Shown here: positions 1 to 64,000 of the stretch, in pieces
Numbering within the stretch: the first letter of the stretch is position 1
Layout of the letters: each line of letters opens with the position of its first letter
Origin: Alkalitalea saponilacus
Lineage (GTDB): Bacteria > Bacteroidota > Bacteroidia > Bacteroidales > Marinilabiliaceae
Length of the DNA: 64,000 nt
Direction: 5' to 3'
Assembly (NCBI RefSeq): GCF_900168165.1
Contig: NZ_FUYV01000002.1
Coordinates: forward strand, 186,001-250,000
Notes under the pieces: generated by a model
Seen by the model: only the letters and a program-made list of their open reading frames with translations
What the model was told of the DNA's origin: nothing
The model's database searches: none
Made by a program: the position numbers and the translations under genes

Positions 1-135
1 AAAAGTGTCTCTCAGGAGATAAAAGGCGGCGGCGGCGGACAACCATTCTTTGCAACCGCAGGTGGCAAAAATCCTGATGGAATAGACTCTGCGCTTGCAA
101 AAGCCATCAAACTAATAAAAGAGAAGTTGCAGTAA
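1..135 (+). CDS. alaS: Alanine--tRNA ligase, C-terminal end (partial)
   Basis: Only the last 44 codons are inside the window; the gene enters from the left edge in frame 1 and stops with TAA at 133-135. The peptide carries the glycine-rich run [19 protein letters not shown] and ends in an amphipathic helix, which is the typical C-terminus (DHHA1 region) of alanyl-tRNA synthetase. The enzyme charges tRNA-Ala in the cytoplasm; the DHHA1 part helps tRNA binding and editing. The catalytic and editing domains lie outside the window, so only the family can be called. A perfect dyad lies 43 bases after the stop and may end its transcript. Confidence 0.85.
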
Positions 136-177
136 GCCTGCAACCTCTCCCAATTTCAAATGTGAAAAAAGCATAAA

Positions 178-222
178 TTTATTTCGGACTATTGTGTCCG
201 AAATAAACCTTTCTTACATTTG
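178..222 (+). promoter_or_regulatory. 12-bp perfect dyad overlapping a candidate promoter of nqrM
   Basis: TTTATTTCGGAC at 178-189 and its exact reverse complement GTCCGAAATAAA at 196-207 are separated by 6 bases. A -7 box matching the Bacteroidota consensus TAnnTTTG (TACATTTG, 215-222) follows; the -33 position (about 191-195, ATTGT) falls in the loop of the dyad. The placement suggests a repressor or activator site for nqrM, although the hairpin could also serve as the alaS terminator. It lacks a long T-run, which argues against a strong terminator. Confidence 0.45.
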
Positions 223-272
223 TGTCATCAAGGTGATTTGATTGTTTGTTGATACTCACGAAAATTCGCGTT

Positions 273-452
273 ATGACACAGTTTTTAGTTATTCTCGCTT
301 TATCCATCTTTTTCATATGTCTGGCGCTAGCAGGGTTGGCATTAAAAACGCTTTTGAAAAAAGGCGAACACCAATTGTCAGCCTGTAGCGGATCAGGTGC
401 TGGAAATTCCTGTGGTTGTGGAACACAAGACTCCTGCGTTAGTGAGGCCTGA
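273..452 (+). CDS. nqrM: NqrM-like Na+-NQR maturation protein (DUF539 type)
   Basis: A 59-residue protein with one N-terminal membrane helix (residues about 4-25), a short basic stretch (KTLLKKGEH), then a cysteine-rich tail (CSGSGAGNSCGCGTQDSC). This layout matches NqrM, the small membrane protein needed to mature Na+-NQR, probably by delivering iron for the cysteine-ligated site between NqrD and NqrE. The ATG at 273 is preferred; the same frame could start at TTG 246 but this adds residues before the helix. It lies next to apbE and the nqr operon but on the opposite strand, converging with apbE across a shared hairpin. The family call rests on size, topology, cysteine pattern and context. 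Confidence 0.7.
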   Translation: MTQFLVILALSIFFICLALAGLALKTLLKKGEHQLSACSGSGAGNSCGCGTQDSCVSEA

Positions 453-471
453 AATAAATCCGCTATAAATT

Positions 472-510
472 AAAAAAGGTTGTTTCGATGAATCGAAACA
501 ACCTTTTTTA
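472..510. terminator. Bidirectional terminator between nqrM and apbE
   Basis: An A6 run, then GGTTGTTTCGAT paired with its complement downstream around a loop of about 3 bases, then a T6 run. It sits between two converging genes (stops at 452 and 551), and either strand gives a stem followed by U residues. Confidence 0.85.
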
Positions 511-550
511 ATTTACGCCCTGTGGCAGATTCTCCTGCTTTAAAGCTTAA

Positions 551-1534
551 TCACCTTAAAAGCTGATGAAACCCTGAGCTGTATATCACTTCATATTCTC
601 CATCCGAATCGATGATAAAACAAGCTTCTACATCCGTAAGCCTTTCTATAAGCTCAATGCTCTCCTCTAAACCAATAACCATACATGCTGTAGCATACGC
701 ATCGGCCAACATGCAATTGGGAGCAATGATGGTTGCGCTCAATAAATTATGTGATACTGGATAACCGGTTCTGGGATCAATGGTGTGTGCGTACTTTTTA
801 CCATCACGAATGTAGAAATTCCGGTAATTCCCGCTTGTTGCAAGAGACTCACCTGAAAGGTGCACGATTAGCTCGGTTTTACGCTCCAAAACTAACGGAT
901 CGTCGATTGGTCTATCTATACCTATCCGCCAAAAGTTTCCCTGAGGATTATGGCCTCTTGTTGCAACCTCCCCTCCTATCTCAACCATATAGTTTTTTAC
1001 ACCCAACGAAGCCAGATGAGAAGCCACCACATCTACCCCATATCCTTTGGCAATCGCTCCACCATCGAGCATAACTCCGGGAATCTTTTTAACCACTTTC
1101 CCGTTTATGATATCGATGTGATGCATACCAACAAATTGCAAAAGAGAATCGACCAGTTCAGGGGTTACATCAGCCATTTTCTGAAACCCGAAACCCCAGG
1201 CATTTACAAGCGGAGCAACAGTCATATCAAATGCCCCGTTGGTTTGCGCAGTAACCATTTGGGCTGTTCTAAACACCTTTTTAAAGAAAGGATCGGGAAC
1301 AACTCCTTCTTCACATCGATTGATGCGGCTAATGATGGAAGTGCTGTCATAAGTTGATAGAGAACGGTTAAATGAATCCAACAAAGAATGGATTTCATTG
1401 TGATGATCTTCGGAACTTTCGTATACGATCCGATAAGAAGTTCCAAAAATACGGCCTCCGTTAACATGATATTCTTTCTCTAGCTCACAAGCTAAAAAAA
1501 GAAAAGAAACAGCTACAAAAAATAGAATTCTCAT
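551..1534 (-). CDS. apbE: FAD:protein FMN transferase (ApbE), lipoprotein
   Basis: A 327-residue ApbE-family flavin transferase, which moves FMN from FAD onto threonines of NqrB and NqrC. From the ATG at 1534 it opens with a lipoprotein signal ending in FLFLAC (lipobox cysteine near residue 16), so it is probably anchored on the periplasmic face. Family motifs are present: MLDGGAIAKGYGVD, MVEIGGEVATRG, YAHTIDPRTGYPV and ADAYATACMVIG. A TTG five codons upstream (1549) is also open, but the ATG gives the better signal peptide. It follows nqrF on the same strand after a 225-base gap containing a terminator, so it probably has partly separate expression. Its two predicted substrates, NqrB and NqrC, are made by the adjacent operon. 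Confidence 0.95.
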   Translation of the reverse strand: MRILFFVAVSFLFLACELEKEYHVNGGRIFGTSYRIVYESSEDHHNEIHSLLDSFNRSLSTYDSTSIISRINRCEEGVVPDPFFKKVFRTAQMVTAQTNGAFDMTVAPLVNAWGFGFQKMADVTPELVDSLLQFVGMHHIDIINGKVVKKIPGVMLDGGAIAKGYGVDVVASHLASLGVKNYMVEIGGEVATRGHNPQGNFWRIGIDRPIDDPLVLERKTELIVHLSGESLATSGNYRNFYIRDGKKYAHTIDPRTGYPVSHNLLSATIIAPNCMLADAYATACMVIGLEESIELIERLTDVEACFIIDSDGEYEVIYSSGFHQLLR

Positions 1535-1716
1535 AACTAAATGATTCAAAAAATGATGTTAAAGAATTTAGCTTCTATCAATGAAGGTATATACTCCTTG
1601 TTTCATAGAGGGTTATGATTGCGGCTGGAATTTTGGCATATGCACAAAAAAATGACATCAGGGTGCAAACCTACCAAAACTCGTCCCAATGTATCGGAAA
1701 TAATTATAAACAAAAG

Positions 1717-1750
1717 AAAAAAATGCAGATGTTTTCACATCTGCATTTTA
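1717..1750 (-). terminator. Terminator after nqrF
   Basis: Read on the minus strand, AAATGCAGATG and CATCTGCATTT form an 11-bp stem with a 6-base loop followed by a T-rich run. It starts about 10 bases after the nqrF stop at 1760. Confidence 0.8.
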
Positions 1751-1759
1751 ATATTTTGG

Positions 1760-3022
1760 TTACGATCCGAAATCGTCAAATGCAACCATTTCATCGGGAA
1801 CCCCAAGATCGTATAACATTTTTGTAACCGCCGCATTCATCATCGGGGGACCGCAAATGTAGAATTCGATATCTTCGGGTTCTTCATGATTCATCAAATA
1901 ATTATCCTGTATTACCTGGTGAATAAACCCTACCGATCCGTCCCAATTATCTTCAGGCATTGGCTCAGAAAGAGCTATGGTAAATTTGAAATTTGGGAAC
2001 TCCTTTTCTATTGCTCTGAAATGCTCCTCGTAGAAAATCTCCTTTTTGGAACGGGCTCCATACCAAAACGTCACTTTACGACCTGATTTAAGAGTATGAA
2101 ACAGGTGGAAAATATGCGAACGCATCGGAGCCATTCCGGCACCTCCACCAATAAACATCATTTCCCTGTCAGTTTCTTTTATGAAAAACTCTCCGTAAGG
2201 ACCGGAGATAGTTACTTTATCACCAGGCTTGCGAGAGAATATGTAGGATGAACATATACCTGGATTTACTTTCATAAATCCACCATTTACACGGTCGAAG
2301 GGAGGAGTTGCTATCCGAATGTTGAGCATAACAATGTTGCCCTCGGCCGGGTGATTAGCCATTGAATAAGCACGGAACGTAGGTTCCGGGTTTTTCATTT
2401 TAAGGTCAAACATTTTAAACTTTTCCCACTCTTCCCTAAATTTATCACCAACTTCAATATCCTTAAAGTCAACCTCTATCTTAGGTACATCAATCTGAAT
2501 GTATCCACCCGATTTAAAATCAAGGATTTCTCCTTCAGGAAGTTTTACTACAAACTCCTTGATGTATGTTGCAACACTGTCATTGGACACCACTTCACAA
2601 TCCCACTTCTTAATTCCAAGAATTTCATGAGGAATTTCCATCTTCATATCTTCCCGAACCTTAATCTGACAGGCCAATCTCCAGTTGTTCATCTGTTCTT
2701 TACGAGTAAAGAAACCGGTTTCGGTAGGCAGAATTCCCCCGGCTCCATCTTCAACCTGGCAACGGCACATGGCACAGGTTCCGCCACCACCACATGCGGA
2801 AGGCAAAAAGATTTTATTGTTTCCTAAAGCGGTCAGCAACGTTTGCCCCGGCTCAACAGTGAGGGCTTTTTCCCCGTCATTGATATCAATGGTTACTGTT
2901 CCTGAGGGCGTCAACTTCTTTTTGGCATACAGCAGTACTGAAACCAGAAGCAACACCAGCAGAAGGAAAATAACCACACTGGCTATAATGACTGATCCTT
3001 GAATAGCAAGTAAAACGCTCAT
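1760..3022 (-). CDS. nqrF: Na+-NQR subunit F (NADH dehydrogenase, 2Fe-2S and FAD)
   Basis: A 420-residue electron-entry subunit: it oxidises NADH at the cytoplasmic face and passes electrons through FAD and a 2Fe-2S cluster. One membrane helix lies at about 8-32. Cluster ligands are C77, C83, C86 and C118 (motif CGGGGTCAMC). The FAD-binding RAYS motif is at 217-220, and the NADH-binding motifs are GGGAGMAP at 292-299 and FYICGPPMMN near the C-terminus, which ends FDDFGS as is usual for NqrF. It is the last gene of nqrABCDEF, 26 bases after nqrE, and is followed by a terminator. Confidence 0.97.
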   Translation of the reverse strand: MSVLLAIQGSVIIASVVIFLLLVLLLVSVLLYAKKKLTPSGTVTIDINDGEKALTVEPGQTLLTALGNNKIFLPSACGGGGTCAMCRCQVEDGAGGILPTETGFFTRKEQMNNWRLACQIKVREDMKMEIPHEILGIKKWDCEVVSNDSVATYIKEFVVKLPEGEILDFKSGGYIQIDVPKIEVDFKDIEVGDKFREEWEKFKMFDLKMKNPEPTFRAYSMANHPAEGNIVMLNIRIATPPFDRVNGGFMKVNPGICSSYIFSRKPGDKVTISGPYGEFFIKETDREMMFIGGGAGMAPMRSHIFHLFHTLKSGRKVTFWYGARSKKEIFYEEHFRAIEKEFPNFKFTIALSEPMPEDNWDGSVGFIHQVIQDNYLMNHEEPEDIEFYICGPPMMNAAVTKMLYDLGVPDEMVAFDDFGS

Positions 3023-3048
3023 TATTTTATATTTTTATCTGATACTTG

Positions 3049-3663
3049 TTACAGTTTAATTCCCATGAAACTCATAAACGCGATGCCCATTAACCCGGTC
3101 ACTATAAAAGTAATACCAAGCCCCCTTAAAGGTGCGGGAACATTCGAGTAACGAATCTTTTCACGTATAGCGGCGATACCAACAATAGCCAACAACCATC
3201 CTACGCCGGACCCCAATCCAAACACTGTAGCTTCTCCAATATTTGCATAAGAACGCTCCTGCATGAAAAGTGAACCTCCTAGAATGGCACAGTTAACCGC
3301 AATCAGGGGAAGAAAAATCCCCAAAGATGTATAGAGAGTTGGTGAGAACTTCTCGATGATCATTTCTACAAGTTGAACCATGGATGCAATGACGGCAATA
3401 AACATGATAAAACTGAGAAATCGCAAATCAACGGTTTCAAAACCTGAACCGAGCCAGCTTAATGCACCTTCCTGCAAAACATAGTTTTCCAACAGGTAGT
3501 TCACAGGAACAGTTATTCCCAGAACAAATATCACGGCAACACCTAAGCCGAAGGAGGTTTTTACGGTTTTTGACACCGCCAGATAAGAACACATGCCAAG
3601 GAAGTAGGCAAAAACCATGTTCTCAATAAAAATAGCTTTGACAAATATATTCAGTAATTCCAT
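3049..3663 (-). CDS. nqrE: Na+-NQR subunit E
   Basis: A 204-residue integral membrane subunit with six predicted helices, starting [31 protein letters not shown]. NqrE pairs with the homologous NqrD; in known structures a cysteine from each helps hold an iron centre in the membrane. The cysteine in FLGMCSYLA (about residue 25) and the one in [12 protein letters not shown] (about 120) are the expected ones. It lies 26 bases downstream of nqrD. Length and sequence are typical, and nothing is missing. Confidence 0.96.
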
Positions 3664-3689
3664 TTTTTTAGACTTAAAATGTTACCAGA

Positions 3690-4352
3690 TTAATGCGACT
3701 CTATCAATGATTTATCCCGGCTGCGCTGAATCCAGATAATGATTCCCACTACCACCAATGCCATTGGAGGAAGAATCATAAACCCGTTGTTTACATAGCC
3801 AAGGTCATAAAATGCCTGGGGAATTACCTGAAAAGTTCCAAACCCGGGGAACGATAACGTCCCTGATCCAAACAATTCACGCACAAAACCAACAATAATC
3901 AATATGATTCCATATCCGGCGGCATTTCCTGCACCATCAAGAATGGATGGCCATGCTTTATTGCCAAGGGCAAATGCTTCAAGCCGTCCCATTATGATAC
4001 AGTTGGTGATAATCAGACCCACAAAAACAGAGAGCTGACGACTCACATCGTAAGCATATGCTTTAAGAATCTGATCAACCAGAATTACCAGGGAGGCCAC
4101 TACTACAAGCTGAACAATGATCCGGATTCTGGAAGGAATGGTATTTCTCAACAACGAAATGATCAGGTTGGCAAATACCATAACAAAAACAACCGAAAGA
4201 GACATCACTATGGATGGTTCCAGTTTGGCCGTTACAGCCAATGCTGAACATATCCCTAATACCTGAATGGTAATGGGGTTTTGTGGTCCGATTGGGGTCG
4301 TAATCAGCTTAAGATTTTTAGCTGAGAATAAAGGTTCTTTATCGCTACTCAT
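3690..4352 (-). CDS. nqrD: Na+-NQR subunit D
   Basis: A 220-residue membrane subunit with about six helices and the NqrD signature GPQNPITIQVLGICSALAVTAKLEPS. The conserved cysteines in LGICSALAV and ITNCIIMGRLEAFAL match those placed at the intramembrane iron site with NqrE. The start ATG (4352) lies inside the end of nqrC (stop at 4345), an 8-base overlap that suggests translational coupling. It is part of the uninterrupted nqrABCDEF set. Confidence 0.96.
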   Translation of the reverse strand: MSSDKEPLFSAKNLKLITTPIGPQNPITIQVLGICSALAVTAKLEPSIVMSLSVVFVMVFANLIISLLRNTIPSRIRIIVQLVVVASLVILVDQILKAYAYDVSRQLSVFVGLIITNCIIMGRLEAFALGNKAWPSILDGAGNAAGYGIILIIVGFVRELFGSGTLSFPGFGTFQVIPQAFYDLGYVNNGFMILPPMALVVVGIIIWIQRSRDKSLIESH

Positions 4353-5064
4353 AACTCTCCCTTTCTATATTTTTTAAGAATTGCTCGTATCCAGAAAAGT
4401 AATTTCTCAACATATTTGCCAGCCCATCACTTGTAATGGTACCTCCTGAAACTGCATCAACAGCATGGGGATCACCAGGACGGGCTCCACCTTTAACCAC
4501 ATCAACACTCACGAGTTCTCCGGCATCATTAAAAACTCTCTTTCCCTTAAACTGATTCTGAAAAGAATCACTATCTATTTCTGCACCCAATCCCGGAGTT
4601 TCAGATTGGTGACTAAAAGTGGCTCCAAAAATGGTAGTTCCATCATCCTCAATGGAAACATAGCCCCAAATTGGCCCCCATAATCCGTTGCCCCTCATCT
4701 GAAGGACATATTTCAATTCTCCGTTGTCCAAGCGAACTTCATACACCGGAAATAATCTTTCTTCCAATGGTTTGCGCATCTCCCTTGCCATATCAATATC
4801 TATGGCTTCTTCTCCGGAAACACGATTTCCCTGAAAATCGACAACGTATGTGTTTTCACCGATGTAACGATTGAAAACATCCACAGCATCGCGATTGGTG
4901 CTTGAAATATTCACAGACTGGAGAATATCTATTTTCTTTGCCACCAGCTCATTTCTAACCTGCCGGGGTCTGAGCCCCTGGGAAACAAGAGCCAGAATGG
5001 TTGCTACAATGATTACCATTGCAGCAGCATACAAAAATGTATATGTATTTCCCTGTTTATCCAT
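4345..5064 (-). CDS. nqrC: Na+-NQR subunit C (covalent FMN)
   Basis: A 239-residue subunit with one N-terminal membrane helix (about 11-30) and a periplasmic FMN domain. The flavin attachment motif is AVSGGTITSDG; the predicted FMN acceptor is T209. The motif reads SGGT where many NqrC and RnfG proteins have SGAT, a mild variation still consistent with ApbE recognition. The motif GLGAEIDS and the FGATFSHQSETPG segment are typical. It overlaps nqrD by 8 bases and starts 14 bases after nqrB. The apbE product at 551-1534 is the likely flavinylating enzyme. Confidence 0.96.
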   Translation of the reverse strand: MDKQGNTYTFLYAAAMVIIVATILALVSQGLRPRQVRNELVAKKIDILQSVNISSTNRDAVDVFNRYIGENTYVVDFQGNRVSGEEAIDIDMAREMRKPLEERLFPVYEVRLDNGELKYVLQMRGNGLWGPIWGYVSIEDDGTTIFGATFSHQSETPGLGAEIDSDSFQNQFKGKRVFNDAGELVSVDVVKGGARPGDPHAVDAVSGGTITSDGLANMLRNYFSGYEQFLKNIERESYE

Positions 5065-5077
5065 TTTCTCTCTATTT

Positions 5078-6235
5078 TTATGCTTTAACTACTGCCCTAT
5101 TTAATCTCCGTTTAATATTTGCCTGAACAACAAAGTGGTCAATCAACGGAGCAAATGTATTCATCAGCAGAATGGCCAGCATCATACCTTCAGGGTATGC
5201 AGGGTTGAACACTCTGATCATTATGGCAAATACACCAATTAAAAATCCGTAAATCCATTTGCCTTGTTCGGTGCGAGTTGCAGAAACTGGATCGGTGGCC
5301 ATAAATACTGCACCAAAAGCAAATCCTCCCAATACCAGGTGGTGATGAGCTTCAACCTGCATTAAAGGATTTAATCCCATCAGGTTAAAAACCAAAGCCA
5401 TCAGGTAACCACCGACAAAAACCGATAACATTACCTTCCAGCTTCCCACTCCCGTAATTATTAGAAACATAGCTCCTAAAAGAATGGCAAGTGTAGAGGT
5501 TTCTCCAATGGAACCGGGGATAAAGCCAAGAAAGCTATCCATAAAGGAGAAATTAGAAATATTTCCCTCTACGGCTGCTGCCAGAGCAGTAGCTCCTGAA
5601 AACCCATCAGGAAGATTTTCCATGCTGCCCAAACCTGAGATCCATACAATATCGCCCGACATTTGTGCCGGATAGGCAAAAAACAAAAATGCACGAGCCA
5701 GCAAAGCGGGGTTCCAGATATTCATTCCGGTACCTCCAAAAACTTCCTTTCCTATAATAATGGCAAAGGCAGTAGCTATGGCTACCATCCAAAGCGGTGT
5801 ATCTATCGGAATAATCAGCGGAATTAACATCCCCGACACCAGAACACCTTCATTCACTTCGTGTTTCCGCATCTGAGCAAAACCAAACTCAAGTCCTAAG
5901 GCAGTTGCATACGAAACCACCAAAATTGGTACCACTCGTAACACTCCATGAAGGATGTTATCAAAAAATGATGCTGATTCTCCCAATGCAAGATGATGCT
6001 GATAGCCTGTATTCCAAATGCCAAATACCAAAGCCGGAATCATAGCGAAAACCACCATCATCATGGTGCGTTTAAGATCTATGGCATCACGTACATGAAC
6101 CCCGTTTTTATTGGTCCTATCGGGGACAAAAAGCAATGTCTCAAATGCGTCATAAGTTGAATGAAGCATTTCAAATCGTCCCCCCTTCGAAACATGGGGT
6201 TTGATATTATCTAATATTTTTCTTAATGCCTTCAT
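5078..6235 (-). CDS. nqrB: Na+-NQR subunit B (covalent FMN, Na+ channel)
   Basis: A 385-residue subunit with about ten membrane helices, forming the main sodium pathway and carrying FMN and riboflavin. The flavin attachment motif is GFSGATALA, with T216 as the predicted acceptor. Conserved blocks include EVFGGTGMNIWNPALLARAFLFFAYPA and HHHLVLGGFAFGAVFMATDPVSA. The N-terminal ~50 residues are cytoplasmic and hydrophilic. The gene follows nqrA by 49 bases and precedes nqrC by 13. Confidence 0.97.
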   Translation of the reverse strand: MKALRKILDNIKPHVSKGGRFEMLHSTYDAFETLLFVPDRTNKNGVHVRDAIDLKRTMMMVVFAMIPALVFGIWNTGYQHHLALGESASFFDNILHGVLRVVPILVVSYATALGLEFGFAQMRKHEVNEGVLVSGMLIPLIIPIDTPLWMVAIATAFAIIIGKEVFGGTGMNIWNPALLARAFLFFAYPAQMSGDIVWISGLGSMENLPDGFSGATALAAAVEGNISNFSFMDSFLGFIPGSIGETSTLAILLGAMFLIITGVGSWKVMLSVFVGGYLMALVFNLMGLNPLMQVEAHHHLVLGGFAFGAVFMATDPVSATRTEQGKWIYGFLIGVFAIMIRVFNPAYPEGMMLAILLMNTFAPLIDHFVVQANIKRRLNRAVVKA

Positions 6236-6284
6236 TAGAAATTATTTTGATTTTCTTTGTCCTGTAACATAATCATTGAAAATA

Positions 6285-7634
6285 TCAGCCAAGTTCCTTT
6301 ATCATTAGATCAATTCCTTTGCGCAATATAGACTGAATCTCAATTTTAGAGGTATCAACAAATTCGCTAAGAGCTAAATCTTCTTCTACCACCTCATAAA
6401 TCCCCAATTGCTCCATCTTATCTATGTCTTCAATCATGATGGCCTTAATAAGGAACTCTGCGAGAATGTCCATAGGCAAAACCGAATCATATTGTCCTGA
6501 AATAACAATGGCACGCTCTCCACCCTTGGTATTGGCGTCTATTCGATATTCTTTGTTTGGACGCAACCAGCTGAAAAATGTACGAGAAGTACTAAACTTT
6601 TCTAAACCGGGAAGAATCCACCCCAAAAATTCATGCTTATCGCCTTCAGGAATGACAGTAACCTGCGAATGGTTAAAACCTATATAACCGTCGTCTTCAA
6701 TGTGATCTCCGGTAAGAACGTTCCCGCTGATAATTCGTAATTTCTCATCATTTATCACGTTATTCTTGATGAGTCCGGAAACTGATGCCCCCAGACGATA
6801 GCGGTAATAAGAAGGTTTTACAACCTCTGATCCGTTAAGTGCTATTACTCTGGAAAAATCATGCTTTCCTTTAAGAAACAGACGTCCGATAGAGACAATG
6901 GCCTGTGGTTGAATCACCCATACTTTTTCTCCTTTATTAATAGGGATTGTATGGTGTATCTGAACACCAACATTACCCGCAGGATGTGGCCCGTCAAAAC
7001 TGTGTATCTGAACACCCTTTAAGTTAGTAAATACTTTTGATGCCGATGAACTACTGATTCCTACATGGACTTCAGGCGCCAGCTTTTTCAGAACTTCAAA
7101 TCCAGTTGCCAATTCATCTTCCTGCCCGGTAAGAACAAAATCCATATCGGGAGCCAATGGAGCTGAATCAAAGCCTGATACAAAAATGGCTTTTGGAGTA
7201 TCTGCCGAATTGGCATTCACATCGTAAGGACGTTGACGCAGATACGGCCAAGCTCCACTCTCGAGAAGCTTTTCAACGATGGAAGCCCGCTCGGAGTTTA
7301 ATGGATCAGCTGCACCAAAATCAATAAAGTCATCCTGCCCGTCGCTCTCAACAATAACTTCGAGAATCCTCCTGCGCTCTCCCCTGTTGACGCTTTTTAA
7401 ACGCCCGCTAACCGGAGAAACGAACTTAACTTCAGGATGATACTTATCGTAAAAAAGAACCGAACCAATTTTTACCGCATCTCCCTCCTTTACTACCATT
7501 TTGGGAACAATCCCGTGAAAGTCGGTGGGCTTTACAGCAAATAAACCGGGCAATTGTGCTTGTCCGAAAACCTTTTCGGATTTTCCTTTTAAAGGAATAT
7601 CAAGCCCTTTTTTTATTTTTATCACCTCAGACAT
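6285..7634 (-). CDS. nqrA: Na+-NQR subunit A
   Basis: A 449-residue peripheral cytoplasmic subunit and first gene of the operon. It opens with IKKGLDIPLKG and has the NqrA blocks KPTDFHGIVPKMVVKEGDAVKIG and SPVSGRLKSVNRGERRRILEV, a barrel-sandwich-like part near the N-terminus. It has no obvious membrane segment, as expected. It is thought to help place quinone and stabilise the complex. A -7 box lies 31 bases upstream of the ATG. The length agrees with the family. Confidence 0.97.
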   Translation of the reverse strand: MSEVIKIKKGLDIPLKGKSEKVFGQAQLPGLFAVKPTDFHGIVPKMVVKEGDAVKIGSVLFYDKYHPEVKFVSPVSGRLKSVNRGERRRILEVIVESDGQDDFIDFGAADPLNSERASIVEKLLESGAWPYLRQRPYDVNANSADTPKAIFVSGFDSAPLAPDMDFVLTGQEDELATGFEVLKKLAPEVHVGISSSSASKVFTNLKGVQIHSFDGPHPAGNVGVQIHHTIPINKGEKVWVIQPQAIVSIGRLFLKGKHDFSRVIALNGSEVVKPSYYRYRLGASVSGLIKNNVINDEKLRIISGNVLTGDHIEDDGYIGFNHSQVTVIPEGDKHEFLGWILPGLEKFSTSRTFFSWLRPNKEYRIDANTKGGERAIVISGQYDSVLPMDILAEFLIKAIMIEDIDKMEQLGIYEVVEEDLALSEFVDTSKIEIQSILRKGIDLMIKELG

Positions 7635-7664
7635 ATTTGAAATGTGTTTTTTTTAATTTGATGG

Positions 7665-7695
7665 CAAAATTACATAAAATAATAAGTAATACATA
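7665..7695 (-). promoter_or_regulatory. Candidate promoter of the nqr operon
   Basis: On the minus strand TAATTTTG (7672-7665) matches the Bacteroidota -7 consensus TAnnTTTG exactly. TATG lies 19 bases upstream, one base off the -33 TTTG. This gives a leader of roughly 25-30 bases before nqrA. Confidence 0.5.
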
Positions 7696-7724
7696 GTATA
7701 TTGCAACATAGAAACCATTTCATT

Positions 7725-9098
7725 ATGAGCACAAAAAAAACATACAAAAAAGTCCTAAATCGCTATAATTGTTTCAGGCTGAACTATTACAGATTTTTTT
7801 CTTTAAAGAAAAATCGAAAAACGATTTTTCTTTTTGGTATTTTTAACATTTTTATCCTGTCAAACATCTGCTCCGAGCCCCTTAAAGAATATATTTCCTC
7901 TTCAATAAAAACAGTACAATTTCATCGAAACGAGTGGCCGCTATCCTACCCAATCATCAGACTAAACAGTGAACAACAACTGTTACTATCTTTCGATGAA
8001 TTAGGGAGCAGCACAAAAAACTTTCAGTACACCATTGTTTTATGCGATGCTGATTGGAATGTTTCTGACCTGATGGTTACAGAATACATTTCAGGATCGC
8101 CCATAAATCCCATCATTGATTATTCGTACTCTTTTAATACCACCATTGATTATATACATTACCGCTTAAAACTTCCCAATGAAGACATACGGCCACTTCG
8201 ATCGGGTAATTATATGCTGATGGTTTTTAAGGACTACGATCAGAATAACCCCGTATTAAAGAAAAAGTTCATGATTTCAGAACCAATGGTTAACATTGTC
8301 CCAAGAATAAGAAATACAGCTAGTTCATCCATCCGCGCCTCTCATCATGAAATAAACTTTGAGGTTCACCACCCCGGCTTTACCATCAGAAATCCAATGG
8401 ATGAAATATCAGCAACCATTATTCAGAACGGGAGAAAAGACAACCGCATTCAAGGGCTCAGACCACAGTTTGTCCGTAATGATTTATTAGACTTTAACTA
8501 TAACCGGGAAACCATGATGGAAGGAGGTAACGAGTTTCGTTACCTCGATATTAGAAGCTATCGGTTCTACTCCGATAAAATTGAGGAAATTGTGTTTCTC
8601 GACCCCTTTTATCATGTGCGATTATTTGCCGATCTACCCCGAAACCCATCATCGTATCAATACAGACAGGATTTAAACGGACGCTATTACATTGAGGTTC
8701 AAGAGAGAAACAATGCCGACCTGGAAGCAGACTACATGTTTATTCATTTCAGGCTGCGGGTGAATCAACCACAACTATCACAAAGGGTATATCTCAACGG
8801 AGCACTTACAAACTGGGAACTGAATGAAAGTTCGCAAATGCATTATAACCCAACCAACAATGCATATGAATTATCTTTACTGCTAAAGCAGGGATATTAC
8901 AACTACCACTATCTGGTAATTGAAGAAGGAGAAAAAACAGGAACGCTGTTTCCTATGGAAAACAGCTTTCAACAAACAGAAAATGATTATCTCATATTAA
9001 TATATTACAAGGGGCTTACCGATAGAGTACACAGACTCATTGGAGCTGAAACATTTAATTCAACACTGCCGCAACCAAGAAGCAGACCGGGACACTGA
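7725..9098 (+). CDS. Type IX secretion system plug protein (DUF5103 family)
   Basis: A 457-residue secreted protein recognised as the DUF5103/T9SS Plug family by blocks such as VQFHRNEWPLSYPIIRLNS, LSFDELGSSTKNFQYTIVLCDADW and GNYMLMVFKDYD. Plug binds the periplasmic side of the SprA (Sov) translocon and blocks the empty pore. Residues about 28-50 form a hydrophobic segment ending near SNICSEP; the charged stretch before it is unusually long, so the true start may lie further in than the ATG at 7725 (a TTG at 7701 is also open). It is divergent from nqrA. It fits the T9SS-exported giant protein encoded further along. It ends 295 bases before pruA, with two repeat copies between. Confidence 0.85.
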   Translation: MSTKKTYKKVLNRYNCFRLNYYRFFSLKKNRKTIFLFGIFNIFILSNICSEPLKEYISSSIKTVQFHRNEWPLSYPIIRLNSEQQLLLSFDELGSSTKNFQYTIVLCDADWNVSDLMVTEYISGSPINPIIDYSYSFNTTIDYIHYRLKLPNEDIRPLRSGNYMLMVFKDYDQNNPVLKKKFMISEPMVNIVPRIRNTASSSIRASHHEINFEVHHPGFTIRNPMDEISATIIQNGRKDNRIQGLRPQFVRNDLLDFNYNRETMMEGGNEFRYLDIRSYRFYSDKIEEIVFLDPFYHVRLFADLPRNPSSYQYRQDLNGRYYIEVQERNNADLEADYMFIHFRLRVNQPQLSQRVYLNGALTNWELNESSQMHYNPTNNAYELSLLLKQGYYNYHYLVIEEGEKTGTLFPMENSFQQTENDYLILIYYKGLTDRVHRLIGAETFNSTLPQPRSRPGH

Positions 9099-9180
9099 AA
9101 ACATAATCCACATGATAATTGGCATGGAAATTTATCGGAAGAATTTGTAATTTACGGTTAGATGCAATTTTTATTCGTAT

Positions 9181-9280
9181 ATAATTAATTTATTGGCCTC
9201 ATGGAAGTTCCATGAGCAGATATATACAGATACTTGTTGTGAGTTTCTCACTTATGGAACTTTCATTTGAAAATAATTAG
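9181..9280 (+). repeat. Intergenic structured repeat, copy 1 (with a 22-codon ORF)
   Basis: First of three copies (others at 9272-9374 and 38327-38429). It has ATTGGCC, then arms AAGTTCCATGAG and CTTATGGAACTT that pair along 12 positions (one G-U), enclosing a GTGAG-TTT-CTCAC hairpin. An intact ORF, ATG 9212 to TAG 9280, encodes 22 residues with the core LVVSFSLM. Confidence 0.75.
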
Positions 9281-9374
9281 TTTAAATCATTGGCCAAATG
9301 TAACTTCCATGAGGTGGTATTTTCATCTTCTTGTTGTGAGTTTCGCACTCATGGGCGTTTCATTTAGACAATAA
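9272..9374 (+). repeat. Intergenic structured repeat, copy 2 (with a 21-codon ORF)
   Basis: It begins AATAATTAGTTTAA, then ATTGGCC, arms AACTTCCATGAG and CTCATGGGCGTT, and the inner GTGAG-TTT-CGCAC stem. By eye it differs from copy 3 at about a dozen of some 92 positions, with no insertion or deletion. ORF ATG 9309 to TAA 9374 encodes 21 residues with the core LVVSFALMGVS. Confidence 0.75.
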
Positions 9375-9393
9375 CGTTATAAAACCGATCTCT

Positions 9394-11025
9394 ATGTCAA
9401 AAGGATTCTTTAAAATTCCAACAACCAAAAATGAACCGGTACTAAACTACTTACCCGGATCACCTGAGAGAGCAGCACTAAAAGAACAGATAGCACAATA
9501 CAAATCATCAGAAATGGACATACCCATGTTCATTGGAGGTGAAGAGGTGCGCTCTGGAAATACCGTAAGAATATTCCCGCCTCATGAAATCGAACACACT
9601 TTGGGTCACTACCATGCAGGCGACGAGACACACGTTTACCGTGCCATTGACGCAGCCACCAACGCGAAAGAAGGCTGGGAGGCACTGAACTGGGAAGAAC
9701 GGGCAGCCATATTTCTTAAAGCGGCCGACTTAATATCCGGACCATACCGTCAGAAGTTAAACGCCTCGACCATGTTGGGTCAATCAAAAAATGTTTACCA
9801 GGCTGAAATCGACGCCGCATGTGAAATGGCAGATTTTCTGAGATTCAATGTGCATTACATGACGGCCATATACAACGATCAACCCGCTTCCTCTCCGGGA
9901 ATTTGGAATCGCATGGAATACCGGCCATTGGAAGGGTTTGTGTTTGCATTAACCCCATTCAATTTTACATCCATTGCCGGCAACCTGCCTTCGGCTCCGG
10001 CTATGATGGGCAATGTGGTGATTTGGAAACCATCAAAAACAGCCATATACTCTGCACATATACTTATGGAGCTGTTTCGGGAAGCCGGTCTCCCGGACGG
10101 TGTTATTAACCTTATATTTGCTCCCGGACCGGTGGTGGCAAGAGCCGTTTTTGATCATCCCGATTTTGCAGGGTTCCATTTTACAGGTTCCACCGGGGTA
10201 TTTCAGGATATATGGAAAACCATTGGTAACAACATCCATAAATATAAATCTTACCCCAGAATAGTTGGCGAAACAGGTGGTAAAGATTTCATCATTGCAC
10301 ATAAAAGCTGTGATGCACAAGCAGTTGCCACTGCCCTGATAAGAGGTGCGTTTGAGTATCAAGGGCAAAAATGCTCTGCCGTTTCAAGAGCTTATTTGCC
10401 ATCAGGCAGATGGGATGAGATATTAAGCTACCTTCAAAAAGATATGAAGGAGATTAAAATGGGATCTCCCGAGGATTTTAGAAATTTCATGAATGCGGTG
10501 ATTGATGAACCCTCTTTTGACAAACTGGCTTCAGAAATCGATGCAGCCAAAAATCATCCGGATACAAAAATCATCTTTGGAGGAAACTACGATAAAACCC
10601 ATGGGTATTTTATTGAGCCCACCATCATACTTACCACCAATCCTTCCTATAAAACAATGGAGGAGGAGCTTTTCGGCCCAATTTTAACCATTTATGTGTA
10701 TGATGACTCAAAACTTGATGAAACACTAAATGTTCTGGATAAAACATCTATGTATGCACTAACCGGGGCCGTTTTTGCAAAGGATCGCGCAATCATTCAA
10801 AAAATAACAAAGAGGTTATCCAACGCAGCCGGCAATTTCTATGTGAACGACAAACCAACCGGGGCGGTGGTTGGTCAACAGCCATTTGGCGGCGCACGTG
10901 GGTCAGGAACCAATGATAAAGCCGGTTCAATGCTGAACATGTTGCGATGGGTGTCCCCAAGAACCATAAAAGAGAACTTCGTGCCTCCGGTTGATTTCAA
11001 GTATCCGTTTATGATGGAAGAGTAA
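9394..11025 (+). CDS. pruA: L-glutamate gamma-semialdehyde dehydrogenase (P5C dehydrogenase)
   Basis: A 543-residue aldehyde dehydrogenase of the PruA group, which oxidises glutamate semialdehyde (from proline via pyrroline-5-carboxylate) to glutamate with NAD+. Diagnostic blocks are FALTPFNFTSIAGNLPSAPA, the cofactor region FHFTGSTG, the general base E293 in GETGGK and the nucleophile C327 in QGQKCSA. The C-terminal QQPFGGARGSGTNDKAG is typical of P5C dehydrogenases. It is a stand-alone enzyme without a fused proline dehydrogenase domain. No proline dehydrogenase gene is next to it. It precedes the ftsB-like gene by 37 bases and may share its transcript. Confidence 0.95.
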   Translation: MSKGFFKIPTTKNEPVLNYLPGSPERAALKEQIAQYKSSEMDIPMFIGGEEVRSGNTVRIFPPHEIEHTLGHYHAGDETHVYRAIDAATNAKEGWEALNWEERAAIFLKAADLISGPYRQKLNASTMLGQSKNVYQAEIDAACEMADFLRFNVHYMTAIYNDQPASSPGIWNRMEYRPLEGFVFALTPFNFTSIAGNLPSAPAMMGNVVIWKPSKTAIYSAHILMELFREAGLPDGVINLIFAPGPVVARAVFDHPDFAGFHFTGSTGVFQDIWKTIGNNIHKYKSYPRIVGETGGKDFIIAHKSCDAQAVATALIRGAFEYQGQKCSAVSRAYLPSGRWDEILSYLQKDMKEIKMGSPEDFRNFMNAVIDEPSFDKLASEIDAAKNHPDTKIIFGGNYDKTHGYFIEPTIILTTNPSYKTMEEELFGPILTIYVYDDSKLDETLNVLDKTSMYALTGAVFAKDRAIIQKITKRLSNAAGNFYVNDKPTGAVVGQQPFGGARGSGTNDKAGSMLNMLRWVSPRTIKENFVPPVDFKYPFMMEE

Positions 11026-11062
11026 AACAAAACCATTACATTTGTAATGGAAATAATCCATT

Positions 11063-11371
11063 ATGAAGTATCTCAAAAAATATATGCATATAGTACTCCC
11101 GCTATTACGTAATAAATACGTAATAGCGGGTCTGGTATTCATTATATGGATTGGCTTTTTTGACCAAAACAACATTGTTGACCGAGTTTCGTTGGCAAGA
11201 AGAATCAGTGAACTCAACAAACAAAAAGAGCATTACCAAAACGAAATAAAAAGTAACAGAGAAAGGATGGATGAACTGCAAAGCAGTCACGAAAACCTGG
11301 AGAAATTTGCGCGTGAGCAATATCTCATGAAAAAACCTGATGAAGAACTTTTTATTATTAAAGAGAAATAA
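11063..11371 (+). CDS. FtsB/DivIC-family septum formation protein
   Basis: A 102-residue bitopic protein: a basic N-terminus, one membrane helix (about 19-35, YVIAGLVFIIWIGFFD), a coiled-coil stretch (about 45-85, ISELNKQKEHYQNEIKSNRERM) and a C-terminal tail with the family-type segment KFAREQYLMKKPDEELFII. FtsB/DivIC proteins join FtsL and DivIB/FtsQ in the divisome. The size is normal. The coding sequence holds a perfect 14-bp inverted repeat near its 5' end, encoding residues about 13-23. The specific symbol (ftsB or divIC) cannot be decided from sequence alone. Confidence 0.85.
   Translation: MKYLKKYMHIVLPLLRNKYVIAGLVFIIWIGFFDQNNIVDRVSLARRISELNKQKEHYQNEIKSNRERMDELQSSHENLEKFAREQYLMKKPDEELFIIKEK
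11098..11130. repeat. Perfect 14-bp inverted repeat inside the ftsB-like gene
   Basis: CCCGCTATTACGTA at 11098-11111 and TACGTAATAGCGGG at 11117-11130 are exact complements separated by ATAAA. It lies about 35 bases into the coding sequence, just before the membrane-helix codons. Confidence 0.9.
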
Positions 11372-11484
11372 AGACCATCAGAATTAATATCTCACTTTTC
11401 GAATGCAAATTTTGAGTTTAAAACAATTCATAAAATTCTCCAATCAAGACATAACACAAACTAATAGCAGACATAGGGCAAAAC

Positions 11485-11802
11485 ATGGAATTAAACAAAT
11501 TACTAAGCACTCTCTATTACATTGGAATGGTAATGCTTCTAATCGGCATCGTTCTTCATATCGCGGAATCATCAGCTGGATTTTATCTGTACGCCACAGG
11601 ATTACTTCCTGTTTTTGGTGTCAGGGTATATAATCTGATAATTGGTCGTCCGGAAAGCAAAAGAAAGCATGGAATATTCGTTATAAGCGCAATCATGTTA
11701 GTCTTGGCAGGTGTCGCAATGTTCACCGGAAGAAGTTATTGGGTTCTTTTTCTGGCAATTTCAGCCGTTCTGGATTTTTATATCAGTTTTAGGAGGTTTT
11801 AG
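11485..11802 (+). CDS. Small membrane protein, function unknown
   Basis: A 105-residue protein with four predicted membrane helices: about 8-26, 30-48 (short loop), 62-80 and 84-100. The start MELNKLLSTLYYIGMVMLLIGIV has no cleavable signal. The single loop GRPESKRKHG between helices 2 and 3 is positively charged and probably cytoplasmic. I recognise no named family, although similar small four-helix proteins are common in Bacteroidota. It lies 113 bases after the ftsB-like gene on the same strand and converges on the glycosyltransferase gene, with an AT-rich inverted region between. Confidence 0.7.
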   Translation: MELNKLLSTLYYIGMVMLLIGIVLHIAESSAGFYLYATGLLPVFGVRVYNLIIGRPESKRKHGIFVISAIMLVLAGVAMFTGRSYWVLFLAISAVLDFYISFRRF

Positions 11803-11808
11803 GGTTTT

Positions 11809-11928
11809 GGGTTGATAGTTTATAGTTTATAATTTATAGTTGGGAGTTGAAGGCATTGAGCTTCGAACATTAAACTCTGAACAACAAACTATAAACCATC
11901 AAAAACTCTCAACTTCAATCATCAACCC
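11809..11928. repeat. AT-rich imperfect inverted region between converging genes
   Basis: GGGTTGAT at 11809-11816 pairs with ATCAACCC at 11921-11928, and inside them iterated GTTTATAGTTTATA-type units face AAACTATAAACC. It fills the gap between the small membrane protein and the glycosyltransferase stop codon and may end both transcripts. Confidence 0.55.
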
Positions 11929-13199
11929 TTTTCAAGTTTACGGAAATAGTCCAACAGCTCTTTCTCGAACATGAACTCGTCTGTAGAGTGTCCCTGTATT
12001 TCCAGCAAGGCTAACGAGGCATCAAAAACCGGCATTTTCTCAAAAAAATGCTCATGGGTATAGTTCAAATACTTAACCATCTTAAAGGCGTTAAATACTT
12101 CAAAGAATCGCTTGCTGAAAACATCAACGGAAGAGCAATCCTTTTTAATAACCTGAAGATCACTGAGCACTGAATAATTTAGCAGGAAACTGCGTACCGG
12201 TCCGGAAAACTCATAACTCCACTCTTCCAATTTGTCAGGACTAAGATTATAAAACTCATTTTTTCGTTCGAAAAACAATTTTACATCCTCAAAAGCTTGT
12301 ATATGATAGGTTTTCCCGATATAATCTGATCCGTCCACATGGGAAGTTATGGCAGCTCCAGTTCCAAAAATCACTCTGTCCGAAGGTCGGGGAGACGGAA
12401 AAACGGTGGTTGTATTAAGATCTCCAAATCCGCCAAGGGGAATGAGTTTTTGCAGAAAATAGAAATCTTCTCCGGCCTGCTTTTTCGGCATGCCTCCAAT
12501 TTTCGCATAAGCAACAGCACGCAAAGCCATGGCAGATCCCATAGTATGATATGAATACGGGAAACCTGCATATCTGTGTGCCTGCAAATAATAACGAAGA
12601 TGAAGTTCGTAAAGAGTAATCCCTTCATAAACTTCGTCGGGGAAATTATGACCATCCAAAGGATGTTCATAATAGATGGAAGCTCCTCTATTGGCCGGGT
12701 TAGAGAACCAATCCCTGAGGGCTGTAAAATAATTTGGGGAAACAGTTGTATCCGCATCCAAAGTTACGATTACGCCGTCCGGATCTTCAGCCTTCAGAAA
12801 ACAATAAGCTGCAGCATCCATTCCGATTTTACGTGCAAGTCCGGCGCCAAAATGCTTTTTTGGTAGAGAGTACTCCTCCATGATGAACAAATGCATCCAT
12901 TTGGGAAACCGATTATGGTAATTATTACGAATATATTCTGCTGATGCTTTCTGACCGCTCACCACTTCATGAGAGTCATATTCTGATGCATTAAATACCA
13001 AAACAACACCAACCTCACACTCCGGTTCATCGCAACTCATGATGGATTCCAAAGTTTCATTGATCCAGTCCTGCTCCCTATACACAGGAATAACCACCAT
13101 AAGGCCGCCTTTTTTTTTCCACTCGTGGTGAAAATCACACAGCACCGGGTGTTTTCGGATGTATTTTTCCAAAAGGGTAAAATCGGTTTTCTTAGGCAT
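11922..13199 (-). CDS. Glycosyltransferase family 2 protein
   Basis: A 425-residue GT-A-fold glycosyltransferase with no membrane helices. The N-terminal nucleotide-sugar fold is visible as LMVVIPVYREQDWINETLESI (about 33-53) and the metal-binding DxD region as VIVTLDADTTVSPNYF (about 140-155, DAD). An acceptor-side ED motif appears as KKQAGEDFYFLQKL. The C-terminal ~130 residues are specific to this subfamily. The substrate cannot be read from sequence. A good Shine-Dalgarno-like AGGAGA sits 9 bases before the ATG, directly after the T-run of the ompH terminator, so readthrough may feed it. Confidence 0.85.
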   Translation of the reverse strand: MPKKTDFTLLEKYIRKHPVLCDFHHEWKKKGGLMVVIPVYREQDWINETLESIMSCDEPECEVGVVLVFNASEYDSHEVVSGQKASAEYIRNNYHNRFPKWMHLFIMEEYSLPKKHFGAGLARKIGMDAAAYCFLKAEDPDGVIVTLDADTTVSPNYFTALRDWFSNPANRGASIYYEHPLDGHNFPDEVYEGITLYELHLRYYLQAHRYAGFPYSYHTMGSAMALRAVAYAKIGGMPKKQAGEDFYFLQKLIPLGGFGDLNTTTVFPSPRPSDRVIFGTGAAITSHVDGSDYIGKTYHIQAFEDVKLFFERKNEFYNLSPDKLEEWSYEFSGPVRSFLLNYSVLSDLQVIKKDCSSVDVFSKRFFEVFNAFKMVKYLNYTHEHFFEKMPVFDASLALLEIQGHSTDEFMFEKELLDYFRKLEKG

Positions 13200-13211
13200 T
13201 ATGAGTCTCCT

Positions 13212-13249
13212 GTTAAAAAAAAGCCGGGTACCGCTTAAACGGTACCCGA
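13212..13249 (-). terminator. Terminator or attenuator between ompH-like and glycosyltransferase genes
   Basis: CGGGTACCG at 13225-13233 and CGGTACCCG at 13240-13248 form a 9-bp GC-rich stem with a 6-base loop. On the minus strand it is followed by eight T residues. The next gene's ribosome-binding site begins a few bases later. Confidence 0.85.
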
Positions 13250-13277
13250 CAGATATCTTATCAAAACCTAAATTAGT

Positions 13278-13892
13278 TTAGTTACCAGCGGCTCTATATC
13301 GTTTATTCAATATTTCTACAACATCTTTGGTAATATCGTAAACCGGTTCAGCATAAAGAATATTGTCTCCCATGGTGTTGCTGATAACCATACGATACGA
13401 TCTCTTTTCTGAAAATTCTGAAAGGAAGTTCGTGATGGTATCCCTAAGTTGTTGATTCATCATATCTTGCTGACGCATCAATTCATTGGATAAGCGCGTA
13501 TTAAGTTCCTGCAATTCAACCTCCTTCTGACGTAGTCGGCGCTCTTCACTTTGAGCCCTCTCTAAAGATAAAAAGCCATTGTTTTGAAGTTTTCTCTGAA
13601 ACTCCATCATATCTTCCTGAAAAACTCTTGCTCTGGAATTAAAGTCAGTTCTGGAAGACTCCTCTCTTCTTAAAAGATCTTCGCTTAGCTTCCTCGCAAA
13701 TTCGTAATTTATAATCAGGGAATCGGTATTTATGTATACAATCCCATGATCTGATGTTTCCCTCATTCCCGGTTTTTTCTCCTCCTCAGAATGAGTACGG
13801 CCGTTTGATAGAACAACAACATACAATGCAGCCACCGCCACAAGTAAAACAACATTTACAATAACAGATATTTTTTTCATATTTTCTGCCAT
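13278..13892 (-). CDS. OmpH/Skp-family periplasmic chaperone
   Basis: A 204-residue protein with an N-terminal membrane anchor or uncleaved signal (about 7-27, ISVIVNVVLLVAVAALYVVVL) followed by the OmpH fold: a beta strand (GIVYINTDSLIINY), a long charged helical coiled-coil hairpin (about 65-155), and closing strands (YRMVISNTMGDNILYAEPVYDITKDVVEILNKRY). Skp/OmpH trimers hold unfolded outer-membrane proteins in their arms. The neighbouring PorP/SprF-like barrel is a plausible client. A promoter-like box lies about 30 bases upstream and a terminator follows. Confidence 0.9.
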   Translation of the reverse strand: MAENMKKISVIVNVVLLVAVAALYVVVLSNGRTHSEEEKKPGMRETSDHGIVYINTDSLIINYEFARKLSEDLLRREESSRTDFNSRARVFQEDMMEFQRKLQNNGFLSLERAQSEERRLRQKEVELQELNTRLSNELMRQQDMMNQQLRDTITNFLSEFSEKRSYRMVISNTMGDNILYAEPVYDITKDVVEILNKRYRAAGN

Positions 13893-13921
13893 GATTATTA
13901 CTCTGTTTAATTTAACGGGAA

Positions 13922-13951
13922 CAAATATAACTTTTAAGTAAGATAAAAAAA
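13922..13951 (-). promoter_or_regulatory. Candidate promoter of the ompH-like gene
   Basis: TATATTTG (minus strand, 13929-13922) matches TAnnTTTG exactly. TTTT lies 18 bases upstream, one base off the -33 box. The box is 30 bases before the ATG at 13892. Confidence 0.5.
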
Positions 13952-14112
13952 CTGTTAAGCACGCTTTTTTTTACATTAAAGCAGAAATAAAGTAGTTTTA
14001 TCGTGTTAATTCACACTGATTGAGATGTAAAACACATATATTAAGAGAACAGCGTCAAAAACCGTTCCAACTCTCAACCCTACATCATCTTGTATTACAA
14101 CACATAATAGAA

Positions 14113-15165
14113 CTAAAACAGAGATCTACGCTGCGGCCGATGACTTGATGATGAAGATCCCCATCCATGTGCAGGTTCACTACATGGTATCGGCCCGATG
14201 GGACGTGTGATGATTGGGCCACGATTAAACCGGTAGATCAAAGAAAACTCATTGCTTCCTCCGCTATATCCGGAGAGACCACTTAAAGTCAGGTCGTAAG
14301 AATATGCAAAATGAACAGTTCCGACATTTACGCCAAGGCTGAATATCAATGCATCGTTATTTGAAAGGTTCTCGGTACTGATTCCAGGAATTCCGCGATA
14401 CCAAACGCCCACCTCAATGGGATAAGTATTCCAGTAAACACCTAAATCAAGTTGTTGAAAAGTTTGCTGATTGCGATACATAAATGCAAAACTTGCACTC
14501 TGTTCATTATATCCGAGGCCCGATGGTTTATAGACCCATCGGGCTCCTCCATAAACAACAGTTTTTACAGGAATAGTGGATTCAACATCAGTAAAACCGA
14601 TGTTATTTTTTACAAGATTGTCCACAGTAAATCCTAACCAAAAATCCTGGCTATAAACCATAGCAGAGGCAGTTGCATCCAATTTTCTATACTGATCGAC
14701 GGGGAATTCTGCATTAATCCAGGGAAAAACTTCTCCATCAGGCCCCACCTGAGTGAGACGTGAAGGATCAATTTTTCTTTCGGAATACTTAAACTGCAAT
14801 CCGGGTCGAACAAAGAGGTAACGGTTGATTGCTAATTCATAAGCGTACACCACCCCAAGATTCTGTGAAACAAGCTGTCCTCCTCCCTGATCATCACGCA
14901 GAAAGAGTACTCCCACCCCACTGTTATAATTACTCAGATACTCATCATACGAAAACGAATAAGAACGAAAAGTGTTGGACACACCCGGCCACTGATCCCG
15001 ATAGTTTAAAATAACCCTCCCTCCACTGGTAAATCCGGCAAATGATGGGCTCAGATACAGGGGCGCTGAGTACACCTGTGAGAATGAAACATCCTGTGCA
15101 CTGATCTTACCAGCATTAGCCAAGATAAAAAACACCAATATTATATGCAAAAACCTTTTCACCAT
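14113..15165 (-). CDS. PorP/SprF-family T9SS outer-membrane protein
   Basis: A 350-residue outer-membrane beta-barrel with a cleavable signal (about 1-23, ending NAGKISAQ) and the PorP/SprF opening QDVSFSQVYSAPLYLSPSFAGFTSGGRVILNYRDQWPG. The rest is alternating amphipathic strands ending IYRFNRG, then a low-complexity tail of serine, histidine and arginine (about 330-350). SprF-type proteins are paired one-to-one with giant T9SS cargo such as SprB and are needed for its surface attachment. It lies 35 bases downstream of the giant gene, on the same strand, so the two are very likely co-transcribed, as sprB-sprF are in gliding relatives. Confidence 0.92.
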   Translation of the reverse strand: MVKRFLHIILVFFILANAGKISAQDVSFSQVYSAPLYLSPSFAGFTSGGRVILNYRDQWPGVSNTFRSYSFSYDEYLSNYNSGVGVLFLRDDQGGGQLVSQNLGVVYAYELAINRYLFVRPGLQFKYSERKIDPSRLTQVGPDGEVFPWINAEFPVDQYRKLDATASAMVYSQDFWLGFTVDNLVKNNIGFTDVESTIPVKTVVYGGARWVYKPSGLGYNEQSASFAFMYRNQQTFQQLDLGVYWNTYPIEVGVWYRGIPGISTENLSNNDALIFSLGVNVGTVHFAYSYDLTLSGLSGYSGGSNEFSLIYRFNRGPIITRPIGPIPCSEPAHGWGSSSSSHRPQRRSLF

Positions 15166-15200
15166 CTTTCAACTTTAAATCAGTTTCTTAAAAACCAATT

Positions 15201-15495
15201 CTAACGAACCAATAAAACACTACCAGTTTTTCGGAATTCACGTCCGCTGATATATCTGCCAGAAACCTGATAAACATAAACCGCCTGTGGCGCTAAACGA
15301 CCATCGTGCATACCGTCCCAGCCCTGATCAATATCATTGGTTTCGTATATCTTTTGCCCCCAGCGGTTAAATATCTCCAGTTTGAACTCATCCACATCCT
15401 TGTAGGCTGGCTTAAACACTACCACATATTCAGCTGAAGGATCAATACCCCCTGAAGCTCCATCCGGTCTGGGACGGAAGGCATTCGGGAACCTT
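15201..15495 (-). other. T9SS type B (gliding-associated, CHU_C-like) C-terminal sorting domain
   Basis: About 97 residues closing the giant protein: RFPNAFRPRPDG, then YVVVFKPAYKDVDEFKLEIFNRWGQKIYET, WDGMHDGRLAPQAVYVYQV and RKTGSVLLVR. The NRWG and W-G-Q patterns are diagnostic of type B domains, which are not cleaved by the same route as type A and usually need a PorP/SprF partner. Confidence 0.92.
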
Positions 15496-18400
15496 ACAAA
15501 ACCTTGTTGATAGGCTGTAATAATTCCAGATTGTGTGAAAGTATTTTCACAGCCCCTGTCATTGGTAACGGTTAAGGAAACATCATATACGCCTTCATCT
15601 CTGTATTCATACGATGGATTTCTGTCTGTACTGGTGGTGCCATCACCAAAATTCCAAAGCCAACTGATGGCATCTATCGATAGGTCATAAAACCTGGCCT
15701 TTTCACCCGGCAAGTAAACGACCTGCGGATTTACAGTAAAATCAGCCACCGGATGATCGTGCACCACAATTTCCTTGAAATATTCTCCATCTCTACCATC
15801 AGGCCCGGGTGCTATCAACCTGACATTATATACTCCAGGCGATTCGAATACATGAACCGGATTTCTCTCTTCTGAAGAATGACCATCGTCAAAATCCCAA
15901 ATATAATCACTACCTCCTACCGAATAGTTGGTAAACAATACTCTTAGCGGGAAACAACCAGAATCCACATCTGTGATAAAGCCGGCATCAGGTACTACTC
16001 TGTAATCAATGCTGACCTGATCAGAGGCAATACATCCTTCCACTTCGACTTCCCAACGGAATGTATTAATGCCATCACTTAAGTTATACACATTTGTATT
16101 GAAAAAGGTTTCATCTTCAAATTCAGCAGTACTTGTTCCCACAATAATCCAGCGGGCATTCAGATCTCCGGCATTGTTGGCATTCAACAATGCTCTTGGC
16201 TCATACACCACCTGATCTTCTCCGGCATATGCATTGGTTTTGTGGCTTACCACAGTCATCTCATCCTCGGTTGAACAAGAACCATAAGATATGGACCATC
16301 TGTAAATATTCTCACCAAAACCGACATTACGTACAACCGAGTTGTACTGATCGGGATTATCGAAAGTTCCTTTACCTTTCACCACAGTCCATTGTCCTGT
16401 TCCTGATTCAGGGTTATTTGCATTCAATGTGAGATAATTTTCACAAATCCCAATGCGATCCGAACCTGCATCTGCTCGGTCGGGAACCATATTAAAGACA
16501 GTTATCACATCCGAAGAAAAACAATTGCCTTTCTCAATAATCCATCGGAACTGATTCATTCCAAATTCAAGGTTACGAACGGTTGTTTTGGGATCATTCT
16601 CATTGTCGAATTCTCCATATCCACTCATCCGCTCCCAACGGCCTGTTGCTCCATGTAATGGGACATTGGCATCAAGGACATGAGAGTCTTTGCAATCCTC
16701 AATGTCGGGACCTGCATTAGCCCTATTGGGCGTATTGTTCTCAATTGTAATAGTTGCCGAACGTGCACAATTACCCTGCTCAACAGTCCACCTTAAGATA
16801 TTGGTTCCGTGATCAAGATTGGTAATGGTAGCCCTCGGATTATATGGATCACTCAGGTTTCCACCACCCTGAACAAAACTCCAGCTACCTGTTCCAAATT
16901 CTGGGGCATCTGCCTTCAGAGTGAATGTTCTTTCACAAACCTCTTCATAATCACTACCTGCATTGGGCTCATAAGGATCATTGTTTCTAATGAGAACCTC
17001 TTCCGATAAAGCACATCCTTCTACTCGCCAGATTGTCCATCTGAGGATATTGTCGCCTTTACCCAAATTTGTAACTTGGGTATTATGGAGGTTTTCATTA
17101 GCAAAATCAGCCGATCCAGTTAGCACGACCCATTCACCCTGCTCTCCGGCTCCCAAAGGTGAAGCTTCCAATGTTGTATTATCACGACACAGAATTTGAG
17201 TATTTCCCGCATTAGGTGTAATGGGGAGATTATTGGTAATGATTACGTCATCAGAATGCGTACACCCTTTATAACGTACAGTCCATCTCAGTGTATTACT
17301 CCCTTTTCCAAGATTGGTAACCCGTGTTGTAGGACTGTTGGGGTTATCAAACACAGCAGCTCCTAATCCACCGGGAACAGACCAAGTACCGACACCTAAC
17401 CCGGGATTACTTCCGGCCAGAACAGCCTCATTGCTGCAATAAGTCCGATCGGGACCTGCATTGGCAGCAATATGATTATTCTCAATGGTTACCTCATCGT
17501 AAGAAATACAATCCTGATGACGAATGGTATAACGGAAAATATTCTCTCCAAAACCAAGCCCTGAAACAGTAGTAACGGCAGAATTGTCTGGTGAATTAAT
17601 CAATCCACTTCCATCAATAAGTGTCCAAACAGAGGTTTCCACATCCCTTTTAACATTGCCTGTAAGCGTAGCGTTTTCCACGCAGAACGCATCATCTTCT
17701 CCAGCAAATGCCTGAGTTGCCATGTTGTTGGTGATGGTCAATTCATCCGTATGGCTACAGTTTCTGTGATTAACGGTCCAAGTGATCACATTCTCTCCAC
17801 GTTGTAAATTCCGAACTACAGTATTTGCAGAGTGATTATTATCAAAATTACCTCGGCCCTGAGCAATCCCCCAAGTACCTGAACCGGCCATTGGTGCTCT
17901 GGCAGATACGCCCAAAGTATCGGCACAATGCGTATAATCATCCAACAGAATTTCTGCCTCGATATGATCATTATAAATAATCACCTCATCATAATCAGAA
18001 CAACTTTCATAAGAAACCGTCCAACGGAAGCGGTTGGCTCCTAAAGCTAATCCTTCAATCATGGTGTTGGGATTATTTGGCTCATCAATAACGCCTCCTC
18101 CTGAAATTCGGCTCCATGTTCCAGTTGCTTGACCAGATCCGGCAGATCCGGCAGGCCATGCTTTCATTTCATATTCATCAGAACACTGGCGATACGTGGG
18201 AGGACCGGCATAAGCCGGTAACACCTGGTTGTTAATTAAAGTGGCCGTATCAGTTAACGTACAGTAATCGGTAGCAATTTCATATACTAAAACATTTTCG
18301 CCTTGCGACAAATTGTGTACCCTGTTGTCATTAAAAGTAATCTCACCGGGTGTAATAGCTCTCCATGTGGCTACTCCATGATTGGGCAAAATTGGTTGCG

Positions 18401-21400
18401 GCCTTAACTGCACACTACCGGTACATGTTGGAGCATAGGGACCTCCGGCATTTGGTGTTGATGGGGTGCCATTGATAATGGTTATGCGGGTTTCACGTGG
18501 GGGGCAATTCCCTTTGGTCAAACTATACACAAATTCATTGATACCACGAGTAAGTCCTGTGACATAAGTACTATAATCCTCATCGTCATCAATTTCTCCT
18601 CCTCCTTGTACCTGCACCCATTTGGGGGTTCCCATGTCTATTCCAATGTTCAATCCAGAGTTGTTCCCAATTAAGGTCACTGAATCGCCACAAATGGCAT
18701 TATCCATTATAAGACCATTAAAATCAAACCTAGCAATGGGTTCTCCCGGTTGATTATTGGTAATGATAACTTCTGAATAGCTACTAGTATTAGAATATTG
18801 AATAGTCCATCTCAACTCGTTTGGCCCGGGGCTTAAATTGGTTACCCTAGTCCGTGGATTGTTTGGTTCATCAAAATTAGCAGTACCAGAAACCACCGAC
18901 CATGTTCCAATGGCTACATCCGGATCATTTGCATTTAAAGTTGTTGAATTTGTACAGACTTCACGGTTAAGGCCTGCATTGGCTTCAGTCACTTGTCCAT
19001 TTAAAATGGTTACTTCATCAGACACCGAACAATCACCGTGGGTTACTGTCCATCTGAAAACATTTTCCCCTCTTCGAAGATTAGTAACGGTTGCATTGAA
19101 CAAAGTTGGCTCTAAAATACTGCCCCCACCGGAAATCAATTGCCATCTACCAGTTCCCTGATCAGGTTCAAGCGCTTCAAGTTTATGAGTAACATCATTT
19201 ATCTCTCTATATGGACCGGCATTTACAGGATCAGGCATATTGTTAGTTACAATTACAGTATCTCTGCTAACACAGGTACCGTTGGTAATGGTCCAAATCA
19301 ATTCTGTTCTACCTAGATCCACACTAATTGTGGCATTGTGCTTGCCTCTTTCATCCAAAGGTATGGTTGCACCACCTGAACCAAACGCTGTTTGCCATGA
19401 CCCAGTCATTCCGCTAGGAACAGGACTTCCATTCATAGTGACCGCTCGTGTACAGGTTGGAAAGTCTTTTCCTGCATCCACATCCACATGAAGGTTGTTT
19501 ACAACCAAGTCTGCAAATGTGCTACATGCTCCGTTGGTAATGGTCCAACGGAATATGTTCTCGCCGTATCCCAGATTGGTTACTCCAGTTACGGGATTCT
19601 CATAATTGCCAATAATACCGCTGCCCTTAACAATACTCCATCGTCCGGTTCCTTGTCCATCAGGGTCATTACCGATTAACTCAGTTTTGAAATCACATTT
19701 GGTTTGCGTACTTCCAACCGTAGCTGTGGCAGGGGAGTTATTGGTAATTATTACGCTGTCTGTACTAATACAACCATTTTTAAGGATTCTCCATTCCAAA
19801 ATATTCTCTCCAAGCCCCAGATCGGTAATGTGAGGATTGTGGATGTTTCCATTATTGAACGTTCCAATGCCTTCGATAAACTCCCAACCACTTTCATCTG
19901 CGCCTGCAGGAACCTCAGTTCCGGCAAGAAACACTTCATTTTCACACACCTCTTGTGGTGGCCCGGCATTTACTAATACTTTGTTGTTGCGAATGGTTAC
20001 TTCATCGTAATCGGAACAGCCTTTGTTGGTGACTGTCCAGCGTAAAACAATTTCTCCTTCGCTGAAATTAGAGACAGTAATCGTAGAACTTTCTGGATTG
20101 GGAGTTATGGTTGTAAATCCCTTAATAATGCTCCATCGGCCGTCTCCATTAGTTACTTCTTCAGCTTCTAGAGTAATAACATCCTGATCACAACGATTTA
20201 TTGTTTTGGCTCCATTGATGATGGCATCATCGGGACGATGATTCATTATCACAACATCGGCATAACTATCACAACCATTTTGCGTGATGGTCCAACGCAA
20301 AACATTGCGATCGGGAGCCAGGTTGCTTACCGTCGTTTCATAAGATGCTGCATTGGCAAAAGCGGCAGTTGAACCAACAGGTTCAACCACACTCCAAACA
20401 CCGGAGGTGTTTGGATAGTCCGGCACTTCTCGGCCATACAAATTGGCTGACCCATCACATACAATCAACTTATCGGTATAAGCATAAACGGACAATTGAT
20501 TGTTACGGATGGTCACATCATCAGAAGCACTGCATCCGAACTCAGATGTTACAGTCCATCTTAAAATGGTATTATTTTCCGGAAGCACATTGCTGATTTC
20601 TGAATTGTGCTCAGTTGGATCATTTATGGTTACGGGCATTGATCCGGGAACAACCGTCCATAAACCGCTTTCACCGGGTTGTAATTCATCTGCATTAAGC
20701 GTATGTGTTGCTAAACAGATATGTTGATCCGCTCCGGCATTGACGGTAGGCAAAGGACGTACATGAAATGTATGTGTGGCTGTATGCACCGATTCACCAC
20801 AATCATTAGCCGGGGTAACCGAAATTTGACCTGTAAAAACAGCCAAATCGGGATCCGGTGTGATACGTATGGTTGAACCTGTTTGGCTACCAACGATGGT
20901 GAACCCTACTGGTATATCCCAATTATAACTTGTAGCATGTATCACCTCGTTGGTACTGAAAACGACCTCCGATGATCCCTGGCAAATATCCACAAGCCCT
21001 ATAATGGCTGCCGTTTGCAGGGGCAACGGATCTACCGTTACATAATGTCTTTGTGTTTCCCCGCCACAACTATTTACTGCTCTTACTGTGATATAGCCGG
21101 ATTGAGCACTGTCTGTAAAATGAACAAGAATTTCTCTGGTGTTTTCTCCTGATAATATTTCCGCATTTGTGGGAACAGTCCATTCGTAACCATCGGCATG
21201 CAATACTGCAGGCACTGAGAAAACATATTCACTGCCCTGGCATACCACCGCCTCGCCAACAATGGAATCAGGAACAACAGGCCGCTGACGAACAATAACG
21301 TTGGCAGGCTCGCCCAAAACAATACCGGGACATCCGGGAATATATAAAAAATCATGAGTATCAAACACATATCCTATTTCAAAACGTGCGGTACTCCGTG

Positions 21401-24400
21401 GCACTACACCGATCTTAAGAGTATCATCAACAAGCTGATCTCTGGTAACAGTCAAATCACGTCGAATTGGGTCCAATGTCCCTGTCGGATCAATCTCCCA
21501 ATACCTGAGTCGCCATGAACCGGTATTAGCAGGATTAAATAACACTTGTAATTCAATACTTTCTTCTATACAAATTTCACCATAATCAACAGGCACAAAC
21601 TCAACAGTGGTTGGCTGATCGACGGTTATAATCGCAGAACCGTCACCGCTGTTCGTGCAATGATAATCGGTAACTTCCAGAATGGTATAAGTGCTGGTAA
21701 CAGCCGGCGCAACATTCTCAATGGTATAGGTTGATTCGGTTATTCCATTGATTTCAAAGCTTTCTATTCCATTGGAGTATGTAATGTTCCATGGTGGTGT
21801 TCCGGTAAGCTCAACTTTTAAAGAATCGGAGCTGCCAAAACAAATCCTTTTATCTCCGGATATATAAGCAGTAGGCAAAGGATTTACCACCACTACAGGG
21901 TTGCCGGTGAATGTTCCGGCTGAACAGGTTGTAGCGGGATTGATTAAGCTAGCAATAGAATATTCATTGATTCCAACCGGGGGCGTTTCACCCGCATCAA
22001 ACACCATAGGTGTTTGATTAACCGTGACAACAGTTCCATCGTTTAATGTTAACTCCAAAGGAGTGGTCACCACATCCCAATTGCTTACAATGACCTGCAA
22101 TTGCGGAATATTTCCTTCGCAAATGGAATTGCTTCCGGGCATTACAGTTAAAACAGCATGGGCCTCGGGTTGTGTTACAACTATGTTATTGAACGTTTTA
22201 GTACAATCGTAGTTGGTGTTGAAATTCCCATCTCCGCTGAAATCGTCCCAAACAGTAACCTGATAAGGGCCTGCGATTAGGTTTTCAAACAGAAACTGCT
22301 CCTCAACGATCTCGGTTCGGCTGATGCCATTTCCTGAAAGACGAATGCGATATCTACCGGGAGCAGTATTTGGCGAACCTCCAGATACTTCTACCCGGAT
22401 GCTGCCATCACTGCCTGCATAACAGGTTACATCATCTATAACTTCAACATTAACAATGAATTCATCGGGTTCATCTATGGTTACATCCGTTTCCTCAACA
22501 ATACCCAAAGCATCGGTAGCGGTTATTTGGTATATTCCTGCTTGCAAATTATTTAAGGTCAGTGTTGTTCCGTAATGGGTTGTATTTGTGCCCGGCCCAA
22601 TCACCACAATGTCATACCCCGGTTGGCCGCCATCCATTTTCGGATTGCCTCCGGAGACAACTATTTCAATAGAGCCATTGGCTGCACCATGGCACGGGCC
22701 AATGTCATCAACTTGTGTATCGATGGTGAGTGGAGTATCTGGTTCTGTAATTCGCTGCTGAAGCGTTGCTTCACAGCCATTTCCATCGGTCACGGTTACA
22801 CGATACAACCCTGCTACTCGGTTTTCAATGCGATGAGTTGTCTCACCAACTACTTCATTCCAAACATCCGAATCTTCATCATAAATCTCCCAAACATAGG
22901 TATATCCGAACGAACCACCTGTGGTAATCACTTCAATGGCACCTGTGGCGTTGCCATTAATGGCAACATTAACAACGTCCACAATCTCTATATTGAGAGC
23001 AAGTTCAGGCTCTGTTACCTCAAAAGGTCCAAAATTTGCCACACAACCTTCGGAATCTTCAACTCGCAGATGATAACTGCCGGCAGAGAGTCCTTCCTGA
23101 TCTTGAGCGGTATTGACCAGTCCGCCACCTGTGGTGGTAGTCCATTGATATGTGTACGGCGCAGTGCCTCCTGTAACTTCTATATCAATTTCGCCGGTGA
23201 ATTCACCTTTGCAAAGGACATCGGTGATGGTTGCCACTGCATTTATTGGAGCAGAAGGTTGCAAAACATCTACCGTTTTGGTAGTATAACAACCGGATAA
23301 ATTCACGTCTCTAACGAAAACCGTATAGCTTCCGCTGGTTAAATCATCAAAGATATGTGTTAAGGCGGGAACGGCAGTCCAGCCGGCTCCATCAAGTGAG
23401 AATTGATATTCTCCTGTACCACCGAAAACTGTAGCTTCTATTCTTCCATTGCTATCGCCATGACAAGTAACATTTACTACAGATAAACCAATATCCAGTT
23501 GGTTGATAAACTCTACTTCAATGTTATCAATTAGAAAATCGCAGCCTCGTGCATCGGTAACCGTAACACGATAAAGGCCTGCCCGCAAACCACTTTGATT
23601 CATATCAGAGGCATTGACAGCCGTTCCTGAAATGGTTTCCCAGTTAAATGTATAGGGCGCAACACCATGGGAGATGTTTAAAGAGATGGCTCCATTGTGC
23701 ACACCGGGACAAGAGGCATTGGTCACCGCCGCCTCAACCTGCAATGGTCTTGTTAAAATGAGACTCTTTTCGATGGCGCAATTGCCCACACCATTGTCTA
23801 TCATGGTGATGGTGTATTCTCCGCCGGGTAAGTCGGTTTGTTCCAACCCATTAAAACCGGCAGGGATTTCGGGGCCAGCCCATACATAAGTGTAAGAGCC
23901 ACTTCCTCCAACAGGGTCAACTATTGCTATCCGATTGTTGCCGTCACAGTCGGTATCGTTAATCTCAAGGGTGAAATTGAGCGGTGCCGGTTCAATAATT
24001 TCAAAACTATGAACCAACACACAATTGTTTTCGTCTCTGATGGTGACGGTATATTCACCACCTTCCAAATCTCTTTGAATCCTTTGTCCCTGAACAATGC
24101 CGGGTGCAGATGCAGGCGCCCAGGTTAATGTATAGCTTCCTGTACCGCCAGTAATTTCGGTAATATCGATGATGCCATTGGCATCGCCGGCACAATCAAG
24201 GTGCTGTTTGGTGAAGTTGATGGCGATGGGTGCCGGTTCGTTCAGAGTTACTTCAAGCTCTTCAGTGTATGAATCTCCTGAAACAACACAAGTTTGATTA
24301 ATGTCGGTCACCACAACGGTATAGGTTCCGGCTTCAAGTCCATCAATGTCCTGGGTATTGGCAGTGAAACCATTACCGACTTTAGTCCATGCATATTGGT

Positions 24401-27400
24401 AATTTCCACTTCCGCCGGAGACTACCAAATCAATCATGCCATTGTTTCCACCGTTGCAACTGATGTGCGTAACATTGGCAGATAGCTCCATTCTGCCGGG
24501 AACCATTATAGTTCGTTCAGTCTCACAACCTCGGGAGTCGCGTACCAGCGCCTTATAAGTTCCGGCTTTGGTAATGCCTGAAATTGATTGGTTGCCTGCA
24601 TCGACAGTGAAAGCACCGGGGCCGCTCCATGTGATATTGTATGGAGAAACGCCACCTGTGAGGCTCTCTATTTCAATGGATCGGCTGTAGGGTTCACAAT
24701 CATCCAATATGGTAGCAAGCACGTAAGTAACCGCCGGTGGTTCGGGCACAGTAAAGGAGCGAATCACTTCACAACCCTCGCCATCCACAACGCGCAATTC
24801 GTAAACGCCTGCTGTTAATCCGGTTCTGGTATCGGTTCCTGCTTCGCCATTCCAATAGAATTGAACAGGCGGGGCTGCTCCTGGCACATTATTAACAAGA
24901 ATAGCACCGTTGTTTCCTCCATTACAAGAAACAGGTGATACAGAAGCTTCAATGACCAACGTTTTGCCATCCTGAACCACAAAGGTTTCGGTTACGGTGC
25001 AAGCACGAATGACATCTGTAACCTCAACAATGTATGAACCGGCACTTAATCCGCTCAAATCCTGTTCGGTTGATGAGAATGTAGGTTCTCCAACCTTGGT
25101 CCACGCGTAAGTGTATGTTCCGCTTCCTCCTTCGATGTTCACATCAATGGCACCATTATTGGCTCCTGCGCAGGTGGCGTTGGTAACATTGCCTGAAACT
25201 ACCAGATGAGTCAGCTCAAATGTTTCTACAATGGCAGGGCAGGCAGCTGTTGTTGCTACATTTCGATTGGTAATGGTGAGTTCATATCTCGCGGCACGTA
25301 AATTAGATATGGTTACAGGTTGTGTATCACCATCCAAAATGGTTAGACCAATGGGCGGTTGAGCGGGGTTGGTTAAGTTGCGCAAAACGGCTTCATAATC
25401 GCCACCGGGTAGTCCGCCTGTCACTTCAAAAGTAACAAATCCTGATGTGCTTTGAGCTGCATCGCAATCAATTCCAAAATCTAATGAAACCAAAGAAATT
25501 GGAGCAGCAGGTTCACCGATGACATTATCGGGAACAACTATTTCGCAACCGGCGCCATCGTTATCGATTACACGTACGGTATAATCTCCGGCTATCAGGT
25601 TTTCGATATTAAAGAGTGGGCCGGAGCCGTTTGCCGTTCCTGTTCCATAATCAATTAGGTAAGGAGCCGTGCCTCCGGTGACACTCACCACCAAGCGTCC
25701 TGAATTATCGCCGGTACAGGTGTTTACATCAAAGGCATTTACCGAAACCACCATTTCGGAGGGTTCGGTGATGGTGAATACATCTGACACAGCAGAGCAT
25801 CCAGTTCCTGCTTGTTCAGTAATTTCCAAAACATAGTTGCCAGCAGCGGCATTTTCCAAGTTTCTTTCTGTGGAAATAGTTACAGACGGATCACTGAGTT
25901 CATACCAGTTGTAATTGTAGGCCACGTTGCCACGACCACCAGTCACATTAATGGTAATACTGCCATCATCAGCACCAAAACAACTGATGTTGTTTGGTGT
26001 TCCGGTTATGCTGATTTCATCGGGTTGAGAAATAAAAATCTCCTCAACAGGTGATGCACAACCATTGGCATCCTGTACCATCAGGCGGTATCTGTCGGCG
26101 AGTAAATCGTCATACAACTGAGCGGCATTATCGGCCACATTACGAGTCCGTGATGCACCGTTGTCCGGCCAAAGGGTATAGCTATATCCGGGAGATCCTC
26201 CGGTGGCACTGAATGACAGACGTCCGTCGGAACTACCAAAACAGGTAGCATCAACAGTAGATTCAATATTCAACACCAGTTGAGCAGGCTGTGTGATCTC
26301 AATATTGGGTATTGAGAATGTTTCACCGTTATCATCCTCAACAACAGCATTGTAGAAACCTGCCGATAATCCGGTGTACGTATAATAGTTGCCTGATACA
26401 GAAAAAGCAGGGACATTATCACCTGATGAACGAGTCAACGTTACTGTATATGGGAAAGTTCCACCTGTGGCTCTCAGCTCAATAGTTCCGGTGTTTTCTC
26501 CAAAGCATAGCGGATTTGAACTGTCTTCAAGTATTAACTGTAAGGGATGCCCGGGTTCCAGAATTTCAACAACAATGGTTGAAGTACAATCATTGTCATC
26601 GAAAACAGTGGCGGTGTAAACGCCGGCAGTTAAACCTGACAAGTCGGTTTGGTTTGTGGGTAATCCTGCAATTGGGTCTCCATCCGCATCGACGCCACTC
26701 CAGAATATGGTATAACCTCCGGTGCCTCCGGTAATACTTATGGATAGCGCACCGTTGTTGCCGCCATTGGTAGTAACATGTTGAACCGAAGTCATTGTTA
26801 CATTCAGCGGCGAGGTTGGTTCTGTAATTTCATAAGGAGCGGTTACACTACACCCTTCAGAGTCGGTCACTAATACTCTGTAAGTGCCGGCCCGCAAGTT
26901 TTGAGGTGAAGCCGTGGTTCCATCGTTGGCTGCTCCAAGAAGAGTCCATCCGCCTCCGGATAGTTGACGTTCCCATACATAATTGTATGGTTGTGTATCG
27001 TTACCTCCAACAACGGTGATGGTGATGCTTCCGGTTGATTCTCCGTAACACGCAACATTTGCAAGTATTGCATTGGTAATTTGGATGCTCTGAGCGGGCT
27101 CAGTGATTTCAATGGCATCTGCAATAACTGCAAAACAATCAGTATTTCCTTGTTCTCTTATATATACAGTATAGCCCCCTGCTTCCAGATTGCTGAAAGA
27201 ATAATATGCGGTGTTATTTGTAACCCAAACATTATTGTCTATGGAAAACTCGTAGTTTCCGGATCCACCGGTTCCCATTACCCGGAAAGAGCCATCGTTG
27301 CCACCATGGCAGCTGACATTCTGATGGTTGACTATAACTTCAGACACAACTAGTTGTGTTGGTTCGGTGATTATAACCTCCAGCAATGCACTCACACATG

Positions 27401-30400
27401 CATCATCGGCTGCATCATGCACCCTAAGTTGATAAGTTGCCGCTGACAGACCTTCAAACAGCGGGCTAGGCTGCCAATCGGTTCCATCCAGCGAGTAAAC
27501 ATAATTACCGCTTCCTCCTGTGGCTCTGGCCTCAATAAAACCATCAGCTATACCATTACAGGATGCATTTTCCCTGTCCTCCACAAATACCTGTAGTTGA
27601 GCAGGCTGTGAAATGTTGACCGGAGCCATTTGATAAACGCAAAGATTTGCATCACGTACACGGATGTTATGGTTTCCGGCTGAAAGGCCGGTGAATTCGT
27701 TGGAGGGTTGCCATGTCGTTCCGGCATCAATAGAATATTCGTATGGTGATGAACCTCCTTGTGCTTCAACACGGATGATGCCGTTGTTGCCGTTGTAACA
27801 GGTAACATTATCCTTCTGTTGAACCAGCAAAGTTAAAGCAGCCGGCTCATTAACAGGAACATCCGGTGATTGAACCTGACAGTCTGGGTTTGCAGCATCT
27901 TTTACATAAACCGTATAGTTATCGGCAGTCAGGTTTTCAAACTGATAATTGAATGTTCCGTCAAGATTATCTGTAAGTTGGGATGCCACTGAGAACCAGT
28001 TATCTCCATCCAACGAGAACCTGTATGTTTCTGAGCCTCCCGATACTGTTACTGTTAGTTCTCCATTGTTTCCACCGTTGCATGAAACGTGATTATCAAC
28101 CGTAACATTTTCAATGACCAAGGGCGTTAAAGGTGCTATGGTAAAAGATTCTTCTACCAAACAACCATTGGCATCTTCAACACGAACGGAGTAGGAACCG
28201 GCGGCGAGGCTGCTAATGTTTTCGTCGTTGCCAATAACAGTTCCCCCTTGCGACCAAAATACAGAATAGTTTGGGGTTCCTCCTGAAATGGAAACGGTTG
28301 CGGTTCCGGAATCCACATCAGAGCAAGCTGTTGGGGTTACAGAAACAGAAATATCTAATGGAGACGCAGGTTGATTAATGGTTATTTCGTTGCTTTGAAT
28401 GACACAGCCATTAACATCCGTGATGGTTACCCTGTATGTTCCGGCAATTCTGTTGTTCATAACAGACGACGTACCTATTTCAACCCATGTTCCTCCATCA
28501 TTGATCTCCCAAACATAACCATATGGAGCAGTTCCTCCGGATGCTGTAACTGAAAGAGATCCATTGTTGTCTCCATGGCATAAAACATGTGTTGCTGATA
28601 AATCTGAGATAACAAGCGGTACAGGTTGAGTTATTTGTACCGACAATGAGCGCATACATGATGGTGCCTCAACATCCCTGACTCTTACATTATAAGTATT
28701 TGCTGAGAGGTCAGAGAATAAAGGAATGTCAACCCATGTTGCTCCATTATTAATAGAGAACTCATAATCTCCGCTTCCTCCACCGGCCACAACACGGAAT
28801 TCACCGGTAGCATTTCCGAAACAATCCACATGTACTCTGGAACCGGGCACCAAATCAAGTGTAAGCGCATCAGGTTCTGAAATAACAATTGGATCCGATT
28901 CGTAAACGCATCTTGTATTAAAATCCCGAACAGAAACAGTATATGTGCCTGCGGGACGATTGATAAACCGCCGTGCATCCGATCCAACGTTGGCCGACTG
29001 CCAATTTACACCATCCAAAGAAAACTGATATACAGCATCCGTTGCGCCACCTGAAGCAGTAACCAAAAACTCTCCGGTACTGGAACCATGACAAAGAACA
29101 TCAACATGTTCTGATAAATCTTCGTTGACAACAATTGGATTAATGGTTTCGATTTCAATGGTTCCCGAAACGATGCATCCATTGGCATCTTCTACAATGT
29201 AGGTGTAATCTCCGGCTGGTTTTTGGATAATGGATAAACCAGTTCCAATAATATTATTTCCGGAATCGCGCCATTCAATGTCAAAGCCGTTAGGATAAGT
29301 GGTTAAATCAGTAAATGGAGTGCCTCCGGTGATTGATATGGTGGCAGAACCTTCGCAATCAAGACCATCTGTGCAAGGCATACAACCTACGGCCTGTGCC
29401 GATGCATTTACTGATAGTGGCAATGATGGTTCGTTAATGGTGATGGAAACAGGTGCAACCAATTCACAACCAATGGCATCCTCAACTTCAACGAAATAGG
29501 TTCCGGCATCAAGATTGGTGAAATTTCCGGAAGCGTTGGAGGCAATCAATGTTGTTCCATCCGACTCATACAAGTAGTAAACATAAGGAACGCTCCCTCC
29601 TGAGGCTGTAACCGAAGCAGCCCCATCGTTGCCCGATGTACAGGAGACATTTTGCTTGTTGATGGATGCAGAAACATTATTTCTTCTTACCTCCACTACT
29701 CCATTCATCGGATTGCTACATCCAGAAGCAGATACTGCTTGCACGATATAATCCCCTACAACATTTACCGGATCAAATTCCAGAACTCCACCTGTGGCGA
29801 TAATGGTTTCAACAGGAGATGCTAAATTGTAATTAAGAATCAAGTGATATGTTATTCCACTTTCAGAATCTTCCAATCCGATGGTAACCCCGGCATCCCC
29901 AGCACAGAATCGACCGGCATGAGGTTCACTGCTCAATGGAGTAACATTATATACCAGAGGGGATTCCAGAACCTCAAAGGTTTTGGTTCTCTCAGTAGTA
30001 CAGCCATTAATATGGGTGTAAGTGTAAGTTATCAGATGTGACCCGCCTGTTAAACCTGACGGATCAAATGTGGCCAGCCCATCATCAAGAATTCCATTAT
30101 CAACACCCGGGCCTGCAAAATTCCCACTGCCGGTAAACCCTCCTGAAACGAAACTTCCGGTTAAAGTAATCATCCCGGCATCCTGACAATATTGAATGGG
30201 GTCGGCCGTGCCTCCGAAATTAACCGCAGGCGCACGGTCAACATGAACAGTTCTGTTAACCACCGCAATACAACCATCATTGGCTGTATTATCAAAAGTA
30301 TAGGTAATGGTGTAAGTTCCTTCCCCAACGTAAGCTGGTGAAAAATAGACATTTTCTGCTGAAATTGATGTTCCGTCACTATCTCCTTCGGTTGCAACGT

Positions 30401-33400
30401 AAAGAGGAGATCTTCCGGCACCATTTAAGGTAGATGTGAAAGTATAAGTGGCTCCTGCCACACCGGGATTATTCACTTCCAGCAAGATGGGACCGGCGGC
30501 ATTTTCGCAATATCTGTCTGAGAGGTTATCGATGCTAATGGGATAAGGATCAATAACACGAACAGTCAGTGAAGATGATGAATTACATGCCGATGTAGAT
30601 ATGGTATAAGTTATTTCATGGTCTCCGTCGCCCGCTATGGCAGGACTAAATGTTTGGGTTGAGACCCAGGAGCCACCACTGAAATAACCTCCTGATTGTT
30701 CAGGGATCAATTGCACTGAATTAATGGTACTACAAAACTGAGTGGCATCAGGATTCAAACTAAAGTTGGTGTTCAATTCAGCTTCCACCACCACAACTTC
30801 TTCTATTTCGTTTACGCAATCTGCGGCATCGGTATATTGGTAAACAGCAACGTAGGTTCCGGCTCCCGATACCGAGGGATTAAATATTAAAGGATCCAGA
30901 GCCGTTGTGTTATCTCTGTTTGCAATTTCCGTTCTTACACCAAATTCATCTACCGCATAAACGATTAATCTGCCACCCTCCTCTATTCCATACCATTCCT
31001 GAACCCCGTCTTCTACACAATAAATGGAACTTAGTCCTTCAATTGAAAGCGTTGTTCCCACCTGAACAGTTTGAGAATAAGAAGCACGACAACCGGTAAC
31101 TGGATCTATATAGTCGAACACAATGGTATGCAAACCATTGCCGGCTGCAACAGGATCAAAATCAGCCGTTCCAGGACCGGTATTTGTAATACCGGAACCT
31201 GAAAATCCGGAGCCGGCATTGTCAACAATATTTTCCGGAACAGTGTAATTGAAGTAAGCCTGTAAATTAATAACTGAACCATCCTGACAAGTAATCCCGG
31301 GCAATCCAGAGAAGCGTACGACATCTGCCAAATCTTCCTGAAACAGAGATGAACGTTGCACGGTAGAGATACATCCATTTGGATCGGTGTATGTATAAAC
31401 AAAGGAGAATGATCTTTCTCCGTAATTATTCACGGCATTGGTCACATTAAAAGTCAACGTGCCATTTCCATTGTCTGTAAAGAAATTTGGAAGAGGGCTA
31501 AAACCAACTACACTCCAGGAACCATTTGCATTTGCAGGGCTTCCGCTGACGGTTTGAGAACCGGCATCGGCACAATAAGAACCGGGCAGTCCGGGAATGT
31601 TGATTACCGGATTTGCATTTACGGTTACTGAACCGTTCATATCGGCAAAACAGCCTCCGGCAGAACCACGTATGGTATAGGTTCCGGGGGGATATTTTTC
31701 AGGTCCAAAGAAAATCGAATTACCAGTGCTACCAGACTGGTCTGAGCCATAATCAACTCCATCTCTAAAGAGAAAATAGGTAACCGATGATTGAGAATTA
31801 TTCAACGTGATGGTCACATCATCTTCCTGACAATAAGTTCCCGGTGTAACATTATAAACATTAGGCTGCTGATACAATATCAACTCTGACGGCAGTTTAA
31901 CTTCACATCCGCCATTATCGGCTGTGACCATATATGTTCCCGCAACGGACTGGCTACCAAAATCTATGGGGTTTCCATCTCCAGTTCTTGTAGCAAGCGG
32001 TGAACCGGTAATGCTGTTTCTGTACAAGCGATATACAACATCTGTTTCAGATCCATTGTTTAAGGAAATGTTATGGCCAGTAGTTCCCGAACAGGCAGGA
32101 GAAGCTGGTGTGTATAAAGTATAAGTCGTATTAGGCAAAGAAAGCACCTCAACAGTTCCAAGATCCCTGAAACACCCATGTGTGTTTGATGCCCGTATTG
32201 AATAGACTCCCACCGTCGTCAATCCTGTATCGAAAGTAAACCCGACTCCGGTTGTCCCTGTAACGGTTTCAATAACAACTCCACCTGCGTCAAGTATTGA
32301 GTACTCTACCCCGGTTTCGGAATTTCCCAATGTTACAAAAAGTTCAATCCCTTCGCAGCCTATGCGTGGTTCTGCGATGGTTTGTAATGCAGGGCGCGGA
32401 GCAATAAACACAGTATTATCTAAAAACACTTCACAATTACCTCTGGTTGCTTTAACCTCGTAGCTTCCTGTAGTAGTGATACCGTCAAACAGAAGATTTC
32501 CGCCATTTCCAAGTCTGGGAGTTCGCACCTCTGTCCCATCGCGATAAAGAGAATAGTATACATCCGCCTGTGAATTAGCCACAGTGATGGCATGTGTGCT
32601 AGCTGCACACCCTGTTCCTGCAAGCGATACTCCCAAATCGGACAAAGGCCTCGCAGCAATAATAACTGACCCATCCATTGGAGTTTCACAATCCCCTCGT
32701 GAAGCGCGAATAGTATAGGTTCCTGCAATGGCATTGGTCACATTAAAAGTAATGGAACTGCCAGTTCCTGAGCGTTGCTGTACAAACACTCCACCTCGCA
32801 ATAAATCATAGGTAACATCTGATTCACTTCCGCTGAGCTGAATTGAAATGTCTTCCGAAGAACATCCTCCACCTGAAACCTCGAATACAGTGGGATAATC
32901 GTTGACCTCTGCGACAAAAGCATCAGGAATATCAGTTATTTCACATGTAGTACCTGAAACAATCGAAGTTATGGTAAAAGTAGTATTTTCAGTAATTTCG
33001 CTGCCCCAGGAAATTATTCCGGATGCTGCACCATCAGAATTAGAATCATGAAGGTTCAAAGTACGTGTATCTGAACCATTTGACAAGGTTACTTCCCAAG
33101 TATCTCCAACCTGACCGATGATCTCAATAATAAAAGAGGGATCGTAAGGTCCGCATGGGGCACCTGAAATTAAATCAATAGTGGCCATGGGAGACAAAAC
33201 AGTAACCGGCCCCTCCTGCCTGTAACATAAAGGATTGGCTGTTTCAAATATTCGAAAATCATACGAACCGATATCGTTAACGGTAATGGTATTGGAACCT
33301 CCCGTTAATTCTCCGGTTGCATAGGTTGAACCATAATTATACCATCGATAACTGACATCCTCACCCTCAGGGTGAAGTCCGTTCATAGTACCTGTAATAT

Positions 33401-34310
33401 CGAGATTCGCATCACAAAGAGCAACTACATCGGGGGGAGTCAAGGTGATGGTGGGAAGCTGATAATCACCCACAACAACAGGAGCCGACTCAAAGGGACG
33501 ATCCCCCGTGTTTCCCTGCCATATAAACGCCTGATATTCACCAGGACCATCTACAAACACGGTCTCCGAATTGGTTTCAACCACAGTCCCATCCTTTAAC
33601 CAGCCATGATTACGAGATGCGTCATATGGTCGTACATACAAATTGAAGTCAAAAGTGCCATCACAAACTGATTTCCCACCTTCCACTCTAATTTGAAGAT
33701 CATTCTGTGAAATTTCTATGGAGTTGGTCATGGCAACACAACCATTTGGGGCAGTTACCATTGCAGATATTTCATGCACCCCTGTTGCAGGAACAGAAAA
33801 ATTAAACGATGAGGAAGTACCTGATTGTCGCAGAACCAAATCACCATCGGGCATTTCACGGGAATAAAACACCACCGGATCTCCATCTATAGGATCTACA
33901 GAAAAAGTATGTGTACCACCGGCATTGACCACATCATTGGTAGTGCTTGAAGCATTCAAGAGTTGGTACTCAGGAGCTGACCCAAGAACTTCAACAGTAA
34001 ATACATAAACTTTAGAGGGCGTTCTTCGCCAGCGGATTACATAAGTGTTACCCGAAACAAAGCCGGAAATAGTCGGACTTCGACCAAAGTCGGAAAAATC
34101 AAGTCCTCCTGTATCAACCCATGTACCTCCATCTCGTTGCCCATTGGGAACTAAACCAGCATTCATTAATTGCTCGCCCGTAATGAACCCTCCTGCACAA
34201 GCCTCATAACTAACATGAATCTCTTCCTGAGCATAAGACAATACGCTCCAACCGAAAAATGACAGGAAAACTAATAATATTTTAAAGGAAGTATTTGTAT
34301 AGCTTCTCAT
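15201..34310 (-). CDS. Giant SprB-like T9SS-secreted repeat adhesin (6,369 aa)
   Basis: One uninterrupted 19.1-kb frame. From the ATG at 34310 it starts with a signal peptide MRSYTNTSFKILLVFLSFFG...SYAQ; the frame stays open 19 codons upstream, but that adds residues before the signal. In order it has Ig-like modules (residues about 30-1560), 29 SprB-type repeats by my count (about 1560-4065), a few Ig/PKD-like modules (about 4065-4535), 19 repeats of a second type (about 4535-6120), two PKD domains (WDFDDGHSSEERNPVHVF; WNFGDGTTSTDRNPSYEY) and a T9SS type B sorting domain (PNAFRPR...EIFNRWGQKIYETN). Such proteins are exported by T9SS and act in adhesion or gliding. Its partner PorP/SprF-like gene follows by 35 bases. 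Gliding itself is not shown, since no gld genes lie in the window. Confidence 0.93.
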   Translation of the reverse strand: MRSYTNTSFKILLVFLSFFGWSVLSYAQEEIHVSYEACAGGFITGEQLMNAGLVPNGQRDGGTWVDTGGLDFSDFGRSPTISGFVSGNTYVIRWRRTPSKVYVFTVEVLGSAPEYQLLNASSTTNDVVNAGGTHTFSVDPIDGDPVVFYSREMPDGDLVLRQSGTSSSFNFSVPATGVHEISAMVTAPNGCVAMTNSIEISQNDLQIRVEGGKSVCDGTFDFNLYVRPYDASRNHGWLKDGTVVETNSETVFVDGPGEYQAFIWQGNTGDRPFESAPVVVGDYQLPTITLTPPDVVALCDANLDITGTMNGLHPEGEDVSYRWYNYGSTYATGELTGGSNTITVNDIGSYDFRIFETANPLCYRQEGPVTVLSPMATIDLISGAPCGPYDPSFIIEIIGQVGDTWEVTLSNGSDTRTLNLHDSNSDGAASGIISWGSEITENTTFTITSIVSGTTCEITDIPDAFVAEVNDYPTVFEVSGGGCSSEDISIQLSGSESDVTYDLLRGGVFVQQRSGTGSSITFNVTNAIAGTYTIRASRGDCETPMDGSVIIAARPLSDLGVSLAGTGCAASTHAITVANSQADVYYSLYRDGTEVRTPRLGNGGNLLFDGITTTGSYEVKATRGNCEVFLDNTVFIAPRPALQTIAEPRIGCEGIELFVTLGNSETGVEYSILDAGGVVIETVTGTTGVGFTFDTGLTTVGVYSIRASNTHGCFRDLGTVEVLSLPNTTYTLYTPASPACSGTTGHNISLNNGSETDVVYRLYRNSITGSPLATRTGDGNPIDFGSQSVAGTYMVTADNGGCEVKLPSELILYQQPNVYNVTPGTYCQEDDVTITLNNSQSSVTYFLFRDGVDYGSDQSGSTGNSIFFGPEKYPPGTYTIRGSAGGCFADMNGSVTVNANPVINIPGLPGSYCADAGSQTVSGSPANANGSWSVVGFSPLPNFFTDNGNGTLTFNVTNAVNNYGERSFSFVYTYTDPNGCISTVQRSSLFQEDLADVVRFSGLPGITCQDGSVINLQAYFNYTVPENIVDNAGSGFSGSGITNTGPGTADFDPVAAGNGLHTIVFDYIDPVTGCRASYSQTVQVGTTLSIEGLSSIYCVEDGVQEWYGIEEGGRLIVYAVDEFGVRTEIANRDNTTALDPLIFNPSVSGAGTYVAVYQYTDAADCVNEIEEVVVVEAELNTNFSLNPDATQFCSTINSVQLIPEQSGGYFSGGSWVSTQTFSPAIAGDGDHEITYTISTSACNSSSSLTVRVIDPYPISIDNLSDRYCENAAGPILLEVNNPGVAGATYTFTSTLNGAGRSPLYVATEGDSDGTSISAENVYFSPAYVGEGTYTITYTFDNTANDGCIAVVNRTVHVDRAPAVNFGGTADPIQYCQDAGMITLTGSFVSGGFTGSGNFAGPGVDNGILDDGLATFDPSGLTGGSHLITYTYTHINGCTTERTKTFEVLESPLVYNVTPLSSEPHAGRFCAGDAGVTIGLEDSESGITYHLILNYNLASPVETIIATGGVLEFDPVNVVGDYIVQAVSASGCSNPMNGVVEVRRNNVSASINKQNVSCTSGNDGAASVTASGGSVPYVYYLYESDGTTLIASNASGNFTNLDAGTYFVEVEDAIGCELVAPVSITINEPSLPLSVNASAQAVGCMPCTDGLDCEGSATISITGGTPFTDLTTYPNGFDIEWRDSGNNIIGTGLSIIQKPAGDYTYIVEDANGCIVSGTIEIETINPIVVNEDLSEHVDVLCHGSSTGEFLVTASGGATDAVYQFSLDGVNWQSANVGSDARRFINRPAGTYTVSVRDFNTRCVYESDPIVISEPDALTLDLVPGSRVHVDCFGNATGEFRVVAGGGSGDYEFSINNGATWVDIPLFSDLSANTYNVRVRDVEAPSCMRSLSVQITQPVPLVISDLSATHVLCHGDNNGSLSVTASGGTAPYGYVWEINDGGTWVEIGTSSVMNNRIAGTYRVTITDVNGCVIQSNEITINQPASPLDISVSVTPTACSDVDSGTATVSISGGTPNYSVFWSQGGTVIGNDENISSLAAGSYSVRVEDANGCLVEESFTIAPLTPLVIENVTVDNHVSCNGGNNGELTVTVSGGSETYRFSLDGDNWFSVASQLTDNLDGTFNYQFENLTADNYTVYVKDAANPDCQVQSPDVPVNEPAALTLLVQQKDNVTCYNGNNGIIRVEAQGGSSPYEYSIDAGTTWQPSNEFTGLSAGNHNIRVRDANLCVYQMAPVNISQPAQLQVFVEDRENASCNGIADGFIEARATGGSGNYVYSLDGTDWQPSPLFEGLSAATYQLRVHDAADDACVSALLEVIITEPTQLVVSEVIVNHQNVSCHGGNDGSFRVMGTGGSGNYEFSIDNNVWVTNNTAYYSFSNLEAGGYTVYIREQGNTDCFAVIADAIEITEPAQSIQITNAILANVACYGESTGSITITVVGGNDTQPYNYVWERQLSGGGWTLLGAANDGTTASPQNLRAGTYRVLVTDSEGCSVTAPYEITEPTSPLNVTMTSVQHVTTNGGNNGALSISITGGTGGYTIFWSGVDADGDPIAGLPTNQTDLSGLTAGVYTATVFDDNDCTSTIVVEILEPGHPLQLILEDSSNPLCFGENTGTIELRATGGTFPYTVTLTRSSGDNVPAFSVSGNYYTYTGLSAGFYNAVVEDDNGETFSIPNIEITQPAQLVLNIESTVDATCFGSSDGRLSFSATGGSPGYSYTLWPDNGASRTRNVADNAAQLYDDLLADRYRLMVQDANGCASPVEEIFISQPDEISITGTPNNISCFGADDGSITINVTGGRGNVAYNYNWYELSDPSVTISTERNLENAAAGNYVLEITEQAGTGCSAVSDVFTITEPSEMVVSVNAFDVNTCTGDNSGRLVVSVTGGTAPYLIDYGTGTANGSGPLFNIENLIAGDYTVRVIDNDGAGCEIVVPDNVIGEPAAPISLVSLDFGIDCDAAQSTSGFVTFEVTGGLPGGDYEAVLRNLTNPAQPPIGLTILDGDTQPVTISNLRAARYELTITNRNVATTAACPAIVETFELTHLVVSGNVTNATCAGANNGAIDVNIEGGSGTYTYAWTKVGEPTFSSTEQDLSGLSAGSYIVEVTDVIRACTVTETFVVQDGKTLVIEASVSPVSCNGGNNGAILVNNVPGAAPPVQFYWNGEAGTDTRTGLTAGVYELRVVDGEGCEVIRSFTVPEPPAVTYVLATILDDCEPYSRSIEIESLTGGVSPYNITWSGPGAFTVDAGNQSISGITKAGTYKALVRDSRGCETERTIMVPGRMELSANVTHISCNGGNNGMIDLVVSGGSGNYQYAWTKVGNGFTANTQDIDGLEAGTYTVVVTDINQTCVVSGDSYTEELEVTLNEPAPIAINFTKQHLDCAGDANGIIDITEITGGTGSYTLTWAPASAPGIVQGQRIQRDLEGGEYTVTIRDENNCVLVHSFEIIEPAPLNFTLEINDTDCDGNNRIAIVDPVGGSGSYTYVWAGPEIPAGFNGLEQTDLPGGEYTITMIDNGVGNCAIEKSLILTRPLQVEAAVTNASCPGVHNGAISLNISHGVAPYTFNWETISGTAVNASDMNQSGLRAGLYRVTVTDARGCDFLIDNIEVEFINQLDIGLSVVNVTCHGDSNGRIEATVFGGTGEYQFSLDGAGWTAVPALTHIFDDLTSGSYTVFVRDVNLSGCYTTKTVDVLQPSAPINAVATITDVLCKGEFTGEIDIEVTGGTAPYTYQWTTTTGGGLVNTAQDQEGLSAGSYHLRVEDSEGCVANFGPFEVTEPELALNIEIVDVVNVAINGNATGAIEVITTGGSFGYTYVWEIYDEDSDVWNEVVGETTHRIENRVAGLYRVTVTDGNGCEATLQQRITEPDTPLTIDTQVDDIGPCHGAANGSIEIVVSGGNPKMDGGQPGYDIVVIGPGTNTTHYGTTLTLNNLQAGIYQITATDALGIVEETDVTIDEPDEFIVNVEVIDDVTCYAGSDGSIRVEVSGGSPNTAPGRYRIRLSGNGISRTEIVEEQFLFENLIAGPYQVTVWDDFSGDGNFNTNYDCTKTFNNIVVTQPEAHAVLTVMPGSNSICEGNIPQLQVIVSNWDVVTTPLELTLNDGTVVTVNQTPMVFDAGETPPVGINEYSIASLINPATTCSAGTFTGNPVVVVNPLPTAYISGDKRICFGSSDSLKVELTGTPPWNITYSNGIESFEINGITESTYTIENVAPAVTSTYTILEVTDYHCTNSGDGSAIITVDQPTTVEFVPVDYGEICIEESIELQVLFNPANTGSWRLRYWEIDPTGTLDPIRRDLTVTRDQLVDDTLKIGVVPRSTARFEIGYVFDTHDFLYIPGCPGIVLGEPANVIVRQRPVVPDSIVGEAVVCQGSEYVFSVPAVLHADGYEWTVPTNAEILSGENTREILVHFTDSAQSGYITVRAVNSCGGETQRHYVTVDPLPLQTAAIIGLVDICQGSSEVVFSTNEVIHATSYNWDIPVGFTIVGSQTGSTIRITPDPDLAVFTGQISVTPANDCGESVHTATHTFHVRPLPTVNAGADQHICLATHTLNADELQPGESGLWTVVPGSMPVTINDPTEHNSEISNVLPENNTILRWTVTSEFGCSASDDVTIRNNQLSVYAYTDKLIVCDGSANLYGREVPDYPNTSGVWSVVEPVGSTAAFANAASYETTVSNLAPDRNVLRWTITQNGCDSYADVVIMNHRPDDAIINGAKTINRCDQDVITLEAEEVTNGDGRWSIIKGFTTITPNPESSTITVSNFSEGEIVLRWTVTNKGCSDYDEVTIRNNKVLVNAGPPQEVCENEVFLAGTEVPAGADESGWEFIEGIGTFNNGNIHNPHITDLGLGENILEWRILKNGCISTDSVIITNNSPATATVGSTQTKCDFKTELIGNDPDGQGTGRWSIVKGSGIIGNYENPVTGVTNLGYGENIFRWTITNGACSTFADLVVNNLHVDVDAGKDFPTCTRAVTMNGSPVPSGMTGSWQTAFGSGGATIPLDERGKHNATISVDLGRTELIWTITNGTCVSRDTVIVTNNMPDPVNAGPYREINDVTHKLEALEPDQGTGRWQLISGGGSILEPTLFNATVTNLRRGENVFRWTVTHGDCSVSDEVTILNGQVTEANAGLNREVCTNSTTLNANDPDVAIGTWSVVSGTANFDEPNNPRTRVTNLSPGPNELRWTIQYSNTSSYSEVIITNNQPGEPIARFDFNGLIMDNAICGDSVTLIGNNSGLNIGIDMGTPKWVQVQGGGEIDDDEDYSTYVTGLTRGINEFVYSLTKGNCPPRETRITIINGTPSTPNAGGPYAPTCTGSVQLRPQPILPNHGVATWRAITPGEITFNDNRVHNLSQGENVLVYEIATDYCTLTDTATLINNQVLPAYAGPPTYRQCSDEYEMKAWPAGSAGSGQATGTWSRISGGGVIDEPNNPNTMIEGLALGANRFRWTVSYESCSDYDEVIIYNDHIEAEILLDDYTHCADTLGVSARAPMAGSGTWGIAQGRGNFDNNHSANTVVRNLQRGENVITWTVNHRNCSHTDELTITNNMATQAFAGEDDAFCVENATLTGNVKRDVETSVWTLIDGSGLINSPDNSAVTTVSGLGFGENIFRYTIRHQDCISYDEVTIENNHIAANAGPDRTYCSNEAVLAGSNPGLGVGTWSVPGGLGAAVFDNPNSPTTRVTNLGKGSNTLRWTVRYKGCTHSDDVIITNNLPITPNAGNTQILCRDNTTLEASPLGAGEQGEWVVLTGSADFANENLHNTQVTNLGKGDNILRWTIWRVEGCALSEEVLIRNNDPYEPNAGSDYEEVCERTFTLKADAPEFGTGSWSFVQGGGNLSDPYNPRATITNLDHGTNILRWTVEQGNCARSATITIENNTPNRANAGPDIEDCKDSHVLDANVPLHGATGRWERMSGYGEFDNENDPKTTVRNLEFGMNQFRWIIEKGNCFSSDVITVFNMVPDRADAGSDRIGICENYLTLNANNPESGTGQWTVVKGKGTFDNPDQYNSVVRNVGFGENIYRWSISYGSCSTEDEMTVVSHKTNAYAGEDQVVYEPRALLNANNAGDLNARWIIVGTSTAEFEDETFFNTNVYNLSDGINTFRWEVEVEGCIASDQVSIDYRVVPDAGFITDVDSGCFPLRVLFTNYSVGGSDYIWDFDDGHSSEERNPVHVFESPGVYNVRLIAPGPDGRDGEYFKEIVVHDHPVADFTVNPQVVYLPGEKARFYDLSIDAISWLWNFGDGTTSTDRNPSYEYRDEGVYDVSLTVTNDRGCENTFTQSGIITAYQQGFVRFPNAFRPRPDGASGGIDPSAEYVVVFKPAYKDVDEFKLEIFNRWGQKIYETNDIDQGWDGMHDGRLAPQAVYVYQVSGRYISGREFRKTGSVLLVR
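16000..20760 (-). repeat. Array of 19 W/RWTV-type repeats inside the giant gene
   Basis: Nineteen consecutive units of about 75-95 residues. The shared pattern is NAG at the start, one cysteine, a leucine strand, G-x-W-S/T-V-x-x-G, a short N-P/T-x-V-x-N-L segment, G-x-N-x-L/F-R-W-T-V, another cysteine and a closing T-I-x-N-N. The units have diverged strongly and are not nucleotide-identical copies. Boundaries are approximate. Confidence 0.8.
22170..29690 (-). repeat. Array of 29 SprB-type repeats inside the giant gene
   Basis: Consecutive units of about 75-90 residues recognised by x-V-x-C-x-G-x-x-N/D-G-x-I-x-V-x-x-x-G-G, a Y-x-W or Y-x-F-S strand, A-G-x-Y-x-V-x-V-x-D-x-x-G-C and I-x-x-P. 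This is the SprB repeat found in the Flavobacterium gliding adhesin. The count was made by eye from the translation; boundaries are approximate. Confidence 0.85.
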
Positions 34311-34862
34311 AATAGAATTCAAATAATTTGCACACGCAAAAACAACATTGTTTCTAAAAATAATCAAACAACGTTAAATATCAACAACATTCGCTACCAT
34401 TCATACGCAAATCTAGCAAAAAAAGTTAGGCAAAACCCTTAAAAAACAATGTTAAAATAAGATTGACGAGGAAATTGACAAGGAAGATCAAGACAATCAG
34501 CAGGAAACTAATGGAAGAAAAAACGAATTTAATAGAAGAAAGACACCGATTCGTCAAAAGTACGACTATCATGACTTACAATATCGTCAAAGGTATATAA
34601 AAACCATTCGTCGCCATCTGTATCGGCAATACAAATTCATGTTAACATTTATAACTATCCCCGTACACTCTGGAATATCGTCATACACGAACAGATTAAC
34701 ATCAAAAAACATAGGAAAGCTAGATTAGAAAGCATTCTCAGGGATAATCCATCTACCTGTGGGACAGCTCCAAAACAGGTTAAATCCAAAGTTCAATTGA
34801 TTACTACTGAAAAGCTCTCTGATAATTTTCAGCTAGTAACTGACAAATGAAAATTTACTCAT
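34311..34862. other. 552-base gene-poor gap upstream of the giant gene
   Basis: It holds no convincing gene. Near the giant gene's start, TTTG-N20-TGTTTTTG on the minus strand is a possible promoter with one mismatch in the -7 box. On the plus strand, overlapping open frames without starts run through about 34455-34850. The last (ending LVTDK, TGA at 34848-34850) has coding-like composition, so a decayed gene is possible but unproven. Confidence 0.4.
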
Positions 34863-35369
34863 CTACCTTGAATAGTGAATAATCTGACGACTTAATGTAA
34901 GGTTTCGCTCTTCGGCTCTTCTCTCGCTTAACCGATAGCGCATTCTTTCGTTGTCGACATATAGGTTGATAACAGCCTCGTTAGGAGTAAAATCCTGGGC
35001 TTCGGTTATGATTAAAACCGGGACTCCCAAAAGCATATTTGAAGCACGCCGTAAAAATGAGAGCTGGCTATTGGGCACAAATAAGATGTGACAAGCAGTG
35101 AGTTTGTCAAGACTTTCAAATTCAATAATCTCAATTGGTTTACCAGCAACATTTCGCTCATGTGCACTTTCCAGCAACTCCTTTGTTATTGGCTGATCTT
35201 TTCCAAGAACTCCAATTCTAAACGTTAATTGGCGTTCCAGTCCTGGCCATTGCACCAATCTGGTGAAATTATATATAAATTGAACCTGAAACCTTTCTAT
35301 TTGAGCTCCAGACTCTTGCGGCACCATAAAAAACATAATGGTACTCAACAGAATCATATATCGCTTCAT
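34863..35369 (-). CDS. YfiR-family (DUF4154-like) periplasmic protein
   Basis: A 168-residue secreted protein with signal peptide MKRYMILLSTIMFFMVPQESGAQ. The mature part follows the YfiR plan: VQFIYNFTRLVQWPG, RIGVLGKDQP, a CHILFVPNSQLSFLRRA strand-helix, VLIITEAQDF, and a C-terminal RLSERRAEERNLTLSRQI where YfiR proteins have an AA-x-x-x-x-L-x-I-S-x-x-L motif. In Pseudomonas YfiR represses the diguanylate cyclase YfiN in the periplasm. Here no cyclase is adjacent, so the partner is unknown. The ATG at 35369 is chosen over an upstream TTG (35411) because the signal begins there. Confidence 0.75.
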   Translation of the reverse strand: MKRYMILLSTIMFFMVPQESGAQIERFQVQFIYNFTRLVQWPGLERQLTFRIGVLGKDQPITKELLESAHERNVAGKPIEIIEFESLDKLTACHILFVPNSQLSFLRRASNMLLGVPVLIITEAQDFTPNEAVINLYVDNERMRYRLSERRAEERNLTLSRQIIHYSR

Positions 35370-35614
35370 AACTGACAGATTTGGTATATATGCCAACCTA
35401 ACATAGGACAAATAAATTCTTTCATTTTACACTGCAATTCCCATACCATATTTGGATATTGGGGAAAACACACAGTTATAACAAATATAATAAGCCTAAC
35501 GATATTTATACACCTTTTTGTATAAAATGTTTTAACAACAGGTTGTGCTTGTTAAAAGCATTGACATATTTACGCCACGAAAACAGAGACATGTTAATGA
35601 ATTAAACGGATAGA

Positions 35615-35669
35615 AACAGAGCATAAAAACTAAGTTCCGTATGACGGAACTTAGTTTTTATGCTCTGTT
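35615..35669 (-). terminator. Perfect 26-bp hairpin after the response-regulator gene
   Basis: Bases 35615-35640 and 35644-35669 are exact reverse complements around a 3-base loop (ATG). The stem includes GCATAAAAACTAAGTTCCGT and T5/A5 stretches. It begins 22 bases after the stop at 35691. The position fits transcript termination, but the arm length and perfection are unusual for a simple terminator. Confidence 0.7.
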
Positions 35670-35690
35670 AAACTCGTGCTGATGATAAAA

Positions 35691-36374
35691 CTACATCACC
35701 AACTTATATCCTTTTCCGTGAACATTAAGTATTTCAACGGCAGGTTCATCCTTAAGATGCTTACGCAGTTTTGTAATATAAACATCCATGCTTCTTGCAT
35801 TAAAATAATTATCGTCAACCCAAATGGTTTTAAGTGCAAAATTACGTTCCAATACTTTATTGGCATTGTTGCATAAAAGCTTCAGCAATTCAGACTCTTT
35901 GGTAGTAAGCTTCACGACCTTCTCACCATCAATAAGTTGTTGCTTTTGGGTATCGAATTTGTATTTTCCAATCTGGAAAACATCCTGACTGGCCAAAGTG
36001 CCTTTGGTGCGTCGAAGAATCGCCTCAATACGGAAAAGAAGCTCTTCCATACTGAAAGGTTTGGTTAAATAATCGTCGGCACCAATTTTGAAACCCTGAA
36101 AAATATCTTCTTTCATGGATTTGGCGGTCAGAAAAATGATGGGTACTTCGGTATTCACCATTCTGATTTCTTTTGCCAGGGTAAACCCATCTTTTTTAGG
36201 CATCATGACATCAAATACGCATACATCGTATTTTTTGCTCATGAATGCCTCATAACCCGCTTCTCCATCGGGCAATAAATCGGTTTCGTAACCTTTGGCT
36301 ACTAAATATTCCCGGAGTAACATCCCCAGGTTTTCATCGTCTTCGGTCAGGAGAATTTTATATTCTTTTTCCAT
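35691..36374 (-). CDS. rprY: OmpR-family response regulator, RprY-like
   Basis: A 227-residue regulator: receiver domain (about 5-120) with acidic pocket EDD at 11-13, phosphorylation site D55 (VFDVMMPKKDG) and the conserved lysine in YLTKPF, then a winged-helix DNA-binding domain (about 130-227) with LTTKESELLKLLCNNANKVLER and SMDVYITKLRKHLKDEP...VHGKGYKL. It resembles RprY of Bacteroides. Its ATG lies inside the 3' end of the kinase gene (28-base overlap), so the two are translationally coupled. RprY of Porphyromonas has, from memory, been linked to the nqr promoter; whether that holds here is inference. Confidence 0.88.
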   Translation of the reverse strand: MEKEYKILLTEDDENLGMLLREYLVAKGYETDLLPDGEAGYEAFMSKKYDVCVFDVMMPKKDGFTLAKEIRMVNTEVPIIFLTAKSMKEDIFQGFKIGADDYLTKPFSMEELLFRIEAILRRTKGTLASQDVFQIGKYKFDTQKQQLIDGEKVVKLTTKESELLKLLCNNANKVLERNFALKTIWVDDNYFNARSMDVYITKLRKHLKDEPAVEILNVHGKGYKLVM

Positions 36375-37948
36375 TCCTTGTTGCTTTTAAGGGGTAAAAA
36401 TATTTCGAATTTAGTTCCTACATTTAATTCACTTTCAACTTTAATTTCAGCGCCATGGTCCTCCACAATCTTCTTCACATAGGCCAATCCTAGCCCAAAC
36501 CCCTTCACATTATGAACATTACCGGTAGGCACCCGATAGAATTTTTCAAAAATTCTTTTTAAATTATCCTTAGATATTCCAAGACCATTGTCCTCGATAT
36601 TTATTACAATCCCAGTTGGTCTGTTCCATGTTTTAACGTAGAACACCGGCTTACCTCTCCTATATTTCAGGGCATTATCCAGCAAGTTAAAAATAACATT
36701 TGTAAAATGCACCTGATCAACATGGGCATGAGGATTTTTGGCCTCTAACTTCTCAATAATTTTGCCGTTCTGCGACTCTACTTTAATGCGAAAAGTGTTT
36801 ACCACGCCGTGAACCAGATCATTGATATTGGTTTTTTGCGTCTTCAAACTGGCTTTTCCTTTATCAAAGATAGCCATTTGCAGGACTTTTTCAACCTGAA
36901 ATGAAAGTCTTTTACTCTCATCCTGTATAACACCTGATATATGTTGCAGTGTTGACGGGGTTTTCGTGACTGCTCCATCCTTTAACATTTGTGATGCCAG
37001 AGAGATGGTTGATATGGGTGTTTTAAACTCATGAGTCATATTGTTGATGAAATCATTCTTGATTTCATCCAAACGTTTTTGTTTAACAATAATAACCAAA
37101 GTTAATATAGATGTCAAGATCATTACGATGGTAAATATAACAGTTGGCAAAACCATTCCCATCGATTCCATGATAAAGTTAGGTTTTTTTGGGAAATAAA
37201 CCATCATATAATTGGCTCTTGGATGCACATCGTTTGGAAAAAGTTGCTTTTGATAGGTTTGTCCGGCCTCTTCTCTATCATAACGGGCGGTAGAAACAAC
37301 AAGGTTTCCACGCGAATCATACACCCCAAACTCGAAGGGCACAGAAATTCCCCTCTCTTCAAAAGCCTGAACCAGATAAACATCTGTCATCTCACGGGAA
37401 ATTCGCTCTTTTAATGGTCTGTCAGAAGTAAAGATATCTTTTAACAAGCGCGCCCGCTGTTCTTCAATTCGATTCTGCAGCTGCGATTTTAAATGATTCA
37501 GCGCATGCGAAAGTGGATCAATCCTGTCCTGTGGGTTGTAAACCACAGGGGTATGCTCCTGATAACTATAAATGAGAGAATCTTTTTGATAGGTAGATAA
37601 ACGTGTGCTCAAATGGTCGCCCTGTATGGTAAGATCTAAAGATATACCATATTGGTGCATACTCTCATCCAATAAACTCTGGTTCTGCCCTGAAAAGTAT
37701 TTGGTTTCACGCCGTAAACCTGATGGAATAGTTAAAGATGGATTCAGATCAAGCTGTGCACCAAGCATCGAAGTTTCATTTATTTCCAAACGGTATACAA
37801 CCTGATCCATCGATTGACGAACCAGTTGGTCAAAATGATCTTCTTTGATACGGGTGGCATTTTTTATCCATAACGTCTGCATGTAAATTAAACCAACAAG
37901 CGTTATGGCAATAACCACCACAAGGATTTGGATAAACCTTCTACTCAT
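36347..37948 (-). CDS. rprX: Membrane sensor histidine kinase, RprX-like
   Basis: A 533-residue kinase: membrane helix (about 6-26), a periplasmic sensor region of about 240 residues, a second helix (about 266-290), then HisKA with the phosphorylated H306 in NNMTHEFKTPIS, the N box NVIFNLLDNALKYRRGKP, G1 NIEDNGLGISKDNLKRIFEKFYR and G2 GFGLGLAYVKKIVEDHGAEI. There is no HAMP or PAS domain. It phosphorylates the overlapping downstream regulator. RprX of Bacteroides is the closest named family. The sensed signal is unknown. Confidence 0.88.
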   Translation of the reverse strand: MSRRFIQILVVVIAITLVGLIYMQTLWIKNATRIKEDHFDQLVRQSMDQVVYRLEINETSMLGAQLDLNPSLTIPSGLRRETKYFSGQNQSLLDESMHQYGISLDLTIQGDHLSTRLSTYQKDSLIYSYQEHTPVVYNPQDRIDPLSHALNHLKSQLQNRIEEQRARLLKDIFTSDRPLKERISREMTDVYLVQAFEERGISVPFEFGVYDSRGNLVVSTARYDREEAGQTYQKQLFPNDVHPRANYMMVYFPKKPNFIMESMGMVLPTVIFTIVMILTSILTLVIIVKQKRLDEIKNDFINNMTHEFKTPISTISLASQMLKDGAVTKTPSTLQHISGVIQDESKRLSFQVEKVLQMAIFDKGKASLKTQKTNINDLVHGVVNTFRIKVESQNGKIIEKLEAKNPHAHVDQVHFTNVIFNLLDNALKYRRGKPVFYVKTWNRPTGIVINIEDNGLGISKDNLKRIFEKFYRVPTGNVHNVKGFGLGLAYVKKIVEDHGAEIKVESELNVGTKFEIFLPLKSNKEWKKNIKFS

Positions 37949-38142
37949 ATTGACAAAAATAACGGCTTACAGCAAACTAGCACCTTGTTTAACATTAATT
38001 AACTTGATATTTCATGAGGTTCTAAAGATGTTTCAGCAAGATTATTGAAAACAGCCGACTTCAGAACAGCTTAAACGGTTAGTTAATAGTATCTTTTTAA
38101 TCTTTTTAGTGCAAAAATTAAATAAAAATAGCTGCACAATAC

Positions 38143-38195
38143 TAATGATAGATCGTTAGACTTTTCCCGAGAGATTAGAAATTAGAAATTAGAAA
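38143..38195 (+). repeat. Dispersed TAGATCGTTAGA-type intergenic repeat, copy A
   Basis: Contains TAGATCGTTAGACTTTT followed by tandem ATTAGAA units. Related copies lie at 48738-48785 and, inverted, at 51664-51706. It lies in the 377-base gap between rprX and the next repeat, in which I see no gene. Confidence 0.6.
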
Positions 38196-38326
38196 GAAGC
38201 ATCTTTTTAATTTTAAGCAATTTACAAACCTAACAGTTAATTCCCTATCCACTTGGTAATCAATCAAACAAATAAGATTAATGAACTATTATACTAATAG
38301 ACCTTAAGTGCAAAATTTCATCCGTA

Positions 38327-38429
38327 AATAATTAGTTTAAGTTATTGGCCGAATGGAACTTCCATGAGTTGTTGTTTTCATATACTTGTTGTGAGTTACT
38401 CACTCATGGGCGTTTCATCAGGAAGTTAA
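38327..38429 (+). repeat. Intergenic structured repeat, copy 3 (with a 21-codon ORF)
   Basis: Same element as at 9272-9374, opening with the identical AATAATTAGTTTAA and carrying arms AACTTCCATGAG and CTCATGGGCGTT and the GTGAG-TTA-CTCAC stem. ORF ATG 38364 to TAA 38429 encodes 21 residues with the core LVVSYSLMGVS. It abuts and overlaps the end of rnc by 12 bases in antisense. Confidence 0.75.
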
Positions 38430-39197
38430 AAGGGTCTGATTCTGAAGTCCAGAAAGATCAAACGCAAAAGAATCGAGGGATTTCAAGGCATGACCGGCTG
38501 CATTTTGCTGTGCTTCTTTTTTTGACGCCCCATTTCCTTCCCCAATCACTTGACCATCTATACAAGCTTTGGCTATAAAAGCTGTTTCCCGGGAAGGCAA
38601 ATTTGGGTGATGCTCTTCAGTTATAAAATGGATGTCGCATCTGTTTTTTTGTGCCCATTCGATGAGAAGTGACTTAAAATTGGTATCGTTCTCTACAAGC
38701 GTCTCCTCATCGTTGAAGTGCTCCATGATACCGGAAAGAATAAATGAGCGGGCGCATAAATAACCCCGGTCAAGATAAACGGCTCCAATTAGCGCTTCGA
38801 GGGCATCACCTGGTATATGGGTTTGAGCCAGATCATTCAATGGCTGAGTTTTAATGAGTTTATTCAGCCCCATTTTTGCAGCCAAATGATTAAGTGTTGT
38901 TCTATTTACAATGCGGGAACGCATTTTAGTGAGGGCTCCCTCATCTTTTTCGGGGAAACGCATGAACAATTCATGCGCAACAACTGCGCTCAACACAGCA
39001 TCCCCAAGGTATTCGAGTCGTTCATTGTTTACAGGCATGCCAGATTCATCGCGCTTCATGAGGGATTTATGCTGAAATGCCAAACGGTAGTATTCCAGGT
39101 TTTTTGGATAAAACCCCGTTATTTTATGGATTAAACAAGAAAACTTCTTACCCTTTCGGGTAAGAAGTTTTACTGATGTGAATAAATCTTTTAACAC
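38418..39197 (-). CDS. rnc: Ribonuclease III
   Basis: A 259-residue dsRNA endonuclease that processes rRNA precursors and structured mRNAs. The catalytic domain has the signature NNERLEYLGDAVLSAVVAHELF with acidic metal ligands, and the second acidic site in GDALEALIGAVYLDRG. A C-terminal dsRNA-binding domain (about 175-245) has FITEEHHPNLPSRETAFIAKACIDGQVIGEGNGASKKEAQQNAAGHAL. I choose the GTG at 39197, five bases after the fabF stop, because MLKD...FYPKN resembles other Bacteroidota RNase III starts; an ATG at 39251 inside fabF is also open. It is the third gene of acpP-fabF-rnc. A strong hairpin lies in its first codons. Confidence 0.93.
   Translation of the reverse strand: MLKDLFTSVKLLTRKGKKFSCLIHKITGFYPKNLEYYRLAFQHKSLMKRDESGMPVNNERLEYLGDAVLSAVVAHELFMRFPEKDEGALTKMRSRIVNRTTLNHLAAKMGLNKLIKTQPLNDLAQTHIPGDALEALIGAVYLDRGYLCARSFILSGIMEHFNDEETLVENDTNFKSLLIEWAQKNRCDIHFITEEHHPNLPSRETAFIAKACIDGQVIGEGNGASKKEAQQNAAGHALKSLDSFAFDLSGLQNQTLLTS
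39140..39171 (-). promoter_or_regulatory. 14-bp hairpin with GAAA tetraloop at the 5' end of rnc
   Basis: On the transcribed (minus) strand, AAAACTTCTTACCC and GGGTAAGAAGTTTT are perfect complements around the loop GAAA. It spans codons about 9-19 of rnc and ends in TTTTC. The position suggests an RNase III cleavage site for autoregulation (as in the rncO leader of E. coli) or partial attenuation between fabF and rnc. Confidence 0.6.
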
Positions 39198-39201
39198 AAT
39201 G

Positions 39202-40452
39202 TTATTCAATAGCTTTAAACGCCACAGACGCGTTGTGACCACCAAATCCAAATGTGTTGGAGATTGCTACCCTTACCTTGCGCTCCTGTGCTTTATTAAA
39301 AGTTAAATTGAGCTTATTATCAATATCAGGATCGTCTTCAAAATGATTAATGGTTGGGGGAACAATTCCGTGCTTAATCGCGAGAATCGCAGCAATGGAT
39401 TCAACAGCTCCGGCAGCACCTAAAAGGTGCCCGGTCATTGATTTGGTTGAACTAATATTCAATTTGTAAGCATGTTCGCCAAAGATGTCCTTAATGGCTT
39501 TGGTTTCTGCAATATCTCCCAGTGGTGTAGCAGTACCGTGAACGTTAATATAATCAACCTCTTCAGGTTTAATATTACCGTCGCTGATGGCTTTTTCCAT
39601 CACTTTTTTGGCACCCAACCCTTCGGGATGTGGTGCTGTGAGGTGATGTGCATCGGCTGTCATTCCAGCCCCAGCTACTTCACAGTATATTGTCGCACCT
39701 CTGCTTACAGCATGTTCGTACTCTTCAAGGATTAAAGCTCCTCCACCTTCTCCCATCACAAAACCGTCTCTGCCTTTGTCAAATGGACGCGAGGCTGTGG
39801 CCGGATCGTCGTTTCGGGTAGAAAGCGCCTGCAAAGCATTAAATCCGCCAACGCCTGCTTCATTAATGGCTGCTTCGGAACCTCCTGTTATGAATACTTT
39901 TGCCTTACCCCACCTAATTAGGTTAAAGGCGTCGGCAATTGCATGAGTTGAAGACGCACATGCTGAAACGGTACCATAATTTGGTCCCCGGAATCCGTAT
40001 TTCATAGAAATATGACCGGCCGCAATGTCCGAAATCATTTTAGGAATAAAAAACGGGCTGAACCGGGGAGTTCCGTTTCCTTCAACGTAGTTACGAACCT
40101 CCTCCATGAATGTGATAATCCCTCCAATACCTGCACCCCAGATAACCCCGGCTTCATCGGGATCAACTTCTTCGGGGTTTAAACCGGAATCCAGAATTGC
40201 CTGCTCAGAAGCCGCCATGGCATACTGAGCAAACAAATCTAATTTTCTGACTTCCTTACGATCCAGGTAATCAGTAGGATTGAAATCCTTTACCTCGCAA
40301 GCAAATTTAGTTTTGAAATTGGTGGTGTCAAATCGAGTGATAGGGCCGGCTCCGCTCACTCCTTTGCAGAGGCTGTCCCAATATGCATCAATGGTATTAC
40401 CAATGGGCGTAATGGCACCTAGCCCGGTTACGACTACTCTTTTTAACTCCAT
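39202..40452 (-). CDS. fabF: 3-oxoacyl-ACP synthase II (KAS II)
   Basis: A 416-residue condensing enzyme extending acyl-ACP chains with malonyl-ACP in fatty acid synthesis. The thiolase fold is complete: nucleophile C165 in VSACASSTHAIADAF, first histidine in NVHGTATPLGD, the lysine and second histidine in STKSMTGHLLGAAGAVE, and the C-terminal NTFGFGGHNASVAF. The starting VVVTGLGAITPIGN is typical of FabF. It lies 32 bases after acpP and 5 bases before the rnc GTG start, a conserved gene order in Bacteroidota. Confidence 0.97.
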   Translation of the reverse strand: MELKRVVVTGLGAITPIGNTIDAYWDSLCKGVSGAGPITRFDTTNFKTKFACEVKDFNPTDYLDRKEVRKLDLFAQYAMAASEQAILDSGLNPEEVDPDEAGVIWGAGIGGIITFMEEVRNYVEGNGTPRFSPFFIPKMISDIAAGHISMKYGFRGPNYGTVSACASSTHAIADAFNLIRWGKAKVFITGGSEAAINEAGVGGFNALQALSTRNDDPATASRPFDKGRDGFVMGEGGGALILEEYEHAVSRGATIYCEVAGAGMTADAHHLTAPHPEGLGAKKVMEKAISDGNIKPEEVDYINVHGTATPLGDIAETKAIKDIFGEHAYKLNISSTKSMTGHLLGAAGAVESIAAILAIKHGIVPPTINHFEDDPDIDNKLNLTFNKAQERKVRVAISNTFGFGGHNASVAFKAIE

Positions 40453-40484
40453 AAATAAATTTTCAGAAATACTAATTTACTGTC

Positions 40485-40721
40485 TTACTTGGCATTCTCT
40501 TCGATGTATGCAATAGCATCACCTACTGTGCTGATGTTTTCAGCCTGATCATCAGGAATAGCAATGTTGAATTCTTTTTCGAACTCCATGATCAGCTCAA
40601 CAGTGTCAAGAGAGTCAGCACCAAGGTCGTTGGTGAAGCTTGCTTCTGCAGTAACTTCTGTTTCGTCAACGCCTAACTTGTCTACAATAATTGCTTTAAC
40701 TCTTGATGCAATGTCTGACAT
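40485..40721 (-). CDS. acpP: Acyl carrier protein
   Basis: A 78-residue acidic four-helix protein carrying growing acyl chains on a phosphopantetheine. The attachment site is S37 in [19 protein letters not shown]. The flanking helices ([30 protein letters not shown]) match the family in length and order. It is the first gene of acpP-fabF-rnc. FabF uses it directly as substrate carrier. A promoter-like pair lies about 50 bases upstream. Confidence 0.98.
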
Positions 40722-40772
40722 AGCTTTAAATTTTAAGTTAATAATTCAGTTTTGTTTGAAAAAATAATTGTG

Positions 40773-40804
40773 CAAAGAAAAAGATTTGTGGAAAATAAAT
40801 CAAA
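40773..40804 (-). promoter_or_regulatory. Candidate promoter of acpP-fabF-rnc
   Basis: On the minus strand TTTG (40804-40801), a 20-base spacer and TTTCTTTG (40780-40773). The -7 box differs at one position from TAnnTTTG. Confidence 0.4.
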
Positions 40805-40894
40805 TATTCTTCGAACGAAATTCTTTTTAAGGGTTCTTTTTATATATTTTTATGGTTTAAATCAGCTTCAAACCACAACACTAAAACACTCATA

Positions 40895-41458
40895 ATGAAA
40901 AACATAATCATACTTGCATCGGGCTCGGGAACCAATGCAGAAAATATTATAAAATATTTTAACAACAGCACAACGGCAAAGGTCACCTGGTTGTTATCGA
41001 ACAAAGAAGACGCCTATGCGATTACACGCGCTAAAAACCTAAACATCAACACACTTACATTCACCAAAGAGGAGTTTTCCAATTTAGATAAAGTTCTGCA
41101 TTTTTTAATTGAAAAGCAACCGGATCTTATTGTTTTAGCGGGATTTCTGTTATTGGTGCCTTCAAAAATCGTTAGAGCTTTCCCAAACCGCATTGTTAAC
41201 ATCCATCCGGCACTTCTGCCCGCATATGGAGGAAAAGGCATGTACGGGGAGCATGTTCACAAGGCAGTTATTGAAAACAAAGAGAACAAATCAGGAATTA
41301 CCATTCATTTCGTGAATGAGAATTACGATGAAGGGGATATTATTTTTCAGGCTTCATGTTCCATAAGTAAAAATGACACTCCGGAATCGCTGGCTGAAAA
41401 AATTCATGAATTGGAACATGCGCATTTTCCGAAAGTGATTGAAGGATTGTTGGGTTAG
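40895..41458 (+). CDS. purN: Phosphoribosylglycinamide formyltransferase
   Basis: A 187-residue folate-dependent GAR transformylase, third step of purine synthesis (GAR plus 10-formyl-THF). The N-terminal substrate loop is ILASGSGTNAENI. The catalytic asparagine and histidine lie in VNIHPALLPAYGGKGMYGEHVH. The catalytic aspartate is in HFVNENYDEGDIIFQ. Length is normal for PurN. It is divergent from acpP with 173 bases between the starts, and is followed by a dispersed repeat instead of another pur gene. Confidence 0.95.
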   Translation: MKNIIILASGSGTNAENIIKYFNNSTTAKVTWLLSNKEDAYAITRAKNLNINTLTFTKEEFSNLDKVLHFLIEKQPDLIVLAGFLLLVPSKIVRAFPNRIVNIHPALLPAYGGKGMYGEHVHKAVIENKENKSGITIHFVNENYDEGDIIFQASCSISKNDTPESLAEKIHELEHAHFPKVIEGLLG

Positions 41459-41646
41459 GAAAGGGAGACTGGAGACTGGAGATCGGAGACAGGAGACTGG
41501 AGACTGGAGATCGGAAATGAAGAGCAGCGAAATTCCACTTAGCGGAACCGGAAAAAAGGTTAAAGGGTGGGACGGTTGGTAGGTTGGAAAAGGGAAACAG
41601 GAATTTACTGACAATTGACCACTGGTCATTGTTCACTGTTCACTGT
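41459..41646. repeat. Composite dispersed intergenic repeat, copy 1
   Basis: Tandem GGAGACTGGAGA and GGAGATCGGAGA units (41463-41517), then AATTCCACTTAGCGGAACC followed by GGAAAAAAGG (about 41530-41560), then iterated CACTGTTCACTGTTCACTG and GGCCATTGAC-like units up to the M23 gene's end. The core recurs at 47876-47915. It fills the gap between purN and the M23 gene, which converge. Confidence 0.65.
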
Positions 41647-42924
41647 TCACTGATCACTGGCCATTGACAAAGGAATCTGTCTTAACTCATCCATCAGGGG
41701 GCGGATGTATTCAAGGTATCGTTCCATATTTTCTTCGCTGATGGGATCAACAGGAGGCGCTTCGATGCTTAAAGGGTCAACAGGCTGTCCATTCTGAAAC
41801 ACTCTGAAATCGAGATGAGGACCCGTAGCCAATCCGGTTTGCCCTACATATCCGATCAACTGTCCCTGCTGTACATGTTGTCCTTTATGCAAGCCCCGCG
41901 CAAAGCCCTGTAAATGCATATATACAGTAGTGTAAACACTGTTGTGACGAATTCTCACAAAGTTACCACCTCCACGGTTATCCCACCCGCGCGCCACAAT
42001 GGTGCCATCACCAATGGCATATACAGGCGTACCGGCCGGCGCCGCGTAATCCACTCCATGATGAGGACGATAGATTCTTAAAACCGGGTGAAAACGGTTA
42101 TTACTGAATCGGGAACTAATTCGGGAAAAATTGAGAGGTGCTTTCAGGAAGGCCTTTCTAAGACTGTTTCCTTCCTCATCAAAATAACTCCACACGCTGT
42201 CCTCTTTATATCGAAAGGCAAAAAAATCGCGTCCTTTATGCACAAAATGGGCAGCATACACTTCCGAGATTCCAACAGATACTGTATCCACATAAGTTTC
42301 ATCATAGAGAATCCTGAAATTATCTCCTCTTTCTATACCAAAGAAATCCACCGTCCATGCATAGATTTCCGACATTTCAATGGCCAACATCGGGTTTAAA
42401 TTATTGGCACGCATGGCGTTCCAAAGGCTGGAGTTAAGCACCCCGGCACCGGATTTCCTAACTGTACGGATGGGCTTTTTATCCCGGTAAATTTTTAATG
42501 AGTCCGTCAACTGCATAACAAGGTAATCCGTATTATTAATCTCATAAACAAACCACTCTGGATTTCTTAAGGAGTCGGGACTAAAAAAGACGGTATACGG
42601 ATTTCCTGCCCTGATGCGGCGAACATCAAACAAATCGCGACTGTTTTCAGCCAAATTGTGAATAGTAGAGTAATCAACATCATTGGCTAAAAGGATGGAT
42701 GCCAGATTTTGGTTTCTTCGCACCGAACCATGCTCAATATGAAAAGAGTCTTCAATGAAACCATACAGCATGGGAGGTGGAGGAAGCGGGGGTAGCTCCT
42801 CGATAAAAGTAGAATCCTGCAAACTGATATTTAAATCGTTAATTGCACGCCAATGGCGAACATATATGGAAATTAAAATGATAATGATGACTAAAACAGC
42901 TGAAGTAATAATAAGTTTCTTCAT
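41647..42924 (-). CDS. M23-family peptidoglycan endopeptidase (membrane-anchored)
   Basis: A 425-residue protein with an N-terminal membrane anchor (about 4-22), a proline-rich linker (ELPPLPPPPML), a central domain of about 230 residues and a C-terminal LytM/M23 domain (about 285-395). Visible motifs: HHGVDYAAPAGTPVYA (first zinc histidine and aspartate), VRIRHNSVYTTVYMHL and TGPHLDFRVF. The last is H-x-D where the classical motif is H-x-H, a variant I also associate with Bacteroidota M23 proteins; it may use Asp as ligand. It probably cuts peptide cross-links in the periplasm. It converges with purN. Confidence 0.88.
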   Translation of the reverse strand: MKKLIITSAVLVIIIILISIYVRHWRAINDLNISLQDSTFIEELPPLPPPPMLYGFIEDSFHIEHGSVRRNQNLASILLANDVDYSTIHNLAENSRDLFDVRRIRAGNPYTVFFSPDSLRNPEWFVYEINNTDYLVMQLTDSLKIYRDKKPIRTVRKSGAGVLNSSLWNAMRANNLNPMLAIEMSEIYAWTVDFFGIERGDNFRILYDETYVDTVSVGISEVYAAHFVHKGRDFFAFRYKEDSVWSYFDEEGNSLRKAFLKAPLNFSRISSRFSNNRFHPVLRIYRPHHGVDYAAPAGTPVYAIGDGTIVARGWDNRGGGNFVRIRHNSVYTTVYMHLQGFARGLHKGQHVQQGQLIGYVGQTGLATGPHLDFRVFQNGQPVDPLSIEAPPVDPISEENMERYLEYIRPLMDELRQIPLSMASDQ

Positions 42925-43130
42925 ATTTTCAATAGATTGTTAATGCCGATATAATCGGCACATCCTTTAATGTCTAAGGGCGTTTCGCTATGTTTCTGAA
43001 ATCTCTTTGTTGTGGCTAAGATTAATAAAATGACATAATAGAACTCAATGTGAAATATCAAAACCGTTCAAAAATAAAAAAAGTATACTGAATAATCCAT
43101 ATTATATTGAGAAACCAACATAAGATATCT

Positions 43131-43995
43131 TCATCTCCCTTTAATGGTATCAAAACCCTGTCCGTAAACACCCATCACACTTCCCATGGTTATAAACGCA
43201 TCGGGGTCTATTTGTTTTATGAGCCGAAAAATAACCTGACTGTCGCTTTTTCTGGCAATTACCATCAGCACCTTAACCTCTTCACCTGAATACCCTCCTA
43301 CACCGGGCAGTACTGTCAACCCACGCTTGGCTACATGAATGATGTGATGCCTAAGTTCTTCATGTTTTTTTGAAAAGATGAAGAACTGCACAGTCTGCTT
43401 GTTTCCACTGATCACCATATCCACCGTGTAGGCCAGAATGGCCATGGAGACGAAACCATAAATCATGGTTTCTATGGATTGAAACAGTAAAAAAGAAGAA
43501 CTGATGATAACGGAATCAATGTATAACAATAATCGTCCCAAACTGATGTTTCGGTATTTATTAATCATCAGGGCAATGATATCTGAGCCACCGGTGCTGC
43601 CTCCATTCAAAAAAAACAATTCCGCTTCCTGCTCCTGCAAGAATACTCCCGGTTAATGTTGCCATAAACTTTTCAGACACCAGTGGTTCTGTTATGTATA
43701 TGGAAATTATGGAAAGGAAGAGAGAGAAAAGTGCAATGCAATAGATGGTTTTAACACCAAATTTTGCCCCAATCACTTTCATGGATATTAAAATAAGCGC
43801 TACATTCATGACAAATGCCAGCAAACCCACATCCATTCCTGTGGCAAAATGAAAAACGGTGGCAATGCCCGTGACACCACCACCGATGATTTCAGAAGGA
43901 ATGATAAATCCCGCCCACCCAATGGTGCCAATGGCCAAACCAATGGTTAGAAAAATATAGGATTGAATCTCCTTCCTGATATCTTTAAACGTCAT
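43131..43995 (-). pseudogene. YitT-family membrane protein, frameshifted in an A8 run
   Basis: Two overlapping frames encode the halves of one YitT protein. Frame 1 (43995-43561) gives about five membrane helices and reads correctly to GSGIVFFEW; frame 2 (from about 43616 to 43131) continues LNGGSTGGSDIIALMINKYRNIS and the DUF2179 domain (VLPGVGGYSGEEVKVLMVIARKSD). Removing one base from the eight-A run at 43609-43616 joins them as GIVFLNGGSTGGSD, the family-typical junction. So the gene is either broken, misread at a homopolymer, or rescued by slippage. Its ATG overlaps the leuS stop (TAATG), so it is coupled to leuS. The family function is poorly defined. Confidence 0.85.
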
Positions 43996-46781
43996 TACCC
44001 CACCACAATATTTATGATTTTTCCGGGTACTACAATAATCTTTTTCACCTGTTTGCCTTCAATCCATTTTTGGGATTGCTCATTTTCAACTGCTGCTTTT
44101 TCAATTTCCGGCACTTTCATGTCGGCAGGAAGCTCCAGTTTAAAACGCATCTTTCCGTTGAAGGAAACAGGATACAACACAGAACTCTCAATCAAATGAC
44201 CGGCATTAAACTCAGGCCAATTTGCATCGCAAATGGAGCCTGAATTGCCAAGCTTTTGCCACAACTCCTCTGCAATGTGTGGCGCAAATGGCGCCAACAA
44301 CACCAATAAAGGCTCCAAAATGGCTTTTTTATGACATTTTAAATCGTTCAAATCATTTACGCAAATCATAAATGAGCTCACAGCAGTGTTGAACGAGAAT
44401 CGTTCAACATCGTCGGCTGTCTTTTTGATGGTACGATGCAACACTTTCAACTCATCCTTATTGGGTGCTTCATCGGTCACGATAAATTGACCTTCGCGGT
44501 TGACAAACAATCGCCAAAGCTTGCGCAGAAATTTATGTACTCCGTCAATCCCGTTGGTATCCCATGGTTTCGACTGTTCCAATGGCCCCAGAAACATTTC
44601 GTAAAGCCTTAAAGTATCGGCACCGTATTGCTCCACAATGGTGTCGGGGTTTACCACGTTATACATCGATTTGGACATCTTTTCTACTGCCCATCCGCAG
44701 ATGTATTTTCCGTCTTCGAGGATGAATTCTGCATCTTTATACTCAGGATTCCATGCTTTAAAGGCTTCAATATCCAGAACATCGTTATGAACGATGTTCA
44801 CATCCACATGAATTTCCATCACATCGTAATCCTTCTTCAGGTTCAGGGATACAAATTGATTGCTCCCCTTAATCCTGTAAACAAAGTTTGAACGCCCCTG
44901 AATCATTCCCTGATTCACCAGTTTTTTGAATGGTTCATCTTTACAAACCTCACCAATATCGTACAAAAACTTATTCCAGAACCTTGAATAAACCAGATGG
45001 CCGGTAGCGTGTTCAGTTCCTCCGATATACAGATCCACATCCTGCCAATAGTTGTTGGCCTCTTTGCTGACCAGCGCATCGTTGTTTTTTGGATCCATGT
45101 AACGCAGGTAATAAGCCGATGAACCGGCAAATCCGGGCATGGTATTCAACTCCAGAGGATGCCCATCCTCTGTTTTCCAGTTTTTGGCCCGCCCCAATGG
45201 AGGCTCTCCCTTTTCGGTTGGCAGATATTTATCAACTTCAGGCAGTTCCAGAGGAAGTTTCTCAAATGGAAGCATGTTTGGCATGCCATCTTTATAATAA
45301 ACCGGGAAAGGTTCGCCCCAATATCTCTGTCGGCTGAAAATAGCATCGCGCAAACGATAATTCACTTTCACCTGACCAATGCCTTTTTCAGTGATGTATT
45401 GTTTGGTTTTTTCGATGGCATCGGGAACATCCAACCCATTAATAAATCCGGAATTAATCATATAGCCCTCCTTGGAGTCGATGGAATCGCTCCAGGTTGA
45501 GGTGTCGGCAGGCTCCTCCCCTTTTGGCACCACCACCTGTGGAATGGGCAGATTGAATGTACGGGCAAAAGCAAAGTCGCGACTGTCGTGCGCCGGTACC
45601 GCCATAATAGCGCCGGTACCGTATCCGGCCAGTACGTAATCACTAATCCAGACAGGAATTTCCTGATTATTCAGAGGATTTATGGCATACGAGCCGGTGA
45701 ATACACCGGTAACTCTTTTCACATCTGTTTGTCGCTCACGCTCTGTGCGTTTTTTGGTTTCTTCGAGATAGGCGTCCACGTCTGCTTTATGTTCCGGTTT
45801 TGTGAGTTGCTGAACCAACTCACTTTCCGGTGCCAGCACCATAAAAGTGACGCCAAAAACCGTGTCGGCACGGGTTGTGAAGATTTTCATCTCCACTTCG
45901 GAATCTTTTACAGGAAAAATCATTTCAGCCCCTTCAGAGCGTCCAATCCAGTAACGCTGAATCTCTTTAAGAGAATCGCTCCACTCAATGGTATCCAGCC
46001 CGGTAAGCAAGCGTTCCGCGTAGGCGGAAACGCGCAACAGCCATTGCTTCATGCGCTTTTGTTCCACCGGATGTCCGCCTCTTTCTGAGAAACCATCTTT
46101 TACCTCATCATTTGCCAAAACCGTTCCCAACGCCGGACACCAGTTAACCATGGTGTCGGCCAGGTAAGCCAAACGATAATTTAAAAGAATCTCCTGTTGC
46201 TCTATTTCAGATTTACTCTTCCATTCCGATGCGGTAAAAGTAAGCTCTTCTGTTTGATTAGCGTTGATGCCTTCCGTTCCATTTTTCTCAAAATGGCTGA
46301 TTAAGTTCGTTATGGGCATGGCTTTTTTTGCATCATTGTCGTAATAATGCTCAAACATTTTAACAAATGCCCATTGAGTCCATTTATAATAGTCGGGGTC
46401 GCAGGTTTTTACCTCCCTGTCCCAATCGTACGAAAATCCTATTTTGTCCAGTTGCTCGCGATAGCGGGCAATGTTCTGCTCAGTGGTGATGGCCGGATGT
46501 TGCCCGGTTTGAATGGCGTACTGTTCTGCCGGAAGGCCATAGGCATCATAGCCCATGGGGTGCAAAACATTAAATCCATTTAATCGCTTATAACGGCTAT
46601 AGATGTCGGAAGCAATATAACCAAGTGGATGCCCCACATGAAGTCCCGCTCCCGAAGGGTACGGGAACATATCCAACACATAAAACTTTGGCCTCGACGG
46701 GTCGATTTCTGTTTTGTAGGTTTTATTATCAACCCAGTACTTTTGCCACTTACGCTCAATTTCATTAAAATTGTATTCCAT
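43995..46781 (-). CDS. leuS: Leucine--tRNA ligase
   Basis: A 928-residue class I synthetase. The HIGH-equivalent [19 protein letters not shown] is near residue 48 and KMSKS is in [17 protein letters not shown]. The CP1 editing domain (about 230-430) includes [20 protein letters not shown] and [19 protein letters not shown]. The anticodon-binding and C-terminal domains are complete, ending [16 protein letters not shown]. It charges tRNA-Leu in the cytoplasm. It shares TAATG with the downstream yitT-like gene. Confidence 0.98.
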
Positions 46782-46879
46782 AACCGGTTTTGCAGTAAAA
46801 ATTTCACTTTTATATTAAGTTGCGAATTTAGAAAAAAAATAGCACTCAGAAGATATTTAGCCTTTAATAGTACGTGAAT

Positions 46880-46903
46880 TAAAAACAGCTTAAGCTGTTT
46901 TTA
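46880..46903. promoter_or_regulatory. 24-bp perfect palindrome upstream of the mutarotase gene
   Basis: The site TAAAAACAGCT-TAAGCTGTTTTTA is its own exact reverse complement with no loop. It lies 24 bases before the ATG at 46928 and 98 bases before the divergent leuS start. A dimeric regulator site is more likely than a terminator because there is no loop. Confidence 0.55.
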
Positions 46904-46927
46904 GTGCATTTCTATCACAATAATTAT

Positions 46928-47833
46928 ATGACAATAGACGAACTAAACCAAAAACGGGGAATCAAAGACAGGCTTCAGTTTTCAGAAGAGAATGGAATGC
47001 CTGTTGCAACCATCACCAACAACCTATGCACCTGCAAGATATCCATCTATGGCGCACAGGTTTTATCATTCATCCCTGCAAACTCTAAAAACCTTATATG
47101 GGTTAGTGAAGCAGCGGTTTACGAACCGGGCGTTGCCATCAGAGGGGGAATTCCCCTTTGCTTTCCATGGTTTGGCCCACATGAGGAAAACAATACTTTC
47201 CCAAAACATGGATTTGCACGCCTATTGTTCTGGAATGTGGATACAACTGAGCAGCTGATAAGCGGAGAGACAAAAATCTCATTGTCGCTTACTGACAATG
47301 ACTACACTCAACAATATTTCCCGTTCAGTTTTAAATGCACCCTGGAAATAACTGCCGGCAAAGAACTGATGATGAAATGGACCACTCTGAACAACAGCAA
47401 GGAGTCTTTTAAGGTTTCCAACGCTTTGCATACCTATTTTAATGTGGGAAACATCCACGAGGTGAGCATTTCCGGACTGGAGAACCTCCCTTTTATGGAG
47501 GAAATCCGTTCGGATGACCCGTTTTCAGGAGAGTCTTCTCCCTTGAAATTCACAAGAGAGACCGACAGAACCTACACAGACACCACCAATTCATGCAAAA
47601 TCAGAGACCCTTCATTAAAGAGGAGTATTTTGATGAAGAAAAGTGGTAGTAATTCCACCGTGGTATGGAATCCGTGGGCTGAACTATCCAACAAAATGCA
47701 GGATCTGAAAAGCGATGACTTTAATCAATTTGTCTGTGTGGAAGCAGCCAACGTACTTCATAATGCCGTATTTATTGAACCGGGTGAGGAACATTGTATG
47801 ACGATGGTGGTTGAGGAGGAGGAAAACGGATAG
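46928..47833 (+). CDS. D-hexose-6-phosphate mutarotase (aldose 1-epimerase-like)
   Basis: A 301-residue beta-sandwich epimerase of the YeaD type that interconverts anomers of hexose 6-phosphates. Family blocks: YGAQVLSFIPANSKNLIWVSE, IRGGIPLCFPWFGPHEENNTFPKHGFARLLFW (with the catalytic histidine), VSNALHTYFNVGNI and NPWAELSNKMQDL...FVCVEAANV (with the catalytic glutamate). The ATG at 46928 is preferred over an in-frame GTG at 46904. It is divergent from leuS across a perfect palindrome and is followed by a dispersed repeat. Confidence 0.9.
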   Translation: MTIDELNQKRGIKDRLQFSEENGMPVATITNNLCTCKISIYGAQVLSFIPANSKNLIWVSEAAVYEPGVAIRGGIPLCFPWFGPHEENNTFPKHGFARLLFWNVDTTEQLISGETKISLSLTDNDYTQQYFPFSFKCTLEITAGKELMMKWTTLNNSKESFKVSNALHTYFNVGNIHEVSISGLENLPFMEEIRSDDPFSGESSPLKFTRETDRTYTDTTNSCKIRDPSLKRSILMKKSGSNSTVVWNPWAELSNKMQDLKSDDFNQFVCVEAANVLHNAVFIEPGEEHCMTMVVEEEENG

Positions 47834-47960
47834 AAGGAGACCGGAGAACGGAAAACGGAGATTAAGCACTGCGGAATTCCGCTTAGCGGAACCGGAAAAA
47901 AGGTACAAGGGTTGGAAGGTAGAAGGGATGATAGGTCAAGAGGTTGAAAAATGGGAGATT
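47834..47960. repeat. Composite dispersed intergenic repeat, copy 2
   Basis: GGAGACCGGAGAACGG-type units, then AATTCCGCTTAGCGGAACC followed by GGAAAAAAGG, matching the core of the element at 41459-41646. The core holds a TTCCGC-TTA-GCGGAA hairpin. The rest of the gap to 48170 has only a further GTTCCG-TAAT-CGGAAC mini-hairpin and a terminator-like stem. Confidence 0.65.
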
Positions 47961-48094
47961 TTTGGGTATTGGAAAACGGAAATAAAGCTTAGTGAGGTTC
48001 CGTAATTCGGAACGGGAGATGGAAAAGTTTTTAAACCATATAAGGGTTTTGCATTGGCTTATTATGGAGGAAAGGTTTATACTTTATTTTTAGT

Positions 48095-48124
48095 AATAAC
48101 CCGGGGCTTGACCACCGGGTTATT
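48095..48124. terminator. Hairpin between the converging mutarotase and YbaK-like genes
   Basis: AATAACCCGG at 48095-48104 and CCGGGTTATT at 48115-48124 form a 10-bp stem with a 10-base loop. The T-run after it is weak. Placement between two converging stops supports termination. Confidence 0.5.
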
Positions 48125-48170
48125 TATGTTTCTCAATCACTAAAGAAATAGCAAACCTGATAAAATCGAC

Positions 48171-48641
48171 TTAAATAGATTGATACGCATACTGAAAAAC
48201 ATATGGTTGCACCAACTGATCGTAATCTTTGTAACTCATTTGGATGAGCTCCATGTGGTTTCCGGCATTGAATGAGATGTTTTTCTGGCGTGTTAATTTT
48301 TCGGCCACAAAAACAGGGATGTTCCACAAATTACCGAAAGGCGGCATGGCTCCAACTTCGCAGTGAGGGAAAACATCTTTAAATTCACTTTCCAGAGCCA
48401 AACGCACCTCTGTTGCATCAAAATACTCTTTGAAGGCAGAGAAATTTATTCTGGTGGAAGCCGGAAGCACGGCCATCACCATTTTTCCATCCACTTTAAC
48501 CATTACCGTTTTGGCAATTTCGTTACCAGAGATGTGCGTTAAAGCGGCAATTTTCTGCATGGTATAGGCTTTTGAATGAGAAATGGTAAGATACCTGATA
48601 CCATGTTTGTCCAAATAATTCTTTAAAACTTGTACCGGCAT
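48171..48641 (-). CDS. YbaK/EbsC-family aminoacyl-tRNA deacylase
   Basis: A 156-residue protein of the YbaK/ProX fold, which hydrolyses mischarged tRNA in trans. Family features: a lysine-containing strand in GNEIAKTVMVKVDGKMVMAVLPASTRINF (the K-x-x-x-x-K region), VGAMPPFGNLWNIPVFVAEKL and a final FNAGNHMELIQMSYKDYDQL, typical of the group (G-x-P-P-x-G and N-A-G motifs). Mischarged tRNA-Pro or a similar substrate is likely but not decidable here. It is a single gene, with no prolyl-tRNA synthetase nearby. Confidence 0.88.
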   Translation of the reverse strand: MPVQVLKNYLDKHGIRYLTISHSKAYTMQKIAALTHISGNEIAKTVMVKVDGKMVMAVLPASTRINFSAFKEYFDATEVRLALESEFKDVFPHCEVGAMPPFGNLWNIPVFVAEKLTRQKNISFNAGNHMELIQMSYKDYDQLVQPYVFQYAYQSI

Positions 48642-48737
48642 AAGAGTAGGTTTTTCATATTAAAAAAGAATGACTTACGCAATGCCTGAATGAAAACAGA
48701 CAGATTCTCAGATGAGGAATTACACCAAATACCCTTT

Positions 48738-48785
48738 CTCAATAGATCGTTAGATTTTTAGAATATTAGATGTTAGATAATGTCA
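48738..48785 (+). repeat. Dispersed TAGATCGTTAGA-type intergenic repeat, copy B
   Basis: Reads CAATAGATCGTTAGATTTTT then AGAATATTAGATGTTAGATA. It shares the core with 38143-38195 and is closest to the inverted copy at 51664-51706. It lies in the 400-base gap before tRNA-Arg, where I see no gene. Confidence 0.6.
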
Positions 48786-49043
48786 ATCCATTGATTTCAA
48801 GCACATTGAACCTTACTCACACTGCTTCGCATATCCTTATAAATCAAGCAAATAAAAAGGTTAAACGAACCAATATTTACCCAATGCCGTATTTAATAAA
48901 GTTACAAAACAGATGTGCCAATGGTCAACTATTTTGCTCTGCTTAACACTTCCCAAATTGTGCTTTAAATATGGCATTCGAAAAAAGAGAAAAAAGATTG
49001 TAGCAATAGGATAAATTATCTATTTTCGCAGTCAGAATTAAAT

Positions 49044-49118
49044 GGTCCCATAGTTCAATGGATAGAATACTGGATTCCGGTTCCAGCGATATGGGTTCGA
49101 ATCCCGTTGGGACCACCA
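49044..49118 (+). tRNA. tRNA-Arg (anticodon CCG)
   Basis: A complete cloverleaf: acceptor GGTCCCA (49044-49050) pairs with TGGGACC (49108-49114); D arm GTTC...GAAT; anticodon stem CTGGA/TCCAG with loop TTCCGGT, giving anticodon CCG (codon CGG); T arm with TTCGAAT loop. Discriminator A at 49115, and the next bases are CCA, so the 3' end appears encoded. It marks the left edge of a decayed accessory region. Confidence 0.95.
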
Positions 49119-49141
49119 AGACACATTTCAAAACAGATCAA

Positions 49142-49175
49142 AACGCTGTAAATCGATTGATTTACAGCGTTTTTT
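49142..49175 (+). terminator. Terminator after tRNA-Arg
   Basis: AACGCTGTAAATC (49142-49154) pairs with GATTTACAGCGTT (49159-49171) around GATT, followed by T residues to 49175. Confidence 0.9.
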
Positions 49176-49835
49176 GGTTTTAGGGAAGTCGGCTCTACGG
49201 CTCCAGAGTCCACTCCCGCCTCCGCGAAATGTGCTACTTCATCGCTTTTACAAAATATGCGCCGGATAAACGCAGGTAGAACCAGACTAGTAAAAAATTA
49301 CTGACGACACTATTTGTCGTATTGAATGAATAATTTTGCAGACAGTTATCTGAATCTCCGGGTTCGTAATTAAAGAGTGAAAACATTATGACAGAATACT
49401 CCATTTTTAGAGAAGAAGTACAACGATGCCATTCCCTACATTCCCACAACAACCAACGCTCATATCGCCTTTTTTAAAAGCTTTATCACCTTTTTTTTAT
49501 CAATCATTTTCGTAGCAAAAAATATAAAAGAGGTAGTGACAGTATGCATTGGTTTTGTGATATGTTGGATTAGGAAGTTTGACGCACTAAACATCTTGCA
49601 TTCCTGAGAAATAACTAATGTATTTGGATGTTTTGTTACCGGAGCAATTATTGTCGGAGGTAGCAAAGTGTCCATCAAACTATTCTAAGAGCTGATGTAT
49701 GTTAAAGGCATATCAAAAACCCCGAAAATATCAACTCCTTAAAAATACTCTCAGTATTGATGTTTGTTCGGGAATGCTATTCCATTCACTAATCTTTTGT
49801 TTAAGCTTTTACGAACGATTTATTATTCCTGGGGG
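49176..49835. other. 660-base gap after tRNA-Arg without a convincing gene
   Basis: Minus-strand frames of 72 codons at 49234-49452 and 49460-49678 show no family features. On the plus strand there is a dyad ACGACA-N5-TGTCGT (about 49303-49319), then an exact -7 match TAATTTTG (about 49331), and a 29-codon ORF from 49388. These look like the regulated 5' end of a lost gene, a possible island boundary scar. Confidence 0.4.
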
Positions 49836-49880
49836 ATTGCTTTTCCATTAAATGATGGTATATTTGTATGTAAAATCATT
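49836..49880 (+). promoter_or_regulatory. Candidate hipBA promoter with flanking dyad
   Basis: ATTG (49836-49839), a 19-base spacer and TATATTTG (49859-49866, exact TAnnTTTG). AATGAT (49851-49856) and ATCATT (49875-49880) flank the -7 box as a dyad, a plausible HipB operator. The hipB ATG follows 25 bases later. Confidence 0.5.
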
Positions 49881-49904
49881 CACTAAGATCAAAATAATCG
49901 TTTT

Positions 49905-50258
49905 ATGACTGATAAGTCATTCGATGCATGGAATTCCATGAGCGATAAAGCGCTGGCCGATCACATAGGGTCATTTGTCAGGCATCACCGCATGGAGATG
50001 AATAAAACGCAGGATGAACTGGCTACAGCAGCCGGCATAAGTCGTTCTACCTTGAGCTTACTGGAAAGGGGTGAAACGGTAACCGTTACCACGCTTTTGC
50101 AGGTTTTGCGGGTTTTGGATCAATTACAGGTTCTAAGTGCATTTGAAGTAAGAGAAACATTGAGTCCTTTGGCACTGGCTAAATTGCAAAAAGAGAAGCG
50201 TCAAAGAGCAAGAGGATCATCAAAAAAGAAAGCAAATCCAGAAGAAACCGATTGGTAA
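49905..50258 (+). CDS. hipB: HipB-like antitoxin (XRE-family regulator)
   Basis: A 117-residue protein with a helix-turn-helix of the Cro/CI type (about 22-80, MNKTQDELATAAGISRSTLSLLERGETVTVTTLLQVLRVL) and a basic C-terminal tail (KLQKEKRQRARGSSKKKA). HipB proteins neutralise HipA and repress their own operon. The stop at 50258 is 3 bases before the hipA start. The candidate promoter just upstream contains a dyad that HipB could occupy. The two-gene order antitoxin-toxin is the normal one. Confidence 0.88.
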   Translation: MTDKSFDAWNSMSDKALADHIGSFVRHHRMEMNKTQDELATAAGISRSTLSLLERGETVTVTTLLQVLRVLDQLQVLSAFEVRETLSPLALAKLQKEKRQRARGSSKKKANPEETDW

Positions 50259-50261
50259 GCC

Positions 50262-51569
50262 ATGGAAGTAGCAGAAGTAAAAATATGGGGAAAATTGGTT
50301 GGTGCCGTAGCGTGGGACAAAGAAAATGGGTTTTCAACCTTTGAATATGACCCTGCATTCAAGCAATTGGGCTGGGATTTGGCACCTATTAAAATGTCAG
50401 TTTTCGATAATCGAAGTCAGTTTTCATTTCCTGAACTAAAAAAGGATAAAAACTCGGTATACGATACCTTCAAAGGGTTACCGGGTTTATTGGCAGATGC
50501 ATTGCCCGATAAATACGGAAACCAGCTAATTAATCTGTGGCTGGCACAACAAGGACGACCACAGGATGGTATGAGTCCCGTTGAGATGCTCTGTTTTATT
50601 GGAACAAGGGGCATGGGGGCACTTGAGTTTGAGCCTGCGGTGCTTAAAGAAAGTAAACGTAGCTTTTCTATTGAAATAGACAGTTTGGTTGCAACTGCAC
50701 AAAAAATGCTGGGTCAGCGCGAAGCATTTACCACCAATCTAAATAAAGACGAAGAGCATGCTGTTTCAGAAATTTTAAAGATAGGCACTTCGGCCGGTGG
50801 TGCCCGTCCAAAAGCCGTTATTGCCTGGAATGAAAAGACCGGAGAGGTAAAATCAGGCCAAACCAAAGCACCCAAAGGCTTTGAGCATTGGCTCATCAAG
50901 CTTGATGGGGTCAGTGACGTACAGCTTGGTGGCAGTCATGGTTACGGCAGAGTAGAAATGGCCTACTACAATATGGCAACAGCTTGCGGTATTGAGATGA
51001 TGCCATCGCGGTTGTTGGCAGAGAACGGAAGGGCGCATTTTATGACCAAACGCTTCGACCGCGATGGAGGAGAAGTAAAGCACCATGTACAAACTTTCTG
51101 TGCCATGAAGCATTTTGATTACAATTTGGTAAACAGTTTTAGTTATGAGCAGCTCTTTCAATGCATGAGGGAGTTAAAACTTACTTATGCTGATGCAGAG
51201 CAAATGTTCAGGCGGATGGTATTTAATGTCATTGCCCGGAATTGTGATGACCACACCAAAAATTTCTCCTTTTTATTAAAGCAAGGAGGCAATTGGGAAT
51301 TGGCCCCTGCCTATGACTTGTGTCATGCCTACCGCCCTGGCAGTGAATGGGTCAGTCAGCATGCTTTAAGTATCAATGGCAAACGAAAAAATATATCAAA
51401 AGCCGATTTACTGATCATTGGAGAATCCATAAGATGTAAAAAAGCTTCTGATATTGTTGATGAAATTAACGATACTGTAAATCAATGGAAAACATTTGCT
51501 GAGAATGCTGATGTAAGCCCCGGTTTACGAGATAAAATAGCCACCACCCTTTTAAAGTTTAAAAAATGA
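50262..51569 (+). CDS. hipA: HipA-like serine/threonine kinase toxin
   Basis: A 435-residue HipA: N-terminal couple_hipA region (about 5-105, KIWGKLVGAVAW...FSFPELKKDKNSVYDTFKGLPGLLADALPDKYG), then the kinase-like domain with TSAGGARPKAVIAW (glycine-rich loop), a lysine in EHWLIKLDG, the catalytic segment NVIARNCDDHTKNFSFL (N327 to N334, with D329/D330) and LAPAYDL. HipA of E. coli phosphorylates GltX and induces dormancy. The E. coli target is not proven for this homologue. No frameshift or truncation is seen, so it is the best-preserved gene pair of the island. Confidence 0.9.
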   Translation: MEVAEVKIWGKLVGAVAWDKENGFSTFEYDPAFKQLGWDLAPIKMSVFDNRSQFSFPELKKDKNSVYDTFKGLPGLLADALPDKYGNQLINLWLAQQGRPQDGMSPVEMLCFIGTRGMGALEFEPAVLKESKRSFSIEIDSLVATAQKMLGQREAFTTNLNKDEEHAVSEILKIGTSAGGARPKAVIAWNEKTGEVKSGQTKAPKGFEHWLIKLDGVSDVQLGGSHGYGRVEMAYYNMATACGIEMMPSRLLAENGRAHFMTKRFDRDGGEVKHHVQTFCAMKHFDYNLVNSFSYEQLFQCMRELKLTYADAEQMFRRMVFNVIARNCDDHTKNFSFLLKQGGNWELAPAYDLCHAYRPGSEWVSQHALSINGKRKNISKADLLIIGESIRCKKASDIVDEINDTVNQWKTFAENADVSPGLRDKIATTLLKFKK

Positions 51570-51663
51570 CAATAGTTCGTTTAGTGTTTCTATTTAGTTG
51601 ATTATCAGATGTATATAAATTTATTACCGGTCCGCACAATTAGCTGATAATAAGAAGCTTGCT

Positions 51664-51706
51664 TGTATCTAATATCTGATAATCTAAAAGTCTAACGATC
51701 TATTGA
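51664..51706 (-). repeat. Dispersed TAGATCGTTAGA-type intergenic repeat, copy C (inverted)
   Basis: Reverse-strand reading CAATAGATCGTTAGACTTTT then AGATTATCAGATATTAGATA, the same unit as at 48738-48785 in opposite orientation. The two copies flank the tRNA-Arg/hipBA segment (about 2.9 kb). The rest of 51570-51955 shows no gene. Confidence 0.65.
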
Positions 51707-51955
51707 AATGAGATGTAAGTGAAAAATCAGACGAAAAGGAAGTCAGAGGCATCTAATCGTCTTTCCCAACTATTCTATCTGTTTAAAATATAACACTCTT
51801 CTTGTCTATAACAGATAATAGAAAACAAATTTAAACAGTTACTAAGTCGTATGCATACCACTCATAATTTATATCACTTCATCAAAGCTTATAAAACCAA
51901 CCATCGTTTTTTCATCCTTTCTTATTAAATTTAACCCTCATTATATTGATTTTAT

Positions 51956-53006
51956 ATGAACATCGCCCAAATAGAAGAGAACCTGAGCAAACTGATTGCA
52001 AACATAAACAAAGAATCCTTTATTTATGATTTGCTTTTGGCATAGGGGTTGCCAAAAGCCTCCATCACTCGTCTGCAGAAAGGAAACCTCAACATGGCAA
52101 AAAATAGTGGGGAAATTTCCTGGAAGAAAAAACTCTTTTTCAGAGAAGAATTCAATGGCGATTTACATTTAACCATTTCAAAAATTGAGAAAGAATTAAC
52201 TCACAGCCAGCGTTTTGTAATTGTCACCAATTACGAAACCCTATTGGCGATTGACACCAAAACAGACGACAGGCTGGATTGTACTTCAACCGACCTGCCA
52301 AAGCATTACGACTTCTTTCTTCCCTGGGCAGGGATGGAAAAAGCCAGGCATCAGAACGAGAACCCTGCTGATGTTAAAGCTGCCGAAAAAATGGCCCTGC
52401 TTTTTGACGTCATAAAAAAAGACAATCCCGATAACTCTCCTGAGTTCATTCACCAACTCAATGTCTTTTTATCAAGGTTGCTCTTCTGCTTTTTTGCTGA
52501 GGATACCCACATCTTTCTCGAAAATCAGTTTACCAATGCAGTGGCTTCACACACACAGCCCGATGGCAGCGACCTGAACAACTACCTGGACAAACTCTTT
52601 ACCGTAAAACCAACGCACGCATCTTCCGGAATACCTCAAAGCCTTCCCTTATGTGAATGGTGGTTTGTTTCGCGATAACGTTCCGTCTCCAAAATTTTCC
52701 CGCAGCTCAAGAGCTGCAATCATCAGCAGTGGCGATCAGAATTGGAGCGCCATTAACCCCGACATATTTGGGTCAATGTTCCAGGCGGTGATTGATGTGG
52801 AGCAACGTGGAAGCCTCGGACAACACTATACATCAGTATCAAACATTATGAAAGTGATTAAACCACTCTTTCTGGATGATTTGTACAAAGAACTGGAAAA
52901 AGCCGAAGAAATTAAAAACGAGGCCTCCCGCAAAAAAGCCCTTTCACAATTGCTGAACCGCATTCACAAATTAAATATATCTGTATTACCGTATATGGAT
53001 TTTTAG
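51956..53006 (+). pseudogene. Type IIL-like restriction-methyltransferase remnant
   Basis: The N-terminal part of a large class I SAM-dependent DNA methyltransferase/restriction protein of the MmeI/YeeA type. It starts MNIAQIEENLSKLIANINKESFIYDLLLA, then an in-frame TAG (52043-52045) replaces a probable tyrosine codon, and the frame continues GLPKASITRLQKGNLN...WKKKLFFREEF. A frameshift near 52640-52665 moves the reading to YVNGGLFRDNVPSPKFS...NPDIFGSMFQAVIDVEQRGSLGQHYTSVSNIMKVI. The sequence then breaks off at LLNRIHKLN, just where the SAM motif (FDPACGSG) should begin. So the methylase motifs and target-recognition part are missing, and it is non-functional. Confidence 0.85.
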
Positions 53007-53098
53007 GAGTAATACAGTTATTGAATAGTCACCATGCATTAAACCAACCAATACTTCAACCTCATAGAATAATGAATCTGATTTTGTATTTTTGACTT

Positions 53099-54089
53099 AT
53101 GGACAATAAACAGATTAAAATATTCAAGAGCGATGATGGCTCAACTGAAATTGAAGTTCAAGTTGATAATGATACTGTTTGGCTCAATCAATATCAAATT
53201 TCAGATTTGTTTCTTACCGATAGAACTTCTATTGGTCGTCACATCTCTAACATATACAAATACAAAGAATTAGACGAACACTCAACTAGTGCAAAAATTG
53301 CACAAGTTCGAAAAGAAGGAAACAGAACTGTAAATCGACAAATTAGTTTATATAATTTAGACGTAATTCTATCGGTTGGATATAGAGTAAACTCAGATAG
53401 AGGAAGACAATTTAGAGTTTGGACAAATAAAATCCTAAGCGAATACTTATTGAAGGGTTATGCACTGAATGAAAGAAAACTAAAAGAGCAAAACGAACAA
53501 CTCAATCAACTAAAACAGTCAGTAGAAATATTGGGTAATGTTTTAAATCATAAGACTTTATCAAATGATGAAAGCATTGGATTATTAAAAATAATTGCTG
53601 ACTATGCCTATGCTCTGGATATTTTAGACCAATACGATTATCAAAAACTTGAAATAAAAAACACTTCCGGTAAAGAAATATATCAGTTAACATATGACGA
53701 AGCTATCACGCAAATAAGAATTGCAAAAAAAGCTCATGGAAATAGCGATTTATTCGGACGTGAAAAAGACGATTCGTTTAAAAGTTCAATAACGACAATT
53801 TCAGACATTTGACGGACAAGATTTATATCCTAGCATTGAAGAAAAAGCTGCTAATTTACTGTATTTCATAATAAAGAATCATTCTTTTTCTGATGGAAAT
53901 AAAAGAATAGCGGCATTCCTATTCCTATACTTTTTAGAAAGAAATGGGATTCTTTTTAATAAAAATGGAGAAAAAAGAATCGCTGATAATACATTAGTTG
54001 CGTTGACATTAATGATAGCTGTAAGCAAGCCTGACGAAAAAGACACTATGATAAAAGTTGTTGTCAATCTGATAAATAGGGACAACTAA
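53099..54089 (+). pseudogene. RhuM-Fic/DOC fusion protein, frameshifted
   Basis: The first frame (53099-53812) encodes a RhuM-type domain (IKIFKSDDGSTEIEVQVDNDTVWLNQYQISDLF...YNLDVILSVGYRVNSDRGRQFRVWTNKILSEYL) and a helical linker. Near 53797-53803 the frame shifts by one (+1 or -2): the rest, QTFDGQDLYPSIEEKAANLLYFIIKNHSFSDGNKRIAAFLFLYFL, carries the Fic/DOC motif (HSFSDGNKR for HPFxxGN) and ends at TAA 54089. Fic domains transfer AMP or phosphate to target proteins and often act as toxins. The proline of HPF is Ser here. The break lies between the two domains, so RhuM alone could still be made. Confidence 0.8.
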
Positions 54090-54091
54090 CG

Positions 54092-54217
54092 CATGGTAAC
54101 ATGCAATATAGCAAAAGGCGGATTTCGTGTTTTCTTCAACATTCTGCCCCACATCAAGTTTTGTAACGGTGAATAAGGACGTAGCCCGCATTCCGCCTCT
54201 TGCCATATTGCCACCAT
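54092..54217. repeat. Long imperfect inverted repeat after the RhuM-Fic gene
   Basis: CATGCAATATAGCAAAAGGCGG on the left resembles the reverse complement of CCGCCTCTTGCCATATTGCC on the right (54194-54213) with a few mismatches, enclosing about 75 bases. It starts 3 bases after the stop codon. The layout recalls a gene-cassette recombination site or a strong hairpin, but integron core sites are not evident. Confidence 0.5.
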
Positions 54218-54320
54218 CACCTACCTAAATGTTCCCATTTTTCCCATCTCCACCCAATCAAATTGCCAAACACCACCCAAACATTTAATTTAAGCCATAA
54301 TCACTAAAACCAATAGAATT

Positions 54321-54428
54321 ATGGCAAATTTCCAATTAGCACTTTTAAAAGTCCTCAAACACGAGGGCGGTTACGTCAACGATCCTGTTGACCGTGGAGG
54401 AAAGACCTACAAAGGCATTGCCCGCTAA
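54321..54428 (+). pseudogene. GH108-type lysozyme (phage-like) N-terminal stub
   Basis: A 35-codon ORF, MANFQLALLKVLKHEGGYV then NDPVDRGGKTYKGIAR and stop. The HEGGYVNDPxDxGGxTxKGI block is the catalytic N-terminus (with its glutamate) of the ZliS/GH108 muramidase family found in prophages and secretion loci. A complete enzyme is about 170-200 residues, so this is a truncated relic. Sequence loses similarity at the stop. Confidence 0.75.
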
Positions 54429-54940
54429 GTTCACCTGGTCAAAATCCGCACAGCCAACAGCCGATTCTTTTTCGGCTGGATTCGCCGTGCCATCGGAGAC
54501 ATCTAAACCAGCACCCCATAGGGCTATAGAACCAACTTGCAATAAAGTAGTTTGGCCTGCCAGCGGGAGGAAGGAACCAATTTGGCTCGGTTCATTTGTT
54601 ACTTTCTGAAAATAAGTGATTTTGCATAAAAACAAGCTTATTTGATACATATTGATTTCTTCCGATAAAATCGAAATAGCATAAATCCTTATATACTAAC
54701 CATTCTCTATTAAAATTACACATTTCGCTCTCGTTTTTACCAGAGAAATCTGTCTGTTTTGTTGCCTTTTATCTTGTTTTGCATTGATTTGACACACTTC
54801 AACAATATAAAGACGACAAATTGCAGCAATTCACATCAACAATCATGAAGCAAAAAAAATGGTAAAATTCATACTTTTATTAATGGCTGCTTTTATCTAA
54901 TTTTGGTTTTTTTAACGTATTAACTAAAACCATCTTTACC
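54429..54940. other. Gap without a convincing gene
   Basis: The 101-codon minus frame at 54345-54650 overlaps the lysozyme stub and has no family features. On the plus strand a 13-codon ORF near 54859 resembles the start of a signal peptide (MVKFILLLMAAFI) that ends at once, perhaps another relic. AT-rich sequence upstream of the esterase may hold its promoter; no clear box was found. Confidence 0.4.
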
Positions 54941-55891
54941 ATGCCGTTTAATTTCATAAAAATCATACGCTCAACCTTGGTACTCATCTTTGCCGGCTTG
55001 GCTTCAAATGCTCTTGCTCAGGACGGAACCATTTATCCGATGGATAATCCAGATGAGCCCAATGCCATTGTTTTAGGAACAGGAGGGGTAGAGAACCAGC
55101 CTGCCCAGGAATCCTGGTTTCGCCAGTGGGGCGACCCAATGGCCCGTAACATAACAACTGCTACTCTCACTCCCTTTTTACCCGATCCTGAGAAGGCCAC
55201 AGGTGCTGCAATTATTGTAGCCCCGGGAGGTGGCTTCCGTTGGTTGTCTCTGTCCAACGAGGGCTGGAAAGTCGCCCAGGCTTTGGCCGATCAGGGCATT
55301 GCAGCCTTTGTTTTGAAATACCGTCTGTTTCCAACGCCTGAGTCGTTAGAGGGCTTTACCGAGTCGATGAACCGTACATTTGCTGAGGCAACCCCAAGAG
55401 AAGAAGGAGAGGCTGAAGCAGCTCCGGCACCTACTCGGGAACGAAGAATGGCATGGAGCCTTGATAATCAGCTGGAAGATGCAGAAGCCGCTTATGCTTT
55501 AATTGTAAAGAACGCTGAAAAATGGGGTGTTGATGTATCGCGCATTGGTATGATTGGCTTTTCGGCTGGTGCGGGATTAACCATGCATTCTACTTTAAAT
55601 TCAGAAGTGATGGATCTGGCTTTTATCGGTCCGATTTACGGTGGAATGAATGCCGTTGAAGTACCAAAAAATGCACCTCCCATGTTTAATGTGATTGCCA
55701 CCGACGATTTCCTCTTTAACGGTCAGTTCGGCATTATTGAGTCGTGGTACAAGGCAGGTATTCCTGTAGAGTTTCACCTGTATCAAAATGGTGGTCACGG
55801 TTTTGGGTTGGGAAACCCCGATCGAACCAGTAATCGCTGGTTTGATTCTTTTATGTATTGGTTGGAAGTAAACGGTTTCCTCAATGAATAA
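54941..55891 (+). CDS. Secreted alpha/beta-hydrolase (esterase, BD-FAE/acetyl-xylan-esterase-like)
   Basis: A 316-residue serine hydrolase with a signal peptide (about 1-26, STLVLIFAGLASNALAQ). The oxyanion motif is IIVAPGGGFRWLS. The nucleophile is S208 in GMIGFSAGAG. The acid is in FNVIATDDFLF, and the histidine in YQNGGHGFGLG. A low-complexity insert of Glu/Ala/Pro (about 148-168, EEGEAEAAPAPTRE) precedes the nucleophile. Relatives remove acetyl or feruloyl groups from xylan or act on related esters, and the GH11 xylanase gene 440 bases on makes xylan deacetylation plausible. The substrate is inference. Confidence 0.85.
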   Translation: MPFNFIKIIRSTLVLIFAGLASNALAQDGTIYPMDNPDEPNAIVLGTGGVENQPAQESWFRQWGDPMARNITTATLTPFLPDPEKATGAAIIVAPGGGFRWLSLSNEGWKVAQALADQGIAAFVLKYRLFPTPESLEGFTESMNRTFAEATPREEGEAEAAPAPTRERRMAWSLDNQLEDAEAAYALIVKNAEKWGVDVSRIGMIGFSAGAGLTMHSTLNSEVMDLAFIGPIYGGMNAVEVPKNAPPMFNVIATDDFLFNGQFGIIESWYKAGIPVEFHLYQNGGHGFGLGNPDRTSNRWFDSFMYWLEVNGFLNE

Positions 55892-56333
55892 TTATAGTTG
55901 TGATTGGCTCCTGGAATTTCCTAATTTGCACTCGAATTAACTGGCACCACAAAGGTTGGTAAGGTCTTTGACCATAACGATTGCGGATGCCCGTTCGGAG
56001 CAAGTTGATGCACCTGTTTATGCCTACCCGATCATCTGGAATAGTCCAGTGGATGAGGCATCCAGACCGAAAATGGAGAAGATGCAGTAAATCTGGCCGG
56101 GAAAATGAGTAAAGCCCTGGCTAATTGCCAGGACGAGCAATACTAATATGGACGAAACTTTGCCGGAATGGAATGTTTATTCACATGACAATGACGAAAC
56201 CATGATTTTGATTCGGTTTGTCGAATTGAAAACAATTACGACAGGGGTCGATGGGTCTGATTGAGGCAGGTTTCCAGCAATAGATAAGAATCTGTTTATT
56301 ATACTAATAATGTAATTATTTTTTGATTTGATT
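55892..56333. other. Gap with a degenerate coding remnant
   Basis: Between the esterase and the GH11 gene, 55971-56146 reads as two plus-strand peptide fragments in different frames (TIADARSEQVDAPVYAYPII..., then DAVNLAGKMSKALANC ending at TAA 56146). They look like the C-terminal end of a lost gene of unknown family. The rest is featureless. Confidence 0.4.
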
Positions 56334-57080
56334 ATGAAAAGACTGAATTTATTAATTCTGGTGATGATTGTGATGGCTGCTTGCGGAGGAGTGGCCAAAT
56401 TTGCCTCGGAAAAAGGAGCAGAAGAGTCAAAAGTGCTTACCTTTTGTTCCGATCCCGATAACGACCAGTTTAAAGGCGAGCATGATGGCTATGCATATGA
56501 GTTATGGAACCAAAATGGTGCGGGTGACGCCTGTATGACCATTGGTGCGGGTGCCTTGTTTAGCGGGCACTGGCAAGGTATCGATAATTATCTAGCGCGC
56601 AGGGGTCTGGTGTTTGACGAAACCCAATTACATCATGAAATTGGGCGCTTCTCAACTACCTACAGTTGTATTTATGAGCCCACTACCGAGTCGGGCAATT
56701 CCTATTTGTCGGTATACGGATGGACGGTAGAGCCCCTGATCGAGTTCTATGTTGTAGAGGACTGGCGTCGCTGGATTCCATCGATGGCTGAAGGCAGTCA
56801 ATTAAAAGGGACTTTTGAGATTGATGGCAGCATTTACGACATATACGAGAGTACCCGTTATAATCAGCCTTCGATAATCGGGGATGCTACTTTTCAGCAG
56901 TATTTCAGCATTCGAAGAGATGTTAGGAACAGCGGCAGCATTGATATCTCAGCGCATTTTGACAAATGGGAGTCGCTGGGGATGGAATTAGGTAAAATGA
57001 ACGAAGTGGCTTTTGTAGTTGAAGGGTACATGAGCAACGGTCGATTTGAGTTTACCGAATTGGAAGTAAAAGTCGAGTAA
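56334..57080 (+). CDS. GH11 endo-1,4-beta-xylanase, lipoprotein
   Basis: A 248-residue surface or periplasmic xylanase of glycoside hydrolase family 11. The lipobox VMAAC places the lipid on C17. The jelly-roll signature is YLSVYGWTVEPLIEFYVVEDW with nucleophile E137, and the acid/base is E230 in VAFVVEGYMSNGRF. Strands YELWNQNGAGDACMTIGAGALFSGHW and GRFSTTYSCIYEPT fill the typical glove. It cuts internal beta-1,4 bonds of xylan. The ATG at 56334 follows a TTG two codons up. Cysteines at about residues 38, 67 and 112 suggest disulfides. No SusC/SusD pair accompanies it. Confidence 0.88.
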   Translation: MKRLNLLILVMIVMAACGGVAKFASEKGAEESKVLTFCSDPDNDQFKGEHDGYAYELWNQNGAGDACMTIGAGALFSGHWQGIDNYLARRGLVFDETQLHHEIGRFSTTYSCIYEPTTESGNSYLSVYGWTVEPLIEFYVVEDWRRWIPSMAEGSQLKGTFEIDGSIYDIYESTRYNQPSIIGDATFQQYFSIRRDVRNSGSIDISAHFDKWESLGMELGKMNEVAFVVEGYMSNGRFEFTELEVKVE

Positions 57081-57138
57081 TTTTGGCTGAAGAACGGATT
57101 GTTTTTCAAACCGAAATTCCCGTCCGTTTTGATTTTTA

Positions 57139-57179
57139 GTGCAGCAGGGGCTATTTAGACTTTGCTGCACTTGTTATTT
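57139..57179 (+). terminator. Terminator-like hairpin after the xylanase gene
   Basis: GTGCAGCA (57139-57146) pairs with TGCTGCAC (57163-57170) around a 16-base loop and is followed by TTGTTATTT. Confidence 0.5.
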
Positions 57180-58021
57180 CAGAGGCCTAATCTGTATTGT
57201 GGCAGAATCTTTCCTGTTTTCTGGTTAAAATCCAGGCATAAATCACAACGCCTATATTTTGTGCATATTATATGTTTTCATGGCTCTAGTTAAAATTTGC
57301 GATGTTATTTCCATAGACCCAATTGATTTGGGTCGTATTCTTGAGTCCTTCTTTCCACCTTCCAGAATTAAATATTATTTTTATAAATTAATCTGTCCTT
57401 TCAGGACGCAAACTCTCATTGCGCTTACGACCAAGCCGTTGCCGTTGGATTGAAATAATCTGTCACTCCGTGGCGTTGCAATAAGCAAGATGCTTTATCT
57501 GTTCGCTACATCATTGCTGAAAGCCCTATTTAATCCAACCTAAAACAATACTGCGTATAGAGGTTTAGTCCGCCAACAGGCTGAAAGCCTAAATTAATTC
57601 AGCCCAAGGCGTTGCCTTGGGCTGATGCGATGTGTTTCATATTCGCCCTGTTAAGGGCAGATTAAATCCTTATTCATATAGTTTAGACCGGGGTGTTAAT
57701 CCCTGTCCCATAAGGTTGCCCTTTTCAGACCTTCTGGAAACAAAAACGCTATTATAAACTAGAGCCGCCACATATTTGCATTTTTAGAAATCCTGTGATA
57801 CAGAGGCTAGAAAAAAATAATGGCTCTTACTTTTGAAACATGCCGGGAAAAGCGATTTCGAATATTAGAGTAACACAGAACCAAACAGGATGAAAATGAT
57901 GGAAAGTAAAAAGAAACAAAAGTAAAAGATTTGGCTTCATACTTTTATAGTTATAATATAATTACTTAGAACGATAATCCTTCAAGTTGTCGCGTTTGAG
58001 ATGGCCAATTACGGAAACAAC
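57180..58021. repeat. 842-base non-coding stretch with several palindromes
   Basis: No gene is convincing. About 57330-57770 holds many small stems: GTCCT-TTC-AGGAC near 57398, TCAGCCCAAGGC-GTT-GCCTTGGGCTGA at 57599-57625 (perfect 12-bp arms) and GCCC-TGTTAA-GGGC near 57646. Short phrases such as CCTTTCAGGACG and GTTAATCCCTGTCCC recall the degenerate structured intergenic repeats of many environmental Bacteroidota. Origin and role are unknown. Confidence 0.5.
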
Positions 58022-58321
58022 TTAATCCATCCCCCCCATACAAGTCAGACATTCCAGAGCAAATCGATCATATTCATCATAAGCAGGACCGGGACGACCA
58101 TTAAGAGTTATTATGCGATCAATTCGTAATGACTTGCTTCCCAATAGTTCGAAAAACCAAGAAAAATCATCAGGCGTCCAAAGCCTATTGGGACTTCCCT
58201 CAACAAAATCAACTTCATTGGATTCGTTAAAGAAATGTATCCTGATATGGTCTTTTTCTAAAGCATCTGCCAAAATTTTGAAGAAATCAGGATCTATCGG
58301 TAAATATCCACCATTTTTCAT
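58022..58321 (-). CDS. Small cytoplasmic protein, weakly Rof-like
   Basis: A 99-residue acidic protein without signal or membrane segment. The order of an N-terminal YLPIDPDFFKILADALEK helix, central strands (IRIHFFNES, DFVEGSPNRLWTPDD) and a late RIDRIITLNGRPG resembles the Rho-binding antiterminator (Rof) fold, whose last strand typically reads R-L-D-R-I. The C-terminal YDEYDRFALECLTCMGGMD is not part of that family. The similarity is weak and the function should be treated as unknown. It is isolated, between a non-coding stretch and a 380-base gap (58322-58703) in which I see no gene. Confidence 0.45.
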   Translation of the reverse strand: MKNGGYLPIDPDFFKILADALEKDHIRIHFFNESNEVDFVEGSPNRLWTPDDFSWFFELLGSKSLRIDRIITLNGRPGPAYDEYDRFALECLTCMGGMD

Positions 58322-58703
58322 CTGTTTGAAATTTTGCTCTTTAATTGCTCCCGAAGACTTATGAGGGATCTAAACGCAGCTATTTTCCAATAAAGGGGAA
58401 AATTTACATGAGGCATGATAATAATGAGATCGGAGCCCTTCTATATACTAATTCACTCATGGGTCATTTATTCCATGTTTCGAAAAAGCAATATCTAAAT
58501 TTAACCAATATTAAAACTAAAGGCAAATTAAATGGTTTGCACTTTATAATTAGGATGGGATCTTTTATTCTTTTCAAATGATTGTTCATCTTCGCCAAAG
58601 ATAAACACCCTGGTTTTAAAAATATCCACCATAAAGGAAAATATTTCAACCTCATTTCCAACTCATTCCACTAACTTTAACAAAACTTCAAACTATAAAA
58701 CAA

Positions 58704-60539
58704 ATGAAAACAATTCTCACAAAAACATCCCGTCTCTTATTTCTTCTTATTCCTGCTGTGCTGATCTCATGCGGAGTACCGGAAACTAAAGAGACAAAAC
58801 AGATACATTACGGCCCCATTGATACTGTTTATGAATTACCAAAAGTGGATGGAACCATCTATTTTGTATCGCCTGAAGGGAATTCTGAATCAGAAGGCAC
58901 TTCCCTGGAAAACCCAACCACCATTGAGGTTGCGATCAGCAAAGTTGTATCCGGAGATGCCATTGTATTGAGAGGTGGGACATATCGCACCGGCGATCTA
59001 GTTTTCAATCAAGCAATTACCATTCAGGCTTATATGGATGAAAGACCTATATTAAATGGGACTCTAATTGCCAACGATTGGCAAGAAGCTGGGGAACAAC
59101 TATGGGCAACCAACTGGGAGTATCTATTCCCTGCCGGACCAGAAGACTGGTGGAGAAGAGAAATATTTGAAGAAACCACACCATTACACAGATTTAACAA
59201 CGATGGAATTTTTGTTGACGGACAATATCTGCAATCAGCCGGAAACAAAGAAGAGGTAACAGATGAAACCTATTACGTAGATTACGAAAACAAAAAAATC
59301 TACATCGGATTAAACCCTGAAGGGCGAACCATTGAGATCACAGCGTTTAGAAAAGCACTTTATCGTCCTCTTTATGAGGTTCATGGTAAACAGCCGGACA
59401 ATAAAGGCCCTGTAATAAAAGGGATCACCTTTACGCAATACCCTGATACTATGGTTCACATTGGAGGCGTTGGTCTGGCCATTGATCAGCATGGCAGGGA
59501 TGTTGAAGGCACCTATTTTGAGAATTGCGTATTTTCAAAAAACTTCCGTATTGCCGTTTTCAGCATCAGTGACAACATGATAATGCGTAATTGTAAATTC
59601 TATGACACCAACACCGAAGGGTTGTATGTGGTAGCATCTGCCGATGTTTTAATCGAGCATAACATTTTCAAGAACAACAACATTGAAAAGTGGACGGGAT
59701 TTTATCCTGCGGCTGTAAAGATATTTAACCAAAGCCATAACGCCACTTTCCGTGAAAATCTGGTAACAGACCAACCCAACTCAAATGGGGTTTGGTATGA
59801 TGTTGGGAATAACAACGGCGTATTTGTAAACAACCTCATTAAAAACGTTGGAAGTCCTAACGAACCATTCCGTGATGAACAGGTTTGGCCTAGCAGCAAC
59901 GGCTTCTTTTTTGAAATATCTAATGGAGCCATTTGCGCCGGGAACGTATTTGTAAACTGTAATCAGGCCATACTAATATTAAACAGTTGCGATGTAGAGA
60001 TCTATAACAACACATTTATCAACAGCAGAGCTAGTTTTGGAAGAACCGCCAGAGGTGACGATCCCGACCATTTTGGATGGCACCCAAGCACAGGCCCCGG
60101 AGTTGAAGAGCGCGATGGACATGTGTTTGTCAACAATTTAATGGTGTTTGAGAATGATTATGTATTTCCAATGCTGCAACTATGGCAACCTTCAGAGTTG
60201 TGCCAAAGATTGCCCGACTCTCCCATTAAATACATAAACAACAATGTTTATGTAAAAAAGACCGAAGAAACTGGACGGCTTTATCTTTGGAGCCCCTATC
60301 CAAACGAAAGATGCCAGACATCTTTCTACTCAATTGAAGAATTAAACAATGAATTTCCGGAATTTGAAGCAGACAGCAGGTTCTATCTGAGCTTCAGGGA
60401 AACAATTTTCGAAGAAAATTACAAAATATCTCCTCAATTCCCGGGCACAGATGCCGGAGTCGAAATCCCGGATCACATCCGTGCGGTTACAGGATGGAAA
60501 AGCGATACTCCTTTTATCGGAGCCAAAGCTTTCAAATAA
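58704..60539 (+). CDS. Right-handed beta-helix lipoprotein
   Basis: A 611-residue surface lipoprotein with signal and lipobox LISC (cysteine near residue 23). After the linker, GTIYFVSPEGNSESEGTSLENPTTIEVAISKVVSGDAIVLRGGTY is the N-terminal cap of DUF1565/parallel beta-helix proteins. The helix follows with asparagine-rich rungs (NCVFSKNFRIAV, NCKFYDTNTEGLYV, HNIFKNNN, NNLIKNVG, GNVFVNCNQAIL, NNTFINS). Such folds serve polysaccharide lyases, epimerases or glycosidases; the exact activity is not visible. It ends with a clear terminator. The nearby esterase and xylanase suggest a carbohydrate role. Confidence 0.8.
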   Translation: MKTILTKTSRLLFLLIPAVLISCGVPETKETKQIHYGPIDTVYELPKVDGTIYFVSPEGNSESEGTSLENPTTIEVAISKVVSGDAIVLRGGTYRTGDLVFNQAITIQAYMDERPILNGTLIANDWQEAGEQLWATNWEYLFPAGPEDWWRREIFEETTPLHRFNNDGIFVDGQYLQSAGNKEEVTDETYYVDYENKKIYIGLNPEGRTIEITAFRKALYRPLYEVHGKQPDNKGPVIKGITFTQYPDTMVHIGGVGLAIDQHGRDVEGTYFENCVFSKNFRIAVFSISDNMIMRNCKFYDTNTEGLYVVASADVLIEHNIFKNNNIEKWTGFYPAAVKIFNQSHNATFRENLVTDQPNSNGVWYDVGNNNGVFVNNLIKNVGSPNEPFRDEQVWPSSNGFFFEISNGAICAGNVFVNCNQAILILNSCDVEIYNNTFINSRASFGRTARGDDPDHFGWHPSTGPGVEERDGHVFVNNLMVFENDYVFPMLQLWQPSELCQRLPDSPIKYINNNVYVKKTEETGRLYLWSPYPNERCQTSFYSIEELNNEFPEFEADSRFYLSFRETIFEENYKISPQFPGTDAGVEIPDHIRAVTGWKSDTPFIGAKAFK

Positions 60540-60569
60540 CAGATTAAAGTAGTTTATCTCTGACTCTGA

Positions 60570-60613
60570 AAAAACACCCTGAAATGATTTTTTAAATCAT
60601 TCAGGGTGTTTTA
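60570..60613 (+). terminator. Terminator after the beta-helix gene
   Basis: AAAACACCCTGAAATGATTT and AAATCATTCAGGGTGTTTT form a long stem with one bulge, ending in TTTTAATTATTT. It lies between this gene and the converging gene at 60639 and may serve both. Confidence 0.75.
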
Positions 60614-60638
60614 ATTATTTCAGCATCCACAATAGTTC

Positions 60639-61073
60639 TTATTTATAATATATTTTTAGCCCTGCACAACGATGGTTGTCTGCAACAGAATAATCAGGAG
60701 CCAGAATTTCTATGACCAGTTTAATGGAGTTTTCTATTTGGAAAGTTTGTTCGCCAATAAATCCATTAGACGAATTTGAATAGAGTACCGTGCCAGCTTC
60801 ATCATCGGCTAACAGGCGGAATTCAATATTTCCTAATTTTTTCTCTCCACATACGCTTAAAAAATAGGTGCGACCCCCATATAAAATCTGATTAAAGCGA
60901 ACAACATGATCTTTTCCTAAAGTAAAAGCACGAGACACCGAGCCATTGACAAAATCTGCAGGTGGTTCAGAACAATGCTGTTGTTCATAATTTCTGCAAA
61001 ACTGAGCATCAATGGTTGCAAAACCTGAAAAGATCAATATTAACGGAATGATATATTTAAAAAACTGCAACAT
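60639..61073 (-). CDS. Secreted protein, function unknown
   Basis: A 144-residue protein with a signal peptide (about 1-23, YIIPLILIFSGFATIDAQ) and a mature part with five cysteines (QFCRNYEQQHCSEPP, FLSVCGEKK, NHRCAGLKIYYK). The strand pattern suggests a small beta-sandwich, possibly a jelly-roll (FTLGKDHVVRFNQIL, NIEFRLLADDEAGTVLYSNS, SIKLVIEILAPDY). No named family is recognised. It lies 28 bases after the next gene on the same strand, so they are probably co-transcribed. Confidence 0.65.
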   Translation of the reverse strand: MLQFFKYIIPLILIFSGFATIDAQFCRNYEQQHCSEPPADFVNGSVSRAFTLGKDHVVRFNQILYGGRTYFLSVCGEKKLGNIEFRLLADDEAGTVLYSNSSNGFIGEQTFQIENSIKLVIEILAPDYSVADNHRCAGLKIYYK

Positions 61074-61101
61074 CTCTCTATATTTTAAAGTTTTCTTCAG
61101 A

Positions 61102-61956
61102 TTAATTGACCCATTTTCCTCTAAGTTTGTTCACCTCCTCATGTATTCGCCTGATGGAGTTTACGGTAGATCCGGTTGCCCTGCCACCTCCAATGGTTAT
61201 GACACCGTTTGAGGTTCCAGCCACTTTAGGGGATTCTGTTTCAATAGTAAACTCGTTAAACGCATCAATCAATCCCTCCATATCATTCAGCATCGCTTTT
61301 CGAACCGGTTCATTCAGGTGTCGATTAAACATGACCACCAACTGATCCATGATCATTTTTTGATCCCACACGCGCATTCTGAAACCATCATCATGAATTT
61401 TTGAACCATCAGAATTAAGCGCCAGATAAAGACTTTCAACAAATCCCCCCGCCGAAATAAGTGCGTATTCACCAAACCTGTCGGTATCGTGTAAATTGGC
61501 AATCACCAGAAGGTATAGTTCATCGTAAATCAAATTCAAGGAATCCATCTGATTCATGTTCCTCATTAAACGGTGTCCCAACTCCTCTACTTCGGGAGGA
61601 AAAATATTCAATTGCCGTCCCATCTCATCCACAGTGTTAAAATACTGTAGCCCGGTATGGTTCTGTTCGAAGCTGATGGAATAAGCCAGATTTGCCAGAT
61701 AAAATCCATACGCCAACAGGCGATCGCGAAACGTATTGTAGCTGTCGCTCTTCCTAACATCGTTAAGCAAACGGGGAGTGAACTGAATTTCACTGTTGTG
61801 AATATAGGTCAATATCTCGTCGGGCGATGGAATGGAATAAAATTCCACGATAAACTCTTCATCCTGCGACTCAACATCCATTGAAAAAACCGACGAAGAC
61901 CATATTAAAAGCATCGCTAAAACCCACGTACACTTTTGATTGTAAAATACTTTCAT
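61102..61956 (-). CDS. Secreted alpha-helical protein, function unknown
   Basis: A 284-residue protein with a signal peptide (about 1-25, WVLAMLLIWSSSVFSMD). The mature part is largely helical and acidic, e.g. ESQDEEFIVEFYSIPSPDEILTYIHNSEIQFTPRLLNDVRKSD and MVMFNRHLNEPVRKAMLNDMEGLIDAFNEF. A glycine-rich GVITIGGGRATGSTVNSI near the C-terminus precedes a final helix. No named family is recognised. It sits directly upstream of the small secreted protein gene and downstream of the PAS-domain gene (71 bases). Confidence 0.65.
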   Translation of the reverse strand: MKVFYNQKCTWVLAMLLIWSSSVFSMDVESQDEEFIVEFYSIPSPDEILTYIHNSEIQFTPRLLNDVRKSDSYNTFRDRLLAYGFYLANLAYSISFEQNHTGLQYFNTVDEMGRQLNIFPPEVEELGHRLMRNMNQMDSLNLIYDELYLLVIANLHDTDRFGEYALISAGGFVESLYLALNSDGSKIHDDGFRMRVWDQKMIMDQLVVMFNRHLNEPVRKAMLNDMEGLIDAFNEFTIETESPKVAGTSNGVITIGGGRATGSTVNSIRRIHEEVNKLRGKWVN

Positions 61957-62026
61957 CTTCTATTTTTTTCTGATAACAAATTAAATCATTCGGGTTAATG
62001 AGGTTATAATACTATCTTATACTGCT

Positions 62027-64000
62027 TTATGCCGGATTTTGTTTCCAAATACGGTTTAAAACAGGAGCAACCTGAGATACCATACCTTCCATGGTTAACT
62101 TTGAATTGTAATCCCACATTTCATCGGAAGATGAAATGTGAACCACATATCCTTTAACTCCGTTTTTGCTCTCCGTGAGTGGGGTGATGGCAATTTTTTT
62201 TACGTTTACGTTATTCAGCATCTCAGGGTTATAAAAATCTTTTGATAAGTAATATGATGGTTTCTGGATAGCTTCAAGGTGCAAAGCACTAACCCACAAA
62301 TGAAAAACAGGGAACTGTTTTTTTACCAGATCAGAAAATCCTTTCGATACGCAAAGATTGGCATCATCATCATTCTGCAAATAAATGCCGACACCATCCG
62401 TTGATGATATCTGAACCAAATGATTTACCATGATTTTAAGTGCTTCCTGTTTATGAATGGTCGCTGCCAGTTTATATCCCATCAATCTTTGAATCATTCC
62501 ATGCTTTTCAATCTGGTTCTGTTGGGTAATATCCTGCAGCCTCCATAAATATCCTGACAACTCATTGTTGATCCATACAGGATAGAAATTGCGAATAAAG
62601 ACCCGGCCATCTGTCAGTTGCAAACGGTCATTTAATGCCGGTTTTAAATTTTTGATGAGCTCATCCATGCGATTTAAAAAGCCATCCGGATCAATGGTTG
62701 AATCGGCAAAGGCTTCGCTTAACATTTGACAATCTTTTCCAACAAAGTGATCCGGATCATACTCACCACCAAAAGTTTCGCAATAGGTTCTATTAACAAG
62801 TTGGATTCGCCGTTGAACATCCTCAAATACAATTACCGAGGGCAAATTATTAACCAGCGTACTCAATTGCTGGTTTGTAGCCGACAGTTCATCAGTTAGA
62901 ATTTTACGATCAGAAATGTCTATTTTAATGGCCAGGTAGTTTATAATATCTCCATTATCATCACAAATGGGAGAAATGGTAAGCTCCTCAGGATAAATAA
63001 CTCCATCTTTCCGCTTATTAAACACCTCTCCTTTCCATGTTCTGCCGGAGGATAATTCATTCCACATTATTTTATAAAAAGTTTTATCCTGTATCCCGCT
63101 GCCTTGCAGCTCTCCGACTGTTCTCTGAAATATTTCATCATGATTATACCCCGAGAGTTCGAGATAGCTGTTGTTTGCCCAAACAATCTTTCCATCTTTA
63201 TCTGCAATGATCAAGGCGTATACGAATTTCTCGAAAGCTGACCAATAGAGTTTTAATGAAAGCTCGGCCTTTTTCAAACGACTGATATCCATTGCTACAT
63301 TGAGGTACCCATCCTTTTCTCCAGATTCATTACTAATTACTTTTCGGGATAGCAATACGGGTAATGACTTTCCGGTTTTTGTAAAAAATGCAAACTCCAC
63401 ATTTTCAGGTGGAAGATTTTCAGACAGGTAAATAAGGGCCTTGAAGTCTGACTCAAATGCTGTCCCATTCATTCCAACCGCCAATTCAACCGCATTTCTG
63501 ATATGCGAAGGGTCGTATAATTCCAATACAGACATCCGGCCAATTACATCCTTTGCCTGGTAACCTAAAACCGCCTCAGCCATGGGATTAAAACTGGCAA
63601 CGACACCGTCGATTGATGAGGAGATAACAATGGCGCGGGTTGTGTCGATAATTGTTTTATTTAGCTTGTTTAGCTCCCGCTTTTCACGTGTGCGATCGGC
63701 AACCAAAATCTCAAGATTTTGGTTGTATTTTAGTATTTGGCTATTGAGATTCTTCTGTCTTAGGCCAATATTTAATTGATGAGCCATTTCTTCTACAATA
63801 TTGATTCTTTTTTCGTTAAAAAAATCAACGATCTCGGACACCATCATTAAATATTGTCCCCTATCACTCCCAGATTCTAACTGCATCAACAATAAACTTT
63901 TGGCTGATGGGAAAGCATCAATTCCCAAAACGGCTCTCACTTCAAATTTATCAGATAGAACAAACAGATTCTTTACTGCTTCTGTCTCCCACTTATTCAA
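62027..64000 (-). CDS. Multi-PAS and GAF sensor protein (partial, 5' end beyond the window)
   Basis: The last 657 codons of a gene that runs off the right edge. In order: a leading region with a coiled coil (about 85-112, QKNLNSQILKYNQNLEILVADRTREKRELN), PAS 1 (about 115-240, IISSSIDGVVASFNPMAEAVLGY), PAS 2 (about 250-365, ALIIADKDGKIVWANNSYLELSGYNHDEIF with PAC IKIDISDRK), PAS 3 (about 378-490) and a C-terminal GAF-like domain (about 510-650). No HisKA/HATPase, GGDEF or EAL domain follows, so the output domain must be N-terminal or absent. Co-orientation with the two secreted-protein genes is noted; no function in common is evident. Confidence 0.75.
   Translation of the reverse strand: MNKWETEAVKNLFVLSDKFEVRAVLGIDAFPSAKSLLLMQLESGSDRGQYLMMVSEIVDFFNEKRINIVEEMAHQLNIGLRQKNLNSQILKYNQNLEILVADRTREKRELNKLNKTIIDTTRAIVISSSIDGVVASFNPMAEAVLGYQAKDVIGRMSVLELYDPSHIRNAVELAVGMNGTAFESDFKALIYLSENLPPENVEFAFFTKTGKSLPVLLSRKVISNESGEKDGYLNVAMDISRLKKAELSLKLYWSAFEKFVYALIIADKDGKIVWANNSYLELSGYNHDEIFQRTVGELQGSGIQDKTFYKIMWNELSSGRTWKGEVFNKRKDGVIYPEELTISPICDDNGDIINYLAIKIDISDRKILTDELSATNQQLSTLVNNLPSVIVFEDVQRRIQLVNRTYCETFGGEYDPDHFVGKDCQMLSEAFADSTIDPDGFLNRMDELIKNLKPALNDRLQLTDGRVFIRNFYPVWINNELSGYLWRLQDITQQNQIEKHGMIQRLMGYKLAATIHKQEALKIMVNHLVQISSTDGVGIYLQNDDDANLCVSKGFSDLVKKQFPVFHLWVSALHLEAIQKPSYYLSKDFYNPEMLNNVNVKKIAITPLTESKNGVKGYVVHISSSDEMWDYNSKLTMEGMVSQVAPVLNRIWKQNPA

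Follow-up and report, generated by a model that had tools for sequence, protein, structure and literature searches.

A short repeat of ~97–104 nt, present three times in the window (the whole 64,000-nt stretch of DNA analyzed here), is likely a non-autonomous mobile DNA that is targeted to the word TTCAT and moved in trans as a dumbbell-folded circle. The element has moved recently, it has inserted at pre-existing TTCAT or near-TTCAT words, its two helices covary, and the family to which it belongs is widespread in one order of Bacteroidetes.

Copies in the Window

The three copies make up the longest direct-repeat family of the window and align well with one another, with a similarity far above chance; all are on the plus strand. 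Copy 1 (9170–9266), delimited by alignment and sequence and matched by a covariance model at 9169–9260 (E 8.4e-5), has a degenerate left word, TTTAT (9170–9174), and an AAG/CTT variant of the outer pair. Its right end, CTTTCAT (9260–9266), is common to copy 2, so that the two copies stand head to tail with one TTTCAT between them. Copy 2 (9262–9363; delimited by sequence, with a model match at 9261–9363, E 9.9e-16) begins with TTCAT (9262–9266); its TTG (9267–9269) pairs with CAA (9295–9297), and its right part contains ATGTAAC (9298–9304), CCATGAG (9307–9313), CTCATGG (9348–9354), and GTTTCAT (9357–9363). Copy 3 (38317–38418; delimited by sequence, with a model match at 38316–38418, E 1.3e-16) likewise begins with TTCAT (38317–38321), followed by CCG (38322–38324), which faces CGA (38350–38352) with one C·A, and its right part contains ATGGAAC (38353–38359), CCATGAG (38362–38368), CTCATGG (38403–38409), and GTTTCAT (38412–38418).

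The neighboring genes lie outside the element. A type 9 secretion system plug-like gene is found upstream of copy 1 (7701–9098, plus strand; Pfam PF17116), an aldehyde dehydrogenase family gene downstream of copy 2 (9394–11025, plus strand; Pfam PF00171), and a ribonuclease III-like gene ends at copy 3 (38418–39251, minus strand; Pfam PF14622, PF00636, and PF00035), the last base of copy 3 overlapping the stop codon of that frame. The three related copies described in an earlier note on this DNA are real, but the limits given there are several bases off, the true units running from TTCAT to TTTCAT. The inner hairpin and outer arms that it described are present in the window copies, and the exchange of AAC..GTT for AAG..CTT that it pointed out in copy 1 is seen again in a copy from a sister genome (L223); another copy, L066, has the same last pair as this variant. 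Other repeats of the window include a 26-bp perfect inverted repeat with a 3-nt loop (35615–35669), a second dispersed repeat of 86 nt whose copies are 81% identical (41491–41576 and 47835–47920), and the internal repeats of one 6388 aa ORF on the minus strand (15201–34367).

Family Size and Distribution

A plain DNA search of the host's own genome returned 34 matches at E ≤ 1; at E ≤ 1.3e-4 there remained 24, the three window copies among them. The covariance model was built from 50 copies, part of them from the same genome; its alignment represents 50 of 65 non-redundant copies, long, truncated, or odd copies having been omitted by hand. With this model, at least 38 matches were found in the host genome at E ≤ 0.001, and at the same threshold the element was matched in at least 46 of 71 genomes of the family, belonging to at least 17 of 21 genera, with at least 1,108 matches across those 46 genomes (the sum over the covariance-model table). 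Sampling of the order at E ≤ 1e-6 gave at least 63 positive genomes out of 393, four of which belong to the family, and at least 43 of 206 sampled genera carry the element; eight of the ten order-level loci that were fetched fit the display pattern, with ends and core unchanged. Named genomes were also searched by pattern, which recovered 54 stretches with 62 copies, mainly from Thermophagus xiamenensis, the other carriers being Anaerophaga thermohalophila (two strains), Marinilabilia rubra, an uncultured Marinilabiliaceae bin, and one Bacteroidales bin. Judged from sequence, two genomes of our numbered set, G002 and G003, would be the two Anaerophaga strains and G053 would be T. xiamenensis. 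No description of the element was found in the literature searched, which was mainly open-access.

Unit Architecture and Insertion Sites

The unit is placed directly after one TTCAT and its own end is a second TTCAT, so copies can chain head to tail. Of 146 copies, 131 have TTCAT at their left boundary, and 43 of these 131 left junctions are tandem, i.e., they lie in arrays; the copy lists behind the boundary, pair, and wobble counts were restricted to hits close to the profile's left end and thus favor conserved left ends. Only 65 of the 88 non-tandem copies have a T immediately before the left TTCAT, so the crossover is not simply G^TTTCAT. End variation among the 62 pattern copies, scored by eye, was ~4 on the left versus ~9 on the right, numbers too small to serve as a clue to the crossover. 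Copies with no nearby right end were inspected as candidates for longer, autonomous forms; they look degenerate or end-altered. L014, an otherwise pristine copy, departs from the usual right-end sequence at two bases, perhaps a vestige of junction resolution. In four copies (L018, L022, L024, and L030), modules such as CCCGATGTATCGGG or GGCTAAGGCCGA..TTCG have been swapped in, which gives the impression of loop exchange between repeat families.

Five 97-nt units on five contigs (L006, L007, L008, L011, and L012) are identical, which indicates recent movement; the element is for this reason not an inert repeat. The state of the sites before insertion was read by joining the flanks of 14 insertions and searching for them in a sister species, where 12 aligned. 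L010 and L024 had no sister match spanning the junction and the match for L018 stops at the junction, which leaves 11 element-free sister sites legible across it. The word at these sites is exactly TTCAT in six (L004, L007, L008, L009, L011, and L014) and one base off in the other five (L001, L003, L006, L012, and L016). Insertion thus occurs at TTCAT or a near relative, and such precise insertions point to a mobile DNA element; that 5 of 11 sister sites are not exactly TTCAT counts against the mechanism proposed below. Seven of the 11 sites are nearly wholly covered by a single match (four with TTCAT, three one base off), and the matches at the other four (L001, L004, L008, and L012) extend only ~25–45 nt beyond the junction on one side. 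A single region compared within the Anaerophaga pair in search of an element-free site gave an ambiguous picture. Nothing beyond the word itself is duplicated at the sister-compared sites, where the second TTCAT is also readable as a 5-bp duplication. One insertion, L014, splits a HepT-like gene and leaves 38 aa of its frame; the sister counterpart is intact (115 aa; PF01934, HepT-like, E 2.4e-28).

Insertion at Gene Starts

TTCAT is the reverse complement of ATGAA, and many insertions consequently lie exactly before start codons. An ORF of at least 80 aa on the complementary strand begins exactly at 36 of the 88 non-tandem left junctions (41 of 88 for at least 50 aa), where an ORF read from the junction may start within a gene; the background over the 2067 TTCAT words that these loci contain is 17% at 80 aa and 21% at 50 aa. 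When only TTCAT words at gene starts or in intergenic DNA are counted (n = 650), 117 (18%) are at gene starts, a control that takes the most upstream ATG of ORFs of at least 100 aa and thus undercounts true starts. Relative to this expectation of 18%, the excess at the junctions (36 of 88) has p 5e-7, the control being a crude one for target choice and for the loss of in-gene insertions. Target choice and such loss explain part of the frequency of gene starts; since 36 of 88 exceeds the 18% of the control, a further factor may favor them.

Paired Structure and Folding

In the left helix, CATNNG/CNNATG, CAT and the opening NNG triplet of the element pair with CNN and ATG. Its variable triples are fully paired in 96 of 139 copies, compared with a mean of 54 and a maximum of 68 in shuffles, and they covary as TCG/CGA, CCG/CGG, CAG/CTG, TTG/CAA, and TAG/CTA; in other genera, GCG/CGC, ATG/CAT, ACG/CGT, CTG/CAG, and GTG/CAC were read by eye. 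The right helix, AAC-TC-GCATG/CATGC-TC-GTT, shows exchanges of G-C to C-G and of A-U to G-C. Over the named structure, 96.4% of cells are paired (90.0 when shuffled) and 52 cells are changed on both sides (18.7 when shuffled; 500 shuffles); sliding the structure by one to three columns leaves at most 33.7% of cells paired. Counts of pairs changed on both sides (5 vs. 4.4 in shuffles) and of further pair types (18 vs. 15.9) show no excess. The shuffles leave the relatedness among copies in place. The paired arms and the compensatory change claimed in the earlier note hold, by covariation, in this much larger set of copies.

Both helices use a central ATGGAA, which can pair with both TTTCAT words and adjoins helices that covary. 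For a linear copy this double use seems contradictory. Once the unit is circular, or where two units of an array meet, a single TTTCAT stands between neighbors, and the left and right helices fuse into a continuous stem that has a 2 × 2 TC/TC bulge and two loops. Folding of 50 units as DNA circles gave a mean z of −2.35 on the plus strand and −2.26 on the minus strand, with 30 and 26 of the 50, respectively, below −2; the linear plus-strand mean was −1.46, the circular and linear values comparing slightly different sequences. Six circular plus-strand folds were inspected: four are dumbbells, one of which has two left pairs only, the fold of L014 differs from a dumbbell, and that of L091 is without the left helix. 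A linear copy can partly form both helices. From the covariation and the folding together we infer a circular single-stranded dumbbell intermediate, and the element is probably recognized in folded form.

Peptide and Regulatory RNA Readings

The earlier note had described a conserved tiny ORF on the plus strand. Its ATG exists, copy 3 again reads as 21 codons, and the 21–22 codon frame is intact in all three window copies, as would be expected of a micropeptide gene repeated three times. Conservation fails in the wider family: in a survey of 102 copies that fit the core pattern and are mutually different over 90 nt, the frame from this ATG has at least 20 codons in 31 and stops after two codons in 35, the LVVS core is present in 6, and 71 have fewer than 20 codons; an insert of ~20 nt in four long forms from the host genome (L015, L016, L018, and L019; read by eye) ends the frame before that core. 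With the frame broken in 71 of 102 copies, the micropeptide was rejected as a conserved feature and a micropeptide gene is an extremely improbable explanation of the repeat.

A cis-regulatory leader or other structured RNA, retained before genes and spread by duplication, would agree with the exact ORF starts at 36 of 88 non-tandem left junctions against 18% expected and with the position of the start codon within the left helix. It would also agree with part of the wobble pairs, from which the earlier note had favored a plus-strand RNA. One G·T is fixed (107 of 119 right helices); among the remaining helix pairs, counted with the fixed pair omitted and with cells that are not independent events, the plus strand has 51 G·T versus 23 A·C. 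This leans toward the plus strand, but the most variable left pair, counted separately, points the other way, with 24 A·C versus 2 G·T; taken together, the wobble pairs do not decide the strand. A regulatory RNA is nonetheless improbable, since about half of the non-tandem copies are away from such a start, many copies lie in arrays (43 of 131 left junctions), L014 splits a gene, and Rfam 15 matched nothing in the window at gathering threshold except one tRNA. Searched against Rfam, three copy-bearing loci yielded a tRNA and otherwise only microRNA matches below threshold (best 27.7 bits against 99, E 0.039).

Candidate Enzymes and Known Systems

The moving enzyme could be an IS200/IS605-like HUH nuclease, which we place short of an even chance; a tyrosine recombinase acting on a folded strand, as at attC, and some other enzyme are each conceivable but doubtful. 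Recurrent neighbor genes were considered as mobilizers, and none of the 14 clusters of three or more, judged by eye, is mobilizer-like. Shared descent confounds both of the enzyme co-occurrence comparisons given below.

As PMC6006769 describes them, the ends of IS200/IS605 elements carry a guide tetranucleotide 5′ of the hairpin foot; the target lies next to the left end, and the right end finishes with another tetranucleotide. The element can be laid out in the same way: as the substrate of an IS200/IS605-like HUH Y1 transposase, it would have as its guide the ATGG found at the right hairpin's 5′ foot, TCAT as right-end bases, TTCAT as flanking target, and a single-strand circle as intermediate. 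Shared features are insertion 3′ of a specific short word with no further target duplication (one TTCAT at 6 of 11 sister sites), a hairpin whose 5′ foot carries a guide-like word able to pair with right-end bases, and the circular single-strand intermediate that we propose for the element. Y1_Tnp is found at E ≤ 0.001 in 40 of 46 element-bearing and in 13 of 25 element-free genomes. This detailed reading is nevertheless a doubtful one. The element is ~100 nt and gene-less, with one guide-like word common to both ends, and no matching TnpA/TnpB was found; six genomes carry it with no Y1_Tnp at E ≤ 0.001 (G005, 76% complete, G017, G022, G031, G034, and G043), and a TnpB domain was found at that threshold in 0 of 11 genomes. 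By eye, the five Y1 genes of the host genome sit among other repeats, as does the sole significant Y1 of the element-rich G053, and none of the host's Y1 loci carries the element. No Y1 gene is bounded by the element at any of the 34 fetched Y1 loci, and only one of these (L165, from the copy-rich G002) holds element matches, two in 3.3 kb. The lagging-strand mechanism of IS608 and ISDra2 predicts an orientation bias. No bias is seen among the best matches listed (55 for G053 and 54 for G002), where neighboring copies have no common orientation (G053, 14 of 30 pairs; G002, 5 of 13).

Two classes of small repeat offer further comparisons. Like REP and REPIN sequences (mobilized by RAYT, TnpAREP), the element is a short, dispersed, palindromic, non-autonomous, and mostly extragenic sequence; it differs from them in that its consensus has no GT[AG]G tag at the hairpin foot and in its 97–104 nt length with fixed ends. 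A RAYT/REP origin was rejected, the inspected RAYT-like Y1 loci in the host genome and G053 being flanked by other repeats. Like a MITE it is small, non-autonomous, and multi-copy, but its ends are not inverted repeats of each other and it has a fixed TTCAT instead of a variable target duplication. Among the Y1 loci, L169 (G053:C53) encodes a 180-aa Y1 protein with the words NHLH and YIHMNP, flanked by copies of a different palindrome; the protein resembles Bacteroidetes subclass 2.6 as delineated in the relevant part of PMC6006769. Y1_Tnp-like matches also occur within open frames of >1000 aa in G002, G003, G038, and G054.

Integron attC sites are described in PMC2727003 as an R box, an unpaired spacer (UCS), an L box, and a variable end (VTS), and the layout of the element is similar. 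As an attC-like substrate of a tyrosine recombinase on a folded single strand, it would comprise an R-like GTTTCAT/ATGGAAC, a 2 × 2 unpaired spacer, an L-like stem, and a variable terminal loop. The head-to-tail units and the imperfect AAC/GTT stem, with its unpaired spacer, second stem, and variable terminal loop, recall attC, and the stem is continuous in circles and arrays. At E < 1e-35, related tyrosine recombinases occur in 39 of the 46 genomes that carry the element and in 5 of the 25 that do not (Fisher p 1e-7); the threshold was picked after the table had been seen, and the contrast includes one genus of 15 genomes with neither the element nor the recombinase. The query was a host-genome protein, itself a match to the integron-integrase profile below its cut-off, and because it comes from the host genome, relatedness lowers the recombinase E. 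An attC-like substrate is on balance unlikely. The integron-integrase cut-off (TIGR02249) was reached in 0 of 12 genomes; two genomes rich in the element, G039 (at least 38 matches) and G040 (at least 37), have no such recombinase hit; and the ten regions fetched around the recombinase genes contain no array, only one divergent copy within ~4 kb in G000 and in its sister counterpart, and two partial, weak matches. The element, moreover, is scattered through the chromosome, targets TTCAT, has an extra left helix (CATNNG/CNNATG), and has T before the left TTCAT in only 65 of 88 non-tandem copies. The R box of attC has the consensus RYYYAAC/GTTRRRY. When ATGGAAC/GTTTCAT is compared with it, only AAC/GTT and the outermost R/Y agree, so that the other R-box letters differ and the element does not have an attC R box. 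One recombinase locus, L205:307–2337 (G000:C53), contains a 676 aa open frame in which two tyrosine-recombinase units are apparently joined into a single chain, and the catalytic part of the first unit looks degenerate by eye; relatives of this frame in other genomes of the family are open frames of 685–751 aa.

Proposed Mechanism and Significance

We favor a mechanism in which the moving form of the TTCAT-targeted element would be a circular single strand folded as a dumbbell, its stem pairing NNG-TTTCAT-G-(TC/TC)-GCATG with CNN-ATGGAA-C between two loops. An enzyme supplied in trans would recognize this fold, and the central ATGGAA, by pairing with TTCAT, would set the target. The element would then be inserted directly 3′ of TTCAT, and its own terminal TTCAT would let a new copy land behind an old one, giving rise to head-to-tail arrays. 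Insertion just before a start codon would keep the gene intact because TTCAT is the reverse complement of ATGAA.

More tentatively, and with less than even confidence, we suggest that the element may be a previously undescribed, order-wide, minimal mobile DNA: a single-stranded dumbbell circle of ~100 nt in which one internal word chooses TTCAT and which lands before genes that remain unbroken, its mover perhaps a tyrosine recombinase outside any integron or an HUH nuclease not yet linked to it. For annotation, the element accounts for many intergenic repeats and for the small ORFs inside them. If the proposed mechanism is right, a gene-less mobile element of ~100 bases is carried in many lineages of one order, and the structure in which it moves is legible from covariation; its target word would permit harmless entry at start codons, a simple way not to kill the host, and the family would provide a natural test of folded single-strand recombination sites outside integrons and IS200/IS605.
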